Assembly (NCBI GenBank): GCA_011033025.1
Contig: WFMF01000227.1
Location: 124,001-188,000, forward strand
From: Beroe forskalii
Lineage: Eukaryota > Ctenophora > Nuda > Beroida > Beroidae
DNA: 64,000 nt
Direction of reading: 5' to 3'
How positions within the stretch are numbered: position 1 is the first letter of the stretch; each line of letters begins with the position of its first letter. Shown piece after piece: positions 1 through 64,000 of the stretch. The notes beneath the pieces were generated by a model. The model was not told the origin of the DNA. It made no database searches and saw only the letters and a list, made by a program, of their open reading frames with translations. Made by a program: the position numbers and the translations under genes.

Positions 1-651
1 GCTCGATCGCTCGTGTATAATTGAGTATGTGTGAATGTAATCCGATTAAATCTAGTTTATTATAATTTAGAATTATATGATTCTTGTGTTTAAACTACCA
101 GGTCTATTTCATGATGGAGGAAAAGCCGTTATATCTTGACATGCCATTTTATGGCAAGGATGAACTATTGAACTGATACTTGCTTGATAATTTTACACGA
201 CTTGGTCATAATTGGGACCTATATAATCAGTTGTTCGAATAGAGTTGATCGATAGATCAATTCCATTGATCTACAGGCCCCTATCTTCCTATATCTGCAT
301 GTTCTTGTTAACATAAGAAGTACTTTTGTATCAGGGAAGAGTACTATTCTAGTCAGATTGGTCTGGCATGCATAAATTTCAAGCATATCACTTTATTATT
401 TCTTCAAAGATTAATTGCAATTCGGTGTCGAGTTGCATAATAAGAGAGTTAACTGTTTTTAATGCATCAATCCATAATTTCCATATTATGAAATTTGTAC
501 ATTACTTGCTCAGTCATTAATTTGTTCATTGATTGCTAAATTTGAAGGGACTTTTCGTACCTACCTACCTGACGACGATTTTAATCGCATAATTTTCGAA
601 AACTCCCGATTTTCAAACTTATCGTTTAACCCTCTCTCCGCTTGTTTTCAG
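1..651. other. Intron sequence upstream of the first gene's exons
   Basis: AT-rich sequence with no open frame or exon signal that I can support. It ends in the pyrimidine-rich acceptor at 631-651, so most or all of it should be intron of the gene ending at 1357. Confidence 0.5.
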
Positions 652-1357
652 GGAAGCACCAGTGAGCGAGGAAGTACCTTCTGCTGAAGCGGTGGCTGCT
701 GGAGCAGGGGAACCACAGGTGGAAATAGTGAAACACCCGCAGCAGATATCAGTCAAACACGAACCTCAGGTAACCTTGGAATTTCGAGCTGCATTTTGCG
801 CGCGTGCGCGGCTTCAGTTTGCGCGGCCTACAGAATTTTCACCAGGGACCAACCCCGATAAACACCCCTGGTAAATAAACGAAAATTGTCAAATATATTA
901 AATTATCCCTGGTTTATCGGGGTTGCCCCTAACGGTATTCTAATGCTTTTTATCTGCTTCGGCAGGAGTTGACGGAAGTGGAGAAACAAGCCTTGGAAAC
1001 GTACTCCTTCGATGGTCCTATCTACAGCTCTGGATACCCAGAATACAACAGGTACGTGCTTTATTGGTACAATCAGACGCTTATCTAATGCAATGAAACT
1101 ATCGTTCAAATTCCTTAATTCCAACACGTATCGGTGACATTTCGAACTGCAGTTTGTTCGGCATAAATACATGTCCCTACGCCGCACAAACTTAAGCTGC
1201 GCACACAAAAGATGCGAACACTACAGTTCGAACTGCCCCTGATAAACCATTTTATTTCAGCGAGCAGCCGAAAGTGGAGGAAACCCAGGGCCCCTCGTCG
1301 GCCGACAAATCCCGAGACGCTGCCAACACACTGCTCAGTCTCACAACTGTCTCATAG
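652..1357 (+). CDS. 3' end (last three exons) of an unrecognised gene
   Basis: Three exons join in one frame: 652-769, 966-1051 and 1261-1357. Each is bounded by good splice sites: TTTTCAG before exon 1, CAG/GTAACC after it, CGGCAG before exon 2, CAG/GTACGT after it, and TATTTCAG before exon 3. The phases fit (1 extra base at entry, then 0, then 2) and the frame ends in TAG at 1355-1357. The encoded 99-residue tail is acidic and Pro/Gln/Ser-rich. It contains EPQVEIVKHPQQISVKHEPQ, then a Tyr-rich stretch (TYSFDGPIYSSGYPEYN), and ends RDAANTLLSLTTVS. I do not recognise the family. The composition resembles the disordered tail of a nuclear regulatory protein, but that is inference. Upstream exons lie before the window. 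Intron 2 contains a miniature transposon (1132-1241). Confidence 0.6.
1132..1241. mobile_element. MITE family A copy (110 bp) inside an intron
   Basis: Imperfect inverted repeat with ends of the type GGTGACANTTCGAACTGCAG and, at the right, CAGTTCGAACTGCCCCTG. The middle contains the GCCGCNCAAACTTAAG motif shared with copies at 3011-3129, 8704-8830, 11563-11679, 25853-25975 and the termini of the 3-kb element at 14208-17230. A further degraded piece lies at about 775-870 in intron 1 of the same gene. Confidence 0.65.
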
Positions 1358-1565
1358 AGACACAATGAAGCCTACCCGGATAAAGAGACTCAAGGATGAG
1401 GTCTAATCAATGCTCTGTCTCATGGAGACGAAATGAAGTTTGCTCAGTATCACTACTCAGTGCTCAGTCGCAGAAACACAATCTGTGATGGTTATAGTCT
1501 GCCCAGTCTCAGCACTACAACTGCATCATTGAGACACAATCTCTGATGATAAGTGAGGTCTGCTC
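1331..1565 (+). repeat. Degenerate tandem repeat over the stop-codon region of the first gene
   Basis: The sequence GCTCAGTCTCACAACTGTCT around the stop codon, followed by CATAGAGACACAATG, recurs in degraded form near 1410-1437, 1440-1487 and 1502-1549 with a spacing of roughly 60-80 bp. The first unit encodes the last codons of the preceding gene; the others would lie in its 3' UTR. Confidence 0.5.
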
Positions 1566-2238
1566 AGTAGGGATGTTCAGAAAACACGTTTTGTGCCAAA
1601 TCAGTCTGAATACTTGATTATATATTGCGTTTGGGGCCACTGAACCACCAGAAAATTTTTTTCGGCCCAACTCCATCGGGAAACACTGGCACATGCCACG
1701 CCCATTTTTGGCCATTCCTTATACCTGTTCAGTCTCAATTCTGTGTGAGGTAGATGAAGGACCGTTCCTGTAATGTGTGGTGTACCAATGCTGCTGCTAG
1801 AGAAGAATAGTGAGGAGTTTCATAGAACATATTGCCAATATTATGTGTGCATCGATCGATGAAACGTTTGATAGAGACGCGCATTTTACTTTTATTGAAT
1901 TTGCGTTAAATTTCCCGATCCATGTGCAGAGATACGGAACAGAGGAGTATCACGGGTGCTACCTGCTGTCACAAAAAGCAATCTGGCAGACAGTATCAAA
2001 ACATTGTGGACGAGGGACTTATATACGTACAAGTTGAAGTACAATGATATGTATGATTTTCGAACGGAATAATTGAGCTCCAAACGAACCTCGGGACGAA
2101 AATTCAGTACTTTGGTTTTACCTTGTTTTGAGCCTCACAATATCATCAATTTGCACGGCTTTATTTTGTACTGTCTGATTTGTAGTATCGATGATTTTGC
2201 CTGATTGTATCATAGTTGGAGCTGCTCTAATATTACAG

Positions 2239-2393
2239 AGGTGTCGCCACCTCTGAGATCGGTGTCTGAAATTTCCACAGAATCACAATATGTACGCGTG
2301 TGATACTGATTTAACAGTATATTCACCTACGTACATGGCGCCGCGCGATCGGAAATTTCAGAAGAATTCTCATTTCTCGAGGTGGCGACACCT
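2239..2393. mobile_element. MITE family B copy (155 bp)
   Basis: Perfect 14-bp terminal inverted repeats AGGTGTCGCCACCT at 2239-2252 and 2380-2393. The interior, with GATACTGATTTAACAGTAT and GCCGCGCGATCGGAAATT, is found again at 22598-22792, so this is a family and not a chance hairpin. Confidence 0.7.
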
Positions 2394-2612
2394 GCGCGGA
2401 GTATAGTCATATACCAAAATGGGGTGGGGGCTACCCCCATAAACCCGCCGGTGGATATCGAAAAATGCTTAAAAGTGGCATTGGATCGTCTAATTTACAG
2501 GTGGGTGACATGTTTAATTGTTTGTGTAATATTTGAATGCCTGGCTTATATTGATTTTTTGCCAAATTTCAGATGAACCAAATTCAATTCTTAATTTCTT
2601 ATGCATATGATG

Positions 2613-2778
2613 TGTGCAGATCACTCGATAAAGTCGCGCAAATTTACTATTTCGATTCTAACAATTGCGTGCGCTACTCTACACAACAGTTCAAATTAAA
2701 CTGCTGCGTAGAGTAGCGGGCATAAGTGTTAGTTAATCTAATTGTAAATTTGCGCGTATTTTCCGAGCGATCTGCACA
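2613..2778. mobile_element. MITE family C (166 bp)
   Basis: Terminal inverted repeats TGTGCAGATCACTCG and CGAGCGATCTGCACA. Further inward, GCGCAAATTTAC and CGCTACTCTAC are also mirrored as their complements, so the whole element folds into a long imperfect hairpin. I see no second copy in the window. Confidence 0.65.
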
Positions 2779-2876
2779 AATTGATCAAGAATGAGCCAGA
2801 TTTTCAGAATATAAGTAATTGTGGAATGTTTGAGATTTGTAAATTCTTCTGGATGTTGAATAATATAAAGATGGCG

Positions 2877-3001
2877 TCTCGACTTTTTCATTTGCAGTGT
2901 ATTTCGCCGCGCATGGGTCTTTGTGGTGCGCGTTCACCTATCGCGCACCGCAAAAAAGTGCCCATGCGCGGCGGAAAATGCTGCGCATGAAAAAGTCGAG
3001 A
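2877..3001. mobile_element. MITE family D (125 bp)
   Basis: Terminal inverted repeats TCTCGACTTTTTCAT and ATGAAAAAGTCGAGA, with the inner arms GCCGCGCATGGG and CCCATGCGCGGC also complementary. Nearly the entire length is palindromic. Confidence 0.65.
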
Positions 3002-3010
3002 TACTACTAA

Positions 3011-3129
3011 CAGTGGCGTGTCGAACTCCTACTTGCGCGGCTTCAAGTTTTTCTTGCGCGTCTTGAATCTTGCGCGGCTCATTGGCTGTTAAAGAAAAGC
3101 CGCGCACGTAGGAGTTCGAAACGTCCCTG
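3011..3129. mobile_element. MITE family A-like copy (119 bp)
   Basis: Starts CAGTGGCGTGTCGAACTC and ends GAGTTCGAAACGTCCCTG. The 5'-CAGNG type terminus is common in hAT-superfamily elements (established knowledge). Internal TTGCGCGGC blocks resemble the other family A copies. Confidence 0.5.
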
Positions 3130-5254
3130 TAATAATACATACTCTATGATTTATTTAATTCTTATTCTGATGTATAGTATACAACTTACTAATAAACATT
3201 CAGTTGTTAGGGTTTTCAAACCTTTGACATTGTGAAGAGATACGAATATTTTAGTTGTAAATGTAAATCACTATATATTCATTTTATGAAATTCCTGCTG
3301 AAGAAATTACCTGATTTGTTCCCTATGTCTTTCCATTGAACAAGCTGAATTTGATGGAAAATAGAAATACACCTGACAGAAGATTTGTGTTTCTCCTATC
3401 ACCAAAGCAAAACTCATTAATGATAAATTCGATTACCCAGCATCGCTGAGGATGGTCCAAAGCTTGAGGATATTTTAGACCGTTCTCGGCCGGGAGGATC
3501 AATTCTTTTTCTTTTGGTGTTAGGAGACACACAAATTTTCGTTTGCTCATTGTTGTCGAAGGCGGGAGATGCAGTTTATGGCACAGGATTTTATCTCACG
3601 TTGTTGCAATTGGGGTCAGACAGCGTGTATGGAAATTTAAAGCCTTTCATTTTGAAACTTGACGCCAGTTTTGGATGGAAATGCTACAATTTTTCAATGT
3701 AAAGCAAGCTGGGAAGAAAAACGACCGTACGTGCGATGCAAGCGCGCGCGTTACCATTTTGCGCTACGAAATTTCTAAATTAACCTCCGCGCAATACAGA
3801 AATCTCTTTTCTGCTCCAGGGTATTTGAGACAAGTGGCAATTATCTAATTATCGCATGACATCTGTCTAAGATTTACTACCCAATATCGAGGTATTCTAA
3901 AACAGACAAATTGGTGTTTCCGCGTTCTTATTACATTTTCTTCAGAAAGAGACTGAAAGAGCTCAATGGAAAGGCTGAAACATCAGTTAACTCAAAACTA
4001 CGAGTATTTTATGTGCTGCTGAAATGTAAAAATAAAAATCAAAGACCGTTCGTAGAATAGTCTGAAATATCGCTGGTGATAGGGTTTCCAGATCAATCTA
4101 GATTGTTCTGATAAATCTACAAATCTATAGAATGAATTACTTGCCTTCTATTGCTATTTATTGCTCTGCAATCGATTATTCATGTCCAGCCCAATTCAGT
4201 CTAATTCACGTCTTATTCTCTGTATCATGCAATGTCAAACTACGATTTGCCTCGCACTTGATTAAGCCTTTTATCGACATTCAACAGTACAACATGAAAC
4301 AACACTGGCAACATTGATGGTTTTACGCGATTTAATTTCCAGACAAATTGGTGACAAACTGAAGTCGAATTGATGCTAAATTAGCTGATAAACTTTTGGG
4401 CAAGTTCTAAAACCGATTACATAAATAATATAAACGTTGCAGGCTCATAGTCCGAATTCTTCAGCTGAATATCTGTTAACTTTTACCAGTAAAATATAAA
4501 TACCAACCTTAGCGTAAATACTGCGTTACTTTTTATTAAATGTAGTTACAGTGCAATACACACTGCTATAATTTGTACATAGCATAACCGTGCAAAACGT
4601 CATAGATTCATCATTATTAACTCAGATAATGACGTCATCATTAAATAACTTCACTTTTACCTTAAGTACTATACACAGCACACACAGTACACACCTCTTT
4701 TTAACTTAACATGCTCCTTTTCTATGGCTTTTCGCCGAATGTTCCAGATTATGTCGATTATATTACACCCAAACTTAGGACTTAATAATAAAAACGTCTC
4801 TATAAACAGTAAAAGGCTTAGTTTTGTAGTTTATCATTACCTCAGAAGTCGGACTTTTAGTTCAACCCATCTTTTAACGATTCGTCATTTTAACCGTGCG
4901 ACAGTTAAAATTAGCATACACCTCACACCGTTATTGACAGGTTGACACGGCATAGTAAAAGACTGTAATTGACCAGTTCCACAACACGAAAGACAAAAAC
5001 GAACTGACTTTTCAATGCATGAAGTACTTACAAATCATCATCAGAGCAAGACATTTGATTGTAAAAAGTAGTGTTAGGTATAAACTTGATACGATGCATT
5101 AATCAGAGGTCCCGTCCTAATATAATTGACGTCATCTTCAGAGCTTAAAGTGTCCAGTTGTTGGCGTTTAGACACGAGACCACTCATAGTTAGTTCGGAA
5201 CCGATCTTCTAACCTTTCGACACTACAGTTCGACACTACAGTTCGACACTACAG

Positions 5255-6435
5255 TTAGACCCCAACTAATCGTGACATGACGCGTCACGTCACGCGTCAC
5301 GTCATGCGTCCCCTGTTCTAACTAATCGTGACGTGACGCATCATGTCACGCGTCATGTCACGATTAGTTAGAACAGAGGACGCGTCCCCTGTTCGGAAGA
5401 AAATCCTAACTAATCGTGACGTGACGCGTCACGTCACGATCTCGCGCGCGCATTTTTTCCAGGTTTTGACTCAGGATATCAATGAGCAGAGCGAGATCTA
5501 GTGTCAAATAAAGAAACAAGAAGTAACTTCATATGATTTCTGACAAGTCACAGGAGTACAAGACAAGAGGTCTTTAACAACTCAAGGTGTTCAAGTGAAA
5601 CGTTAAACTTAGACCTGTTTTATTTGCCCAAAAAAACTGCAATAACGCATCAGATTCATCACTACATTCATCACTACTGCAACACACTACATAGAGTAAG
5701 GACAAGCAACATATCAGATAGCAACAACAGAGAAATGGTGCCGCTGATGAGGTAGGCGTTGACCCCTGCTATAGGCTGATCAGGTGACCTATGTCTCATA
5801 TCAACCGCCCTTGTATTATTGCATGATACAGGTTACCTGATCACTGGTCAGTCTACTGCAGGGGTCAACGCCTACCTCATCAGCAGACACCATTTCTCTT
5901 GTGTTGTTATCTGATATTTTGCTTGTCCTTGCTTTGTGTAGTGTGTACTGTGTAGTTTCCGGTTCTGCCTTTGCAATTTTGATTTTTTGCTTTGATTTTT
6001 TTGCTGACAATCGATAGCTTGATTATATCAAGTTGATGCGTTATTGCACTACTTTTGGGCAAATAAAACAAGTCTTAGTTGAAGCTTTAACTTTCACCTT
6101 GAGTTGTTAAAGACCTCTTGTCTTGTGACTTGTCAGAAATCATATGAAGTTACTTCTTGTTCCTTTTAATTTGAAACTAGATCTGGCTCTGCTCATTGAT
6201 ATCCTAAGTCAAAATCTGGAAGAAATGCGCGCGCGAGATCGTGACGTGACGCGTCACGTCACGATTAGTTAGGATTTTCTTCCGAACAGGGGACGCGTCC
6301 TCTGTTCTAACTAATCGTGACATGACGCGTGACATGACGCGTGACATGACGCGTCATGTCACGATTAGTTAGAACAGGGGACGCATGACGTGACGCGTGA
6401 CGTGACGCGTCATGTCACGATTAGTTGGGGTCTAA
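5255..6435. mobile_element. Fold-back element, 1.18 kb, with two ~560-bp inverted arms
   Basis: The left arm starts TTAGACCCCAACTAATCG and the right arm ends with its complement, CGATTAGTTGGGGTCTAA. The arms are near-complementary all the way to a short centre around 5795-5825. The outer ~170 bp of each arm consists of many short direct and palindromic units (TGACGTGACGCGTCACGTCA and variants, spaced by CCTGTTCTAACTAATCG). The inner arms are unique sequence. No transposase frame is visible. Long inverted arms whose outer parts are subrepeats match the structure of fold-back transposons (family knowledge). I could not fix a target-site duplication. Confidence 0.7.
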
Positions 6436-8703
6436 GAGTTAGAGATGAAGTGCAGTAGTGCACTTGTGTGTGTCGTTTAGTGACAGCATTATTTGGAACG
6501 ATTGAAAAACAAGCTCTCTAAAATCTCAATTCATTATTGGCCCTTATTTAGCCAGGACAAAACTGAATTTGACAATGGATGATTTTCGGCGGATTTTTGT
6601 TCATACTTAGTAAAACAAATGAAACAGGATCTTTAAAAAGTTTCAAATTTGAAGTCAAATTTAAGATAATAAAAATGTAAATCTTGTCCAACACTAATAA
6701 AACATAAAAAGTGTCTTTATAAAAATTTAAATCCAATCCCAAGCTCTCAAAATCCTACGATAATTACGCGTCGCGCTCGAACAATAGGCGGAAAAAGTGA
6801 CTTCACTGTCAGTCTCCAAAGTAACGAAAGGGTCACCTTAAACCGCCTATTTTTCGAAAGCGACGTTGCACACAGGAATGTGAATTTAGCAGATCACCAT
6901 GCAAATCTATATATTATAATAGTGATAAAGATATACATTCTCCAAAAATTCCAGCATGACATGGTTTCCACATGCGTTGTGGCGCGAGATATGGCAAATC
7001 ATTTAGCCTAATTGGACATTTGGCCTAACTGGACATTTGGCCTAACGCCAAAAACTCATATGATTTTGAATTACTCTCTCCCCTGACCCATACCAGTGTT
7101 AGGCCAAATGAGCAGTTGCCAGTTGGACCAAATGACCGAATACTTCACACGACCACGTGGTATGAAAGATACCTTTCTTTCTTTTCATTGCTGAGCGCCG
7201 ATCACCACCCGAGTTGACTGCGAATTCATGCGCTGATTGGTCAATGTCTTGACGATTTCGGGATCGTGGATCTTACGAGTAAGCTAATATAACGCACCCC
7301 ATAGCAGTGTTACTGGTTATTATATGATATTATACCAATTTGTTTATAATTTTTTGGTCACTGCCCGTAAATTAACGGTGGTTTGAATCGATCACGATTC
7401 AAACCAAATACTAATTTGGAGAATGGTCTACATGTACATATTATATTCAGAAATTTTATGTTATAACCTAAGTACAAAAACATAGAATCGACTAGTTAGA
7501 AGCTTTTTATGCAACGATTAGTGTCAACGGTTCCTAATTTTATGTCCATTTTCTTGTCTCCGATTATTAATACTAGCAAAACCCCCGACCTCCGGTCGGG
7601 TGCTCGACTGGGTTGAAAGTGATGTCAGACCGGACAGCCTGGATCCTGCTAGAAAGCAGTACCTAAGACCTTATTTCAAAATATTTATAACCTACTGTGA
7701 ATTTGCTGATGAGGCAGTGCTATACTCTCCATATAGTCTAGTTAACCGGTGTCAAGGGTTTAATTTCACGTCTTCTGATACATTACGGAGTGGTGTCAGA
7801 CCGGACAGACGCCAGACAAACATAATTACATAGATAAATATATATATGATGAAGAATTATATATAGTAAGATAAAAGTTTGCTGACTTAGTTCCATTATA
7901 ATATACACTAAATTATACATAGTTCGTTGTACACAATGTCTATAGAACATACGTTGACCTATACAGATGTGTGGTACATGAACCGATTAGGTAATTTGGA
8001 CAACAATAGACAAGAAGCGGGTATATTTTTGGTACACAATAGGATGACAGATTGACAGACTTGCTTCTTCACTGTTTATCTATAATATTTGTGTGGTTAG
8101 ATTTGGGCTGTCAACAGTAAATCAGATAGTAATCAGTAACGAAATTTAATGAGGATCTAAGTACTTCAAGATTGGGATTATCCAAAGAATATCACACTCC
8201 ATATCATCATAGATCAGAAAGTTATTTCTTTTGATAAAAAAAACAAGCGATCGATTGCATGAGAATTGCATACATTTTTTGTTTGTTTTTGAAACATTGT
8301 TACATAGCGACTAGACGTACATATTGTTTTCAAACACTGAGCAATGTGCCCTTTTTTATTATTTGTAAGCATCTCTAAGTCTTGACATGTACCTTGGCCA
8401 TTAAGATGTCACAGCGCAATACGACATCTACCAAGCAATATAAAGAAAAAGGTGGCAAGTATAGACTATACATCCTAGTTACATCCTAGATACATCCTAG
8501 ATACACAGTACATCCTAGAATCTAAATACAAAGTACATCCTAGATCTGCTCATCAGAACAAACTACAAAGGGGAACAGAAATTGCATCTCACGACATTTC
8601 ATATCCCTGTGCGTAGGTACATACACTTTAAGCGTACTTATTTGTAATTTAAGTGTACTTTGATCGTATCTATAGTGACTATTGACTAACTATGATTTGA
8701 GCG

Positions 8704-8830
8704 AAATTACAGGGGCGGTTTGAACTGCACTGTGCGCGTCTTTTTTGTGCTCGTCGTATAGACATATAAATGACATGACCGTACGCCGCGCGAACTTAAG
8801 ACCCGCACAGTGCAATTCGAACTGCCACCG
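8704..8830. mobile_element. MITE family A copy (127 bp)
   Basis: Left end CAGGGGCGGTTTGAACTGCA and right end GCAATTCGAACTGCCACCG, with the family-A interior. The octamer TTTGAGCG occurs at 8696-8703 and 8831-8838 and may be the 8-bp target duplication. That phrase is common nearby, and the left end then carries about 8 unexplained bases. Confidence 0.6.
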
Positions 8831-9370
8831 TTTGAGCGTACTTACATTCTGGGAGCACGGATTAAAACACTCATACACCAATACATTCCACAGTATAAAA
8901 TGTATGATTAATGTATTAATTTATGTATTTATCACTAAAATCACTATTTTGTTTTCAAGTTTAAAATCACTATGAATTAATGTATTTTTATTCTTAGAGC
9001 ACGGATAAAAACACTCATACACTCCACAGTATACAACATGACACCGAGCGTATTTAAAGATTATTAATTGTAATGGAGCATTGGTACCATTCAGCAATCA
9101 AACTCGTTTGATTTTGTAGTTTATAATTATATTTTAAGTGTTCTTTGAGCGTATCTATATTCTTTACTTTGATGAATTTTGAGCGTACTAACTACTTAAT
9201 GCGTATTTTTATTCTAAGAGCACGGATTAAAACGAACACTCAATACTCATACACCCATACATTCCACAGTATACAACATGACACTGAGCCAATGAATAAT
9301 ATAATGCTACGTACATCATCGGGAGGCACACTGTAATCTAATGATAATTCCAGAGCAGTATTTTAAGGTG

Positions 9371-9472
<102 letters not shown>

Positions 9473-10718
9473 TATGTATAGAATAAAAAGGTAGTAGAAA
9501 ATGTATACAGAAAATGTATACAGATGCATTGAGATTTATACGTAATTGTATTGAAATACGTTTATTGTTTACGGGAAAATGAGGTACATGGCGGACATTT
9601 TTCAGATTTACTATAACGGAAGTAGAATAGAATTTCACTCAAGATTGATACAGTACTTATTACATCATAAGAGTACATTTATGTACAACTAAATGAATAC
9701 ACCTAATGTAGATTGTACATCTAAATTGGAATGTTAGTACCAACACTATCACGAATACGTAATAGTAGTGAATACGTATATATACGCCTCTTGATGTAAT
9801 ATGCTTACAATTATGTAGAGTATATAGAACAAGCTGAAATGTATTTATGTATGTATATAGCATATTATTATATTAAGTGTAGCTTGAATTGGGAATATGC
9901 AATGCCTCAATTAACGATTTAATTATCATGAATTAATGGCTGTTTAGAGATAGCAATGGCTGAGTAAAGTGCGAGATGTGCTGCAAATACGACATAGAAA
10001 TATACTTAAGAAATGCGACAGTTTTGATAAACTCGCACTAATTCAGTGCGCACTGATTAATCATTAATATGGAGTTTTCATATCGTTTTTTCAATAAAAA
10101 ATCTGCACTAATAAAGTGCGCACATCATAGAATAGCTGTATATCATGACCAACATTATGTCTTAAATTTATTGTCATCAAGGTTGTTAAATAAGTACCTA
10201 TTTTTTAAAAAGTACGGCAAAAAATACGATACGTATTTTTTTCTGAAAATTTCCGTACTTTTTGGGAGTGTAATTATCAGTCAAAATGTATCATTCAACT
10301 TTTGTAGCCATTTGTATAGCCATGTGTACAAAAATGTGGCGACTGCACTCTAATATTGACAATATCACAAATTAATTCGGTAGCGCGCTGCGCACGTTCT
10401 TTTTCGCGTATTTCTTGTCACCAATTTTGAGAAAATACGCGTATTTTTCTCCAGGAGCTAATGCGCCGTACTTTTCCACAATTTTTGTACGTATTTAACA
10501 ATCCTTTTGTCTACTGTCTATGTTTGAATGATTTCACGATCAAGTTCCTAAGCCCCCAATCACAAGGTTTTCTTCTCATTCGTCATTCGTTTGTGCTATG
10601 TAAATTAAATCTTATAATCTATCATACATATAACATTAATTATGTTATGTGTAATACATTAATTAACTTGGTGTACAATCAACAGCAGGTGGTTGGGCTG
10701 TTCAGAATGGTAAATATA

Positions 10719-10792
10719 CGTCGTTAATCTACAACGTTAATTTACGACGTAAATCTACAACGTTAATCTACAAAGTTAATCTACAACGTTTG
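10719..10792. repeat. Short tandem repeat of TCTACAACGTTAA
   Basis: Five to six degenerate copies of a 13-16-bp unit containing ACGTTAA or ACGTAAA. No coding context. Confidence 0.6.
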
Positions 10793-11188
10793 CGACACAT
10801 GGTATGTGTATTAGTTTCCCCGTATAGTAGATCTCGAATTTATCGCCATTTTATTGACCAATCAGCGCACCAGTTGGTGTTAATCTCACACTCTGATTGG
10901 TGAGTGCCAAATGCCTGAGCACAAAACCACAGACAAGATATCATCCCAGTTATTAACTCGGCATAATAATATCCTCGGAAGCGATTTTATCATTCGTCTT
11001 TCACAAAGAATGTTCTTCAAAGGGAACAGAGTTCCCCCTTAAGACTGGAGACTGTGCTGCAAAACCTTCAATCACATCACTTCATTAATAGTTACAACAT
11101 GACATCAACCAGGGCGCATGATTTGTGTGATACTGCACCCTGATTGATCAACCAATTAAGTGCCATGGGTAAACTCAAACAAGGCCCA

Positions 11189-11196
11189 TATAAATA
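11189..11196 (+). promoter_or_regulatory. Possible TATA box
   Basis: TATAAATA lies 49 bp before the ATG of a short open frame at 11245. The spacing would suit a start site near 11220. It could be chance in AT-rich DNA. Confidence 0.25.
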
Positions 11197-11244
11197 CAGC
11201 CACCCATTTTGGGACTCAACTTATAAATATATAACTATTCCTTC

Positions 11245-11499
11245 ATGCGGCAAACAAAAGAGGATGCAAACACAACATCTACGGCATTCCTTAGATATCT
11301 TGATATCAGCGGCGTATTGGCTTATCTACAGGCGACCAGTGACCAATCAGCGCGCGCAAAGTTGCACGGTGTGCAGAATAGGGATTTCTTCGTCAATTTA
11401 ATCAGAAATATCATTGAAATATCACAAGAACACGAGGTTTTATTAATTGTTACAATTGAAGATGTTCGTAACCACTCTACTCGTCCTATTCCTGATTAA
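11245..11499 (+). CDS. Possible small gene or exon of unknown function (84 codons)
   Basis: ATG to TAA frame of 84 codons with a mixed, protein-like composition. The C-terminal half has alternating hydrophobic residues (NLIRNIIEISQEHEVLLIVT). A TATAAATA lies 49 bp upstream. I recognise no domain, and there is no signal peptide. Overlapping frames exist on the same strand. The frame could equally be a relic of a transposon or a chance frame, so this is a low-confidence call. Confidence 0.2.
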   Translation: MRQTKEDANTTSTAFLRYLDISGVLAYLQATSDQSARAKLHGVQNRDFFVNLIRNIIEISQEHEVLLIVTIEDVRNHSTRPIPD

Positions 11500-11562
11500 A
11501 TTTGCACGCTGAGCCACTAATTGGTTGATGCCGCTGATTGATCAATTCCTTAGGGTAAGCAA

Positions 11563-11679
11563 ATGGTGCAGTTTGGCGTGCGCGGCATAAGTTCGCGCGG
11601 CGTACAGACATGCTATTTATATGTCTTTGCACCGCGCAAAGTTACGCTGCAGGACAAGACTGCAGTTTGAACTGTCACC
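11563..11679. mobile_element. MITE family A copy (117 bp) with 8-bp target duplication
   Basis: Element starting ATGGTGCAGTTTGG and ending GTTTGAACTGTCACC. The flanking octamers GTAAGCAA (11555-11562) and GTAAGCTA (11680-11687) differ at one base, consistent with an 8-bp target-site duplication, as in hAT or P superfamily elements. Confidence 0.6.
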
Positions 11680-11699
11680 GTAAGCTAACATACATCACT

Positions 11700-14155
11700 G
11701 ATATCAAGATACCTATACAAGAAGATATATAGATCTGAAGTGAAGATTTTAAAAACAATTTTTAAATCGTAACCCAAGTATATAAAAACACACACACTAA
11801 ATAACAGTTTAAAAAACTTCATGATAACATTCGAGATTCGTATTATTAGGTGTATAATATATTATTGTTTTGACTTTAATGACCGCTTAAATTAATCAGG
11901 CAGTATGTATAATTATTTGGAATGGGCTGTATTGAGTACATTACCCTGGATCTGACAACTTTTTACTTTAATTCTTCTTTCAATTATAGACTATAACAAT
12001 TCCTTATGATTGGGTCCGAGTAGCTATTGTGTCAAGTGGTATATATAATATACAAGTGTGTTTCTCAACACAACCCCAGATTGGATGGTGCCGACTGAAG
12101 ACCAGTCCACTTTCACATTCTAAAGGCGGTTGAAAATAACGTAATTATCATAGGTTGGAATGGTGAGTTGATGAAGTCACTAAAACAGGTTGAAATGGTG
12201 AGTTTGTGACGTAATAATCATAGATTGAAATGTTGGATTTATAGCGTCACTATCATAGCCACTATGATAGCGCAATGAGGCAATTTGACGACCATGAACA
12301 CAGTGTATAATTATAGTCAATATAATCACAGTGTATAATTATAGTCAGCATATCCAGCATTATTAAGCGGGATTTCTCTTTGTGGTACAGACTTATAAAC
12401 CACGCATCAAGAATATGTGGATTAACGTCATCAATTCACCATTTTAATCCCTGATAATGACGTCACTTTGAAGGAGCTAGCGCTTGTATGCTTACTGTAT
12501 ATGTATGTTTGTTAGGGAGAAACCCTAAAAGATACACGGCTTGCAACGCCTTTAAAAATTACAACAATAAAATTCATGAGAAATATTAAGACATGGCTTT
12601 TCTTGATTGATGAGTGTATATAAAATGTATAATATAGTATAACGATGATGAAATATGTTTTGTATTAATCTGGAATAAAAGAAAAATTAATTTGAAAAAT
12701 TTCTCCTAATTATATAGGTTTTTTTTTCGAAATGTTATTTTAGAGATTCGTTGACAGAAAGGTGAAAGTTGGATAGGACAAAGTTGAACCGAAATAATAG
12801 TAAAACGTCAAAAAAAGCTTTTCTTGTCATTTATACGAATTCAGTATCTTTGATTAATAATAAAAATTGACTTTTATAGAATTATTCGATACTCATTATT
12901 AGGCATTATGGAAAGAATTCACTCAATTCAGAACCAATTTCTAGTATGATCAGATAGTGTTACCTGTACTTGTATGCTTTACCATAATGAATAACATGAA
13001 CCGTAATCATTTTAATGCCTCCTTCCCTGCCTTGATGATAACGTTATATTATGAATGTATGTATGTATGTATGGATGATCTTTATTAATTGACATTCTTC
13101 TCAACCGCCTATAATCAATCAATACTTTCTCACTTTGAGAGCCGTGCAGATGACCCCCGAGACGAAGTCGAGTCCTTTGCACAGCTCTAAAAGAAGGCAT
13201 TGTTAAAAAGTTAAAATTCTCGATGGTGTGATAGTTTCTAGTTGGACTACATATCGGACCAACGAAACCGACTAAATTGGTTGAGAGATCCAGGGCAATG
13301 GGTCTGATGTTCAGTTTCAGCCACGTTTGGAGTGCTGTGTCCTGTGAAGGGACCAATATGTTTATAATTCATGTTTTATCATTTTAGAAGCCCTTTGTGG
13401 TCCCCTTAGTGGGTTTACAAACCAAAGGCTATTTTCATAATTAACAACGAATTAATATCCTTTCATATCCTGGGCCCAGAGAGTATTGAAACTCCGGCAG
13501 AGTTTTAAGCCACACATCAGGGCCATTCTATAATTCTAAATTTCTCTTTTCCTCTACACCAATAAGATTACAATAGTCCTTCATTACAGGCTTACTATTA
13601 AATTAACTAATATTTCTTAACTGAACGCGCATATGTTTTTACATAAGTTTTGAAACAAAAATAATCATAACTCTCCCTACTAAAAACTACTATATCATTC
13701 TTTGAACGTGTCTAAGCAAACAGGAAGTACCAAAATACTACATAGATCCATAGAAGTACAATACTGATTAGCTTAAATATCATTACATGAAATTAGGAGA
13801 TCATGAAGCTAAGGTTACACTTTTTTGATGGGGTGTTTAAGATAAAGTTAAGAAAAAACCCTTCGAGAATTTAAGGAGCTCATAATTAAGATGAAATTTT
13901 TGTCGATGACCTTAACTAAATAAAGTCTTAATTTCATGTAATTAGGTATAAAATAATATCATATCATAATAAAATCATATTCATAAGTTCATAAATATAT
14001 AATATCAAGTCTCTGGCAAGTCAAGTAACCTAAATTTAAAATTAAGTCAAAAACCAGAAGAGTACATAAATTCCAGCCAATATTTTTGAAACTTGAGAAG
14101 AGTTTTTGAAAATTTTGGTCAAATTATTTGCCAGAGACAGGAAATATGCGTGCTG
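11700..14155. other. Gene-free interval
   Basis: No supported gene. It contains two adjacent, divergent copies of the micro-element (12126-12270 and 12421-12470), a duplicated phrase GTGTATAATTATAGTCA near 12300-12345 and a run of GTAT near 13055-13072. The 114-codon minus-strand frame at 13012-13356 has no features that I recognise. Confidence 0.4.
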
Positions 14156-14207
14156 TGCATACTTTGGCACCAAGAAGCCCGCCCATTATGGGTCCACACA
14201 ATAACAT

Positions 14208-17200
14208 ACAGTGCAGTTCGAACTGCAGTTTGCGCGTCCTTATGTGTGCGCTGCTGAAGTTTGTGCGTGGGGGGATTGTAGCCCAAAAAAAACCAAAAAA
14301 AACCAAAAAAAACCAAGCCCAAGATCCCAAATTTGGGGTAGGGCTTGGTTTTTTTTGTTTTTTTTTTGGTTTTTTTTGGTTTTTTTTGGGTTGGATTTTT
14401 TGAACTTTTTGGACATTTCACACCAATGTGTTATTTATGCTATTTACATGTTCTTATTAATACTCAATGGTTTCCAATCATTACAGATGGCTTAAATCAC
14501 TATTTCAGGGACTTTATTAGCATTTGAGAAGCATTTTATGAGCCCTCAGTGCTTATATCACGGAAAATCATGAGATAGCACGGGACCTTGGTCCAACAGT
14601 GATTAGAGAAGAACAGTAAAGGATCAAAAGGTGTCGAATCAGGCCATACTGGTCTAAACAAGAGCGCTCTGGCCACTCATTACCACGTAGGGGTTATTAA
14701 AGACTCGAGGGTCCTTCAAAAGGTCGTCCTTGGTTCACCAGGGGCCGGATGACGAAGGGCCAAGGATTCACCAAGCGTTACATCGCATCTCAGGGCGAGA
14801 TAAGGCTTCATGAGGAGGTCAGACTCGTGTCACCAGAGGGCCAGAGAAGTGTTGCAGGGAGTCAGCTGGGAGTCACAAGGGGGCAAGAAAGGACCAACAA
14901 GGCACCAGGTGAAGGTCGCCAGATGAAGGTCGGCCAGTTGAGAGCAATTTAGCATTCTTGCTTAAATTATGATTGACAAAGGTCAGCCACAATGATCACC
15001 AGAAGACCAGTTTGAAGGCACTTAGTCACCAAGCAATGATAAAGGCTTCATCAGTCAGCAAGGCTTGATTATCGATGCTCAGCATATCTTTCACGAGCTG
15101 TCAAAAGGTCATCTGTGTGGCAAAGGGACAGGCAAGTGCCACCAACTTCTTGCGAGAGTCGACTTGTTGATGAAACGTGTCCTACTGTCCTGTGAAGTCA
15201 TAATTGAGCAATTAACACTGGGAGAAGTGAGTCTGAAAAGGATCAGGAGACGCCAGCTGTAGGTCAGGTAGGATCATGAGACGCCAGTCATAGGTCAGGT
15301 AGGATCAGGAGACGCCGATAGGTAAGGTGGGATCAGGAGATGCCAGTACGTCAGGTAGGATTAGGAGGCTCAGGTAGGATCAGGAGACGCCATTATCCAA
15401 TGGGTCAGATAGGATCAGTCCAGATGCCAGTAGGTCAGGTAGGATCAGGAGACGCCAGTAGGTCAGGTAGGATCAGAAGACGCCAGTAGGTCTGGTAGGA
15501 TCAGGAGACATCAGTGCACAGTAAGTCAGGTAGGATCAGGAGACACGAGCTATAGGTCAGGTAGGATCAGGAGACGCCAGTTATAGGTCAGGTAGGAACC
15601 GGAGACGCCAGTAGATCATGTAGGATAGTAGACACCAGTAGGTAAGGCAGGATCAGAAGATGCCATTAGGCCAGGTAGGATCACGATGCTCAGGTAGGAT
15701 CAGGAGACGCCAGCTGTAGGTCAGGTAGGATCAGGAGACGCTAGTCATAGGTCAGGTAGGAACTGGAGATGCCAGTAGGTAAGGTAGGATCAGGACATGC
15801 CAATAGGTAAGGTAGTATCAGGAGATGCCAGTACGTCAGGCAGGATCAGAAGACGCCAGTAGGTCTGGTAGGATCAGGAGACATCAGTGCACAGTAAGTC
15901 AGGTAGGATCAGGAGACACCAGTAGGTCAGGTAGGATCAGTCCAGAATATGCCAGTTGGTCAGGTAGGATCAGGAGACGCCAGTAGGTCAGATAGGATCA
16001 GGAGATGCCAGATATAGGTCAGGTAGGATCAGGAGACGTCAATTATAGGTCAGGTAGGATAAGGAGACGCCAGAAGATCAGGTAGGATGAGGAGATGCCA
16101 GTAGGTCAGGCAGGATCAGGAGAAGCTAGTAGGTCAGGCAGGATCAGAAGACGTTAGTAGGTCAGGTAGGATCAAGAGACGCCAATGGCTAAAACAGTTA
16201 CCTATTTGAGCTTTTAATTTAAGTTTTACTACCGGGTCAGGCAAGAAGTACCAGCTGGGTCACAGGTAAGTGTCTGCTGTCACCTATGGTCAGGCAATGG
16301 TTGAAAATATTAAAGTAGGTCAGGTAAGAGTCGCCAGTAGGCCAGATAAGATTCCTTATTAGGTCAGCTAAGGTTGTCAGTAGGCCAGGTGAGAGACGCT
16401 AGTAGGTCAAGTAGGAGGCGCCAGGCTAGGAGATCAGGTAATGGGGAGTCACCAGTCATTGAGGAATTCAGACAAAAGGCCTAACTTGGTCACAATTCGG
16501 GTCACAATTTGGTCAGGCAAGAATCGCCATCTGGAACGGGTAAAGGTCACCAAAAAGCCAATAGGTCAGGCAAAAGTCATAATTAGTCAGGCTAGAGAGA
16601 AAGAGGCCCTTGTTGGTCAGGTCAGAGTCAACAGTGAATTATAAAAAAAATAGGCAAGAGTTGCAAAGCTGGACAGCACTCAGCTTGTCAGCCAGGAGTC
16701 ACAGCCGCTCAGGTTTGAGGTCCCATTGGATCAGGTCATAGTCACCAGTGAGTTAGGCAAAAGTTACAAGCTGGGTCTGGCATGGGTCACCAGTCACTGA
16801 GGCAAGAGTCACCAGTAAGTCAGCAAGAGACACCAGTTAGTCAGGCAATATTGTGCATTTTACTGTAAGGTGATACCTAAGCCCTTCAAGCTCTGAAAAT
16901 GTGAAAATAGCCGTTTCTATTCACCAAATAAACTTTAAAAAGCCACTGACTGTGAAAATTATGTTCAAAAACAACAGATTTTTTATGTCAAAATTCATTG
17001 GAAAAGCCCCAGAAATGACCAAAATGTAACCCAAAAAAAACCTAAAAAAACCAAAAAAAACCAAAAAAAACCTAGCCCAAGAATCGAAAAATAGGGTAGG
17101 GCTTGGTTTTTTTTGGGCTACAATCCCCCCGTGCGTATAAAGTATAGACACAAATAACATGCCTGTACGACGAGCACGAAAAAGACGCGCACGAAAAAGA

Positions 17201-17230
17201 CGCGCAAACTGCAGTTCGTACTGTCACCAT
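14208..17230. mobile_element. 3.0-kb non-autonomous inverted-repeat transposon with 8-bp target duplication
   Basis: The left terminus (CAGTTCGAACTGCAGTTTGC onward, to about 14290) and right terminus (from about 17110) are inverted copies of family A ends, including the GCGCGTC step. The octamer AATAACAT flanks the element exactly on both sides (14200-14207 and 17231-17238). Just inside both termini is a second mirrored block: GGGGGATTGTAGCCC plus runs of CCAAAAAAAA around a short core on the left, and the complement on the right. The middle is non-coding, dominated by a GGTCAGGTAGGATCAGGAGA minisatellite. No transposase is visible. An 8-bp duplication is typical of hAT and P superfamilies (established knowledge), so I infer a non-autonomous member mobilised in trans. 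Confidence 0.7.
15233..16187 (+). repeat. Minisatellite, ~28-36-bp unit, inside the 3-kb transposon
   Basis: About 30 imperfect copies of GGTCAGGTAGGATCAGGAGA followed by CGCCAGTA or variants. Looser relatives of the unit (GTCAGGCAAGAGTCACCAGT) extend from about 14.75 to 16.85 kb. Short open frames here follow the repeat and are not genes. Confidence 0.85.
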
Positions 17231-18090
17231 AATAACATGGGGTTACAGAGATTGGGTTTTATGGTCCGGATAGGGTGTGAGACTCAGAAAATACCGATAC
17301 ACATGAACTCATGAACTCATAAAATCACATAAAAGCCCGCCCATTTTTTATTAAATGTGAGCTGGTCCCAACTCCAGGGCTTTATGGTCCGATTACAAAT
17401 TAGGTTTTTAGGGTTTTTTGCTCCAGTTTTATGGGTAAAACCACACGATAATGGGCACGGGGCTTCTTGGTACTACCCACATTTTGCTATATTGATTTGT
17501 GTGTCATGAGAGAGATGAGTAACGAACTCAAGGGACATATTATAAAAAGTGTAACTTTCTGAAAACTACATACATATATCACTTAAATGGGTATTTTCCT
17601 GGTACCATTTGAAACAGCTTGTCAACGTTATATCGAAATATGGAGTTTGAAGCCATCATGAGCATTCACCATATAGTATCACCGGCCGAAAATCTTTACT
17701 TCAACCCAACACATTATCGAAAACGAAAACCATTCGAATATCACCCTCATCAAATATTTCACCCTTACAGAATCTGGCTACATTTGGCTGAAATAAGGCG
17801 TTTTCGAATTGTTCAAACGTTGCATTCATACAGCCGCTGACTGTTCAAGCCTTGCACTTCCCAGGAATTATAAGTGAAATTAGTTGTGTAACAGATGATA
17901 CACATTACACGTGCATATATTGTATTTTACAAGTCATTTTAAAACAGTTTAAAAACGTTCAAACTAACATTTTTAATGAAATATATTCAATTTTCCACTT
18001 TTACTACAACTTATTGTATTTAATTATACAACAAAATGCCATGTTTCTTGTTGTATGTCATTAGTTAATAATATACGTGGTCACGAGAAT

Positions 18091-18198
18091 GCTCCATGCT
18101 CATTGGCTAATTCCAAGACCACATGACTGCGAAGTCCTCGCTCATTGGCTAATTCCTAGACCAAAGTCCTCCCTCATTGGCTAATTCCTAGACCACGT
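18091..18198. repeat. Three tandem copies of a ~45-bp unit
   Basis: CTCATTGGCTAATTCCTAGA recurs three times with AAGTCCTC-type spacers. Each copy carries an ATTGG (inverted CCAAT) pentamer and the outer copies lie next to CACATG or CACGTG. Confidence 0.7.
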
Positions 18199-18421
18199 GA
18201 TATAATAAGGGGATAGTGGTCTCAAGTCCGGGTTTAAAAATAGTGAAAACATTCTATAATACTCGGTCCTCATACTCATACATATATTGTGATGAATACC
18301 TTGTACAATGTACAATTAATGTAATTTATGGTGTGTATAATGTACATTGTATATAGTGTGTGTATAATATATTGTAGAGTCTCTGTACATGTGTGTGTAA
18401 TGTATATATGTATACCTAACC

Positions 18422-18670
18422 GTGCACAACATAGATCAGTTTCGGACCGAAAGTGCTGCGCACAAATTTTGACAATTTCACTTATTATTAACCATAAATT
18501 ATGATGGTCCAATCGACACCAAACTTAGCATGGATAGCGTTTATGTAATAAGATAGCATCTGTCAAAATTTGAAGTACTATCATCGAAAAATAACGAAGA
18601 AATTGCAAAATCAAGTCAGTTTATGACCGAAACTGCCAGTTTCAGACCGAAACTGATCTATGTTGTGCAC
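18422..18670. mobile_element. Inverted-repeat element (MITE-like, 249 bp)
   Basis: Terminal inverted repeats GTGCACAACATAGATCAGTT and AACTGATCTATGTTGTGCAC. The next bases, TCGGACCGAAA, are also mirrored. I see no target duplication and no second copy in the window. Confidence 0.65.
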
Positions 18671-21627
18671 AGTAAGCCGATACAGCGGCTGTGATATAGA
18701 TATACATATTTACACGCGTTTTTTTCGCGTCATAGCATTTTGTAAATATATATATTGTCCAACTGACTGCAAACTTAGTCCTTATCATCAGCTTCTTCAA
18801 CAATATTGTAAAATAATTATTGTCGTAACTCTTTTTCTTCCTTTTCTCTTCTCTTGTCTCTTCAACGTGTCTTTTAGTAACTGTTGTACATTTCGCAGGT
18901 TAAACTGCTCTGTTGTTGCAATGGTTCCTGAAATTGTATTCGGAGATATTAAAATTGGCAAAATTTTAAAAGTTTCAGTAAGATATAGTTTTATTTGAAT
19001 CCAAATTTAGAAAAAAAGCAAAGAAAAGAAATTAAATCAAATTTCAGGATATTGGGGTTTCATAGGGCACAGAGTGCTCAAATTATTTCCCGACTCCCAT
19101 TGTAGATGTCTTCGTATTTTTATTATAAATTTTCATTATAAATTAAAAATGTTAGCATGTTGCAGTGTTACCGGTCCGGAGACAAAAGGGCCACATTTTC
19201 CTTTCATTAAGCTTCCTCAACAATTATAATTGAAAGAAATTATCGCATTTAATTACAGATCTTTAAATGTTAAAAATTTAGAATTAATTAAAAGTAGGAG
19301 TTTCAAAATCATGTTATTAAAGAAATATTATATATTTTGTCATATATTTTTCCGATTATTGCCATAATTATCAAGCTTTAAATCAGCCACTTGATGACAT
19401 AAGGACTTAGACCGCCTATTTATCTTGCATTCCCTGAGCAAGCCACAACTGCTTAGCAAGTACTTGAATTAATATGCAACGATAAAACACGTGTTATGCT
19501 TTTTGACGTCAAAATATGTTACACAGGACGCAGGAATAATATAGACATTATTTGCATGAGATTACACATTTTTTCGAGCTACTGGGGGACGAGGCCCTCT
19601 TTGGATTTTTCTAGGGGGCTTGTAGATTTATAAGCAAAGGACCTTACGAAAACAAGGGGGGCGTGTAGTCCCATGATTATTGTTGTGCTCCAATCACATC
19701 ACTGGGCCAGGCTAGGGTTATCAATTCATCCAACATTTTTAGTCCAAAAAATCATTAGCCAAAATCCAAAGAAAATCCACTAGGTAAATCTCTATATTCA
19801 TTTATTATTGGATCATTATGTTGATGCTTTTATGGTCCAACTTTATAAAATTAGAGATGTGGACATCGAAAGTTGAATCCGTAATCCGAATAAGAGTGGC
19901 TTGTAACAGCAATAAAACAGTTTACAGCTGGGCTCGCCCTGAACCTACTAATATAATTCTAATGTTTACAAACGATAGCTTTCAGCTCTTAGAACGTTAC
20001 TAATTCACGTCGTGCATGAAAATAGGCGATTTGGCATCCACAAAACACCATTATAAGGCATGATAATGACGTCACGATGCCGCGTATATGTGACGGGTTA
20101 TTTTAGTGGGTAAGAGTTCTGTCAACAAATTATTGAAATTTTTCGCGCAGGCCTCACATTTAATCCAACACCCATACGCGAGTTATGGCAAACATTACAT
20201 AACCTATTTCTCTGTCGTACAAGAGGACAGGTAGAAGTAATTATTGGTAACATAAATTATTATAAGCCAAAATATTAAATATTCTTGAGTAATCTTCTAA
20301 AAAGTTTAATTTTTCACTTATGAAAGTATGAAGTCAAAAAATCAGTTCGTAAAAGAGCTCAAGAGAAGGTAATTATTATAAATATTACTTAAATTAATCT
20401 GAAAAGGTACACTTTTCAGCAGAAAAATCGAAAGTAAAGTATCAGATCAGACAAGGTCTTGAAGTCCTCAGACTTCGATTCAAAAATGACTCATGCAAAT
20501 TTACAATTATATTCTATATCGTAAGAGTTTAGTTTCATTTCGGAATGGACCTCCAGATTGCAGTACTTCTATACAGTGGTTTGTACATTAGAAAATAATT
20601 ATTATTGACCTCTGCAAGACATACTATCCACTCTGAATACAGTGTGCCGACTTGATTTATCATTATTATTATTATAAATCTGGAATTAGAACAGGTCTGG
20701 TCATCAAAGCTAGAGTAATAATTGTAATGACGTGCTGTGTTGACATTGTAATAATAGGTAATGTATGAATCTTGGCTAATCTATGCACTATGCAGTGAGT
20801 AAAAATATGACGTCATTATCATGGCTTAGAATGGTGGAACAGTCGAATAATATCATTCGAGAACGGTAATTGGCCACTCTCAGTAAATGCAAAGCGTTAT
20901 TAATAATTATAAACGCAAAATCTTGAATCTAATTTGTACTACAGGGGTACTTCCTTCAAAAAATTGAATTTTATTTATTTTTTCGCGATTGATATATTAT
21001 AGTACGCCAAACTTTTTCTCCTGTCATTAATAATGGCATACAAAGAGACAACAAATTATTTTTGGCAACATTCTGGTCTCTTCGATCATCTAACACCTTA
21101 CGGCTTTGCGAGAAATAAACTGAATTTATAATTAAAAATATTATAATATAACATTGATTATTCTTGGAAACAGGCCAAAAACCTTGAGTTGTGTTTCTAA
21201 ATTGTGAAATTTCACAACATAGAAAATAGAAACAGTAAGGTGCTGATCAGTGATCATTATAAGCTAATGATAAAGCGATCATTTATTTTATCATTAGTTA
21301 TTTATGCTCAGTATCTACAAGCTAGATACTATGAAGACGAAACTAATCAATCTGATATCACCTGTTTTCTATGTTGCGAAATTTCGGAACTCAGGGGTGG
21401 AATTGATTAATCTAAATTCACTTCAAAAATAGCATAGAAGTTAGAATTGTAAACCTCATTAAACTAACATAGCTCAAAAGAGTTTAGAAGTTGGAAGTGA
21501 TCCAAAAACCCGCTAATATTTGATTCAATCCGCGTCAAATGTTTACCGAAATAATTTTTTTCCCCCAAATAAATAATTACAAATTGATTGTCTAAAAACA
21601 AGGGATATCAATAAAGTTAAATTTACC

Positions 21628-21714
21628 TCAAAGCTGCGTAGAAAATATCTCAAGAATGTTCTCGTAGCTTGGCATTTCCTCCAGGTCAATTCGAGATAAG
21701 TCCCGGTCTCCCGA
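21628..21714 (-). CDS. YAP1: YAP terminal exon with stop codon
   Basis: Follows CTCATTTCAG, opens SGDRDLSRIDLEEMPSYENI and ends FSTQL then TGA. Entry phase is 0, matching exon 11. The acidic hydrophobic pattern and the final T-x-L fit the C-terminus of YAP. Four further copies of the acceptor and first ~20 exon bases lie just upstream. Confidence 0.8.
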   Translation of the reverse strand, partial: SGDRDLSRIDLEEMPSYENILEIFSTQL

Positions 21715-24700
21715 CTGAAATGAGATGAAATTTGGTGAGATAAGTCCCGGCCTCCCGACTGAAATGAGATAATATTTGTTGTTTGGTGAGATAAGTTCCG
21801 GTCACCTGACTGGAATTAAATAAGATAATATTTGTTGTTTTGTGAATTGTGAGATAAATCCCTGTCTCCCGACTCAAATGAGATAACATTTGTTGTTTGG
21901 CGAGATAAGTCCCGGTCTTCCGACTGAAATGATAAATCATGAATACTTTTTTTTACTTTTGAAGCTGTGCAACTACCTCGGCTTCGTCTCGACGGTATCT
22001 GCACAACTCTCAAAGTAAGAAGGTTTTGATCAATTATTATCTTATTATAGAGCCCTCGGACGTTTCATAATTCATCGGTGTCTATAAAAGTGACAATTGC
22101 CTGATCGGGTCCAAACCGGATGTAACCCCAGGCTGCGCCCTCGGGAAGTATCCTAAAATGGACCCAATAAGCGCGTGTCTATGTATTTTACAGTAGTAAT
22201 TCGACACGTACAAACGATAGTGAAATTAACAACGGAAGCATGATGTCAAGTATTTGATAAGGCGGAACAGAGTGTTAACGTGTGAAACAGTTTAACAGCC
22301 CAAATATTCTTCTTTGAATAATAACGTGGTAATATGGTATATATCTACTTGTATGGAGACAGGACTGAGGGCTGCCTTAGGGGAGGGAGGAAATCTCATT
22401 TTGAGTAAATTCTTAAATTATAATTATCTCACTGGGGTCGCGACATGATCGAGATATGTATGACAGTCATTGTTGAATTTCCGAGTCGCGCGCACTGAGT
22501 TCATGCTGTGAAATGCTGTTAAATTAAATATTATAGTATCACGTACGTAAGTATCCCAGGGGTGGAAATATTCTTAGATACTTACGACGCGAGTTCTGTG
22601 AACGCCTTCTGAAATTTTCAGACGATCAACATTAATTGTATTCGTACGTACCGCATACGCCATACTTGATACTGATTTAACAGTATTAAGTTTATTCACG
22701 CACGTACAAAACGCCGCGCGATCGGAAATTCCAGACAGATTTTCATTTTTTGAACTAGTGACACCTATGTTAGATATGTCGCGACACCTGTCAAACATTA
22801 ACTAAAGGTAGTAAGTAATTGACGATGAGTTAATTGACAGTTTCGGAAATGAGATAAATACCCATGATGAAACTATCATATTATAGTGAAACTAGTGGGC
22901 TATTGCTGAGTGATTTTATAGGTACACTACAGGTCAGCCCTGACACTTACTTTATGATTTTATCACTAATCACGCCCAAGCGAGACAAGTGATTTTATCT
23001 CGTGTGGGTGGTATAATCTCAACATCTCCCAAAAACGTGATGATTTTATCTCCTGAGACATAGTTCAATAAGGTTTTATCATCCAAATCTAAGCTATATA
23101 TCGAACAGGATTCATAATAGAGAAAAACTTAGCGAAATACTGCTTTGAGTAAGGGTGGGTAGATTGGTTTTGAATATATCCTATGATAACCATGCTTTGA
23201 CTGGCACACGTTTGTCTGACACACCCTCGAATTTGTAGTGTATAATGTTGCAGTCTAGTCCTAATGGCTGGTGGATATATGATAAGACAACATGAACTTT
23301 AATAAGTGTGACCTACTTTTTTTTTCTTTTTTTCGTGCAATATCCAACTGGTTATCACATCCCCTCTCGGGGACGGATTGCAACTCTCAGTTCCAATGAG
23401 AGTTTTACTGGGACCCACCTGGCTGCAAGTGTGACCTGGCTGCAAGTGTGACCTGGCTGCAAGTGTGACCACTGTTTCAGTATGTCACCCTTAGGGCGGC
23501 CTTCAGAATAGAAATTTGGGTAATACGGCCATAAATGTAGCCACAATCTAAAGTGCTTCTTGGGTTTGAACGTAAAAAGTAATCTACTTCGCGTGAAACC
23601 TGAAGTAGAAAACTTACATTAGGTACATTTAGAGTACCAACCTCTAAAGTTCTAGAACGTAAGTTTTAACGTAAATTTTAGAGTTAGTTTCACTATGCAT
23701 CTATTTTAAGTAATCTACTTTGTAAGTAATCTTCTCCCTTACTTCACATCAACAACAGACTACTTGAAATGACGTCATTATCATAGCTCTAACTGGAGAA
23801 AAGATGACGATATTCTAAGCGTCCTGTTTGTGGGTTGGAGGCTTTAGGTTTAACGTTTCATCATCTCATGTACTGAAGACCTAGGTTCTAGGTTTCGAGA
23901 AACTTACACGTTGCACGCTAGCACTGTGCTAACATGTTAGGTCTAAAACAAGAGATCGTACGTTTTACAAACTTACAGCAGAAAAGAAAGTTTAGTGGGA
24001 TTTTATTTGAAATGATAAAATTAAATTTATTTTAATTTACAAACTCAATCCTTGCTCGATTGAGAACAGATATCGTGCTAAACTGCTTAACAAAGGTAAC
24101 TGACACAATCACGCGTAACCCAAAATAAAACGTGTGATAGATATAAAACATGGCATTTTGTTATAAAACGGCTAGCGTTAGTTTGCCAAAATTTGAATTT
24201 TCACCTGCGTTTTTTTAACGCGTGACTTTATAGAACGCGTGACCCACTTCATATATCACGTGACCCACCTCTGAGTTGTAGATGCCCCCGGCGTCCCCTG
24301 ACTCCGTCCCTATGTCCATGTGCTCTATCAGCATCCGGTCACTGTCCGTTAGTTCCGTGGAGTTACCTCCCCCCGCCAAATGGTGCGCTTCTCCAACGTT
24401 ACGTGACCTGAGGGAACATTAGTCACGTGATCTGAGATTATAAGTCACGTGACCTGGAAGGGGGAAATAGAAGTGGTCAGTGAGTCAGTGGTGTAATGGT
24501 ATCGAGTGTGCCATGCAACCGAAAGGTCCAGGGTTCGACTCCGGGCCATTCCCAGTTCCCACTGAGGTAAGGGAGGGTTAGTTCCGTGGAGTTACCTCCC
24601 CCCGCCAAATGGTGCGCTTCACCCAACGTTACATGACCTGAGGGAATATTAGTCACGTGATCTGAGATTATTAGTCACGTGATCAGGGATTATAAGTCAC

Positions 24701-27700
24701 GTGACCTGGGTGTGGGTACTATTGGTGGTCAGTGAGTCAGTGGTGTAATGGTATCGAGTGTGCCATGCAACCGAAAGGTCCAGGGTTCGATTCCCGGCCA
24801 TTCCCACTGAGCTAAGGGAGCGTTAGTTCCGTGGAGTTACCTGGACGGGGAAGTTTCTGATATATAATAATCGTTTCAAACTTTTACCAAAAAAGCAAAA
24901 TACGAGAAGCGTGTTTTTAATAAACGTTCAGTTGATCAGAGAAAATTGTTTGGATCCGGAACTCAGAGAAATGAAGGCACATTGTTCCAAGTTCACGAGA
25001 CACGTGACGCACTAATGAGGGTCAAATTCTAAGTCATCTAAGATAAGATAAGATGAAAGACTCAAGACTGCCAAAAAGTATACGAGTTGATTACCAATGG
25101 AAGATTACAAGTACTTTTCCCATGAAAGAACGGTACCAAATAACATTAAACCAGCAAATTCCAAATGTACCTAAAGTCTCAACACGTACATCACACAATT
25201 CTACCATAGAATTACAAACCACGCAGGTATTCTAATACTCTTCAGACGGGGGGGGGGGACGATTGCAGTTTTTTGGATTTTTACTACGGTGGGGGACAGT
25301 TATTTAACACCCTCCCCGTTTAGAAATTTTGAAAATTTTGAAAAAAATACATACATTAATCAAAGAAAAATTCATATTATTTGTTAGAATTGAGCAAAAT
25401 CAAGCAGCAACCTGAAAGCTTTGCCAACTGTTTCTCGATCTGAGTCCATATCTTAGATCAATTTGGGCATTTCAAACCATTCGATTGAAATTTACTTCCC
25501 CCTCCCTCTTATTTGCAACCCCCCCTTTTTACGACATTTTTGAAAAACCTACACAGGGGGACAGTTATTACAGCCCCCCGTCTATTTGAGACTGAAGAGT
25601 ACGTGATAAGTACTAACTTGCTGGCTGTTGTTGTTGTGTCACGTGACTTTGTTGTTGTTGTTGTTGTTGCCTAGCAACGATGTCACGTGGGGGCGGAGCA
25701 GCGTGTTGTGATTGGTCGGTGGGGGTCACGCCTCCCCGTACGTTCCTGGGAGGAGAGGAGGAATTTGATACCAGTGACAGATCAACGTGAATATAGGGAG
25801 TTTCGTCTAAAATCCATTTATTTTAAGATTTTATTATTCATATTTTAGTTTAGGGTGACAGTTTGAACTGCAGTTAGCGCGGCTTTTGAGTGCACGGTTT
25901 AAGTTTATTTTGCAAGTTTGCGCGGTGTTCAGACATGTTATTCATTTGTCACTACGTCGTGCACACATATAAATTTCTTTAATTTTTAAGGGAGGTAAGT
26001 ATTTATGATTCGATGATTAGTTTCATCAGACGGATCTACTGTATAGATTCTACAAAGTATCCGTCTGGAAATAATCTGAAGGAATTGAATAGGCGCCACC
26101 AGATGGAAAAAAAATGCGCGCGCGCGAAAAACAGGCTGTTATTAAACTTCGAAATAATCAAGAATTTAAAACCATTTTAAAAAATGAAAGGCCATTTCAA
26201 ATCATTCTAAACCATTGTAAAAGACCATTTAAAAAGTTTAAAAGACCATTTTAAACCGCCATAATGATGTCATTTCCAGGCACATATTATGTTGTTCCCG
26301 CATGGCCTTCAATGAATTGGCGCCGTTATATGAACTATCGGTGCAGTTGGTTCGGCCGATGAACACTTTATTACAGACCTTATTCTTCTCAAATCAACAC
26401 AATAATAGTATTAATCAAATCAAATTAAAATTGAGGATGGAAGGGCTAAAATAATGACCGGACAATACAGATATTAATTGATATATTGACGACCTACGGG
26501 GTGTGCAATAATTATTAACTTTATTAAAGTTATTGTCAAGGGAAGCAATCAAAGGCGCTTCAGTTTTAAAACAAAAGGTTTATTAATAAAAAAAAGTCAC
26601 ATGGAGTGTCAGGCTGATGGGATTTAAATTGAACTTGGGCTGACAAAGGATCTAGACCAAAGCTGAACTTCGGGGCAAAATTCTGGTGGAAAGAGTATAT
26701 TACCCAGCCATCCGTTTTGAGATAATTATCATCATGTGTGAAAAACCCTAAATCTTCTGAATTGAGGTTTTTCAATCTGATCAAAGAGAGCTTGCAAGCT
26801 TTTTAAAATTTCTAGATTCTTGGACTTGGTCAAATATTGGGGCTCATATATCTATCAGCAATCTTTTCTCGGGTATAGTAAAACCCAACATATAATTGAG
26901 ATTGGAGATACACACACGTACGTACAAACTACGTCACAACAAGATGTGATGAGAGCTGAGAGGGAGTTGATGATGTGTTTTCCTTTTAGAACGTGTAGTT
27001 TGTACGTCATCTCTATTAAAAGGAGGCGTGTGTATTCTCACGGGCGTTTTTTGCTGGTTTGTTTGTTTGAGTGTTTGTTTGAGTGTTTGTTTGTTTGTTT
27101 GTTTGTTTGTTTGTTTGTTTGTTAGTGTGTTTGTTTGTTTGTTCGTATCCTCATAATATTTTCCCACAGGTTCATGTGTTTGTCTGTAAATATAAATGCT
27201 GAATAATAATGTTTACCTACACACACTACACACACTTTGTCGGCAAAAGGCAAGATGTAGTTCATACATTGTACTTTCTAACAAAAGTTAAAGTGACGTT
27301 ATGTGCCCGTTACAATGACATCATTATCATGGCACAATGTAGTTAGTTAATGACGTCGAACCGCCTATTTTTAGATCAGAAGTTATAAAGTGACATACAT
27401 TATACTTTCTAACAAAAGTTGAAGTGACGCAATATGTCAACGGTAGGCACCTGCAGTTCCAGATCCGTCCATTTCTTGCGTCATTTTGTTAACATTTTGA
27501 ATGGATTATATACACACACTTTGCCATGACAGATGGCAGCTATATGTGTATTGGCTCTGTAATCTGTATAAATTGACAGGAAGCTTCTATATCTGTGTAT
27601 GACAACATTGACAGTTTTGCCGCCAAAAGGCAGAAAAAAAGGGCGGGAAAAGTTGTGGACTTTTTTGTGATTTAATGCTGATTCTCAATTATTGACTGAT

Positions 27701-30700
27701 TCTAATATTATGGATTATAAAAAAGTTCCTGGGCATGAGAGGTCTCAAATTTGCGTTACTGTCGGGGCTCCCATACTTTCCAGCCCCATTAATTTTCATA
27801 AAATGAGTTAGATTTACAGTTATCAAAATTCTGTTTCACATTGTTAAATCTAAATTCAAATATATTTACACTAAATATAAACTCAAAGACATTACTGTTT
27901 AACTTCATCATTTGTGTTCTTGAATCTTTTGTAAATATTTATCCAGACGTACTTACGTATATTGTCATACAGGTGTTAAGATAAAGAAATGTAATCTGCA
28001 AACAATTCCCATGATTAACAAGAGAATTAAAACGTCTGTCCTACACTTAAGACTTTCACCCCAAAGGTTTGTCTTGCGGTTGTGTTTTATATATTAGATA
28101 TTAATGTTTTTGGGTGGTAGGGCCATTCCGTGGTAATGCTCAGTTAGGCACATGATGTCGTAGAAATATGAAAATCGAAGGGCCGTTGCCGGGAGCGGGA
28201 CTTGAACCCACGACCTCAGCGATAATGCATCGGGTGCTCTACCGCTGAGCTATCATCTGTGTTCTTCATCTTTGGTAAATATTTGTCCTACGTAAATTGT
28301 GATAGGTGTTAAGACGAATAAATGTAATCTGCAATCGTACCCAATTCCCATGATTAACGGGAGAATTATAACGTCTGTCAAGACCCCTACCGATGAAATA
28401 TTGGCCTCTCCTCAACTTTAAAATAGGCACGTGTATGCGTTCATCAGTTCATCATTTTAATACATGAAAATGACGTCATATTAACCTGCCATGCACTCAG
28501 CTGAACCTTTTACTGTTTATTATATAATAATACAGTGTTAAACTATTAATAAATATAGATCTGAGAATAGGGCCAGTATAAAACATGCTAAATGTATGAT
28601 ATTTCTTCAATCATAAGGTCCACACATGCCAAGACTAAGAAGATCAACTTCATCAACTTATTACCTTTACCCGTGATAATAACTTCATACAATTCAACCG
28701 CCTATATCTCTATATCTATTTTTGCGCTCATAAATTAAACCTGGTCATAATACAGGGTAAAACAAGTTATCTATACTTTTAACTATAGTCCACTAACATA
28801 ATCTATAAAAAGAAAATTATGATATATAAAGTTAGCTATATTAATTATCTGTGTTAAAAGTTGGGCGGTAACTCCGTATTGTTGTGATGCATGTCGTGTG
28901 CATTGATTAAGTAAACCGAACAACTTTTTAAAAAACATATACATCTCTAGGTAGCGTGATACCAGTAATTCAGTAAAACAGTTATTCACAATTTTCAGAT
29001 ATGATGATCTGAAGTCATTGAAACCATATTGGTCGATGGTGTTTCACATTATAATGTCACATTCTCAAAAAGCGATTGCTAGGAAAAGTGAAGCCCACCA
29101 CATTATATCTTTTTTGAAAGGGCGATTACATTTACAGCTGTAACATTTACACTATAACAGTGGAGGACAGTTAGTTGAAAATGATCTCAGCATTACGCTC
29201 TTTTTCTTTTTTGCAGAGTTATGTTGTTGATGACTTCTATCTGCAAAGCATTGAGTGCACAGCTTTCTTAAATCAGCTACTCAACATTTAATTTAATTCA
29301 CCCCTCTCTTACTTGGATCCGATCCCTGGTCCCTTTCTACCACATTTTTGAAAAACCTAAAAGCAGTCCCCCCCTATTTGAAACTGAAGCATAGGTAGGC
29401 ATAGGTAGGCTTATACAACTTTCGCGAGTCCAACACTCGCCCTTCTCCAGATTTACCAAAATACATTAGAGTGATTAAGCATTATAGCATCGGTAGTGTT
29501 TTACAGCCTGGAAGATGATGATATGTTTTTGTGTACAATTTTGGAATCTGTATAAAAAATCTTATATCATAATAATATGCTCTTACTAAGTGTCAAACTT
29601 ATAGTAGGTTGAGTATTCTAATCTGCCCATGAAGACAACCGGGCGGTCCATAAATGACGTCATTATCATAACTCAAAGTGGTGAGTTGATGACGTTTGTC
29701 CCCGTATAATATTTTGGCGCACGAGCAGCTCAGTTGAGGTGTCAAAAACATATTATGTACCGCACAGGTCAAATTGGTGGCTCCTCGTCTTCAGTTCGCC
29801 ATTCTAAACCATGATAATGATGTCATGCGACCCTGTCCATCTGTTTTGAGAGGATTTTGCTATATGTTTTTATATATATCATATACTTTGGATGTTGTAT
29901 GTTTTTTTTCTTGATGATCATATAATGTTCTTTGTATGGATTTAAAATATATTATAACCATGAAAATAAAATCTAAAATTCTGAATTAAGACATGCCAGC
30001 CATGATTAAAAAAGGAAGGTAAAAGGTACTTTAATACATTTCGCATCCTGATTCGATGACAATCTCGTACATGCTTTTTTTCGGCACTGTTTTAGGATAC
30101 GCTATTTCATGACCATATGGAACACTTTTGTATTTTAAACCAAAATTTCGAGTCTTCATAACTTTTCTTCTTATTAAGAATTAAATTGTACATTATTCTT
30201 AACGAAATCCAAGATTCCAGAAATCAAATATTTTTAGGAGCAATTAGCGATGCACATTTGGGTTTTGAAAACAAAAAATCAGCCCAAATTAGCGTTGATT
30301 GCTCAAAGCTCATCGAGCTATGGGGAGAATAACCGAAGCTTCATCCTGGGTCCAATCTCTCCCCCCCCCCCTTATCTTGGTATTCTGGGGTATGAAGCTA
30401 TAAAACCAACCATTTAATGAGCTTATGCTACCCGATCCGTGAAATCAGCTTATGCTATGGTTAAACTAACCTCTGGAGGGTTCGGTGTACTCTGGGAAGG
30501 GGGAGGTGATGATTTCCATGCTTTGGTCCTCTAACTGGTGGGACGGCATAACTGAAACACAAGGAAAAATTGTGAAATAACTGAAACACAAGGAAATATT
30601 GTAAAATAACTGAAACACAAGGAAATCTTTTGAAAAAATATATATTGAGTGAAAAAAATAGATATTCAGTTTTATGAACTGGGTCACATATGAAAGGTCG

Positions 30701-33700
30701 TAAATTAACATTGAACAAGAATTCAATGTAGAATTTGTGTAATTTTGTGTAAGATATGCTTTGGCATGGAAGTTTCCAGCAAAAATCCTCCAGAATTGCA
30801 ATATTATGATGCACCTCAATCGTCATTTTATTATTAATACGTCACACTTACATCATATATTGTGTGATTCATAGAATTGAAAGTGTGTGAACATCAAATC
30901 TTACATCATTTCATACTTGCAGGTAAGTCCTATATAATATATTCCTTAGCATATAAGAAAGGTCTTACATCATTTCACACACATTGGCACATTCCATCTA
31001 CATTGCCTTTATATGATAGTTTCTACACGTTACTAAACCCTGCGAACGAGAAATAGGCGGGTAGGATGACGGCATTATCATAGCTCAATGTAGTGAGTTG
31101 ATGAAGTTGAACCGCCTATTTCTCTTACGTGTCGTTTAGATGTTGTCTTTCTACGTAAAGAATTTGTGTACTTCAAATTTCAATGCACAGCATAATATGA
31201 TGTTAGCTGTACATTGAATTCACATAAATGGCAAAGGGCGAAAGTACCTTTTCAAGTGACAAGTGTAATATGTACAATGTACAATAATTGTACATATTTT
31301 AAGCAAACGATTTTGTACATCGTGCGGTGCAGATTTTACATCTTTAAGTTTCACGTGAAATACTTTCACCCCTTAGTCTTTATCATGAGAGAATGAGGAA
31401 AGACCTAGCCATTGCATTGTTGTATTAACAAATTAAGTGTCACAGATTTTGTGTGTGAAAGACCTTGGATTGGCAGTCAAATTAAATTTACCCATGTTTA
31501 TAATTATGCCTGGGATCTTTCAAATGAAATGAAACAAGTGTCACCTGAAAAAAAAGAAAAAAGAAAAAAACTTGAAGCTTGGAGAGTTGAAGGAACATAC
31601 GAGCATATCAATAACCCAATTAGTAGCTTAGCCAGCTTATTAGGTCATTAAGTAACAAATTCAGTTACTACCCAGTGGGCAACGTTCCGGTCGCCGGTGA
31701 TGCTGGTGGCCGTGGAATCCTAAAACTTCTCGAAGTATCGAAGTAAGTAAGACAATAGACCCAATTAGCGCCCCACTGACCCCAGTTAATGAGGTAATAG
31801 GCCCCATTTAGACCCAATTAGCACTCACCCCAGGGCTCGCTACTGGAGTGCTGGTGGTTGAACTGGGGTTGTTGGGACAGGAAGTTGGGGTGCATTTCTC
31901 CGGTGCTTGGGGGCGGCGACTCAATCGTACACATATTGTTCAAGTTCGTTACTAACTGGTTTTGCTGCGGGAGGGTTGAATGTTGTCATCATCAGGTTTT
32001 GAACCATTTTTCTGCCAAGGGCAGAAATAAACTGAGCAAAGACGTTCAGATACAGACCATGACTGAGTTAAAACATTGACTGTGTTGAGACGTTCATTGA
32101 GTTAAGAGTTAAGAAATTTAGAGACAAAGAAACAGAAACTGTTTACAATTTACAGTTCCCACCCGCTTACCTTGTGATGATCAATGGTTTGCTGCATGTT
32201 ACCATGGTAACCGGTCATGGTGTGTTGCTGGTAGGCCCCGCCCCTTCCGTCCACACTCTGGGACCTGTAGTGGACAGGAGCAGGGCTACCCTGCTGCTGG
32301 GCTGGCTCCAGGGGCGTCAACGGACTGAAATTAGAGGGGGTGGAGTTAGGGGGGAATGAAACGGAGGGGGCATCAACGGACTGAAATGGGAGGAAGTCAG
32401 ATGGGGTCAATTGAATGAAATGGGGGGCGTCAACGGACTGTAATGAGGGGTGGTCAGATGGGGGAGTGAAACGGAGGGGAGGGGGAGGCGTAAACGAATT
32501 GAAATTGGGGGAGTCAATGGGGGGTCATCGAGCTGTGATGAGCGGTTACATGGGAAGAAATGAGATGGGGTTCAATGGGATGAAATGAGAGAGGGTCAAT
32601 GGAGCGAAATGGAATTGGGAGGGTTTCAATGGGATGAAATGAGAAGACTATTTTCTAAAGTTAACTATTGTTATGAAGGGACCATTATTTTGAAGATTGC
32701 AATCGGACAATATAAATTAGAATTACGGAGCACACAACACAATAGCATAAAATAGCATACAGATAAGCAACACACAAATATTTAAAAAACTCGCACCAAC
32801 TTTGGAAAACAGTCGCCCGATTTGAATTAAGGTCATCAATATTGTCTCAATAAACCTTAGGTGACCTTAAAATAAAGAAGCTTCATTTGGGTTGAACCTT
32901 TCTTCGAAAATCATGTAAATGAAGTTTCCAGGAACGATACGGACGAAATATTTGGGTGAATTCAAATGAATGAATTTGAAAACTGGTCAACTACAATCAG
33001 CGAAAAAAAGAATCTGCCACACTTTTTAACATTTCCCAATCAAATCATAATTATGTAAACTTTGAAAAAGCTTCGGAGTTTTTCAGGTTTTCTTCGCCTC
33101 GTGGGGTGGGGGGGTTCACCCCTCATATTTTTTGGAAAACGAACAAATTGAGATATGTGTTGGTGGTTCAGGTCGTCCTAGCCAACTTTTATCCCAAATT
33201 TGAGGGTTGAACCCCCTAATTTTCTACACGAAGCTTCTAGAAAAGATACGAATGCAAAAAATAATCGCCATCTCCGCATTCTTAAACGTGACATGATTAG
33301 AATTCGTCACCACACACCTAGCTCTCTTTCTAAGGATGATGATTCTGGTTAGCATACCACTTGGCGAACCAAATGTTTGCAGTGATTAAATTATCTGATT
33401 ATATTTTACCAGCATTCTGGTTTAATGTATGGGGGAAAACACATATTTTATGCAACATGAGATCACTCCAGTAATCTCGCGAAGTATGTATGTATTTATA
33501 TATCTCATGGAGATTTTGATTGTTACCAAATATGGGCAAATATTTGAACACATATATCAGCATACTCATAATTTCATCTGAAATTGCTATAATAAAAATG
33601 GGAAAATATAATTTGTGACGCAGATAAATTAAAATTCTTTTCCTCTCCATTAAAAGATAAAGGACTTTTGGCATGCTCTTTTAGGAACCTTTTCCTTTTT

Positions 33701-36700
33701 TATGGCTAATAAATGTGTGGTATGTTAATTATGATAAAATTTGAAGTATTTACATAAATTTGCATTGCATTCCAGAATGCGTATGGTGCTGGTTACTGAC
33801 TTCTAAGCTGAATCTGCATTTATAATTTTATGGAAGAAGATAAATCATAAAATGTAAAATTCCTTAACTTCTAGACGAGCATGGGCCACGTTTGCAATGG
33901 GCATTTTGAATAATCATCAATCATTTGAGTTTTAGTATCGAGCACAAAATCTAAATAATAAAGTAATAAAGATCTTTCAATCTTGTCCCCGTTACATTTT
34001 CAAAATTATCAGGAAAAATGTAATAAATGGACAATTTCTTTTTGTATTATAATTTTGTTGGTTTTGATTCAGTAACCACGTCGCATCGCTTCTTTTTGTC
34101 GAAAATAAATTACCCAAAGAAGCCTAATAATTATCGTAGAAATTATAGTTTTTACTATGCCATGGCATTAATTAATTTGACATAGGTGGCTTCTGACTGT
34201 GAATTTGTCTTGGCTCGTCAACACATGAAAAACTATTTAGTTGGACATAATATTATAATATAAAAACGTCTGGGAAGGTGGGAAATTAGTCAAAGAATTA
34301 ATTGCTTACTATCAGGATTCTGGGTTTAATTAAATAATTATAAAATTCAAGCTAACTTTGTCTGCACCGAGAAAATTCTTTTTTTTGACAAAAAAGAGAT
34401 GTGGCTCATTAAAATTAAACTTCAATTCCTGATTCCTGTTATTAAACTTTATAGATTCGCAGGAATAGAATTATGGGAGGAGCAATAACAAAAGTCGAGC
34501 AATATCGTCAAGATCATGAATTTAAAATATTTTAGATTAAATTTCGAGATCGATCCTGGTATATGAATAAATTAGAAAAACTATTGCTGTGTTTAACTAA
34601 TATAATAAATTTTCAAAAACCCAATTTTCATTATCTTTACTTCTTTAAAAAGTTTATAAAGCTGAAAAGCATGAACAGTGTTTTTAACGTTTCAAGCCCT
34701 TTATCACTTTCTTTAGGCGGGATATATTGGATTATTAATTATATATAATACACAATTTATTATATTTACTTGGTAATATATAAATCAATATACCTATACT
34801 CTCTATTTTTTCAAACAATTATTAAAGTGACATCATTATCATGATAAAACATAGTGCTTTAACGACGAATGACCTATCCCTCCTTTCCTAAACCTGCATG
34901 AGATGTTTTTACAATTAACACACTATTAATAACTCTTTCCGTACGGGGACAATAGGCCGGAATATATTATATAACTTTCAGCGGGGAAAAGAGGAAGGAA
35001 AAACTATTATTATTCGTATAAATATATGATAGTACACGATAGTATAAGGTTGAATGATATTACTATTTTCAAATAAAATGAATTGTGACTATTCAAAAAT
35101 ACTTATTATAAGCAAAGCGAAAGCATACAAAAACAAAATCATGGATTAGCCACAAAATTCACGAATTAGCCACAAAATCCACGAATTAGCCACAAGAGTG
35201 CTGTAATAAAGTTTAGCAACAATTGCATCAAATGTTGAAAAAGCGATACCAGAATATTACCTGGTAGGGGGTTACCAGGGGGTCACTGGTGTTGTTCTCA
35301 CACGACCTTTTTGATGAATGTAAAAAACTGGATTTTCGAATTTCGATAGATTTTAAAATCGCTGATGAAAACCTTTTAAAACGCGTAAATATATATTTTG
35401 GGGGCACAAATCAGCGAACAATTTAGCAGAAAAGGGGTTTCACCTTTACTGTCTGACTCATCATCTGTGCAGTATCATTTCCTGAAAATGACTGATTCTT
35501 CAATTATAAAATTTCAATTATAAAATGTCTGATTCTCAATAATAAAATGACTGATTCTTCAATTATATTTTGGTTGAGAATGATAATGAAATGATTCTAA
35601 AAGTGTGGTGTTAGAAATGGCACACCCGACCACCAGTGCAATGCCATATCAAATGGCATAGTCAGATATATGTGACCGGTCGATATTACCTATATGGATC
35701 AATTAATAAAAACACCTAGAAACACTGTACTCAGTACTTTCAACATTAATTTTATTCAAAATGAATTGTGCGCACTGTAAAATCTTAAAATGCGTCTTTA
35801 TCAATCCATTCATCGATCGATGAATGTACACGCACAGATGTGTTACCGGTCACTGACCGTAATAAACCGACCGAAGACAGACTATGGTGTGGCCGTTTAC
35901 CGATCCCAAAACTGTCCAGTGGCTCTTTAACTGGTAAGGGTTGGGAATAACGTTTCCACAATTTAAATGTCGGTGTTCTTCCATTTATAAAAGCAATTTC
36001 TTCCGATGACCCACATTAAATCACACTATATATTAAATTGGATTAAAATAATGAACATTTAAAGACACCTATACAAACAAACTTTGTTTATTTCTATACA
36101 CATACAATGCACACATCAACCTATATATTTTGTTAATTTAATGCTTCATCATTTAATAGTGTGCCATGATAGATTGATAGAATATAAATAAACTACTAAA
36201 TTTTCTATAATGATATACATACCACACGCTATATTCTGAATCATATTGCATCTTCAGATTCAAATACGTGCACAAATATTTTCGATACACAAAGTAGGTG
36301 TCCCTATTGACCAATAGGCACTTAAGAAAATGACGTCATTATCAGGACTTAACATGTCCCATTGATGACGAAAAACCGCAAGTTTTTCTCACACAATCGT
36401 CGGAATTATATTTCAGCTTCCAAATTTTTCATGGCAACAGCGCTTTATCATGAGCCAAGAAAATATGTGTACTCATTTCAAGTGCAAATATATATATGGA
36501 GGGTTTAGAATTTACCTCCAAACTGAAATTACAGCACGAGATAATAGGTCTTTAGCTTGACTAGGTTTTCAAATGGTTCATGCAAAGGGGCAGTAGATTA
36601 GTAGATCTGATAATACTTGATGTATCAATTCATCTATCTATCGTAGGTTTACACATACTGAATTCCGAGTATGAAGATCATAGATTTTGCATTAGTCTGA

Positions 36701-39700
36701 ACAGTCTAAAGCTCTCAATCAATGAGATTATATATGTGAACGATAGCCAGCTATTTTGTTTTGTGGGGTGTAGAATGACTCATTGGCCGAGATGAGAATT
36801 TCCTTTTTTGAGGATGGGGTAGAAATAGGGCGACTTTAGGAGCAGTCATCATGAAATTTCACTCTTCCCACAGGACCGGAACCCTTTACCTACCTTAGCT
36901 GGAGCATTGTGATCAATAAACTGCTCAACAAAGCTCGAACCGAGACACTCACACGCATTAAAAATTCTAAACATAATCAATCAGCCAAAACGGTCCTTGA
37001 AAATTACATTGAAAACCATGGTTTCAAATATATGACCCAAGGAAAGACAATTAAGAGAACTTACCCACATGTTAACGAACCAGAACTGGCTGAATAACAG
37101 CAGGAACAAGAGAGACCCGAACACCTCCCCCAACTGTGAACACTGTCCCGGTACCAAAGAAACTGCTGAACATTTTATAGGAGAGTGCCCAGCATATGCC
37201 CACATTAGAATCAGTATCTTCGGCATACCATACATTAGTCTCCCCCAAATCCTTTGCGAATTTGGCCCAAAAAAGCTAACTTACTTTATTCACAAAACAG
37301 GTCGCACTAACTCCAACTATTATCCCACATAAGATACACGAGCACAGGGCAACTACTATAACACAACCGAAACACAAGGGTATATCTTATGGAAACTCTA
37401 GAAACACTAAAGCCTTTGCGAATTTGGCCCAAAAGTTAACTCACTCCATCCACAAAACAGGTTACTCCAACATCAAATACTAGCCCATTTTTATACTTCA
37501 AAAAGGATTGTCCCCACTCGCTGGGGACCACGAGCACAGGGCAAACTCTATAACACATATCGAAACGCAAGGTTATATCTTATGGAAACTCAGGCAACCC
37601 ATCTACTGAACCTTAGCGCAGTCGCCAAGACTATATCCTGATACAAACCACACAATCCTTCGCGCAAAGCCAGCCGCGCGCAACTCCTACCAGCCGCGCA
37701 CTTATTCTTCCCCCCCAGCCCTTTCGGCTACCCTGAAAATATTACCCTGACTAAATCTAATAATAACCACGACAAAACCACAATCAACCGACATAATTCC
37801 TGCACAACTCACCTGATGGACTCTCAGAGCCCAGTGTTAGAGGACATGGCCCAAAAGCCAATCTTACCAAGGGATCACGGTAGTCAATCTTCGGAGGGGC
37901 GCCCCCGACCATTTGGTGCTTCCAGGAGCACCACCATCTGGCACCCAGGTAAGGGGTTACTAGCTTGCTAGAGTGCATCCAGATGGGTCCCAGCAGGGCC
38001 CTCTGTAATGGAGAGCCCCAGTGACAGAACACAGTCAGCAACTCGCCGATCCCAAATTTCAGGAGTACCAAATCACGTCTTCCATTGGCGGCATATTTTT
38101 TTTCAATTTTCCCGAAATTCTACTTTATATCAATTTTGTATCGCCTCACAGTATGGCATGAACCTACTTAGGTAGTGTATTTTGATCATTGATTTGTTTA
38201 TGGTGATTACACGTTGCAGTGTATGGTTCACATACCATGACATCAAAATTCAAAAGCCAAGGTATTTTCAGCTTTTCAGTGACAGCCTTGCTGAAAATAA
38301 TAGAGCAAGCATTTGCTTCTAAAATAGTAAAATACGGCATCTGGCATCGCAACTAGATGATAATTTTAAATGTACTTTTAAACATTTTCCTTGTGTTTGA
38401 ATAATGTGTGTAATTAAGCAAAGATTTATAAACAAATTAAATCAAAATACCGTTGAAATGTCATGGTCAATCACACCGAAAAATTTTGCAGCCATCAGGT
38501 GATGTCTTCAAACTCAGATCAGTGTTTTCTCACTTTCAAAGCGTAGACGTGATTTCAGATCACGTCTGCACGCTCAGATCAGCATTTTGCCACGCTCAGT
38601 GCGGAGACGTGATTTTCAAATCACGTCTCCGCGCCGAGAATGGTGAAACGCTGATATGCGAGTGCAGACGTGATCTGAAATCCAGTCTTCACTTTCAGAG
38701 CGTAGACGTAATTTCAAATCACGTCTGCACGCTCAGATCAGCATTTTGCCACGCTCAGCGCGGAGACGTGATTTCCAAATCACGTCTCCGCGCTGAGAGT
38801 GGTAAAACGCTGATCTGAGAGTGCAGACGTGATCTGAAATCACGTCCTCACTCTAATAACGATTTCAGTCACTGTTTGAGCTATGACGACATTTTCAGAC
38901 CCAACATCGATTCCATGGCCACGTCGTTCCATTTAAAAATAAAATTGTGTATTTATATAACGACGACATTTGGTGGAATTGCCAATTTCATGAATGTTGT
39001 ATCGAACTTTTGCGTCCAAAGCTTTAGTGATTATAATCAATTTTGATTAATTTCACCTTTCATCTTTCCCCAAAATCACGTCTGGAGAAGCCGACTTGTC
39101 GCCACGCTGAGCGTGGCAGATCAGCAGTGTTCTGCCACAGGGTGGAGAGCCGCCACCGTCACTCGCGAAAGCGGTGGCGTGTGGTCCGCGGATTTTGCAC
39201 CAAAAAAAAAAAAAAAAATCATGAAATTTATTACTGACCAGGACTTGTGAACAGAAAAATGCGCACTCGGAAAAGCCATTTATTTACTGTATGACTGGAT
39301 AAGTTGGCTAATTTTCTTTGAAACTTTTCTCTTCGTGCAAAACGAATATAAAATGCCAGAGCATGAAGTCACAATTACATTAGTCACGTCAAAATTAGTA
39401 ACGTTTCAATACGGTCGACGTTTCGACGTTCCATGTATGAACATAGTACGTTGAACGTAGTGAAACGTAACTAAAATGTCATGATGTTTCAAACATCGTC
39501 CGTTTCATTCGTCTTGAAATTGGCCAAGAATGCTTCCGATCAACTAAGCCTTGTACTGTTTATAAATTCAATGTTCCTTTTGACTTTTTTGGACTTTTGG
39601 AAACCTATTTAATTTATCCCAGTGTCAACCTCTCAATGGCTTCAGTCTGGTAAATCTAAGGCTACTGCCACAATATTACAAAAAACAAGAATTATTAAAA

Positions 39701-42700
39701 ATAACCATTATATAGTTACATTATAATAACTTTATATATATAATAATATTATGTAGCTAGCTGTATACACTGCATTGCTAGTGCATATAGTCGTACTATT
39801 ATAATATATATATTATATACTGACTTCTGTTTTTGCATATATTCACTTCGAATTACATTAAAGTATGTAGCACTCTCTCGTTGACGCGTCTTATATTGCA
39901 GTGTAAAAATAATGATAATATATTATATGTAACATATGTTGTATGGAAATGCGCTGTGTATTTTCGTATTTTCTCTTATAAAGTTATAACTACAGTATGA
40001 CAGTATGTGAGTTACTATAAAGTAGGTTTTATCCAACATTAACTACAAGTCATATCCAGTAAATTTAACAACAAGTTTAACTACAGGTCATAAGATAAGT
40101 TAGACGTTTATGAGCCATTTTATAGGATAAAAAGGAAGCGATGTAGCAAAAAGCAAAAGGGCCATGACAAAATGCTAATTTGACAGTTTTTTAGAGTATG
40201 GATTGGATAAGCTGATCACTCATGGTCTTGAGTTGGTGTGAAACGTAACATTTGAAGTTTTGGTTGCCACCAACGTGGTGACAAATGTGACAAATTTCCG
40301 GTAAGATTATATGATTATAAGAAGATAAAACTAGGTAATAATAATCACCTTATTTGAGAGTGTAACTAGAGTGTAATAATGTAAAAGTGCAATGTATGTT
40401 GCATCACCATTCACCAGTACACATGGGCTGACATAGGTACTCCTACAGGATGCATGATGTAAACCTTATTAATTTATTACAGGAAATGAAGCCTAAGAAA
40501 AATTATCATACATTAAATTAGGCCTAGACATGAAATTGGGCCCTTTAAGGCCGTATAACAGTAACTATTTATGTATATTACTTTTATTAAGATAAATGAA
40601 ATACATGTTACATTATAGGGACGCATGTATAGTTCTCAGTGGAGCATTCACCAAATGTATGCGGTTTACAGTCCCATTTCAATCCTTGATAATGACGTCA
40701 TGTAAGCTCCTCGCTCTTTTCATATGAAATATTTGTATACTTGAGGCGTATCGTATGTCATTACTCACTACTCAGTCACACACATGCAGCTATTTGATAT
40801 TAATAAAATACATAGACACGTGCGGGTCGGGTCATTTTGGGATAGCTCCCGAAGGCACAGCCCGAGGGATCTATCAGGTTTTGGCCCGAGCCCGTAATTA
40901 TTTTCGCTCCAATAATGGTGAGTAAATGAATATAAGTAGGTAATTAGTACAAGTGCGTATGATGTATAATTTTATAAATCACTGAAACACCATATCATTA
41001 TAGTACATCAAGGATCTACGAATTTATAACCATACCTTTATTTTAGATACTTAATAAATCAAAAACACAGAGACACGAGTTGGTCCAATCACTGCAACTT
41101 TGAACTGTGTTTTGTAGATTAAAATAGGAAATATGCACACTTACCCTTTTCGTTGTCTGTTTTGGTTAACACTTTTTGGTCGGAGGTTTCCTGAGAGTCT
41201 GGGGTCCGTGCTCTGACACGGCACTATGGCGTCTGTAGACGATCTCCCTGGTGACGAACAGGTTGTTAATTAATTAAATGAGGTTGTTAATGAGGTCAAT
41301 TCAGACTGGGTTGTTAATGAGGTTTTTTAGAAAAGGTTGTTAATGAGGTAAATATAAATCAGGTTGATAATGAAGTTGTTAATGAGGTTAATTTAGATTG
41401 AAAACGATTCTAAAGACCTCTTTAGAACGCAGTTTAATCATGTCGCAAAATTGTGAAGTACTGAAGTAAAATTTTTAGGAACAACGGTCCAAATTAAATA
41501 ATTACCTCTAGGATCTGCAAGGGTCCGTCGAGGGTCCACCAAAGTCCTTTGCCCGGTTTGTTCATTTAAAAAGACAGTCTTTCCTTGCTCATAAAACTGT
41601 TTCCATCCAACCGGCAATGGGTCAGCGTGTCCTGTTTTCAAAAACCACATTAATGATTAACATGTTAATTTAATCCTGTAAACCCTGTAAATCTTAAAAC
41701 AAAACTGCTTGAGATTTAAATACAAACAAAGTATAAAATCCTAGGCCACATTTTCATAAGGTGTCCTTGGGCAGTAATATAAAGAGAAGCTCAATCTTGC
41801 AAGGTCAACTCCATGTGAATACAGCCCTTACCTGGAGGTAAGATCTTATCTTTGGACACCACGTAGTTGTGTTGCAAGGACTGCTGCTGGTTTTGCTGTT
41901 GTAAGGGGGCGGTTTGCTTTCTGGGGTCGTTCCACGTGGTGGTCTTGGTGTTGTGGCTAGAAACAGTTAGGTCAGTGATCACACTACTTCGATGGTGAGC
42001 ATTAGAATCTCAACATTAAAATCAATTTAAGTCTAGTGATCATTGAATAATGAATATCTTGAAACCTATTATTACATAAGAATCTCTTGGTTGGCAAACA
42101 GCAGCATCAGGGATTTACTCCATGAGTATTCAAAAAAGAATAAATCAAAATCACGTGATTCTCTTCCTCAATAATATGTCCAGATAATTCTGTGAAATAT
42201 TGTTTGACTCACTCCAGGAAGTAAGGGAGTCCAGCAGGTGAGAACCTCATTTCCCAGCCTGATGGAAGGGGTATTGTGCTGGTGTTATGGACACGCCGTG
42301 GCTGGTGGGAATCAAGGGATCGTGCCCTCTTGTGCTCCGCAGGTTGTCTAAGGAAGTTTAGAATCAGTGTAGCCAATATATAGTTTACTTAAATGAATGA
42401 TCTGATGGTTTAATTTGATAAAATAAAATAGAGGCCATTTGGCCTATTTTTATGTGAATGTGGAGTTTGTTTTGCAACTCACACTTTCAATGTGTATATC
42501 TTTGACAAACAAAGGAAACTTACTGCCAAAAGGAGTCAGGTAGGTTTCTGTCCCTCATGTTCCCAGGCAAATGAGCCGAGTTGAATAACTTTTCCAACTC
42601 ATTCTGAAATTTATAGGTATTGTTTTGAATGAATTTTTATGAGCTACGTATAATAAAACAAATAAGCAAATAGCTGGTCTTCAAATGTTTGAACACAAGC

Positions 42701-42862
42701 CCTTGAGTTGGATAAGTCATACTAAGTATGAAATTATTCCCCTTTAATTGGATTAGGCACATCATTGCTTTACTTCAATTTACTTACCTCACTATTGCCA
42801 CGGATATGAATGCTATATTTTCCTTTATTTACAACAATAGTTTCAGCCTCTACTCGGTTCAT
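21628..42862 (-). CDS. YAP1: YAP (Yorkie) transcriptional co-activator of the Hippo pathway, complete
   Basis: Eleven coding exons on the minus strand: 42862-42788, 42603-42524, 42347-42213, 41956-41832, 41631-41506, 41247-41145, 32324-32171, 31964-31829, 30551-30471, 24366-24269 and 21714-21628. All donors are GT, all acceptors AG, every phase matches, and the total is 1200 nt: 399 codons plus TGA. Residues 16-52 form the TEAD-binding region (IHIRGNSENELEKLF, then LPDSFW). HKRARS (57-62) and HYRSQS (233-238) fit the LATS consensus HxRxxS. WW1 (about 79-110) has both tryptophans (83, 105). WW2 (about 144-173) keeps W148 but has Leu at the second Trp. The Gln/Pro-rich tail includes SPFPEYTEP and ends STQL, a class I PDZ ligand like vertebrate LTWL. 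YAP shuttles to the nucleus to activate TEAD when LATS kinase is inactive. The ATG follows an in-frame TGA. Confidence 0.92.
21693..21932 (-). repeat. Five tandem copies of the YAP terminal-exon splice acceptor
   Basis: In transcript sense each copy reads CTCATTTCAG/TCGGGAGACC and then GGGACTTATCTC. Copies occupy 21693-21724 (the one that continues into the exon), 21737-21768, 21788-21818, 21851-21882 and 21902-21932, spaced 44-63 bp. Every copy keeps the AG. In the copy at 21851 the acceptor is GAG. Confidence 0.85.
22598..22792. mobile_element. MITE family B, second copy (degraded)
   Basis: Shares GATACTGATTTAACAGTAT, GCCGCGCGATCGGAAATT and the flanking GACACCT with the element at 2239-2393. 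The left terminus is degraded. It lies in the last YAP intron. Confidence 0.6.
23419..23469. repeat. Three perfect copies of a 17-bp unit
   Basis: CTGGCTGCAAGTGTGAC repeated three times in the last YAP intron. Confidence 0.85.
24269..24366 (-). CDS. YAP1: YAP exon 11 (tenth coding exon used)
   Basis: Reads NSTELTDSDRMLIEHMDIGT, then ESGDAGGIYNSE, before the donor GTGGGT. Entry phase 1 and exit phase 0 match exon 9 and the terminal exon. The acceptor directly in front (GGCGGGGGGAG) is weak. A much better one (CTTCCCCGTCCAG) sits in front of another copy of the exon's first bases at 24840, so the exact start may differ or the exon may have been split by insertion. Confidence 0.7.
24475..24552 (+). 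repeat. tRNA-like (SINE-type) sequence, copy 1
   Basis: Pol III boxes are intact: A box TGGTGTAATGG (24489-24499) and B box GGTTCGACTCC (24532-24542), at normal tRNA spacing. The acceptor and T stems do not pair properly, so I read it as a tRNA-derived repeat or pseudogene and not a working tRNA gene. Confidence 0.55.
24728..24805 (+). repeat. tRNA-like (SINE-type) sequence, copy 2
   Basis: Nearly identical to copy 1. A box TGGTGTAATGG at 24741-24751 and B box GGTTCGATTCC at 24784-24794. It is antisense to YAP, immediately upstream of exon 11. Confidence 0.55.
25853..25975. mobile_element. MITE family A fragment in a YAP intron
   Basis: Begins GGGTGACAGTTTGAACTGCA and keeps GCGCGGTGTTCAGACATGTT from the family interior. 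The right terminus is missing. Confidence 0.55.
27057..27142. repeat. (GTTT)n microsatellite
   Basis: About 20 units of GTTT with a few GAGT/TAGT interruptions, within a YAP intron. Confidence 0.9.
27905..28379. repeat. ~130-bp direct repeat bracketing a tRNA-like sequence
   Basis: 27905-28041 and 28253-28379 share long blocks such as AATGTAATCTGCAA, AATTCCCATGATTAAC and AACGTCTGTC with small indels. Between them lies a sequence ending in a minus-strand tRNA-like unit. Confidence 0.7.
28182..28258 (-). repeat. tRNA-like (SINE-type) sequence, minus strand
   Basis: A box TAGCTCAGCGG and B box GGTTCAAGTCC are intact and correctly spaced. The acceptor stem does not pair, so it is probably tRNA-derived and not a functional tRNA. 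It lies in sense orientation within the YAP intron. Confidence 0.55.
30471..30551 (-). CDS. YAP1: YAP exon 9: activation-domain segment
   Basis: Follows the strong acceptor CCTTGTGTTTCAG and reads MPSHQLEDQSMEIITSPFPE, then YTEPSR, before the donor GTTAGT. FPEYTE parallels the FPDYLE segment of vertebrate YAP. The acceptor is repeated twice more upstream (see the repeat at 30549-30630). Confidence 0.8.
30549..30630 (-). repeat. Three tandem copies of the YAP exon-9 splice acceptor
   Basis: In transcript sense TTCCTTGTGTTTCAGTTAT occurs three times at a 29-30-bp period. The AG positions correspond to exon starts at 30551, about 30580 and about 30609. Only the first continues into coding sequence. 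Confidence 0.85.
31048..31124. mobile_element. 77-bp micro-element (best full copy of a dispersed family)
   Basis: Terminal inverted repeats GAGAAATAGGCGG and CCGCCTATTTCTC enclose a core of the form TGACGNCATTATCATAGCTC, then AATGTAGTGAGTTGATGA. The same core recurs in both orientations about 16 times in the window (see findings). It lies in the YAP intron between exons 8 and 9. Confidence 0.6.
31829..32324 (-). CDS. YAP1: YAP exons 7-8: proline/glutamine-rich activation region
   Basis: Exon 7 (32324-32171) follows CTAATTTCAG, reads PLTPLEPAQQQGSPAPVHYR and continues through SQSVDGRGG to IDHHK before GTAAGC. HYRSQS is a second HxRxxS LATS-type site. Exon 8 (31964-31829) follows CTCCCGCAG, encodes MHPNFLSQQPQFNHQHSSSE and ends before GTGAGT. 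Both frames are open only in the phase demanded by their neighbours. Confidence 0.8.
32315..32505 (-). repeat. Three to four tandem copies of the YAP exon-7 splice acceptor
   Basis: In transcript sense ATTTCAG/TCCGTTGACG recurs at about 32315-32332 (used), 32371-32388, 32428-32445 and, degraded, 32488-32505, at a 57-60-bp period. More distant GGGTCAATGGGATGAAATGA-like units continue to about 32640. Confidence 0.8.
32640..36900. other. Interior of the long YAP intron, no gene seen
   Basis: AT-rich intron sequence. I see two micro-element copies (about 34828-34850 and 36325-36385) and short repeats of CACAAAATCCACGAATTAGC near 35145-35195. No open frame looks like an exon. Confidence 0.4.
36909..37332 (+). 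pseudogene. LINE (non-LTR retrotransposon) C-terminal fragment, frameshifted
   Basis: Two overlapping frames (36909-37097 and 37069-37332) read as one decayed protein end. The second contains CEHCPGTKETAEHFIGECPA and then YAHIR, the Cys-Cys-His-Cys finger found after the reverse transcriptase/RNase H region of many LINEs (family knowledge). A shift near 37080-37095 breaks the frame and no RT core is present. It is antisense within the long YAP intron. Confidence 0.6.
37240..37610 (+). repeat. Tandem duplication of the LINE tail (~170 bp, two copies)
   Basis: CCTTTGCGAATTTGGCCCAA starts both copies (about 37250 and 37412). Each continues through CACAAAACAGG and ACGAGCACAGGGCAA to GGTATATCTTATGGAAACTC-like sequence. 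The second has an extra ~45 bp with CCCCACTCGCTGGGG. Confidence 0.65.
38515..38850. repeat. Tandem palindromic repeats (GACGTGATTTCAAATCACGTC type)
   Basis: Alternating units GACGTGATTTCAAATCACGT and CACGCTCAGATCAGCATTTTG form two large direct repeats (about 38535-38640 and 38700-38810), each made of smaller palindromes. A related GC-rich block with GCCACGCTGAGCGTGGC lies at 39095-39120. Confidence 0.75.
39240..41100. other. AT-rich part of the YAP intron, no gene seen
   Basis: Only one micro-element copy (40664-40701) and simple AT repeats (39700-39830). Confidence 0.4.
41145..41247 (-). CDS. YAP1: YAP exon 6
   Basis: After CACCAG the exon reads RSSTDAIVPCQSTDPRLSGN and onward to NRQRKG, and ends before GTAAGTG. 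It is Ser/Thr-rich and basic. Its phase (2 at both ends) links exon 5 to exon 7. The intron just upstream contains six copies of AGGTTGTTAATGAGGT (plus-strand sense, 41260-41400). Confidence 0.75.
41506..41631 (-). CDS. YAP1: YAP exon 5: second, atypical WW domain
   Basis: Reads DPLPVGWKQFYEQGKT, then VFLNEQTGQRTLVDPR. The first Trp, the aromatic pair position (VF instead of YY/YF) and the closing DPR are recognisable. The second conserved Trp aligns with Leu, and the His/Asn turn is replaced by EQTGQ, so peptide binding may be weak or absent. Confidence 0.88.
41832..42347 (-). CDS. YAP1: YAP exons 3-4: LATS site and first WW domain
   Basis: Exon 3 (42347-42213) carries HKRARSLDS, an HxRxxS site at the position of the vertebrate HSRQAS site just after the TEAD-binding region, and then PLPSGWEM. 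The intron splits WW1 after PYFL. Exon 4 (41956-41832) completes it with HNTKTTTWNDPRK and continues into a Gln-rich stretch. The intron inside the WW domain joins in phase. Confidence 0.9.
42524..42862 (-). CDS. YAP1: YAP exons 1-2: start codon and TEAD-binding region
   Basis: Exon 1 (42862-42788) begins at ATG and ends GGCAATAGTGAG before GTAAGT. Exon 2 (42603-42524) follows TAAATTTCAG and ends TTTTGGCA before GTAAGT. Joined, they read YSIHIRGNSENELEKLFNSA, then a short loop and NLPDSFWQ. This is the same order as the TEAD-contacting helix and LPxSFF loop of vertebrate YAP (family knowledge). The linker between them is shorter than in vertebrates. Confidence 0.92.
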
Positions 42863-43523
42863 TAGACTCGTACCTCAAAGAAAGGGATTTTAAACAAAAG
42901 ATTGGAACTTGGCAATTAGAGTGTTTTATTATTATATAGCTTTTTAGTATTGATATAAGTAGATAAAATTATTTAACTTCACTGTGCTTGAATGATCTAT
43001 TGATAGTGTCCTTAATGGTGGCAGTTCAAACTTCAATGAGATCCATTTTTTTGATTTTCAATTTAAGTTACAATTTTTCAGAAACATATACTTCTGCAGA
43101 TGTTTACACACAAGCTTAACAGTAAAAACAAAGATTAGTTAAACAAAGATTTAAGTTTATATGGGCCAAAATTTTCCTTTATTAGAATCATATCAATTCA
43201 AATTAACAATTATCAATCAATGTCAGTAAATTATGATAAACAATATATCAATCAACAAAGAAGAAACATAACACATATCTTAAAAATTGTACAATATGAA
43301 ATACCAAGTTTCTGTTTGTTTAAATGTTTATTTTACTTGTTTTCTTGTTTTATTAATTGCAAATAAAAATCATAATATACATAGTATAAAGTTCATAGAA
43401 AGTAATATTTCATTGAAATACGATGAAAAGTGTCACACAACACACTCACACTGCAGTCATTATGACTGCCTAATAATAATGTGCAAACATTATATTCAAT
43501 GCAGTTGAACTGGACTGTACCAA

Positions 43524-44490
43524 TCAGTAGAATGCAAGGGAGAGGAAGCAGGAAGCAATGAAACCCAAATTGCCTTGACAATCCATTACTTTCCACCAAT
43601 CATCGTTCACTTGCTCCTTTAGCAAAACCAGCTGACCACGTTGCAAGCTAAGCAGGCCCTGGTCAGGGAGAACAGACTTGTCAAGGTTGAAACTCCACTC
43701 CAGCTGGTATGCTGCTTCCTTCTGGAAATCTCCCCACACCTCCACAGACTCCTCCTCGACCTTCACTTCTTCCACTGCAATTCTTAGCCCATTGGCTTCA
43801 GTAAGTAATGGGAGAACATTTCCTTGGTTGCTAGGTGAGGTAACAGGGTTTTGAATGGTTGCCATTTCCTCATGGTTATCAATGGAAGCTTGAGTGGAAC
43901 CTTCACTTTCCACCAAAACATCATCCTTACACTTTGCTCCATATTCAGTGTACCACTCTTCTCCATCACTGACAGCTCCAAACTTCAGTGTGATCAATCT
44001 GCAGTCTTCTTCAGCCAAAGTGAAGGAACTCCCACTCTTCTTCCCCTCAGCAATTGAAGCTATCTCGATGTTTGGGCTGAGTACCACCTGTCCAATAAGA
44101 GACTTCTTTTGCCCTTGAAAGAATGATAGCAGCTGTCCATGACACATAAGATATAGCTTAATACTCTTCTGTCCTTTTAACAGACCTTTCACTTCAACCA
44201 TACCCTGCCACCAGACAGAGTCTGTTGGTACATCAGAGGGGGTTAGAAGGGGAGGAGGGGTATCCTCCAGACGCCTGGAGTCATAGCTGGCAAGCCTCTT
44301 CAGAGTTGGTGTGGCTGTGTCAGAGTGAAGGGGTGGACTCCTGTCTTCTGTAAAGTGTAAGCAGATTCAGTGCTCTTTTTGATACATCTCCAGGCAGTTT
44401 CTTGAGTAACTTCTGGTCCTGTAAGTCTGCTAGCAGCTTGATACCCTCAAAGTAGAAATGTTCCAGTTCAGCAACTGTAAGTGTTGTCAT
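43524..44490 (-). CDS. PH-SH3 adaptor protein (SKAP-like), with one frame break
   Basis: From ATG at 44490 the frame encodes an N-terminal helix (AELEHFYFEGIKLLADLQDQ onward) and stops at about 44320. An open frame one base out of register, reading SDTATPTLKRLASYDSRRLE, continues to the stop at 43524. From about 44220 it forms a PH-like domain (VEVKGLLKG start, EEWYTEY at its C-terminal helix). It ends in an SH3 domain (LEWSFNL, LSLQRGQLVLL, DDWWKV, GFIASCFL). Helix-PH-SH3 is the order of SKAP1/2 adaptors, which link Src-family kinases to adhesion (family knowledge). Orthology is only inferred. The break is at a CCCC run (44332-44335): removing one base restores one frame. Alternatively GTATCA to TTTACAG could be a ~95-nt intron that removes the helix. 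Confidence 0.65.
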
Positions 44491-44879
44491 TTTCCTACTC
44501 AAATTTGATTGTATAAGTGTGCTGGAAGATTAGACATCAATGATTTCAGACTTTTCAGACATGACATGATTTGAAACACCCCGAAAATGTATACTTTGAT
44601 TATACTGTAAATTTATATTGAATTCAATTCAATTCAGGTATTATTAAATCTGAGTAGTACAAGTACCATCAAAACTCTTCATGTAGGCATAACGTATGTG
44701 TGCAGACCACATTAACAGAGGCCTTGATGAAGACATGCAGATTTCCTCTGCATGCTTCAATTTTCTATATAATTTTTGTCAAATGCAAACAATTTCACAT
44801 GTCTTTATCAAGGCCTTTTTAATCGAGCATTCACTTATTATTAAGTAATCTAAGGTAACTGAGGATGCAAAATGACAAA

Positions 44880-48257
<3,378 letters not shown>

Positions 48258-49084
48258 GAGAGAGAGGAGAGAGGGGGGTGCAAATCAAAACTCCATAGGC
48301 TCAATATTGTGCAGACTGCTTGATTAACAGAAGCCTTGATAAAGACATGTGGATTTTTTCTGTGTGCAAACAATTTTGTGCTTTATCGAGGCCTTTTTCA
48401 ATTGAGCAGTCTACAAACATATGGGTTACAGTCACTTATTGTTAAGTAATCTAAGGTAACTGAGGATGCCTGTACACCAATAATCTTGAAGTGGATAATT
48501 CGAATCTAACTGTCATTTTACATGGTTCTACCTGATGAAGCTATGTAGGGGTTCAATCAAAGAGAAAAGTCTTGCAGATGTCTTAAAGTAAGTTTTTGCC
48601 TTTGAATTTGAAATAATCCTTAAATAGGCAATACAATGTCGATGGGCAACAAACTCCAAATGATCACACCAAAATGACACAAGTAGTGTAAAGGCACCAT
48701 CAGTCAACAAAAGAACTCAGTTTTTACTTTTAGGATGATTTAATGATAGAGATATTAATATAGAATAGAACAGGTATCACAAGATCTGAGAATGGTAACC
48801 TTGTAAACCTTGTATGAAAAAATTACTACTATAGCACTATGACCACAAGAGAAAAATTCATAATATAAACAGCTATAGATTTCAGTTCTTTCCCGTTTAT
48901 ATGTTCCAATTATCATCAGCAATTCAGCACACATTATGATCAGTACTCGACTCACTCTCAATTTTTCATTTGAAGCCGAAATGGTGTAAGCAGCTCACAA
49001 AAAATGGCTCTAGTTAGAGTAACTGAATTTTCGAATGCATTATAAATTTGCTTTTTTTCGAAGTCTTTTCTAAGCACACAAGCT

Positions 49085-49300
49085 TGCATGTCTGATTAGC
49101 GCTTTGCCCTAACCAGCGCCCTGGTTTCGCGCACGGGGTGCGCGGCGCGACGCCCCTGGTAAGGGGAAATTAGCGCTGCACGCCTTCCCCTTCGGCGGAC
49201 GCGCCTTCCCCTTCGGCGGACACGCCTTCCCCTTCGGCGGACGCGCGCGCTTCGCGCGCGCGCCCGCCGAAGGCGAAGGGGTCAGACAACGTCTGACAAA
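49085..49300. repeat. GC-rich tandem repeat CTTCGGCGGACGCGCCTTCC
   Basis: Three to four 21-bp units in a GC-rich patch very unlike the surrounding AT-rich DNA. A noisy copy lies at 45245-45430. A direct copy of its end (CCGCCGAAGGCGAAGGGGTC) lies at about 52503. Confidence 0.7.
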
Positions 49301-50724
49301 CGAGGCAAGGGTCTGTCAACGGCCTTCAGTTTCGCGACAAGCATAGCTATACATATCATGTGCTGCGCTCGCAATGCGCGGCGCGCAAATGCAGCGCAGC
49401 CGCGCATTGCTAGGGTGCGCCCTTTTTTCAAAGTTTTTTGGGCACAATTCTTCACTGATAGATCTCGATGAGCTGATCACGAATATATCAAGTTTTTTGA
49501 AATTGGACAACGCCTTCCTTGTCCGCAGGGGCTTTTTGTGTTTCATGACGTCATGTCACGTGTCATGTCACGTGACCCGTCTGCTAGTGCTTTGTGCGCT
49601 GGTTGCTTCCGCGCGCGCGATTGTTATACTGTGCGCGTTCGCGGATCTGTCACTCTGATGGCAGAGTAATTGCATGCATTGCTTAAGCGTATGTTAGTGG
49701 TGCTATAGGTCCAACGTTTCAACTTTTAAAGCTTATAGTAATACTGAAGACGTTCAGAAGAAACGCATGAACTAATCGGGTTTGTTTCTTTGTTCAATAC
49801 TGTAATAGGCTGATTCAGCTTAGCGGATTGAGTTAAATTGACCCAAAGATGGCATCATCAAGTATACGAGAGAGCAAAAGAATCAAAATGATTTAATGAT
49901 CTTAGAAAACTCATATTACCAATACCTCAGCGGATCCATATTTTTAAGCAGATCCGCAAAGCTAAGACCAATCCCGCGCTTAGCTAAGCGGATCCGCTTA
50001 GCAGATTCAATCATATTATCTAAGCGGATCCGCTTAGCTTAGCGGATCCGCTTAGGATGGAACTGTGTCATGGCAATTTTTCTGAATTTTATAATCGATA
50101 TGATTTTCAAAAAAACGGTAAGCTATCCGCTGAGCTTAGCGGATCCGCTTAGCACTAGCAGATTCAATCATATTATTTAGTATCTAAGCGGATCCCTTAG
50201 CGGATCCGCTTAGGATGTAATTGTTTCATGGCAAGAAAACGGTAAAGTGACACTTGACCGTCTTGACCCCCAACATAACATCCCCCGACACCACGCCCCC
50301 TACTTCAGTACTGTGAATCTATAGAGGAAAGCAGGGGGTCAAAGGTCGCTGTTTGACGATTGTTGCAACATTTGACTCCCCCGCCCCGACAATACATCCC
50401 CCGATCAATAAGCAACAACATCAAACGACCTTATCCGCGGCAACATCATCCCTAGATAGGCATAGTAAACTCCCTTGCAACTGTGGCGGGGCGGGAGTTC
50501 AGATGTCGCACCATCGACCTAGTGACAAGCAACATGAACCCTATCAATAACAAGCGCGGGATTCCGATTAGACACCGATTGTTAACCCGGACATAGCCCT
50601 TACTTGTGATAGCAGTCTCGTTCTACTCCATATCCCAGCATCTTTCCTGACATCCTGGAAAGTGCACGACTCTGGTCCCGGAAATTCTCGAATAATCATT
50701 CTGACTACCTACACAACAGAACCA

Positions 50725-50868
50725 TGATTTCCTCCGTCAGTCTTCGATTCGTCGATTAGACGAATCGAATCGACGAATCGAATCGACGAATCGAATCGAC
50801 GAATCGAATCGACGAATCGAATCGACGAATCGAAGACTGACGGAGGAAATCAAGGGTTCTGTTGTCAA
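50725..50868. repeat. Nested palindrome with tandem CGACGAATCGAAT units at the centre
   Basis: GATTTCCTCCGTCAGTCTTC at the left and its exact complement GAAGACTGACGGAGGAAATC at the right enclose an asymmetric core. A short GATTCGTCGATTAGACGAATC hairpin comes first, followed by five to six tandem CGACGAATCGAAT units. Confidence 0.85.
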
Positions 50869-51240
50869 AATAAAATGGCTATGAATGAATATGATCAGAT
50901 GTGAACGAGATATCGAGAGAAAATGCTGAGACCAAGTAAATCAAATACAATCACAAAATCATGGCTTTTCAGGTTAATAATCGTATCTAATCCCGCGCTT
51001 GTTATTGATAGGGTTCATGTTGCTTGTCACTAGGTCGATGGTGCGACACCTGAACTCCCGTTCCCAAGCACAGTTGCAAGGGAGTTTACTATGCCTATCG
51101 AGGGGATGTGATGTTAAGCCGCGGATAAGAGCGTTTGATATTGTTGCCTATTGATCGGGGGATGTATTGTCGGGGCGGGGGAGTCAAATGTTGCAACAAT
51201 CGTCAAACAGCGACCTTTGACCCCCTGCTTTCCTCTGTAG

Positions 51241-51489
51241 ACATTATTGTGCGTTGTCCGTTCTAAGAAACTTAAGAAGTGTGTTGTGCAGTTAAAAGTG
51301 GATTGTTGTGACTAGGAGAGTGAGTAAGTGCGACGTGGGTGTTCGGAAAAGAGTTCTTTATGAATTGGAATTGTGGTTTCGTTACTCTCATCACAGTATT
51401 TGATTCTTCCCGTGAAATGCCGTCTTCACTGGATACAAACATCAGAAAAAGAGCCACGCCCCACTCAACAAAACATTAAATTGTTTACA
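51241..51489. mobile_element. 249-bp insertion in the right palindrome arm
   Basis: Absent from the left arm. Flanked by CCTCTGTAG (51232-51240) and CCTCTATAG (51490-51498), a 9-bp direct repeat with one mismatch, while the left arm has a single corresponding site. No clear terminal inverted repeats. A minus-strand 61-codon frame inside has no recognised similarity. Confidence 0.55.
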
Positions 51490-53358
51490 CCTCTATAGAT
51501 TCACAGTACTGAAGTAGGGGGCGTGGTGTCGGGGGATGTTATGTTGGGGGTCAAGTGTCACTTTACCGTTTTCTTGCCATGAAACAATTACATCCTAAGC
51601 GGATCCGCTAACTCTAAGCTAAGCGGATCCGCTTAGATACTAAATAATATGATTGAATCTGCTAGTGCTAAGCGGATCCGCTAAGCTCAGCGGATAGCTT
51701 ACCGTTTTTTGAAAATCATATCGATTATAAAATTCAGAAAAATTGCCATGACACAGTTCCATCCTAAGCGGATCCGCTAAGCTAAGCGGATCCGCTTAGA
51801 TAATATGATTGAATCTGCTAAGCGGATCCGCTTAGCTAAGCGCGGGATAACTTAGCTAAGCAGATCTGCTTAATTAATCGGATCCGCTGAGGTGATATGA
51901 TTTTGATTCTTTTTTTAATTCTTTTGCTCTCTAGTATACTTGATGATGCCATCTTTGAGTCATAATAACTTAATCCGCTAAGCTGAATCAGCCTATTACA
52001 GTATTGAACAAAGATACAAACTTACAAACTCGATTAGTTCATGCATTTCTTCTGAACGTCTTCAGTATTAACTATTACTGTAATTACTAAGCTTAAAAAG
52101 TTGACACATTGGACCTATACGGTATACCACCACTAACTAACATAAGCTTAAGCAATGCCTGCAATTACTCTGCCATCAGAGTGACAGATCCGCGAACGCG
52201 CACAGTATAACAATCGCGCGCGCGGAAGCAACCAGCGCACAAAGTACTAGCAGACGGGTCACGTGACATGACACGTGACATGACGTCATGAAACACAAAA
52301 AGCCCCTGCGGACAAGGAAGGCGTTGTCCAATTTCAAAAAACTTGATATATTCGTGATCAGCTTATCGAGATCTATCAGTGAAGAATTGTGCCCAAAAAA
52401 CTTTGAAAAAAGGGCGCACCCTAGCGCATTGCGATTCTGATTTCGATCTCGCGGCTGGCGTCCGCAAGTCTAACAACGTTGTCTAACAACGCGAACGCGC
52501 GCCCGCCGAAGGCGAAGGGGTCAGACAACGTCTGACAACAGCTGTGCACAGAGTGCGCAGCGCGGCAAGCATTTAGCGCGATCGCGAGCGGCGCCGCGCC
52601 CCTTTCCCCGAACCAGGAGCGCCGCGTGCGCGCGTCAAACTTGGGATCTGGTTAGAGTAAGGTTGCTAAACTCGTATACCCGCCCCTGTTATCGTTGCGC
52701 GGCGCGTACACACACCTATGCAGGCTTGGGAAAGAGTAAGGCGCCCCTGTTTAGAAAAAACAACATTCTAAAATTTTGGCTTCATTAACTTCAACTCAAG
52801 AACTTATCTATAATAGAAAATATACACCTAGCCCAACATCTTTTAAAAGCGATGGAAAATTGAAAAAGGCAATGAAGATAGTGTTTTTAAGTGCTGAACC
52901 TCCTGGTAAGGGGAAATAATTAATAAATGATCTAATCTTATACTGTGAGCTCTTCTTACTGTTACATTAAAGTTATTAAAAAACCCAAGCTTTGGAATAA
53001 TTTTTATCACACTGTGTATGTATATTTTGGTTTTTGATGTTTTATTTATTTTCATGGTTATCATAGGGTCTGCATGAAGTTCTTTTTAATTTCACTATCT
53101 CATAAAACTATCAACAGTTCTAGATTAATTCTGTTATTTGATTTTTAAATGTTCTTGAAAATTGAATAAATGGACACCTGGGTTAAAAGGTGTGTTTTTT
53201 AGTGGAAGCAAATGTTTTGATATAATGAAAGGAAGCGTGATGGTTTAATACCATAATTTATTCTATTCTATTTATTCTATTAAGGTGTGCTGTAAGGTAC
53301 ACCTTTTCATTTAATTTGTATCTGTAACGCACATGTGTCTTCATAGGTCGAACACAAC

Positions 53359-53935
53359 GGGGGGGGGGGGGGGGGGTGTCACTGTCCCAATTGTCCCAAA
53401 CTCAAGAAAAAGTGGATTGGGACAGGGACAAATGGGACATTTGGGACAAATGGGACAAATGGTACATAGAAAATGGAACAAATAGGACTCAAAAACGTGA
53501 ATGCAGACTGGGACAATTGGGACATTTGGGACAAATGGGACAATTGGGACAAATGGGACAAAGAAAATTGAAAAATTGGAACTCAAAAAAGTGAATGCAG
53601 ACTGGGACTAATGGGACAATTGGGACAAATGGGACATTTGGGACAATTGGAACAAAAGTGACAGAGACAACTGGGGCTAAAATGATTGTGTTTTTGAGAG
53701 GCAGGCAACCAAAATATGTACTTTCTATTGTAGTGTGAATATAACTTTCATTTAAATGATAGAAAAACTTGGATCAGTGTAAAAAATGATAAATGACTGA
53801 TTTTTTCAATTTTTGTCTGTCCCAATTGTCCCAAATGTCCCAGTTGTCCCAATTGTCCCAAAAACCAGTCCCAAACTCAGAAAAAAGTAAATTGGGACAG
53901 GGACAATTGGGACAATTGGGACAGTGAAACTCCCC
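53359..53935. repeat. GGGACAATTGGGACAAATGG minisatellite with an inverted block
   Basis: After an 18-base G run, GGGACAATT/GGGACAAAT units fill 53385-53665, interrupted by GGAACTCAAAAAAGTGAATG. The complementary form (TGTCCCAATTGTCCCAAATG) lies at 53815-53870, followed by forward units again to 53930. Pro/Ser/Gln-type frames here follow the repeat. Confidence 0.85.
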
Positions 53936-53938
53936 CCA

Positions 53939-54155
53939 ACAGGTTGAAAAGTAGGCCGAAAAGAAGGTCGATAGGACATGTAGAATTTTACTGTGCCACA
54001 GTCTGGATGGTTTTCACAACAGGAACTATCTTTCCCTCATCTCTCTTGAAGATTGAAAGCATGATCTGCAATTTCCAAGCCAAGAAGGGTCTTTATTGAG
54101 CCCTTTCTACCTACCTTTTCAACCAACTTTCCGACCTACTTTTCGACCTGTTGCT
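53939..54155. repeat. Short inverted repeat
   Basis: AACAGGTTGAAAAGTAGGCC near 53940 is mirrored by GGTCGGAAAG-type complement ending CTTTTCGACCTGTTG near 54150, around a ~120-bp loop. Confidence 0.5.
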
Positions 54156-54246
54156 TTCAACCTATGAGCACACATATCAGTAAGGGAAGTATTTTTTTAG
54201 AATATTCAACTACACAGAATAAAAAATTATATAGTGTGCTGAATAG

Positions 54247-54715
54247 TGTTAATTGGAAAACAGATGGTAAGCAATGAAACACTATAGCTGACTCCAGATA
54301 AAACCAATCTGAAATATAACAATCAATGATGTAAATGGAATGATATCAAAGTCATATCACGATCACATATTATCGCAATCATATCAAAGTAGCAAATAGT
54401 TATATTACAAATCATATAACAAATATAACTTAAATAACATATACATAATATATCTTAACTCACCACTGGGGTGAACAGTAATACACTTCAGCACAACTCT
54501 ATAAAGAAGACATAACCTAGTGAGAGTTGGAATGTTAGAATCTAACAATCTCCCACCTAACTCAGAACTTCTAAAATAGAAAAATAGGAAAGAGTTAGGT
54601 ATATTAACAATCTCCCACCTAACTCAGAACTTCTTAACTAATAAGCAAGAAAGATTTATATCAACAATCTCTTACCTAACTCAGAACTTCTAAATAAGAA
54701 AGATCTCATTTAACA
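54247..54715 (-). repeat. 3' LTR
   Basis: 469 bp, TGTTAA...TTAACA, nearly identical to the 5' LTR. It includes three to four internal copies of CAATCTCCCACCTAACTCAG, one of which resembles the polypurine tract (in complement) next to it. Confidence 0.9.
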
Positions 54716-54726
54716 ATCTCCCACCT
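54716..54726 (-). other. Polypurine tract
   Basis: AGGTGGGAGAT on the minus strand, immediately 5' of the 3' LTR. This is the expected place for plus-strand priming in reverse transcription. Confidence 0.6.
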
Positions 54727-55677
54727 AACAAGTAGAAATTATAAGTAGAAATCTATATTAGTAGCAATATTTCTTATCTAACAAAGAACTTTAAAAAAAA
54801 TTATGCTGAGGTAGTTCAACATATAAAATCATATACCATGTAGAATTTCAATACTTAGAACTTTTAAAAACATTCAAAATATACAAATATATTAGTCTAT
54901 AGTTAGAAAAATTCAAATATCATGAAAATCAATGACACTGAGCCCAAATATTATACCCAGAATTCAGTGATTGGTTATCAAAAATGATATAAAATTCAAT
55001 ATAATTAAATAGATTATTAAGGTAAACATTTAAATAGGTAAAATTCAAACAGTTCAAATGTGAGTTCAATTGGGATCATCCATCATATTGTTCAAAATAT
55101 TCTGCATTGTCAAGATTGACACCCCAAAAGAAAACACCCATCATGCACATGGACCATCCAGATGAGCAACTGTCCTTATCTCTGACCAAAATAAGCTAAA
55201 CATGTTATCAAGGGGAAGATGTCTCCTGAATAACCACCTCACCTCTCACAAACATTATTAGCAGTGAGTCACAATACTCATCCTCAAACTACAATCCTCA
55301 GTGTGACATCCTCATTCACTGCATAATAATGTCCCTGAGAACATACTGCCCCAAATTAGGTGAATGAATAACCATCTCGGTATCAGGAATGAAGCTCATT
55401 CACCCACCAGAAGACACAAAATGCATTCTAAATGGATTTTCCAGGGTGACTCTCAACAACAAGACATTACATGAGATATCAGGTGGTTCACAATGCTCCA
55501 ATTACACAAAATGGAACTTCTGGTTTACCAGTAAGTAGGTACAAAAATTATTTGTACAAGTTGCCCATTCCTGGTCTGCAGTGAAGTTGCAGTGATTGAG
55601 TCATTGGACTGATCAGAAACATTATCAGTGATGCAAATACTTGATAGATGTTAACTGTAAAGACCCATTTATTTTTC

Positions 55678-56706
55678 TTAATTCCAGTATGTGGAGTTAA
55701 TATTACCAGGCATGCGATCATGTTTCTTTGACATGGTTTTCTTTTGGTTTGAGCGCATACATGAGAACAGAGGAATTTCATCTGAATTAATTGCACTTTT
55801 AGGCTCTACTATGTCCTGTTGATATTCTAGTCCATCAGAGTGTGTTGACAATTCATTTTGTTGGTAATGAGTTGCCTTGTAGTTTGGTTGTGTGTTAGAG
55901 TTGATCTCAGGTATCCAGCCAGTATTATAGCCCAAAGCTGCTTCAGGAAAGTTTTTCTTGAAAATGAAGTCAAGACTATCCAATTCATTATTTTGACCAG
56001 AATGAACATTATCCACAGCATTGATAGCTCCCTCTACAGTGTAATTGTCAACAACATCCATCTTTTCATTTATTTCAGTAGCAAGACAGTCCACATAAAT
56101 TTCATCTAATTCAGTTTCATTCTCTGTAATTACATGTGTCTCAGCATTAGAACAGTCAGTTGTCACAACATCCCCATGCTCCTTCATATGTCCATTGTGA
56201 TGTGCTACGGCAACAAAACTGTCATCAACCCTAACCTCACATTCATTTTCATTTCTTAATGTGCAATTTATTTCTGTGTCACATTCACCTACCCTTCCCT
56301 TTTCAACAATGACTGAGTAGATACTTTCACATTCCTTACACTGACATTGCACTTTCTTTATCCACATTATGTTCCCATATGCAATATCTAGCTCATATAA
56401 GATCTCATTGATGTCATGGTCATCTAAGCATAGGGCATCTAGTTGGGGATCTCCTCTTAGCATATTCACAATCAAGAAGGGGCCCTGTTTTTCTTCTTTT
56501 ACAATAGTATGGTTCTTCCAATGTTCCACAGAAAATCTCCAGTTGTAATAATCCTGATGCTCACCATGATATATCAGGTGTTCTGATATAGAAAGATGAT
56601 CTGTATTCAATCCATGGTCATCAGCCAACTTATCCAATGCATCATCAATTTCCTTCTGGATTTGCTCCATTTCTGTCATTCCAGTGTGTGCTTGATCTGC
56701 TACCAT
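55678..56706 (-). CDS. Open frame of unknown function carried by the LTR element
   Basis: 342 codons from the ATG that overlaps the primer-binding site (ATGGTAGCAGA). An in-frame ATG 12 codons upstream lies in the LTR and could be used instead. The protein is acidic, with a predicted helical start (TEMEQIQKEIDDALDKLADD). A Cys cluster (CQCKEC, then single Cys residues before the middle) and a disordered Asn/Glu/Asp-rich second half follow. It lacks the CCHC knuckle of gag and any protease or polymerase motif. I do not recognise the family. It could be a captured host gene or an element-specific protein. The frame is intact and uninterrupted, in keeping with the young LTRs. Confidence 0.6.
   Translation of the reverse strand: MVADQAHTGMTEMEQIQKEIDDALDKLADDHGLNTDHLSISEHLIYHGEHQDYYNWRFSVEHWKNHTIVKEEKQGPFLIVNMLRGDPQLDALCLDDHDINEILYELDIAYGNIMWIKKVQCQCKECESIYSVIVEKGRVGECDTEINCTLRNENECEVRVDDSFVAVAHHNGHMKEHGDVVTTDCSNAETHVITENETELDEIYVDCLATEINEKMDVVDNYTVEGAINAVDNVHSGQNNELDSLDFIFKKNFPEAALGYNTGWIPEINSNTQPNYKATHYQQNELSTHSDGLEYQQDIVEPKSAINSDEIPLFSCMRSNQKKTMSKKHDRMPGNINSTYWN
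56696..56705 (-). other. Primer-binding site for initiator tRNA-Met
   Basis: TGGTAGCAGA, complementary to the 3' end of eukaryotic initiator tRNA-Met including CCA. It starts one base after the 5' LTR. The match ends after 10 bases. Confidence 0.75.
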
Positions 56707-57175
56707 TGTTAATTGGAAAACAGATGGTAAGCAATGAAACACTATAGTTGACTCCAGATAAAACCAATCTGAAATATAACAATCAATGATGTAAATGGAA
56801 TGATATCAAAGTCATATCACAATCACATATTATCGCAATCATATCAAAGTAGCAAATAGTTATATTACAAATCATATAACAAATATAACTTAAATAACAT
56901 ATACATAATATATCTTAACTCACCACTGGGGTGAACAGTAATACACTTCAGCACAACTCTATAAAGAAGACATAACCTAGTGAGAGTTGGAATGTTAGAA
57001 TCTAACAATCTCCCACCTAACTCAGAACTTCTAAAATAGAAAAATAGGAAAGAGTTAGGTATATTAACAATCTCCCACCTAACTCAGAACTTCTTAACTA
57101 ATAAGCAAGAAAGATTTATATCAACAATCTCTTACCTAACTCAGAACTTCTAAATAAGAAAGATCTCATTTAACA
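56707..57175 (-). repeat. 5' LTR
   Basis: Same 469-bp sequence as 54247-54715. It should contain the promoter and polyadenylation signals. It sits about 125 bp upstream of the AIG1-family start codon, in the opposite orientation. Confidence 0.9.
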
Positions 57176-57300
57176 AATAGTGCTCTCACCAAATCGTGTT
57201 GCTCAGTTGACAAAATGTTTGTTTTTATCTTTAGGGCATTATGGGTGTATTTCTAGCCACTCCTCAAGATTTGAAGCAAGAGAATATCTAGATTTCTAAA

Positions 57301-58056
57301 ATGTTGACAGACAGCAATATGGAGATCATGATGCCAGAAGAGCAGCCCACTTGGAATAATGTTCTGATGAAGTCCATTTCTGAAACTATGTTCTATAATG
57401 TCATGTTTTTGTATCATATCTATGTTTTGCTCTACAGGTTTCTGTTCCCAATGACAATAGATTCTATGGAACAATTTGGTGGTGAATGGGTTTACTTGAC
57501 TCATTGGAATTCAGTTCTACAGATTGTTTACTATATTATGAACAAACTGGCTGTGTTCTTAAGGGATTCAAATCATCTGAAGGTCAATTCAAACCAGTTA
57601 AGGGATACTACATTTGCTTGCATTGTGTTTCCTCTGGGTAACTTTGTTGCCATCATGTTTTGGACACTGTTTCACATCAATCCTAGTCTTGTTATCGATC
57701 CTTCTATTGCTTATCATGAGTCAGCATGGTTTAACCACATGAAGCATTCATTTGTCTCAATTTGTGTCATATCTGAGCTATTTATCGTCAAACACAAATA
57801 TCCTAATGAGCAATCAGGATTGTACATTTCACTTATATCCCCAGTTATTTACCTGTCATTTGTATTTTTGATCCACAGCTCTCATGGATTTTGGATCTAC
57901 CCAATTTTTGGAAACTTAACAGTATCTTTTAGACTGCTATTTTGCTCTGGAATCGTTTTTCTTTATGTATTGTTATATTTGTTTGGCAGGTTGGCTAATT
58001 ATAAACTTCATGGCATGAAACCTTCAATCAAGCACAGTATTGAATATCAACTTTAA
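57301..58056 (+). CDS. AIG1/ADTRP-family multi-pass membrane hydrolase
   Basis: Intronless frame of 251 residues, close to the usual 230-245 for the family. It is a multi-pass membrane protein with about six hydrophobic segments. Landmarks of the Far-17a/AIG1 family are in order: GGEWVYLTHWNSVLQ (about 60-74), FPLGNFVAIMFWTLF (110-124), WFNHMKHS (143-150), HKYPNEQSGLY, HSSHGFWIYPIF. T67 and H146 match the Thr and His reported as catalytic in human AIG1 and ADTRP, which hydrolyse fatty-acid esters of hydroxy fatty acids (established knowledge). AIG1 and ADTRP cannot be separated by eye. ATCTTTAG just upstream (about 57228-57235) may be the acceptor of a 5' UTR intron. The minus-strand LTR element ends 120 bp upstream. 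Confidence 0.88.
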   Translation: MLTDSNMEIMMPEEQPTWNNVLMKSISETMFYNVMFLYHIYVLLYRFLFPMTIDSMEQFGGEWVYLTHWNSVLQIVYYIMNKLAVFLRDSNHLKVNSNQLRDTTFACIVFPLGNFVAIMFWTLFHINPSLVIDPSIAYHESAWFNHMKHSFVSICVISELFIVKHKYPNEQSGLYISLISPVIYLSFVFLIHSSHGFWIYPIFGNLTVSFRLLFCSGIVFLYVLLYLFGRLANYKLHGMKPSIKHSIEYQL

Positions 58057-59189
58057 TTGACTTTTAAGTTGGATTTACATCTTTGTAGTTTGGTATTTTA
58101 AGTTCAGTTATTTGTAGTTATTCAAAAAAGTTTTACTATATACAGTATGATGTATATACAATGAGATTTTTGTGTTTCACTCCTCACTATTTTCATTATT
58201 GTTGGTTCATGCTATATTTTTCTTTTTGATTGGACTGCTTGGGTAACCAACTGGCCATGGGCCATATTTTTCTGGCAAAATTGACATCAGAAGTTTTGGC
58301 TACCTACATGTGCCCCAAATAACCCTAGTTGTCCTCTTCCTATTGGGGTGCCACTGTTCCAATTATTCTTAGACTGCAAAAAGTATTGGGACAATTGCAA
58401 CAGAGAAAATGGGACTAATGGGACTCAAAAAAGTGAATTAGGACAAGTGAAATCAGGACATTCTGGACCAATGGAGGCAAATGGGGTAGGGCTCAAAAAT
58501 TGCATTGGGACAGGACAAAATGGGACAGAGACAAGTGGGACTCAAAGCAGACAAGGAAAAAGGGAGAAAATGGGCAGACCTGCTCTGAAAAGCAGCTGAT
58601 TTTTTTTTGAAATCTAAAAAAATGGCCATGTTTTTCAGCAGCAGTTTAGTATTCTTGACCTCACTTGTGTGAGACTCAAACCCTGCATCTCAATTTGGGA
58701 GCTGTGAACTAACCCACTCAACCAGTTGCTGAAATTACAATTTCAGACAAGAAAACTTGATCCCAGCACACCTATCTGATTAGCACTCCATATCGTATCT
58801 ACCTTATAGCTATCTAATTAATGCCTTTTGTCTCCATCTTTATTTCTGCCAAATTGTTGAGAACAGCTTCCACTATTAATTAATTTTGGATAAAAAACAA
58901 TAAAAGGGGCTTTAATTACCAATGGTAGTTGATTCTCTTTCCTTATAAAATTGGCTTAACTACTTAATTGTTTAATAAAATATCTTTCCATTGAAAATTG
59001 GGAAATTGAGATAGATATTGATGCAGTTAGCACAATATTGATCTTAGATCTTGAAAATTAGATGTGATTAGAAACGAAATAATGATACAAATTACTGAGA
59101 ATTCAATCATCTCACACACTCTACCTGGGGAATTTATTAAGTTAATGAAGAACAAAAGAATGCAGAAACGATAATGTGCAGTTGCACAG
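58057..59189. other. Intergenic, with a dispersed GGGACAA repeat
   Basis: 58350-58565 is a degraded copy of the GGGACAATTGGGAC family, with GGACTCAAAAAAGTGAATT. A third copy lies at 59725-59815. Nothing else is recognised before the TATA box at 59190. Confidence 0.5.
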
Positions 59190-59198
59190 TATATAAAG
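59190..59198 (+). promoter_or_regulatory. TATA box of the secreted-protein gene
   Basis: TATATAAAG, 58 bp before the ATG at 59256, placing the expected start of transcription near 59220. Confidence 0.65.
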
Positions 59199-59255
59199 CC
59201 ACTGCAACCTCGTTTGAATCATCCTTTAACTTGAAGACTTTTCATTTTTGAAATC

Positions 59256-59603
59256 ATGAAGCTAACTCTACTCTCCGTCCTACTCGCTGTCCAAGTCTGG
59301 ATGATTTGCACTGGAAGCCCAGTCCTTGAGGAGCGAGCTACAGGAGCCTGTGCTGCCCTGGCCCACGATGAAATGGACTACGAGTGTCTGAAGCAAATGT
59401 GGAATTTTTACCACTTTGAGACGGGTAATGAGGGATGGGAGGCTTGTTCCAGTTTCTTGGGTACCTTCTCTACTGGAAAGTTCCCACGCAGCCAGGATTG
59501 CTTAGTATATCGGGCTAGGTGTAAGGATATGAAGAATAATAAACCATGTTGCAAATCCATTTACTGTCATCTCTGGAAGATGGGCAGATCACCAACAGAT
59601 TGA
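59256..59603 (+). CDS. Small secreted cysteine-rich protein, unknown family
   Basis: 115 codons, no intron, preceded by a TATA box. Residues 1-21 form a clear signal peptide (KLTLLSVLLAVQVWMICTGS), with cleavage likely near residue 21. The mature ~94 residues contain eight cysteines at 32, 44, 64, 82, 89, 98, 99 and 104 (spacing 11, 19, 17, 6, 8, 0, 4), enough for four disulphides, plus several aromatic residues. I recognise no family from this spacing. Secreted proteins of this size may be effectors, antimicrobial or matrix proteins, but nothing here decides between them. The compact TATA promoter suggests a strongly or tissue-specifically expressed gene. Confidence 0.75.
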   Translation: MKLTLLSVLLAVQVWMICTGSPVLEERATGACAALAHDEMDYECLKQMWNFYHFETGNEGWEACSSFLGTFSTGKFPRSQDCLVYRARCKDMKNNKPCCKSIYCHLWKMGRSPTD

Positions 59604-59978
59604 ATGATAAATTTCGTTACTTTTAATTTGCTTATTTGAAGCTGTATTTTCGATTTATAAATTATAGACTCAAAACTGCACTGTTTTATTTGTTCAGGAA
59701 GTATTAATCTTCGATTATTTTCGGGGACAAATTGGACTGAAAAAAAGTGAATTGGGAGAAGGAAATTTGGGACCAGTGGGACAATTAGGACGGAGACAAT
59801 TGGGGCTCAAAAATTAATTGGGTTGCAGAAAGAAAATTTTGGCAGCAAATTTATACGTCATGATGGGTGGCAAATTGGTGACAATATTAATTAATTTAAC
59901 TTCATAACGATCTGTCGTCGTTATGATCTATTATATAAACTTGTTAAATCCTGAGGTAGTAAGGTTATGTTATAAAAC

Positions 59979-61476
59979 ATGTTGAAGAGGTTCCTTTCAC
60001 ATCCAGCCAAACAGATCCTTCTCTCCCAAAGCAGTAAGTTTAACGTTTTTATTTTGAAGGTTTTACTTCTATTCCAACAGCGGTATGGCTAATGACAGGA
60101 TTCGTAGAATTTAAGTGTAATGACGCCAGTGACGGTTAAGGAAGTGTAATCCATACTTTATTCCTGATTAAAACAAACTTGGTCAAGCAAGGTTTAAGAT
60201 TGTATATTAGAAGTTTGGGTAGGGGCTAAGGTTAGGATTTTCGGTTCTCTAGGATTAAGTTCATAGTTAATCGTATAATGGAAAGTGCATACAATTCTTT
60301 ACCGAACGAACCAATGATCGACCGAGGAGCTGGTCTCGGTTTTTGCCGAGGTTCAGGGTTTTACAGAGGACTCATCCTCGGCCACAAAATCGGTCTTCGG
60401 TCAATCAGTGTACCAAACAGTTCTCTCTCTTCAGTTCGAGCGAGTTCGGGAGGTCCTCCCCTGGTCGAGGTCTTTGTAGATGACATCCCTGTGAGTGTCC
60501 CTGTTGGAACGTCAGTGATCCAGGCCTGTGCTGAGGCAGGCATTGAGATACCACGGTAAGGGAATCAATTATCCGCTGACTAACGACTGCTCCCCTTTTG
60601 ATCACGTGAGATACCACGTGACATGGCCACGCGGTACACAACAATCACGCGATATATCACGTTATGACATGGATGAGTAGCTTGAAATATTAGAATCAAC
60701 CCATTAGGCGTTTTGGATACCTGTCCTTGGTAAATTTTACGTGATATTTCTGGGGGAGCGGTTGTCGTGCAGCCCAATTTTCAGTACTTGTACCCCCGTC
60801 ATCAAGTTTACAGTATTGATATATATGTGTTACAGTAACGTGGAGGGCCATCATGCCAGAGGTTAAAAAATCTGCCCCTGGCTGATCACGATTGCACATT
60901 GTGTGCCAAATAGCTGTTTCATGACTTCTCATTCATTTCAGGTTTTGTTACCATGAAAGACTGTCGGTGGCTGGAAACTGCAGAATGTGCTTGGTTGAGG
61001 TCGAGGGATCACCTAAGGTAATATCCATTTCTGAATTCTTTTCTAGCTCACGTTCATATCGTTTGTAAGTTTGTACGCGTTAATACACTCTTGTGCAAAC
61101 TTTTGCATATTAAACACTTAAGCTGCATGTGTGCATTTTTGCGTGTGTAATGATAACTAGTTATTTTTTGCAAAATAAACTTTTGGATAAAAATGACTTC
61201 CGCGCCTACCTTTTCGGCTCATAGTCGTAGCTTTTGGCCTCGATTTCTAGTAAGCTTTTTTTAATAAAGCTTTTTAGAAAACAAAATAAAAAAGATAAAT
61301 TAACTTTGAACTAATTTGAAACCCTACTCCCCTTTCAGCCCGTTGCCGCGTGCGCCATGCCTGTCATGAAAGGCTGGAAGATAAAGACTGACTCGCCCAA
61401 GTCCCGGCAGGCCCGGGAAGGGGTTATGGAATTCCTCCTTGTCAACCACCCTCTCGACTGTCCTATCTGCGATCAG
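59979..61476 (+). CDS. NDUFS1: NADH:ubiquinone oxidoreductase 75-kDa subunit (complex I), 5' exons
   Basis: Four exons: 59979-60033, about 60351 (or 60357)-60555, 60942-61017 and 61339-61476, in consistent phase. Exon 1 encodes a Lys/Arg/Ser-rich mitochondrial presequence ([18 protein letters not shown]) before GTAAGT. The rest reads [20 protein letters not shown], then [20 protein letters not shown], then [12 protein letters not shown] and [10 protein letters not shown]. This is near-identical in pattern to animal NDUFS1: the [2Fe-2S] N1b cysteines (FCYHE, NCRMC, ACAMP) and the first residues of the N3 cluster site. The subunit carries electrons from the flavin site toward ubiquinone in the mitochondrial inner-membrane complex. 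Exon 2's acceptor is either CCGAG or TTCAG, six bases apart and both in frame. The remaining exons lie beyond the window. Confidence 0.93.
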
Positions 61477-61573
61477 GTATTATTCTATCTCCTAAGCTTC
61501 TAACAATTAATAGGGTTTTCATTATCGGTTCAAGATATTTTATCGACGATAAGCGATAATTTTTTCATAACAT

Positions 61574-63730
61574 ACAGCGACCCTAATGTTTCAAATTGAT
61601 TGTCTGAAGACCTCGACCAGGTTCGAACTCGCTTGTATTTTCAATAAGCCAAAAGTAACAAAATTCCGTCGCACGAAAATTTCAGAAGATCATAAGGTAC
61701 GATAAATTTCAGAAAATAAGGTGGGAACTAGAAAATATGAATTCAGATTATATAAGAAGAAAATAAATTCCAAAAATTGGCACATACCTCGTTAGACACG
61801 GAAAGTGGAATTTCTGATTTCACGAAGAGTAAGGGAGTTAAGCCTCCCGAACTCCCAAATTGTGTCTCTGCAGATTCATTCCCCATCTTCCACTGAGCAT
61901 CACCGTACCGTTACATGAAACAGGCTATGAGAATTCAGATATTGAGAAAAAACGACGGTTTAAAAACTCAGTCCTACCGGGCAACACGACGAAAAACACA
62001 ACTTACGAACTAACAGGTGTAAATGAAAACTATTTCTGATTTCATGGCTGAGGTCTTCAGACTATCAAAGTGATTCATTTTACAGCAGCCAACGCTGTTA
62101 CTGTACCCCTAACTCATGAGACAGAGGTTTTGGCTAAATCCGTCTGACAGACCCGTCACTGCTAGACATACAGCGACCCTAATGATTCAAATTGATAGTC
62201 TGAAGACCCCGACCAAGTTCGAACTCGCTTGTACTTCCAATAACAAAATTCCGTCGCACGAAAATTTCAGAAGATCATAATGTAGGATAAATTTCAGAAA
62301 ATAAGGTGGAAACTAGAAAATAATAATTCAGATTATAAGAAGAAAGTAAATTCCAAAAATTGGCACATACCTTGTTAGACACGGAAAGTGGAATTTCTGA
62401 CTTCACGAAGAGTAAGGGAGTTAGGGCTCCCGGACTCCCAAATTGTGTCTCTGCAGATTCATTCCCCATCTTCCACTGACCATCACCGTACCGTTACATG
62501 AAACAGGCTATGAGAATTCAGATATTGAGAAAAAACGACGGTTTAAAAACTCTGTCCTAACGGGCAACACGACGAAAAACACAACTTACGAACTAACAGG
62601 TGTAAATGAATTAACTATTTCTGATTTCATGGCTGAGGTCTTCAGACTATCAAAGTGATTCATTTTACAGCAGCCAACGCTGTTACTGTACCTCTAACTC
62701 ATGAGACAGAGGTTTTGGCTAAATCCTTCTAACAGACCCGTCACTGCTAGACATACAGCGACCCTAATGTTTCAAATTGATAGTCTGAAGACCCCGACCA
62801 AATTCGAACTCGCTCAAACTTTAAATAAGCCAATAGTAACAAAATTCCGTCGCACGAAAATTTCAGAAGATCATAAGGTAGGATAAATTTCAGAAAATAA
62901 GAATTAATATATTAAAAAGAAAAGAAATTCTAGAAAATTTGCACAACCCTAGACACGGAGAGTGGAATTTCTGACTTCACCAAGAGTAAGGGAGTTAGGG
63001 CTTCTGAACAACCCAATTGTGTCTCTGCAGATTAATTCTCCATCTTCCACTGACCATCATCGTATCGGTATATGAAATGGTTATGTGAATGGTTAAAGAA
63101 TATTCAGATATTGAGAAAAAACGACGAATGACGATTTAAAAACTCAGTCCTAACGGGCTACACGACGAAAAACACAACTTACGAACGAACAGGTGTAAAT
63201 TAAAATATTTCTGATTTCATGGCTGAGGTCTTCAGACTATCAAAGTGATTCATTATACAGCAGCCAACGCTGTTACTGTACCTCTAACTCATGAGACAGA
63301 GGTTTTGGCTAAATCCTTCTAACAGACCCGTCACTGCTAGACATACAGCGACCTTAATGTTTCAAATTGATGGTCTGAAGACCCCGACAAGGTTCGAACT
63401 CGCTTAAACTTTCAATAACAAAATTACGTCGCACGAAAATTCCAGAAAATCATAAGGTAGGATAAATTTCATAAAATAAGGTGGGAACTAGAAAGTAAGA
63501 ATTCGGATTACAAGAAGAAAATAAATTCCAAAAATTTGCACATACCTTGTTAGACACGGAAAATGGAATTTGTGTGGAGTTAGGGCTTCCAAACTCCCAA
63601 AATGTGTCTCCGCAGATTCATTCTCCATCTTCTACTGACCATCACCGAATCGGTTATATGAAACAGGTTATGTGAATGGTAAAAGAGAATTCAGATATAT
63701 TGAGAAAAAGTGATGGTTTTAATGATAACT
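61574..63730 (+). repeat. ~590-bp tandem repeat in an NDUFS1 intron
   Basis: Units begin ACATACAGCGACCCTAATG at about 61574, 62167, 62752 and 63345 (periods 593, 585, 593). They share landmarks such as AAATTCCGTCGCACGAAAAT, GAGAAAAAACGACGG and CAGCAGCCAACGCTGTTACT. The third and fourth units are more diverged and the fourth is incomplete, ending near 63720. Each unit contains ATTCATTTTACAG, an acceptor-like string, but no downstream open frame matches NDUFS1. Confidence 0.88.
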
Positions 63731-64000
63731 GTACCAAGAAAAGTTGCTTCAAGGCAACGTTTTGTAACCCATCGTAGATTGGCAACCAACCAAAAATTTA
63801 GATATCTATTCAGGTTTAATGTATGAATCATATCAAAAATAGATTAATCTCAGCAATGAAGGAAAATTTTATTGTGGAAAATTCATGAAATCCATTATGT
63901 ATCTCCTTAAAGTTTCAAAATTTTCAGAAATTTTCAAAAATTTGAATTTTCTTCGTAAATTGTTGATTTCTATCAAAGTAAAGCAAGAGAGCCGACCAAA
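63731..64000. other. AT-rich intron end, nothing recognised
   Basis: Presumably still NDUFS1 intron. No exon signal is visible before the window ends. Confidence 0.4.

Follow-up and report, generated by a model that had tools for sequence, protein, structure and literature searches.

Splice-acceptor tandem arrays in the YAP gene and in motor-protein genes of the ctenophore Beroe forskalii

In the YAP gene of Beroe forskalii, exons 7, 9, and 11 and the last exon each have two to four additional copies of their 3' splice site, with the first exon bases, arranged in tandem upstream. Such splice-acceptor arrays recur at conserved kinesin and myosin exons of the same genome, and, as far as the excerpted source reports describe them, they are of an already described kind, the mirage minisatellites of amphioxus. 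It is likely that they arise by ordinary minisatellite growth through the 3' splice site and are tolerated as the copy joined to the exon is the one used. YAP is encoded on the minus strand of the window, the whole stretch of 64,000 nucleotides that was analysed. Its exons and the associated features are as follows.

42872-42788, 42603-42524, 42347-42213, 41956-41832, 41631-41506, minus strand: first five coding exons, encoding the TEAD-binding part and WW1/WW2; no acceptor duplication
41145..41247, minus strand: exon 6; no acceptor duplication
32542..32644, minus strand: continuation of the exon 7 array farther upstream, more degenerate
32310..32524, minus strand: exon 7 acceptor array, four copies of ..ATTTCAG|TCCGTTGACGCCCC, period 56-61 bp
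32171..32324, minus strand: exon 7, start at 32324
31829..31964, minus strand: exon 8; no acceptor duplication, donor score 31
30548..30638, minus strand: exon 9 acceptor array, three copies of 29 bp, ..CCTTGTGTTTCAG|TTAT
30471..30551, minus strand: exon 9
25618..25745, minus strand: exon 10; no acceptor duplication
24736..24818, plus strand: tRNA-like repeat of about 83 bp within the exon 11 array
24327..24842, minus strand: exon 11 array, three copies spaced by 229-252 bp, each with AG|GTAACTCCACGGAACTAAC, the distal copy truncated
24596..24637, minus strand: candidate 42-bp mini-exon in copy 2 of the exon 11 array (HVTLGEAHHLAGG), from its frame and its match to P0001
24595-24367, minus strand: candidate gained intron between two AG|GT sites
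24269..24407, minus strand: exon 11, acceptor at 24407, or AG|GT at 24366
21693..21945, minus strand: last-exon acceptor array, five copies, ..TCTCATTTCAG|TCGGGAGACCGGGACTTATCTC
21628..21714, minus strand: last coding exon, ending in SGDRDLSRIDLEEMPSYENILEIFSTQL and stop

The copies of the exon 7 array lie at 32310, 32366, 32423, and 32484 (spacing 56, 57, and 61 bp), and the final copy, 32310-32350, contains the exon 7 acceptor. The copies of the last-exon array are spaced by 44, 51, 63, and 51 bp. The sequence-only reading had stated that the AG is kept in nearly every copy; by eye, this holds for the upstream copies of exon 9 (2/2) and of the last exon (4/4, one of them GAG), and less well for those of exon 7 (2/3). 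A similar CTTGTGTTTCAG-like core is seen in several arrays. The spliced YAP of a sister species (P0001) fits exons 7, 9, and last when they begin at their final copy, with the junctions RQRK-G-PLTPL at exon 7 and SEPW-V-MPSHQ at exon 9. Judged from this sister-species sequence, the three exons are probably spliced at the final array copy. The frames of exons 9 and 10 fail to join in the assembly, being off by one base in a G-rich stretch.

The duplication score was obtained by local alignment of the acceptor window (-30 to +25) to the 500 bp upstream, with a threshold of at least 36. The acceptors of exons 7, 9, 11, and last scored 42, 48, 89, and 60, while the highest scores among 500 first-order Markov resamplings were 27, 26, 24, and 24, respectively, and the four arrays recognized in the sequence-only reading are thereby borne out. 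The threshold was reached by 4/12 YAP acceptors vs 0/11 YAP donors (top donor 31, at exon 8); the 12 acceptors include 42872, where the first coding exon begins, a site that was scored one base off and may be no acceptor. Under a strict rule by which the best alignment must cross the junction, three of the 12 remain (exons 7, 11, and last), compared with 32/629 intron positions inside YAP. The best alignment of exon 9 ends at -1, and its TTAT is common to the copies by eye.

Acceptors and donors outside YAP were sampled from 187 of 248 listed Pfam matches, chosen as those judged to fall within the sequence pieces analysed, with WW matches left out and two of the 187 falling outside the pieces. 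Filtering by a minimum site score, for matches off the model edge, and for sufficient flank, with duplicates dropped, left 151 acceptors and 133 donors; these are predicted sites, taken as the AG or GT with the highest score close to the end of the match, and paralogues among them are non-independent. Junction-crossing duplication was found at 12/151 acceptors by local alignment and at 8/151 by TRF, and about 6-13% of the sampled introns is minisatellite. The strongest arrays are listed below.

C897:44256, kinesin: 56-bp unit, at least 27.8 copies, extending to exon +41
C164:6142, kinesin: 58-bp unit, 7.3 copies, extending to exon +41
C29:5258, myosin: unit of about 69 bp, 7.9 copies, extending to exon +38
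C225:1032914, myosin: 34-bp unit, 7.9 copies, extending to exon +6
C897:28164, kinesin: 30-bp unit, 14.9 copies, extending to exon +5

The conserved motor domains suggest that the final copy is used in the motor-protein genes as well. One crossing acceptor match, C225:1041609, resembles a duplicated exon rather than a short-unit array. YAP is not clearly an exception among genes: it differs from the others with p 0.045 for the score threshold (4/12 vs 18/151) and p 0.064 for crossing duplication (3/12 vs 12/151), both values being unadjusted for a gene that had been picked by eye.

These structures are best explained as mirage-type minisatellites, in which the unit of an intronic tandem repeat extends by chance across the 3' splice site. 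An array would start with a short tandem duplication that has one breakpoint at the end of the intron and the other within the first 4-60 bases of the exon, and would grow by slippage or unequal exchange. The exon beside the final copy would stay unchanged because the duplicate falls on the intron side. The message would be normal, and the array tolerated, while the spliceosome takes the final copy, which alone is continuous with the complete exon and its donor, as expected under exon definition. The upstream copies would be passive, although often perfect-looking acceptors. The four YAP arrays would then represent separate local events in a minisatellite-rich genome. The sequence-only reading likewise favoured recurrent local duplication over one mobile repeat, and the search of the 216 Mb genome with the arrays of exons 7, 11, and last agrees with it: the exon 7 and last-exon arrays match only themselves, and the exon 11 array shares with other places, among the matches listed, only the tRNA-like piece of about 83 bp. 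One mobile element behind all four YAP arrays was rejected on these results for the exon 7 and last-exon arrays. The tRNA-like piece occurs at no fewer than 43 other genomic places with 79-94% similarity among the matches listed (40 of 297 candidates scored), and it has no match in Rfam or by ARAGORN.

The exon 11 array allows another reading of its own. The start at 24407 is favoured by HVTLGEHHL-GNSTEL of P0001, yet it is frameshifted in the assembly; if it is correct, about 60 exon bases are repeated there rather than 22, the upper end of the 4-22 bases described from the sequence alone. Two of the three copies carry CCTCAG|GTCA(C/T)GTAACGTTGG. GAG|GTAACT is present after 24596 and before 24366, and AGGT is thus in both copies, as tandem-duplication intron gain requires. 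Duplication may accordingly have placed AG|GT in two copies and generated a 42-bp mini-exon, CCTCAG|GTCATG..GAG, which would be spliced over 24595-24367 to 24366. This chain is in frame and has the top score against P0001 of seven chains, 453; the other in-frame chains scored 418, 415, and 399 and the out-of-frame chains 168, 151, and 126. The proposal is also near a documented route of intron gain, as outlined in the excerpted text of PMC4974935 and in the model in PMC3087553. Nonetheless it is unlikely. No pyrimidine tract precedes the proposed acceptor at 24366, and the frame break of the final exon 11 copy sits in a G-rich stretch, where exon 10 likewise needs one base; because both defects lie in G-rich stretches, a sequencing error is the simpler explanation.

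It is quite unlikely that some property of the 3' splice site, such as its pyrimidine tract, R-loop formation, or repair around the branch region, prompts tandem duplication more often than other sites do. The sequence-only reading had described the duplications as centred on 3' splice sites, and one part of this stands: acceptors exceed donors both in crossing duplication (12/151 vs 3/133, p 0.036) and in any overlap (18/151 vs 4/133, p 0.0065). This excess, together with the 3/12 acceptors vs 32/629 intron positions inside YAP, would fit some acceptor preference. The local-match profile points the same way, at about 7-10% over the final 200 bp of introns vs 2-5% over the first 180 bp. The other part does not stand, since acceptors are no more often duplicated than intron windows 100-300 bp away (15/150, 11/122, and 7/121), of which those at -100 and -200 are partly within arrays that also cover the acceptors. 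With TRF, the difference between acceptors and donors is 8/151 vs 3/133 (C785:21044, C897:28164, and C240:201059; p 0.23), and mean cover in introns is 11.9% for the last 200 bp vs 6.9% for the first 200 bp (p 0.17). Furthermore, TRF coverage of the 151 acceptors declines toward the junction, from 13.2% at -40 and 8.6% at -10 to 5.3% at 0, 2.0% at +30, and 0 at +50, and the value at the junction is about half the 9-13% of intron positions. In a first pass, a score of at least 36 was reached by 12/93 acceptors and 3/82 donors, and by 9.0% of 1140 random positions; this set is overlapped by the larger one and not independent of it. The donor deficit is equally explicable by weaker tolerance.

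Selection for acceptor arrays, whose copies would serve as decoys or alternative exon starts, had also been considered in the sequence-only reading and is very improbable. An intact AG is present in 82/101 upstream array copies (81%), which is little better than the 77% expected and gives no clear support for selection on AG; in this count, copies were obtained from nine of the 12 non-YAP arrays, C164:6142 and C897:44256 account for 51 of the 101, the exon 11b row was taken from a wrong start, and the exon 7 copies were out of register. With the YAP rows excluded, the count is 75/87. Upstream copies score like true acceptors, as selected arrays would predict, and the final copy is not the stronger acceptor in the 10 arrays compared (Wilcoxon p 0.55). 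At the kinesin exon C897:44256, at least 25 upstream AG copies are present, and 19 of 25 score as high as or higher than the final copy. At the last YAP exon, where the final copy is clearly stronger (9.3 vs a mean of 4.8 upstream), the upstream copies may have weakened by decay or through selection against them. The open reading frame continues through the exon 7 array, which would suit alternative exon starts, but in 7/10 arrays the distance to the nearest upstream copy with an AG is not divisible by three, so that splicing to it would put the message out of frame, and the unit sequence and length vary between arrays. Mis-assembly that made or lengthened the arrays is hardly credible: the window does contain a 1,529-base G run and probable small indels, but the copies diverge, the units differ by site, and similar arrays are found on several contigs.

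The preferred reading, mirage-type minisatellite growth, has a wider and unlikely extension. In this ctenophore lineage, mirage arrays could be genome-wide and tolerated selectively on the acceptor side, where the exon alone would determine that the last is chosen out of as many as dozens of equal acceptors. They could also still be giving rise to new introns, and YAP exon 11 would already be divided by an AG|GT pair that the duplication produced. The arrays are natural tests of spliceosome choice among near-identical acceptors, as at the core motor exon C897:44256. If final-copy use in RNA is clean there, it would be a strong argument for exon definition at this exon, and if arrays have given new introns, intron birth is in progress.

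Several known systems resemble these arrays. Introner-like mobile introns form similar structures at introns of many genes. Unlike introners, the arrays of YAP exon 7 and the last exon share no sequence with other loci, no second copy of either having been found in the genome. By titles and abstract starts, the papers found on ctenophores, tandem repeats, and splice sites include none on such arrays. Tandem-duplication intron gain, in the excerpted text of PMC4974935 and the Rogers model as cited there, likewise involves AG|GT in the copies, as at YAP exon 11, whereas the ctenophore arrays mostly seem only to extend an existing intron. Tandem repeats from human segmental duplications, in the excerpted text of PMC2812944, likewise lie at exon-intron boundaries and are able to change gene structure; they concern recent primate paralogues with RNA-backed novel introns, while the ctenophore arrays are known from DNA.

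The sequence-only reading had known of no described genome feature of this kind, but the mirage minisatellites of amphioxus, reported from Adh3, the globins BflGb6/BflGb9, TnC, and PGBD5 in the excerpts of PMC3087553 and PMC3902484, are such a feature. In both, the tandem repeats run across intron-exon boundaries and many of their copies contain splice signals, and both 5' and 3' boundaries are affected, the former here at the few donors found by TRF. Splicing of the amphioxus mirages is reported as normal in the same excerpts. Their unit lengths are given as 10-72 bp in Adh3 and 150-160 bp in the globins (PMC3087553, in part), a range that includes three YAP arrays (29-63 bp) and the strongest others (30-69 bp); the exon 11 unit of 229-252 bp is longer. 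The arrays described here, known from one assembly, differ from the mirages of those excerpts in their ctenophore host, in their location in conserved motor-protein genes and YAP, and in reaching at least 27 copies, and they extend to a comb jelly a feature described from amphioxus.

The window corresponds to C278:124001-188000 in a genome of 216 Mb in 1134 contigs, and P0001, the YAP protein of the sister species, served as the reference for exon joins. P0001 consists of 463 aa encoded on a 1819-base contig; the counterpart YAP exons span 21 kb in the window. Its source is most likely spliced RNA of a relative. Sequence comparison with this relative's protein backs the exon starts at 32324 (exon 7), 30551 (exon 9), and 21714 (last exon). 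Features of the window include:

YAP, minus strand: TEAD-binding exons, then two WW domains, then exon 6 through the last exon
Window 24736-24818: tRNA-like 83-bp sequence, with 79-94% similarity at 43 other places in the genome among the matches listed

Exons 7, 9, 11, and the last exon are each directly preceded by an array of their own 3' splice site, initial exon bases included. The acceptor windows of these exons, compared with the 500 bp upstream, scored 42, 48, 89, and 60, respectively, against a maximum of 27 over 500 resamplings. The arrays described at these four exons in the sequence-only reading are confirmed. The remaining 8 of the 12 YAP acceptors scored 13-25, and the 11 YAP donors 13-31. 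The genome-wide search (216 Mb) with the exon 7 and last-exon arrays returned no match beyond themselves. The exon 11 repeat contains the tRNA-like stretch; outside it, this array had no match elsewhere in the genome among the matches listed. Neither ARAGORN nor Rfam calls the 83-bp sequence, which is possibly a tRNA-derived short element.

For comparison, 151 acceptors and 133 donors were taken at Pfam hits for the myosin head, kinesin motor, and UCH domains. Acceptors were compared upstream and donors downstream, and a local copy was counted at a score of at least 36. Local copies were found at 18 of the acceptors, crossing the junction in 12, and at 4 of the donors, crossing it in 3. Acceptor arrays are not special to YAP; they recur in this genome. 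Upstream of the kinesin exon at C897:44256 (contig:position) stand no fewer than 27 copies of a 56-bp unit, in an array that reaches the edge of the sequence covered; the unit takes in 41 bases of the exon, which encodes LVDLAGSE. The array at C164:6142 has 58-bp units with 41 exon bases included. Further strong acceptor arrays are present in the myosins at C29:5258 and C225:1032914. The kinesin exon at C897:28164 (locus L068) has arrays on both sides: the acceptor array is built of 30-bp units, the donor array of 22 copies of a 45-bp unit. A similar acceptor core is seen across genes in the arrays of YAP exon 9 (30551), C897:44256, C225:1032914, and C947:373365 (CCTTGTGTTTCAG, CTCGTGTTTCAG, CCTTGTGTTCAG); it may reflect chance, a shared consensus, or a shared origin. 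Outside the window's contig, a kinesin ORF (861 aa in the sequence covered) shows full-length identity of 75% to Bolinopsis microptera KIF28P, along with 90% identity to an ENA protein and 56% to amphioxus, so the genome very probably belongs to a ctenophore.

Duplications crossed 15/150, 11/122, and 7/121 of the intron windows that preceded the sampled acceptors by 100, 200, and 300 bp, and 7/130, 7/105, and 6/105 windows downstream of the sampled donors. TRF coverage at acceptors (n = 151) dropped from 13.2% at -40 to 8.6% at -10 and to 5.3% at the junction itself, with 2.0% left at +30 and none at +50; at donors (n = 133) it rose from 2.3% at the junction to 5.3% at +20 and 8.3% at both +150 and +200, reaching 12% at +500. 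Arrays therefore traverse acceptors no more often than they traverse intron positions, and they taper off over the first ~45 bases of the exon. The contrast between acceptors and donors had p = 0.036 by the local-copy measure and 0.0065 for any overlap, but 0.23 by TRF; it may mean that acceptors tolerate arrays better or that the origin of arrays is weakly biased. Within YAP, a gene itself selected for having arrays, the crossing rate was higher at acceptors (3/12) than at intron positions (32/629). The proposal that duplication is centred on acceptors is not clearly borne out: the excess over donors is significant by one measure and not by TRF, and acceptors show no excess over nearby intron windows.

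Of 101 upstream copies, half of them from two arrays, 82 retain the AG, versus 77% expected from other sites. Over ten arrays, the upstream copies are acceptors of the same strength as the last copy, which adjoins the exon body (Wilcoxon p = 0.55), except at the YAP last exon, where the last copy is stronger. For 7 of the 10 arrays, the distance to the closest AG-bearing copy upstream is not divisible by 3, so splicing to that copy would shift the frame. In the simplest picture, the upstream copies would be passive and skipped by splicing, and the last copy would be selected because it is the sole copy adjoining the exon body and the donor.

Exon 11 read from 24407 reaches a stop inside the exon; the array copy ~230 bp upstream keeps the frame. 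Among seven chains, the one joining exon 10 to a mini-exon in copy 2 (24637-24596) and then to the AG|GT at 24366 matched P0001 best (453; next 418); such a chain would mean that duplication divided an exon, creating an intron. A sequencing slip is nevertheless the simpler account of the frame, because exon 10 (25618-25745) is likewise one base short against P0001 within a G-rich stretch, a sign that the assembly may carry small indel errors.

Other repeats were observed in the window. Positions 46728-48256 are an uninterrupted run of 1,529 G, which almost certainly arose as an artefact of sequencing or assembly. At 54247-57176, 470-bp direct repeats (99.6% identity, 2,460 bp apart) resemble the long terminal repeats of a putative short element. 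The 290-bp inverted repeats at 49409-52425 (99% complementary, 2.4 kb apart, with longer arms at ~90%) look like a candidate DNA-transposon-type element. A 946-bp minisatellite of 28/56-bp units occupies 15239-16184 (AGGATCAGGAGACGCCAGTAGGTCAGGT).

In the ctenophore Hormiphora, 13% of the genome is marked by TRF (PMC8527503). PMC4974935 describes a potato gene in which an intron was gained via tandem duplication of an intron end and exon start. Mirages, amphioxus minisatellites spanning intron-exon boundaries (PMC3087553, PMC3902484), had no report from ctenophores among the open-licence papers searched. The arrays had been taken for a feature of an undescribed kind; this is not so, for the ctenophore arrays match the defining anatomy of the amphioxus mirages in another phylum.
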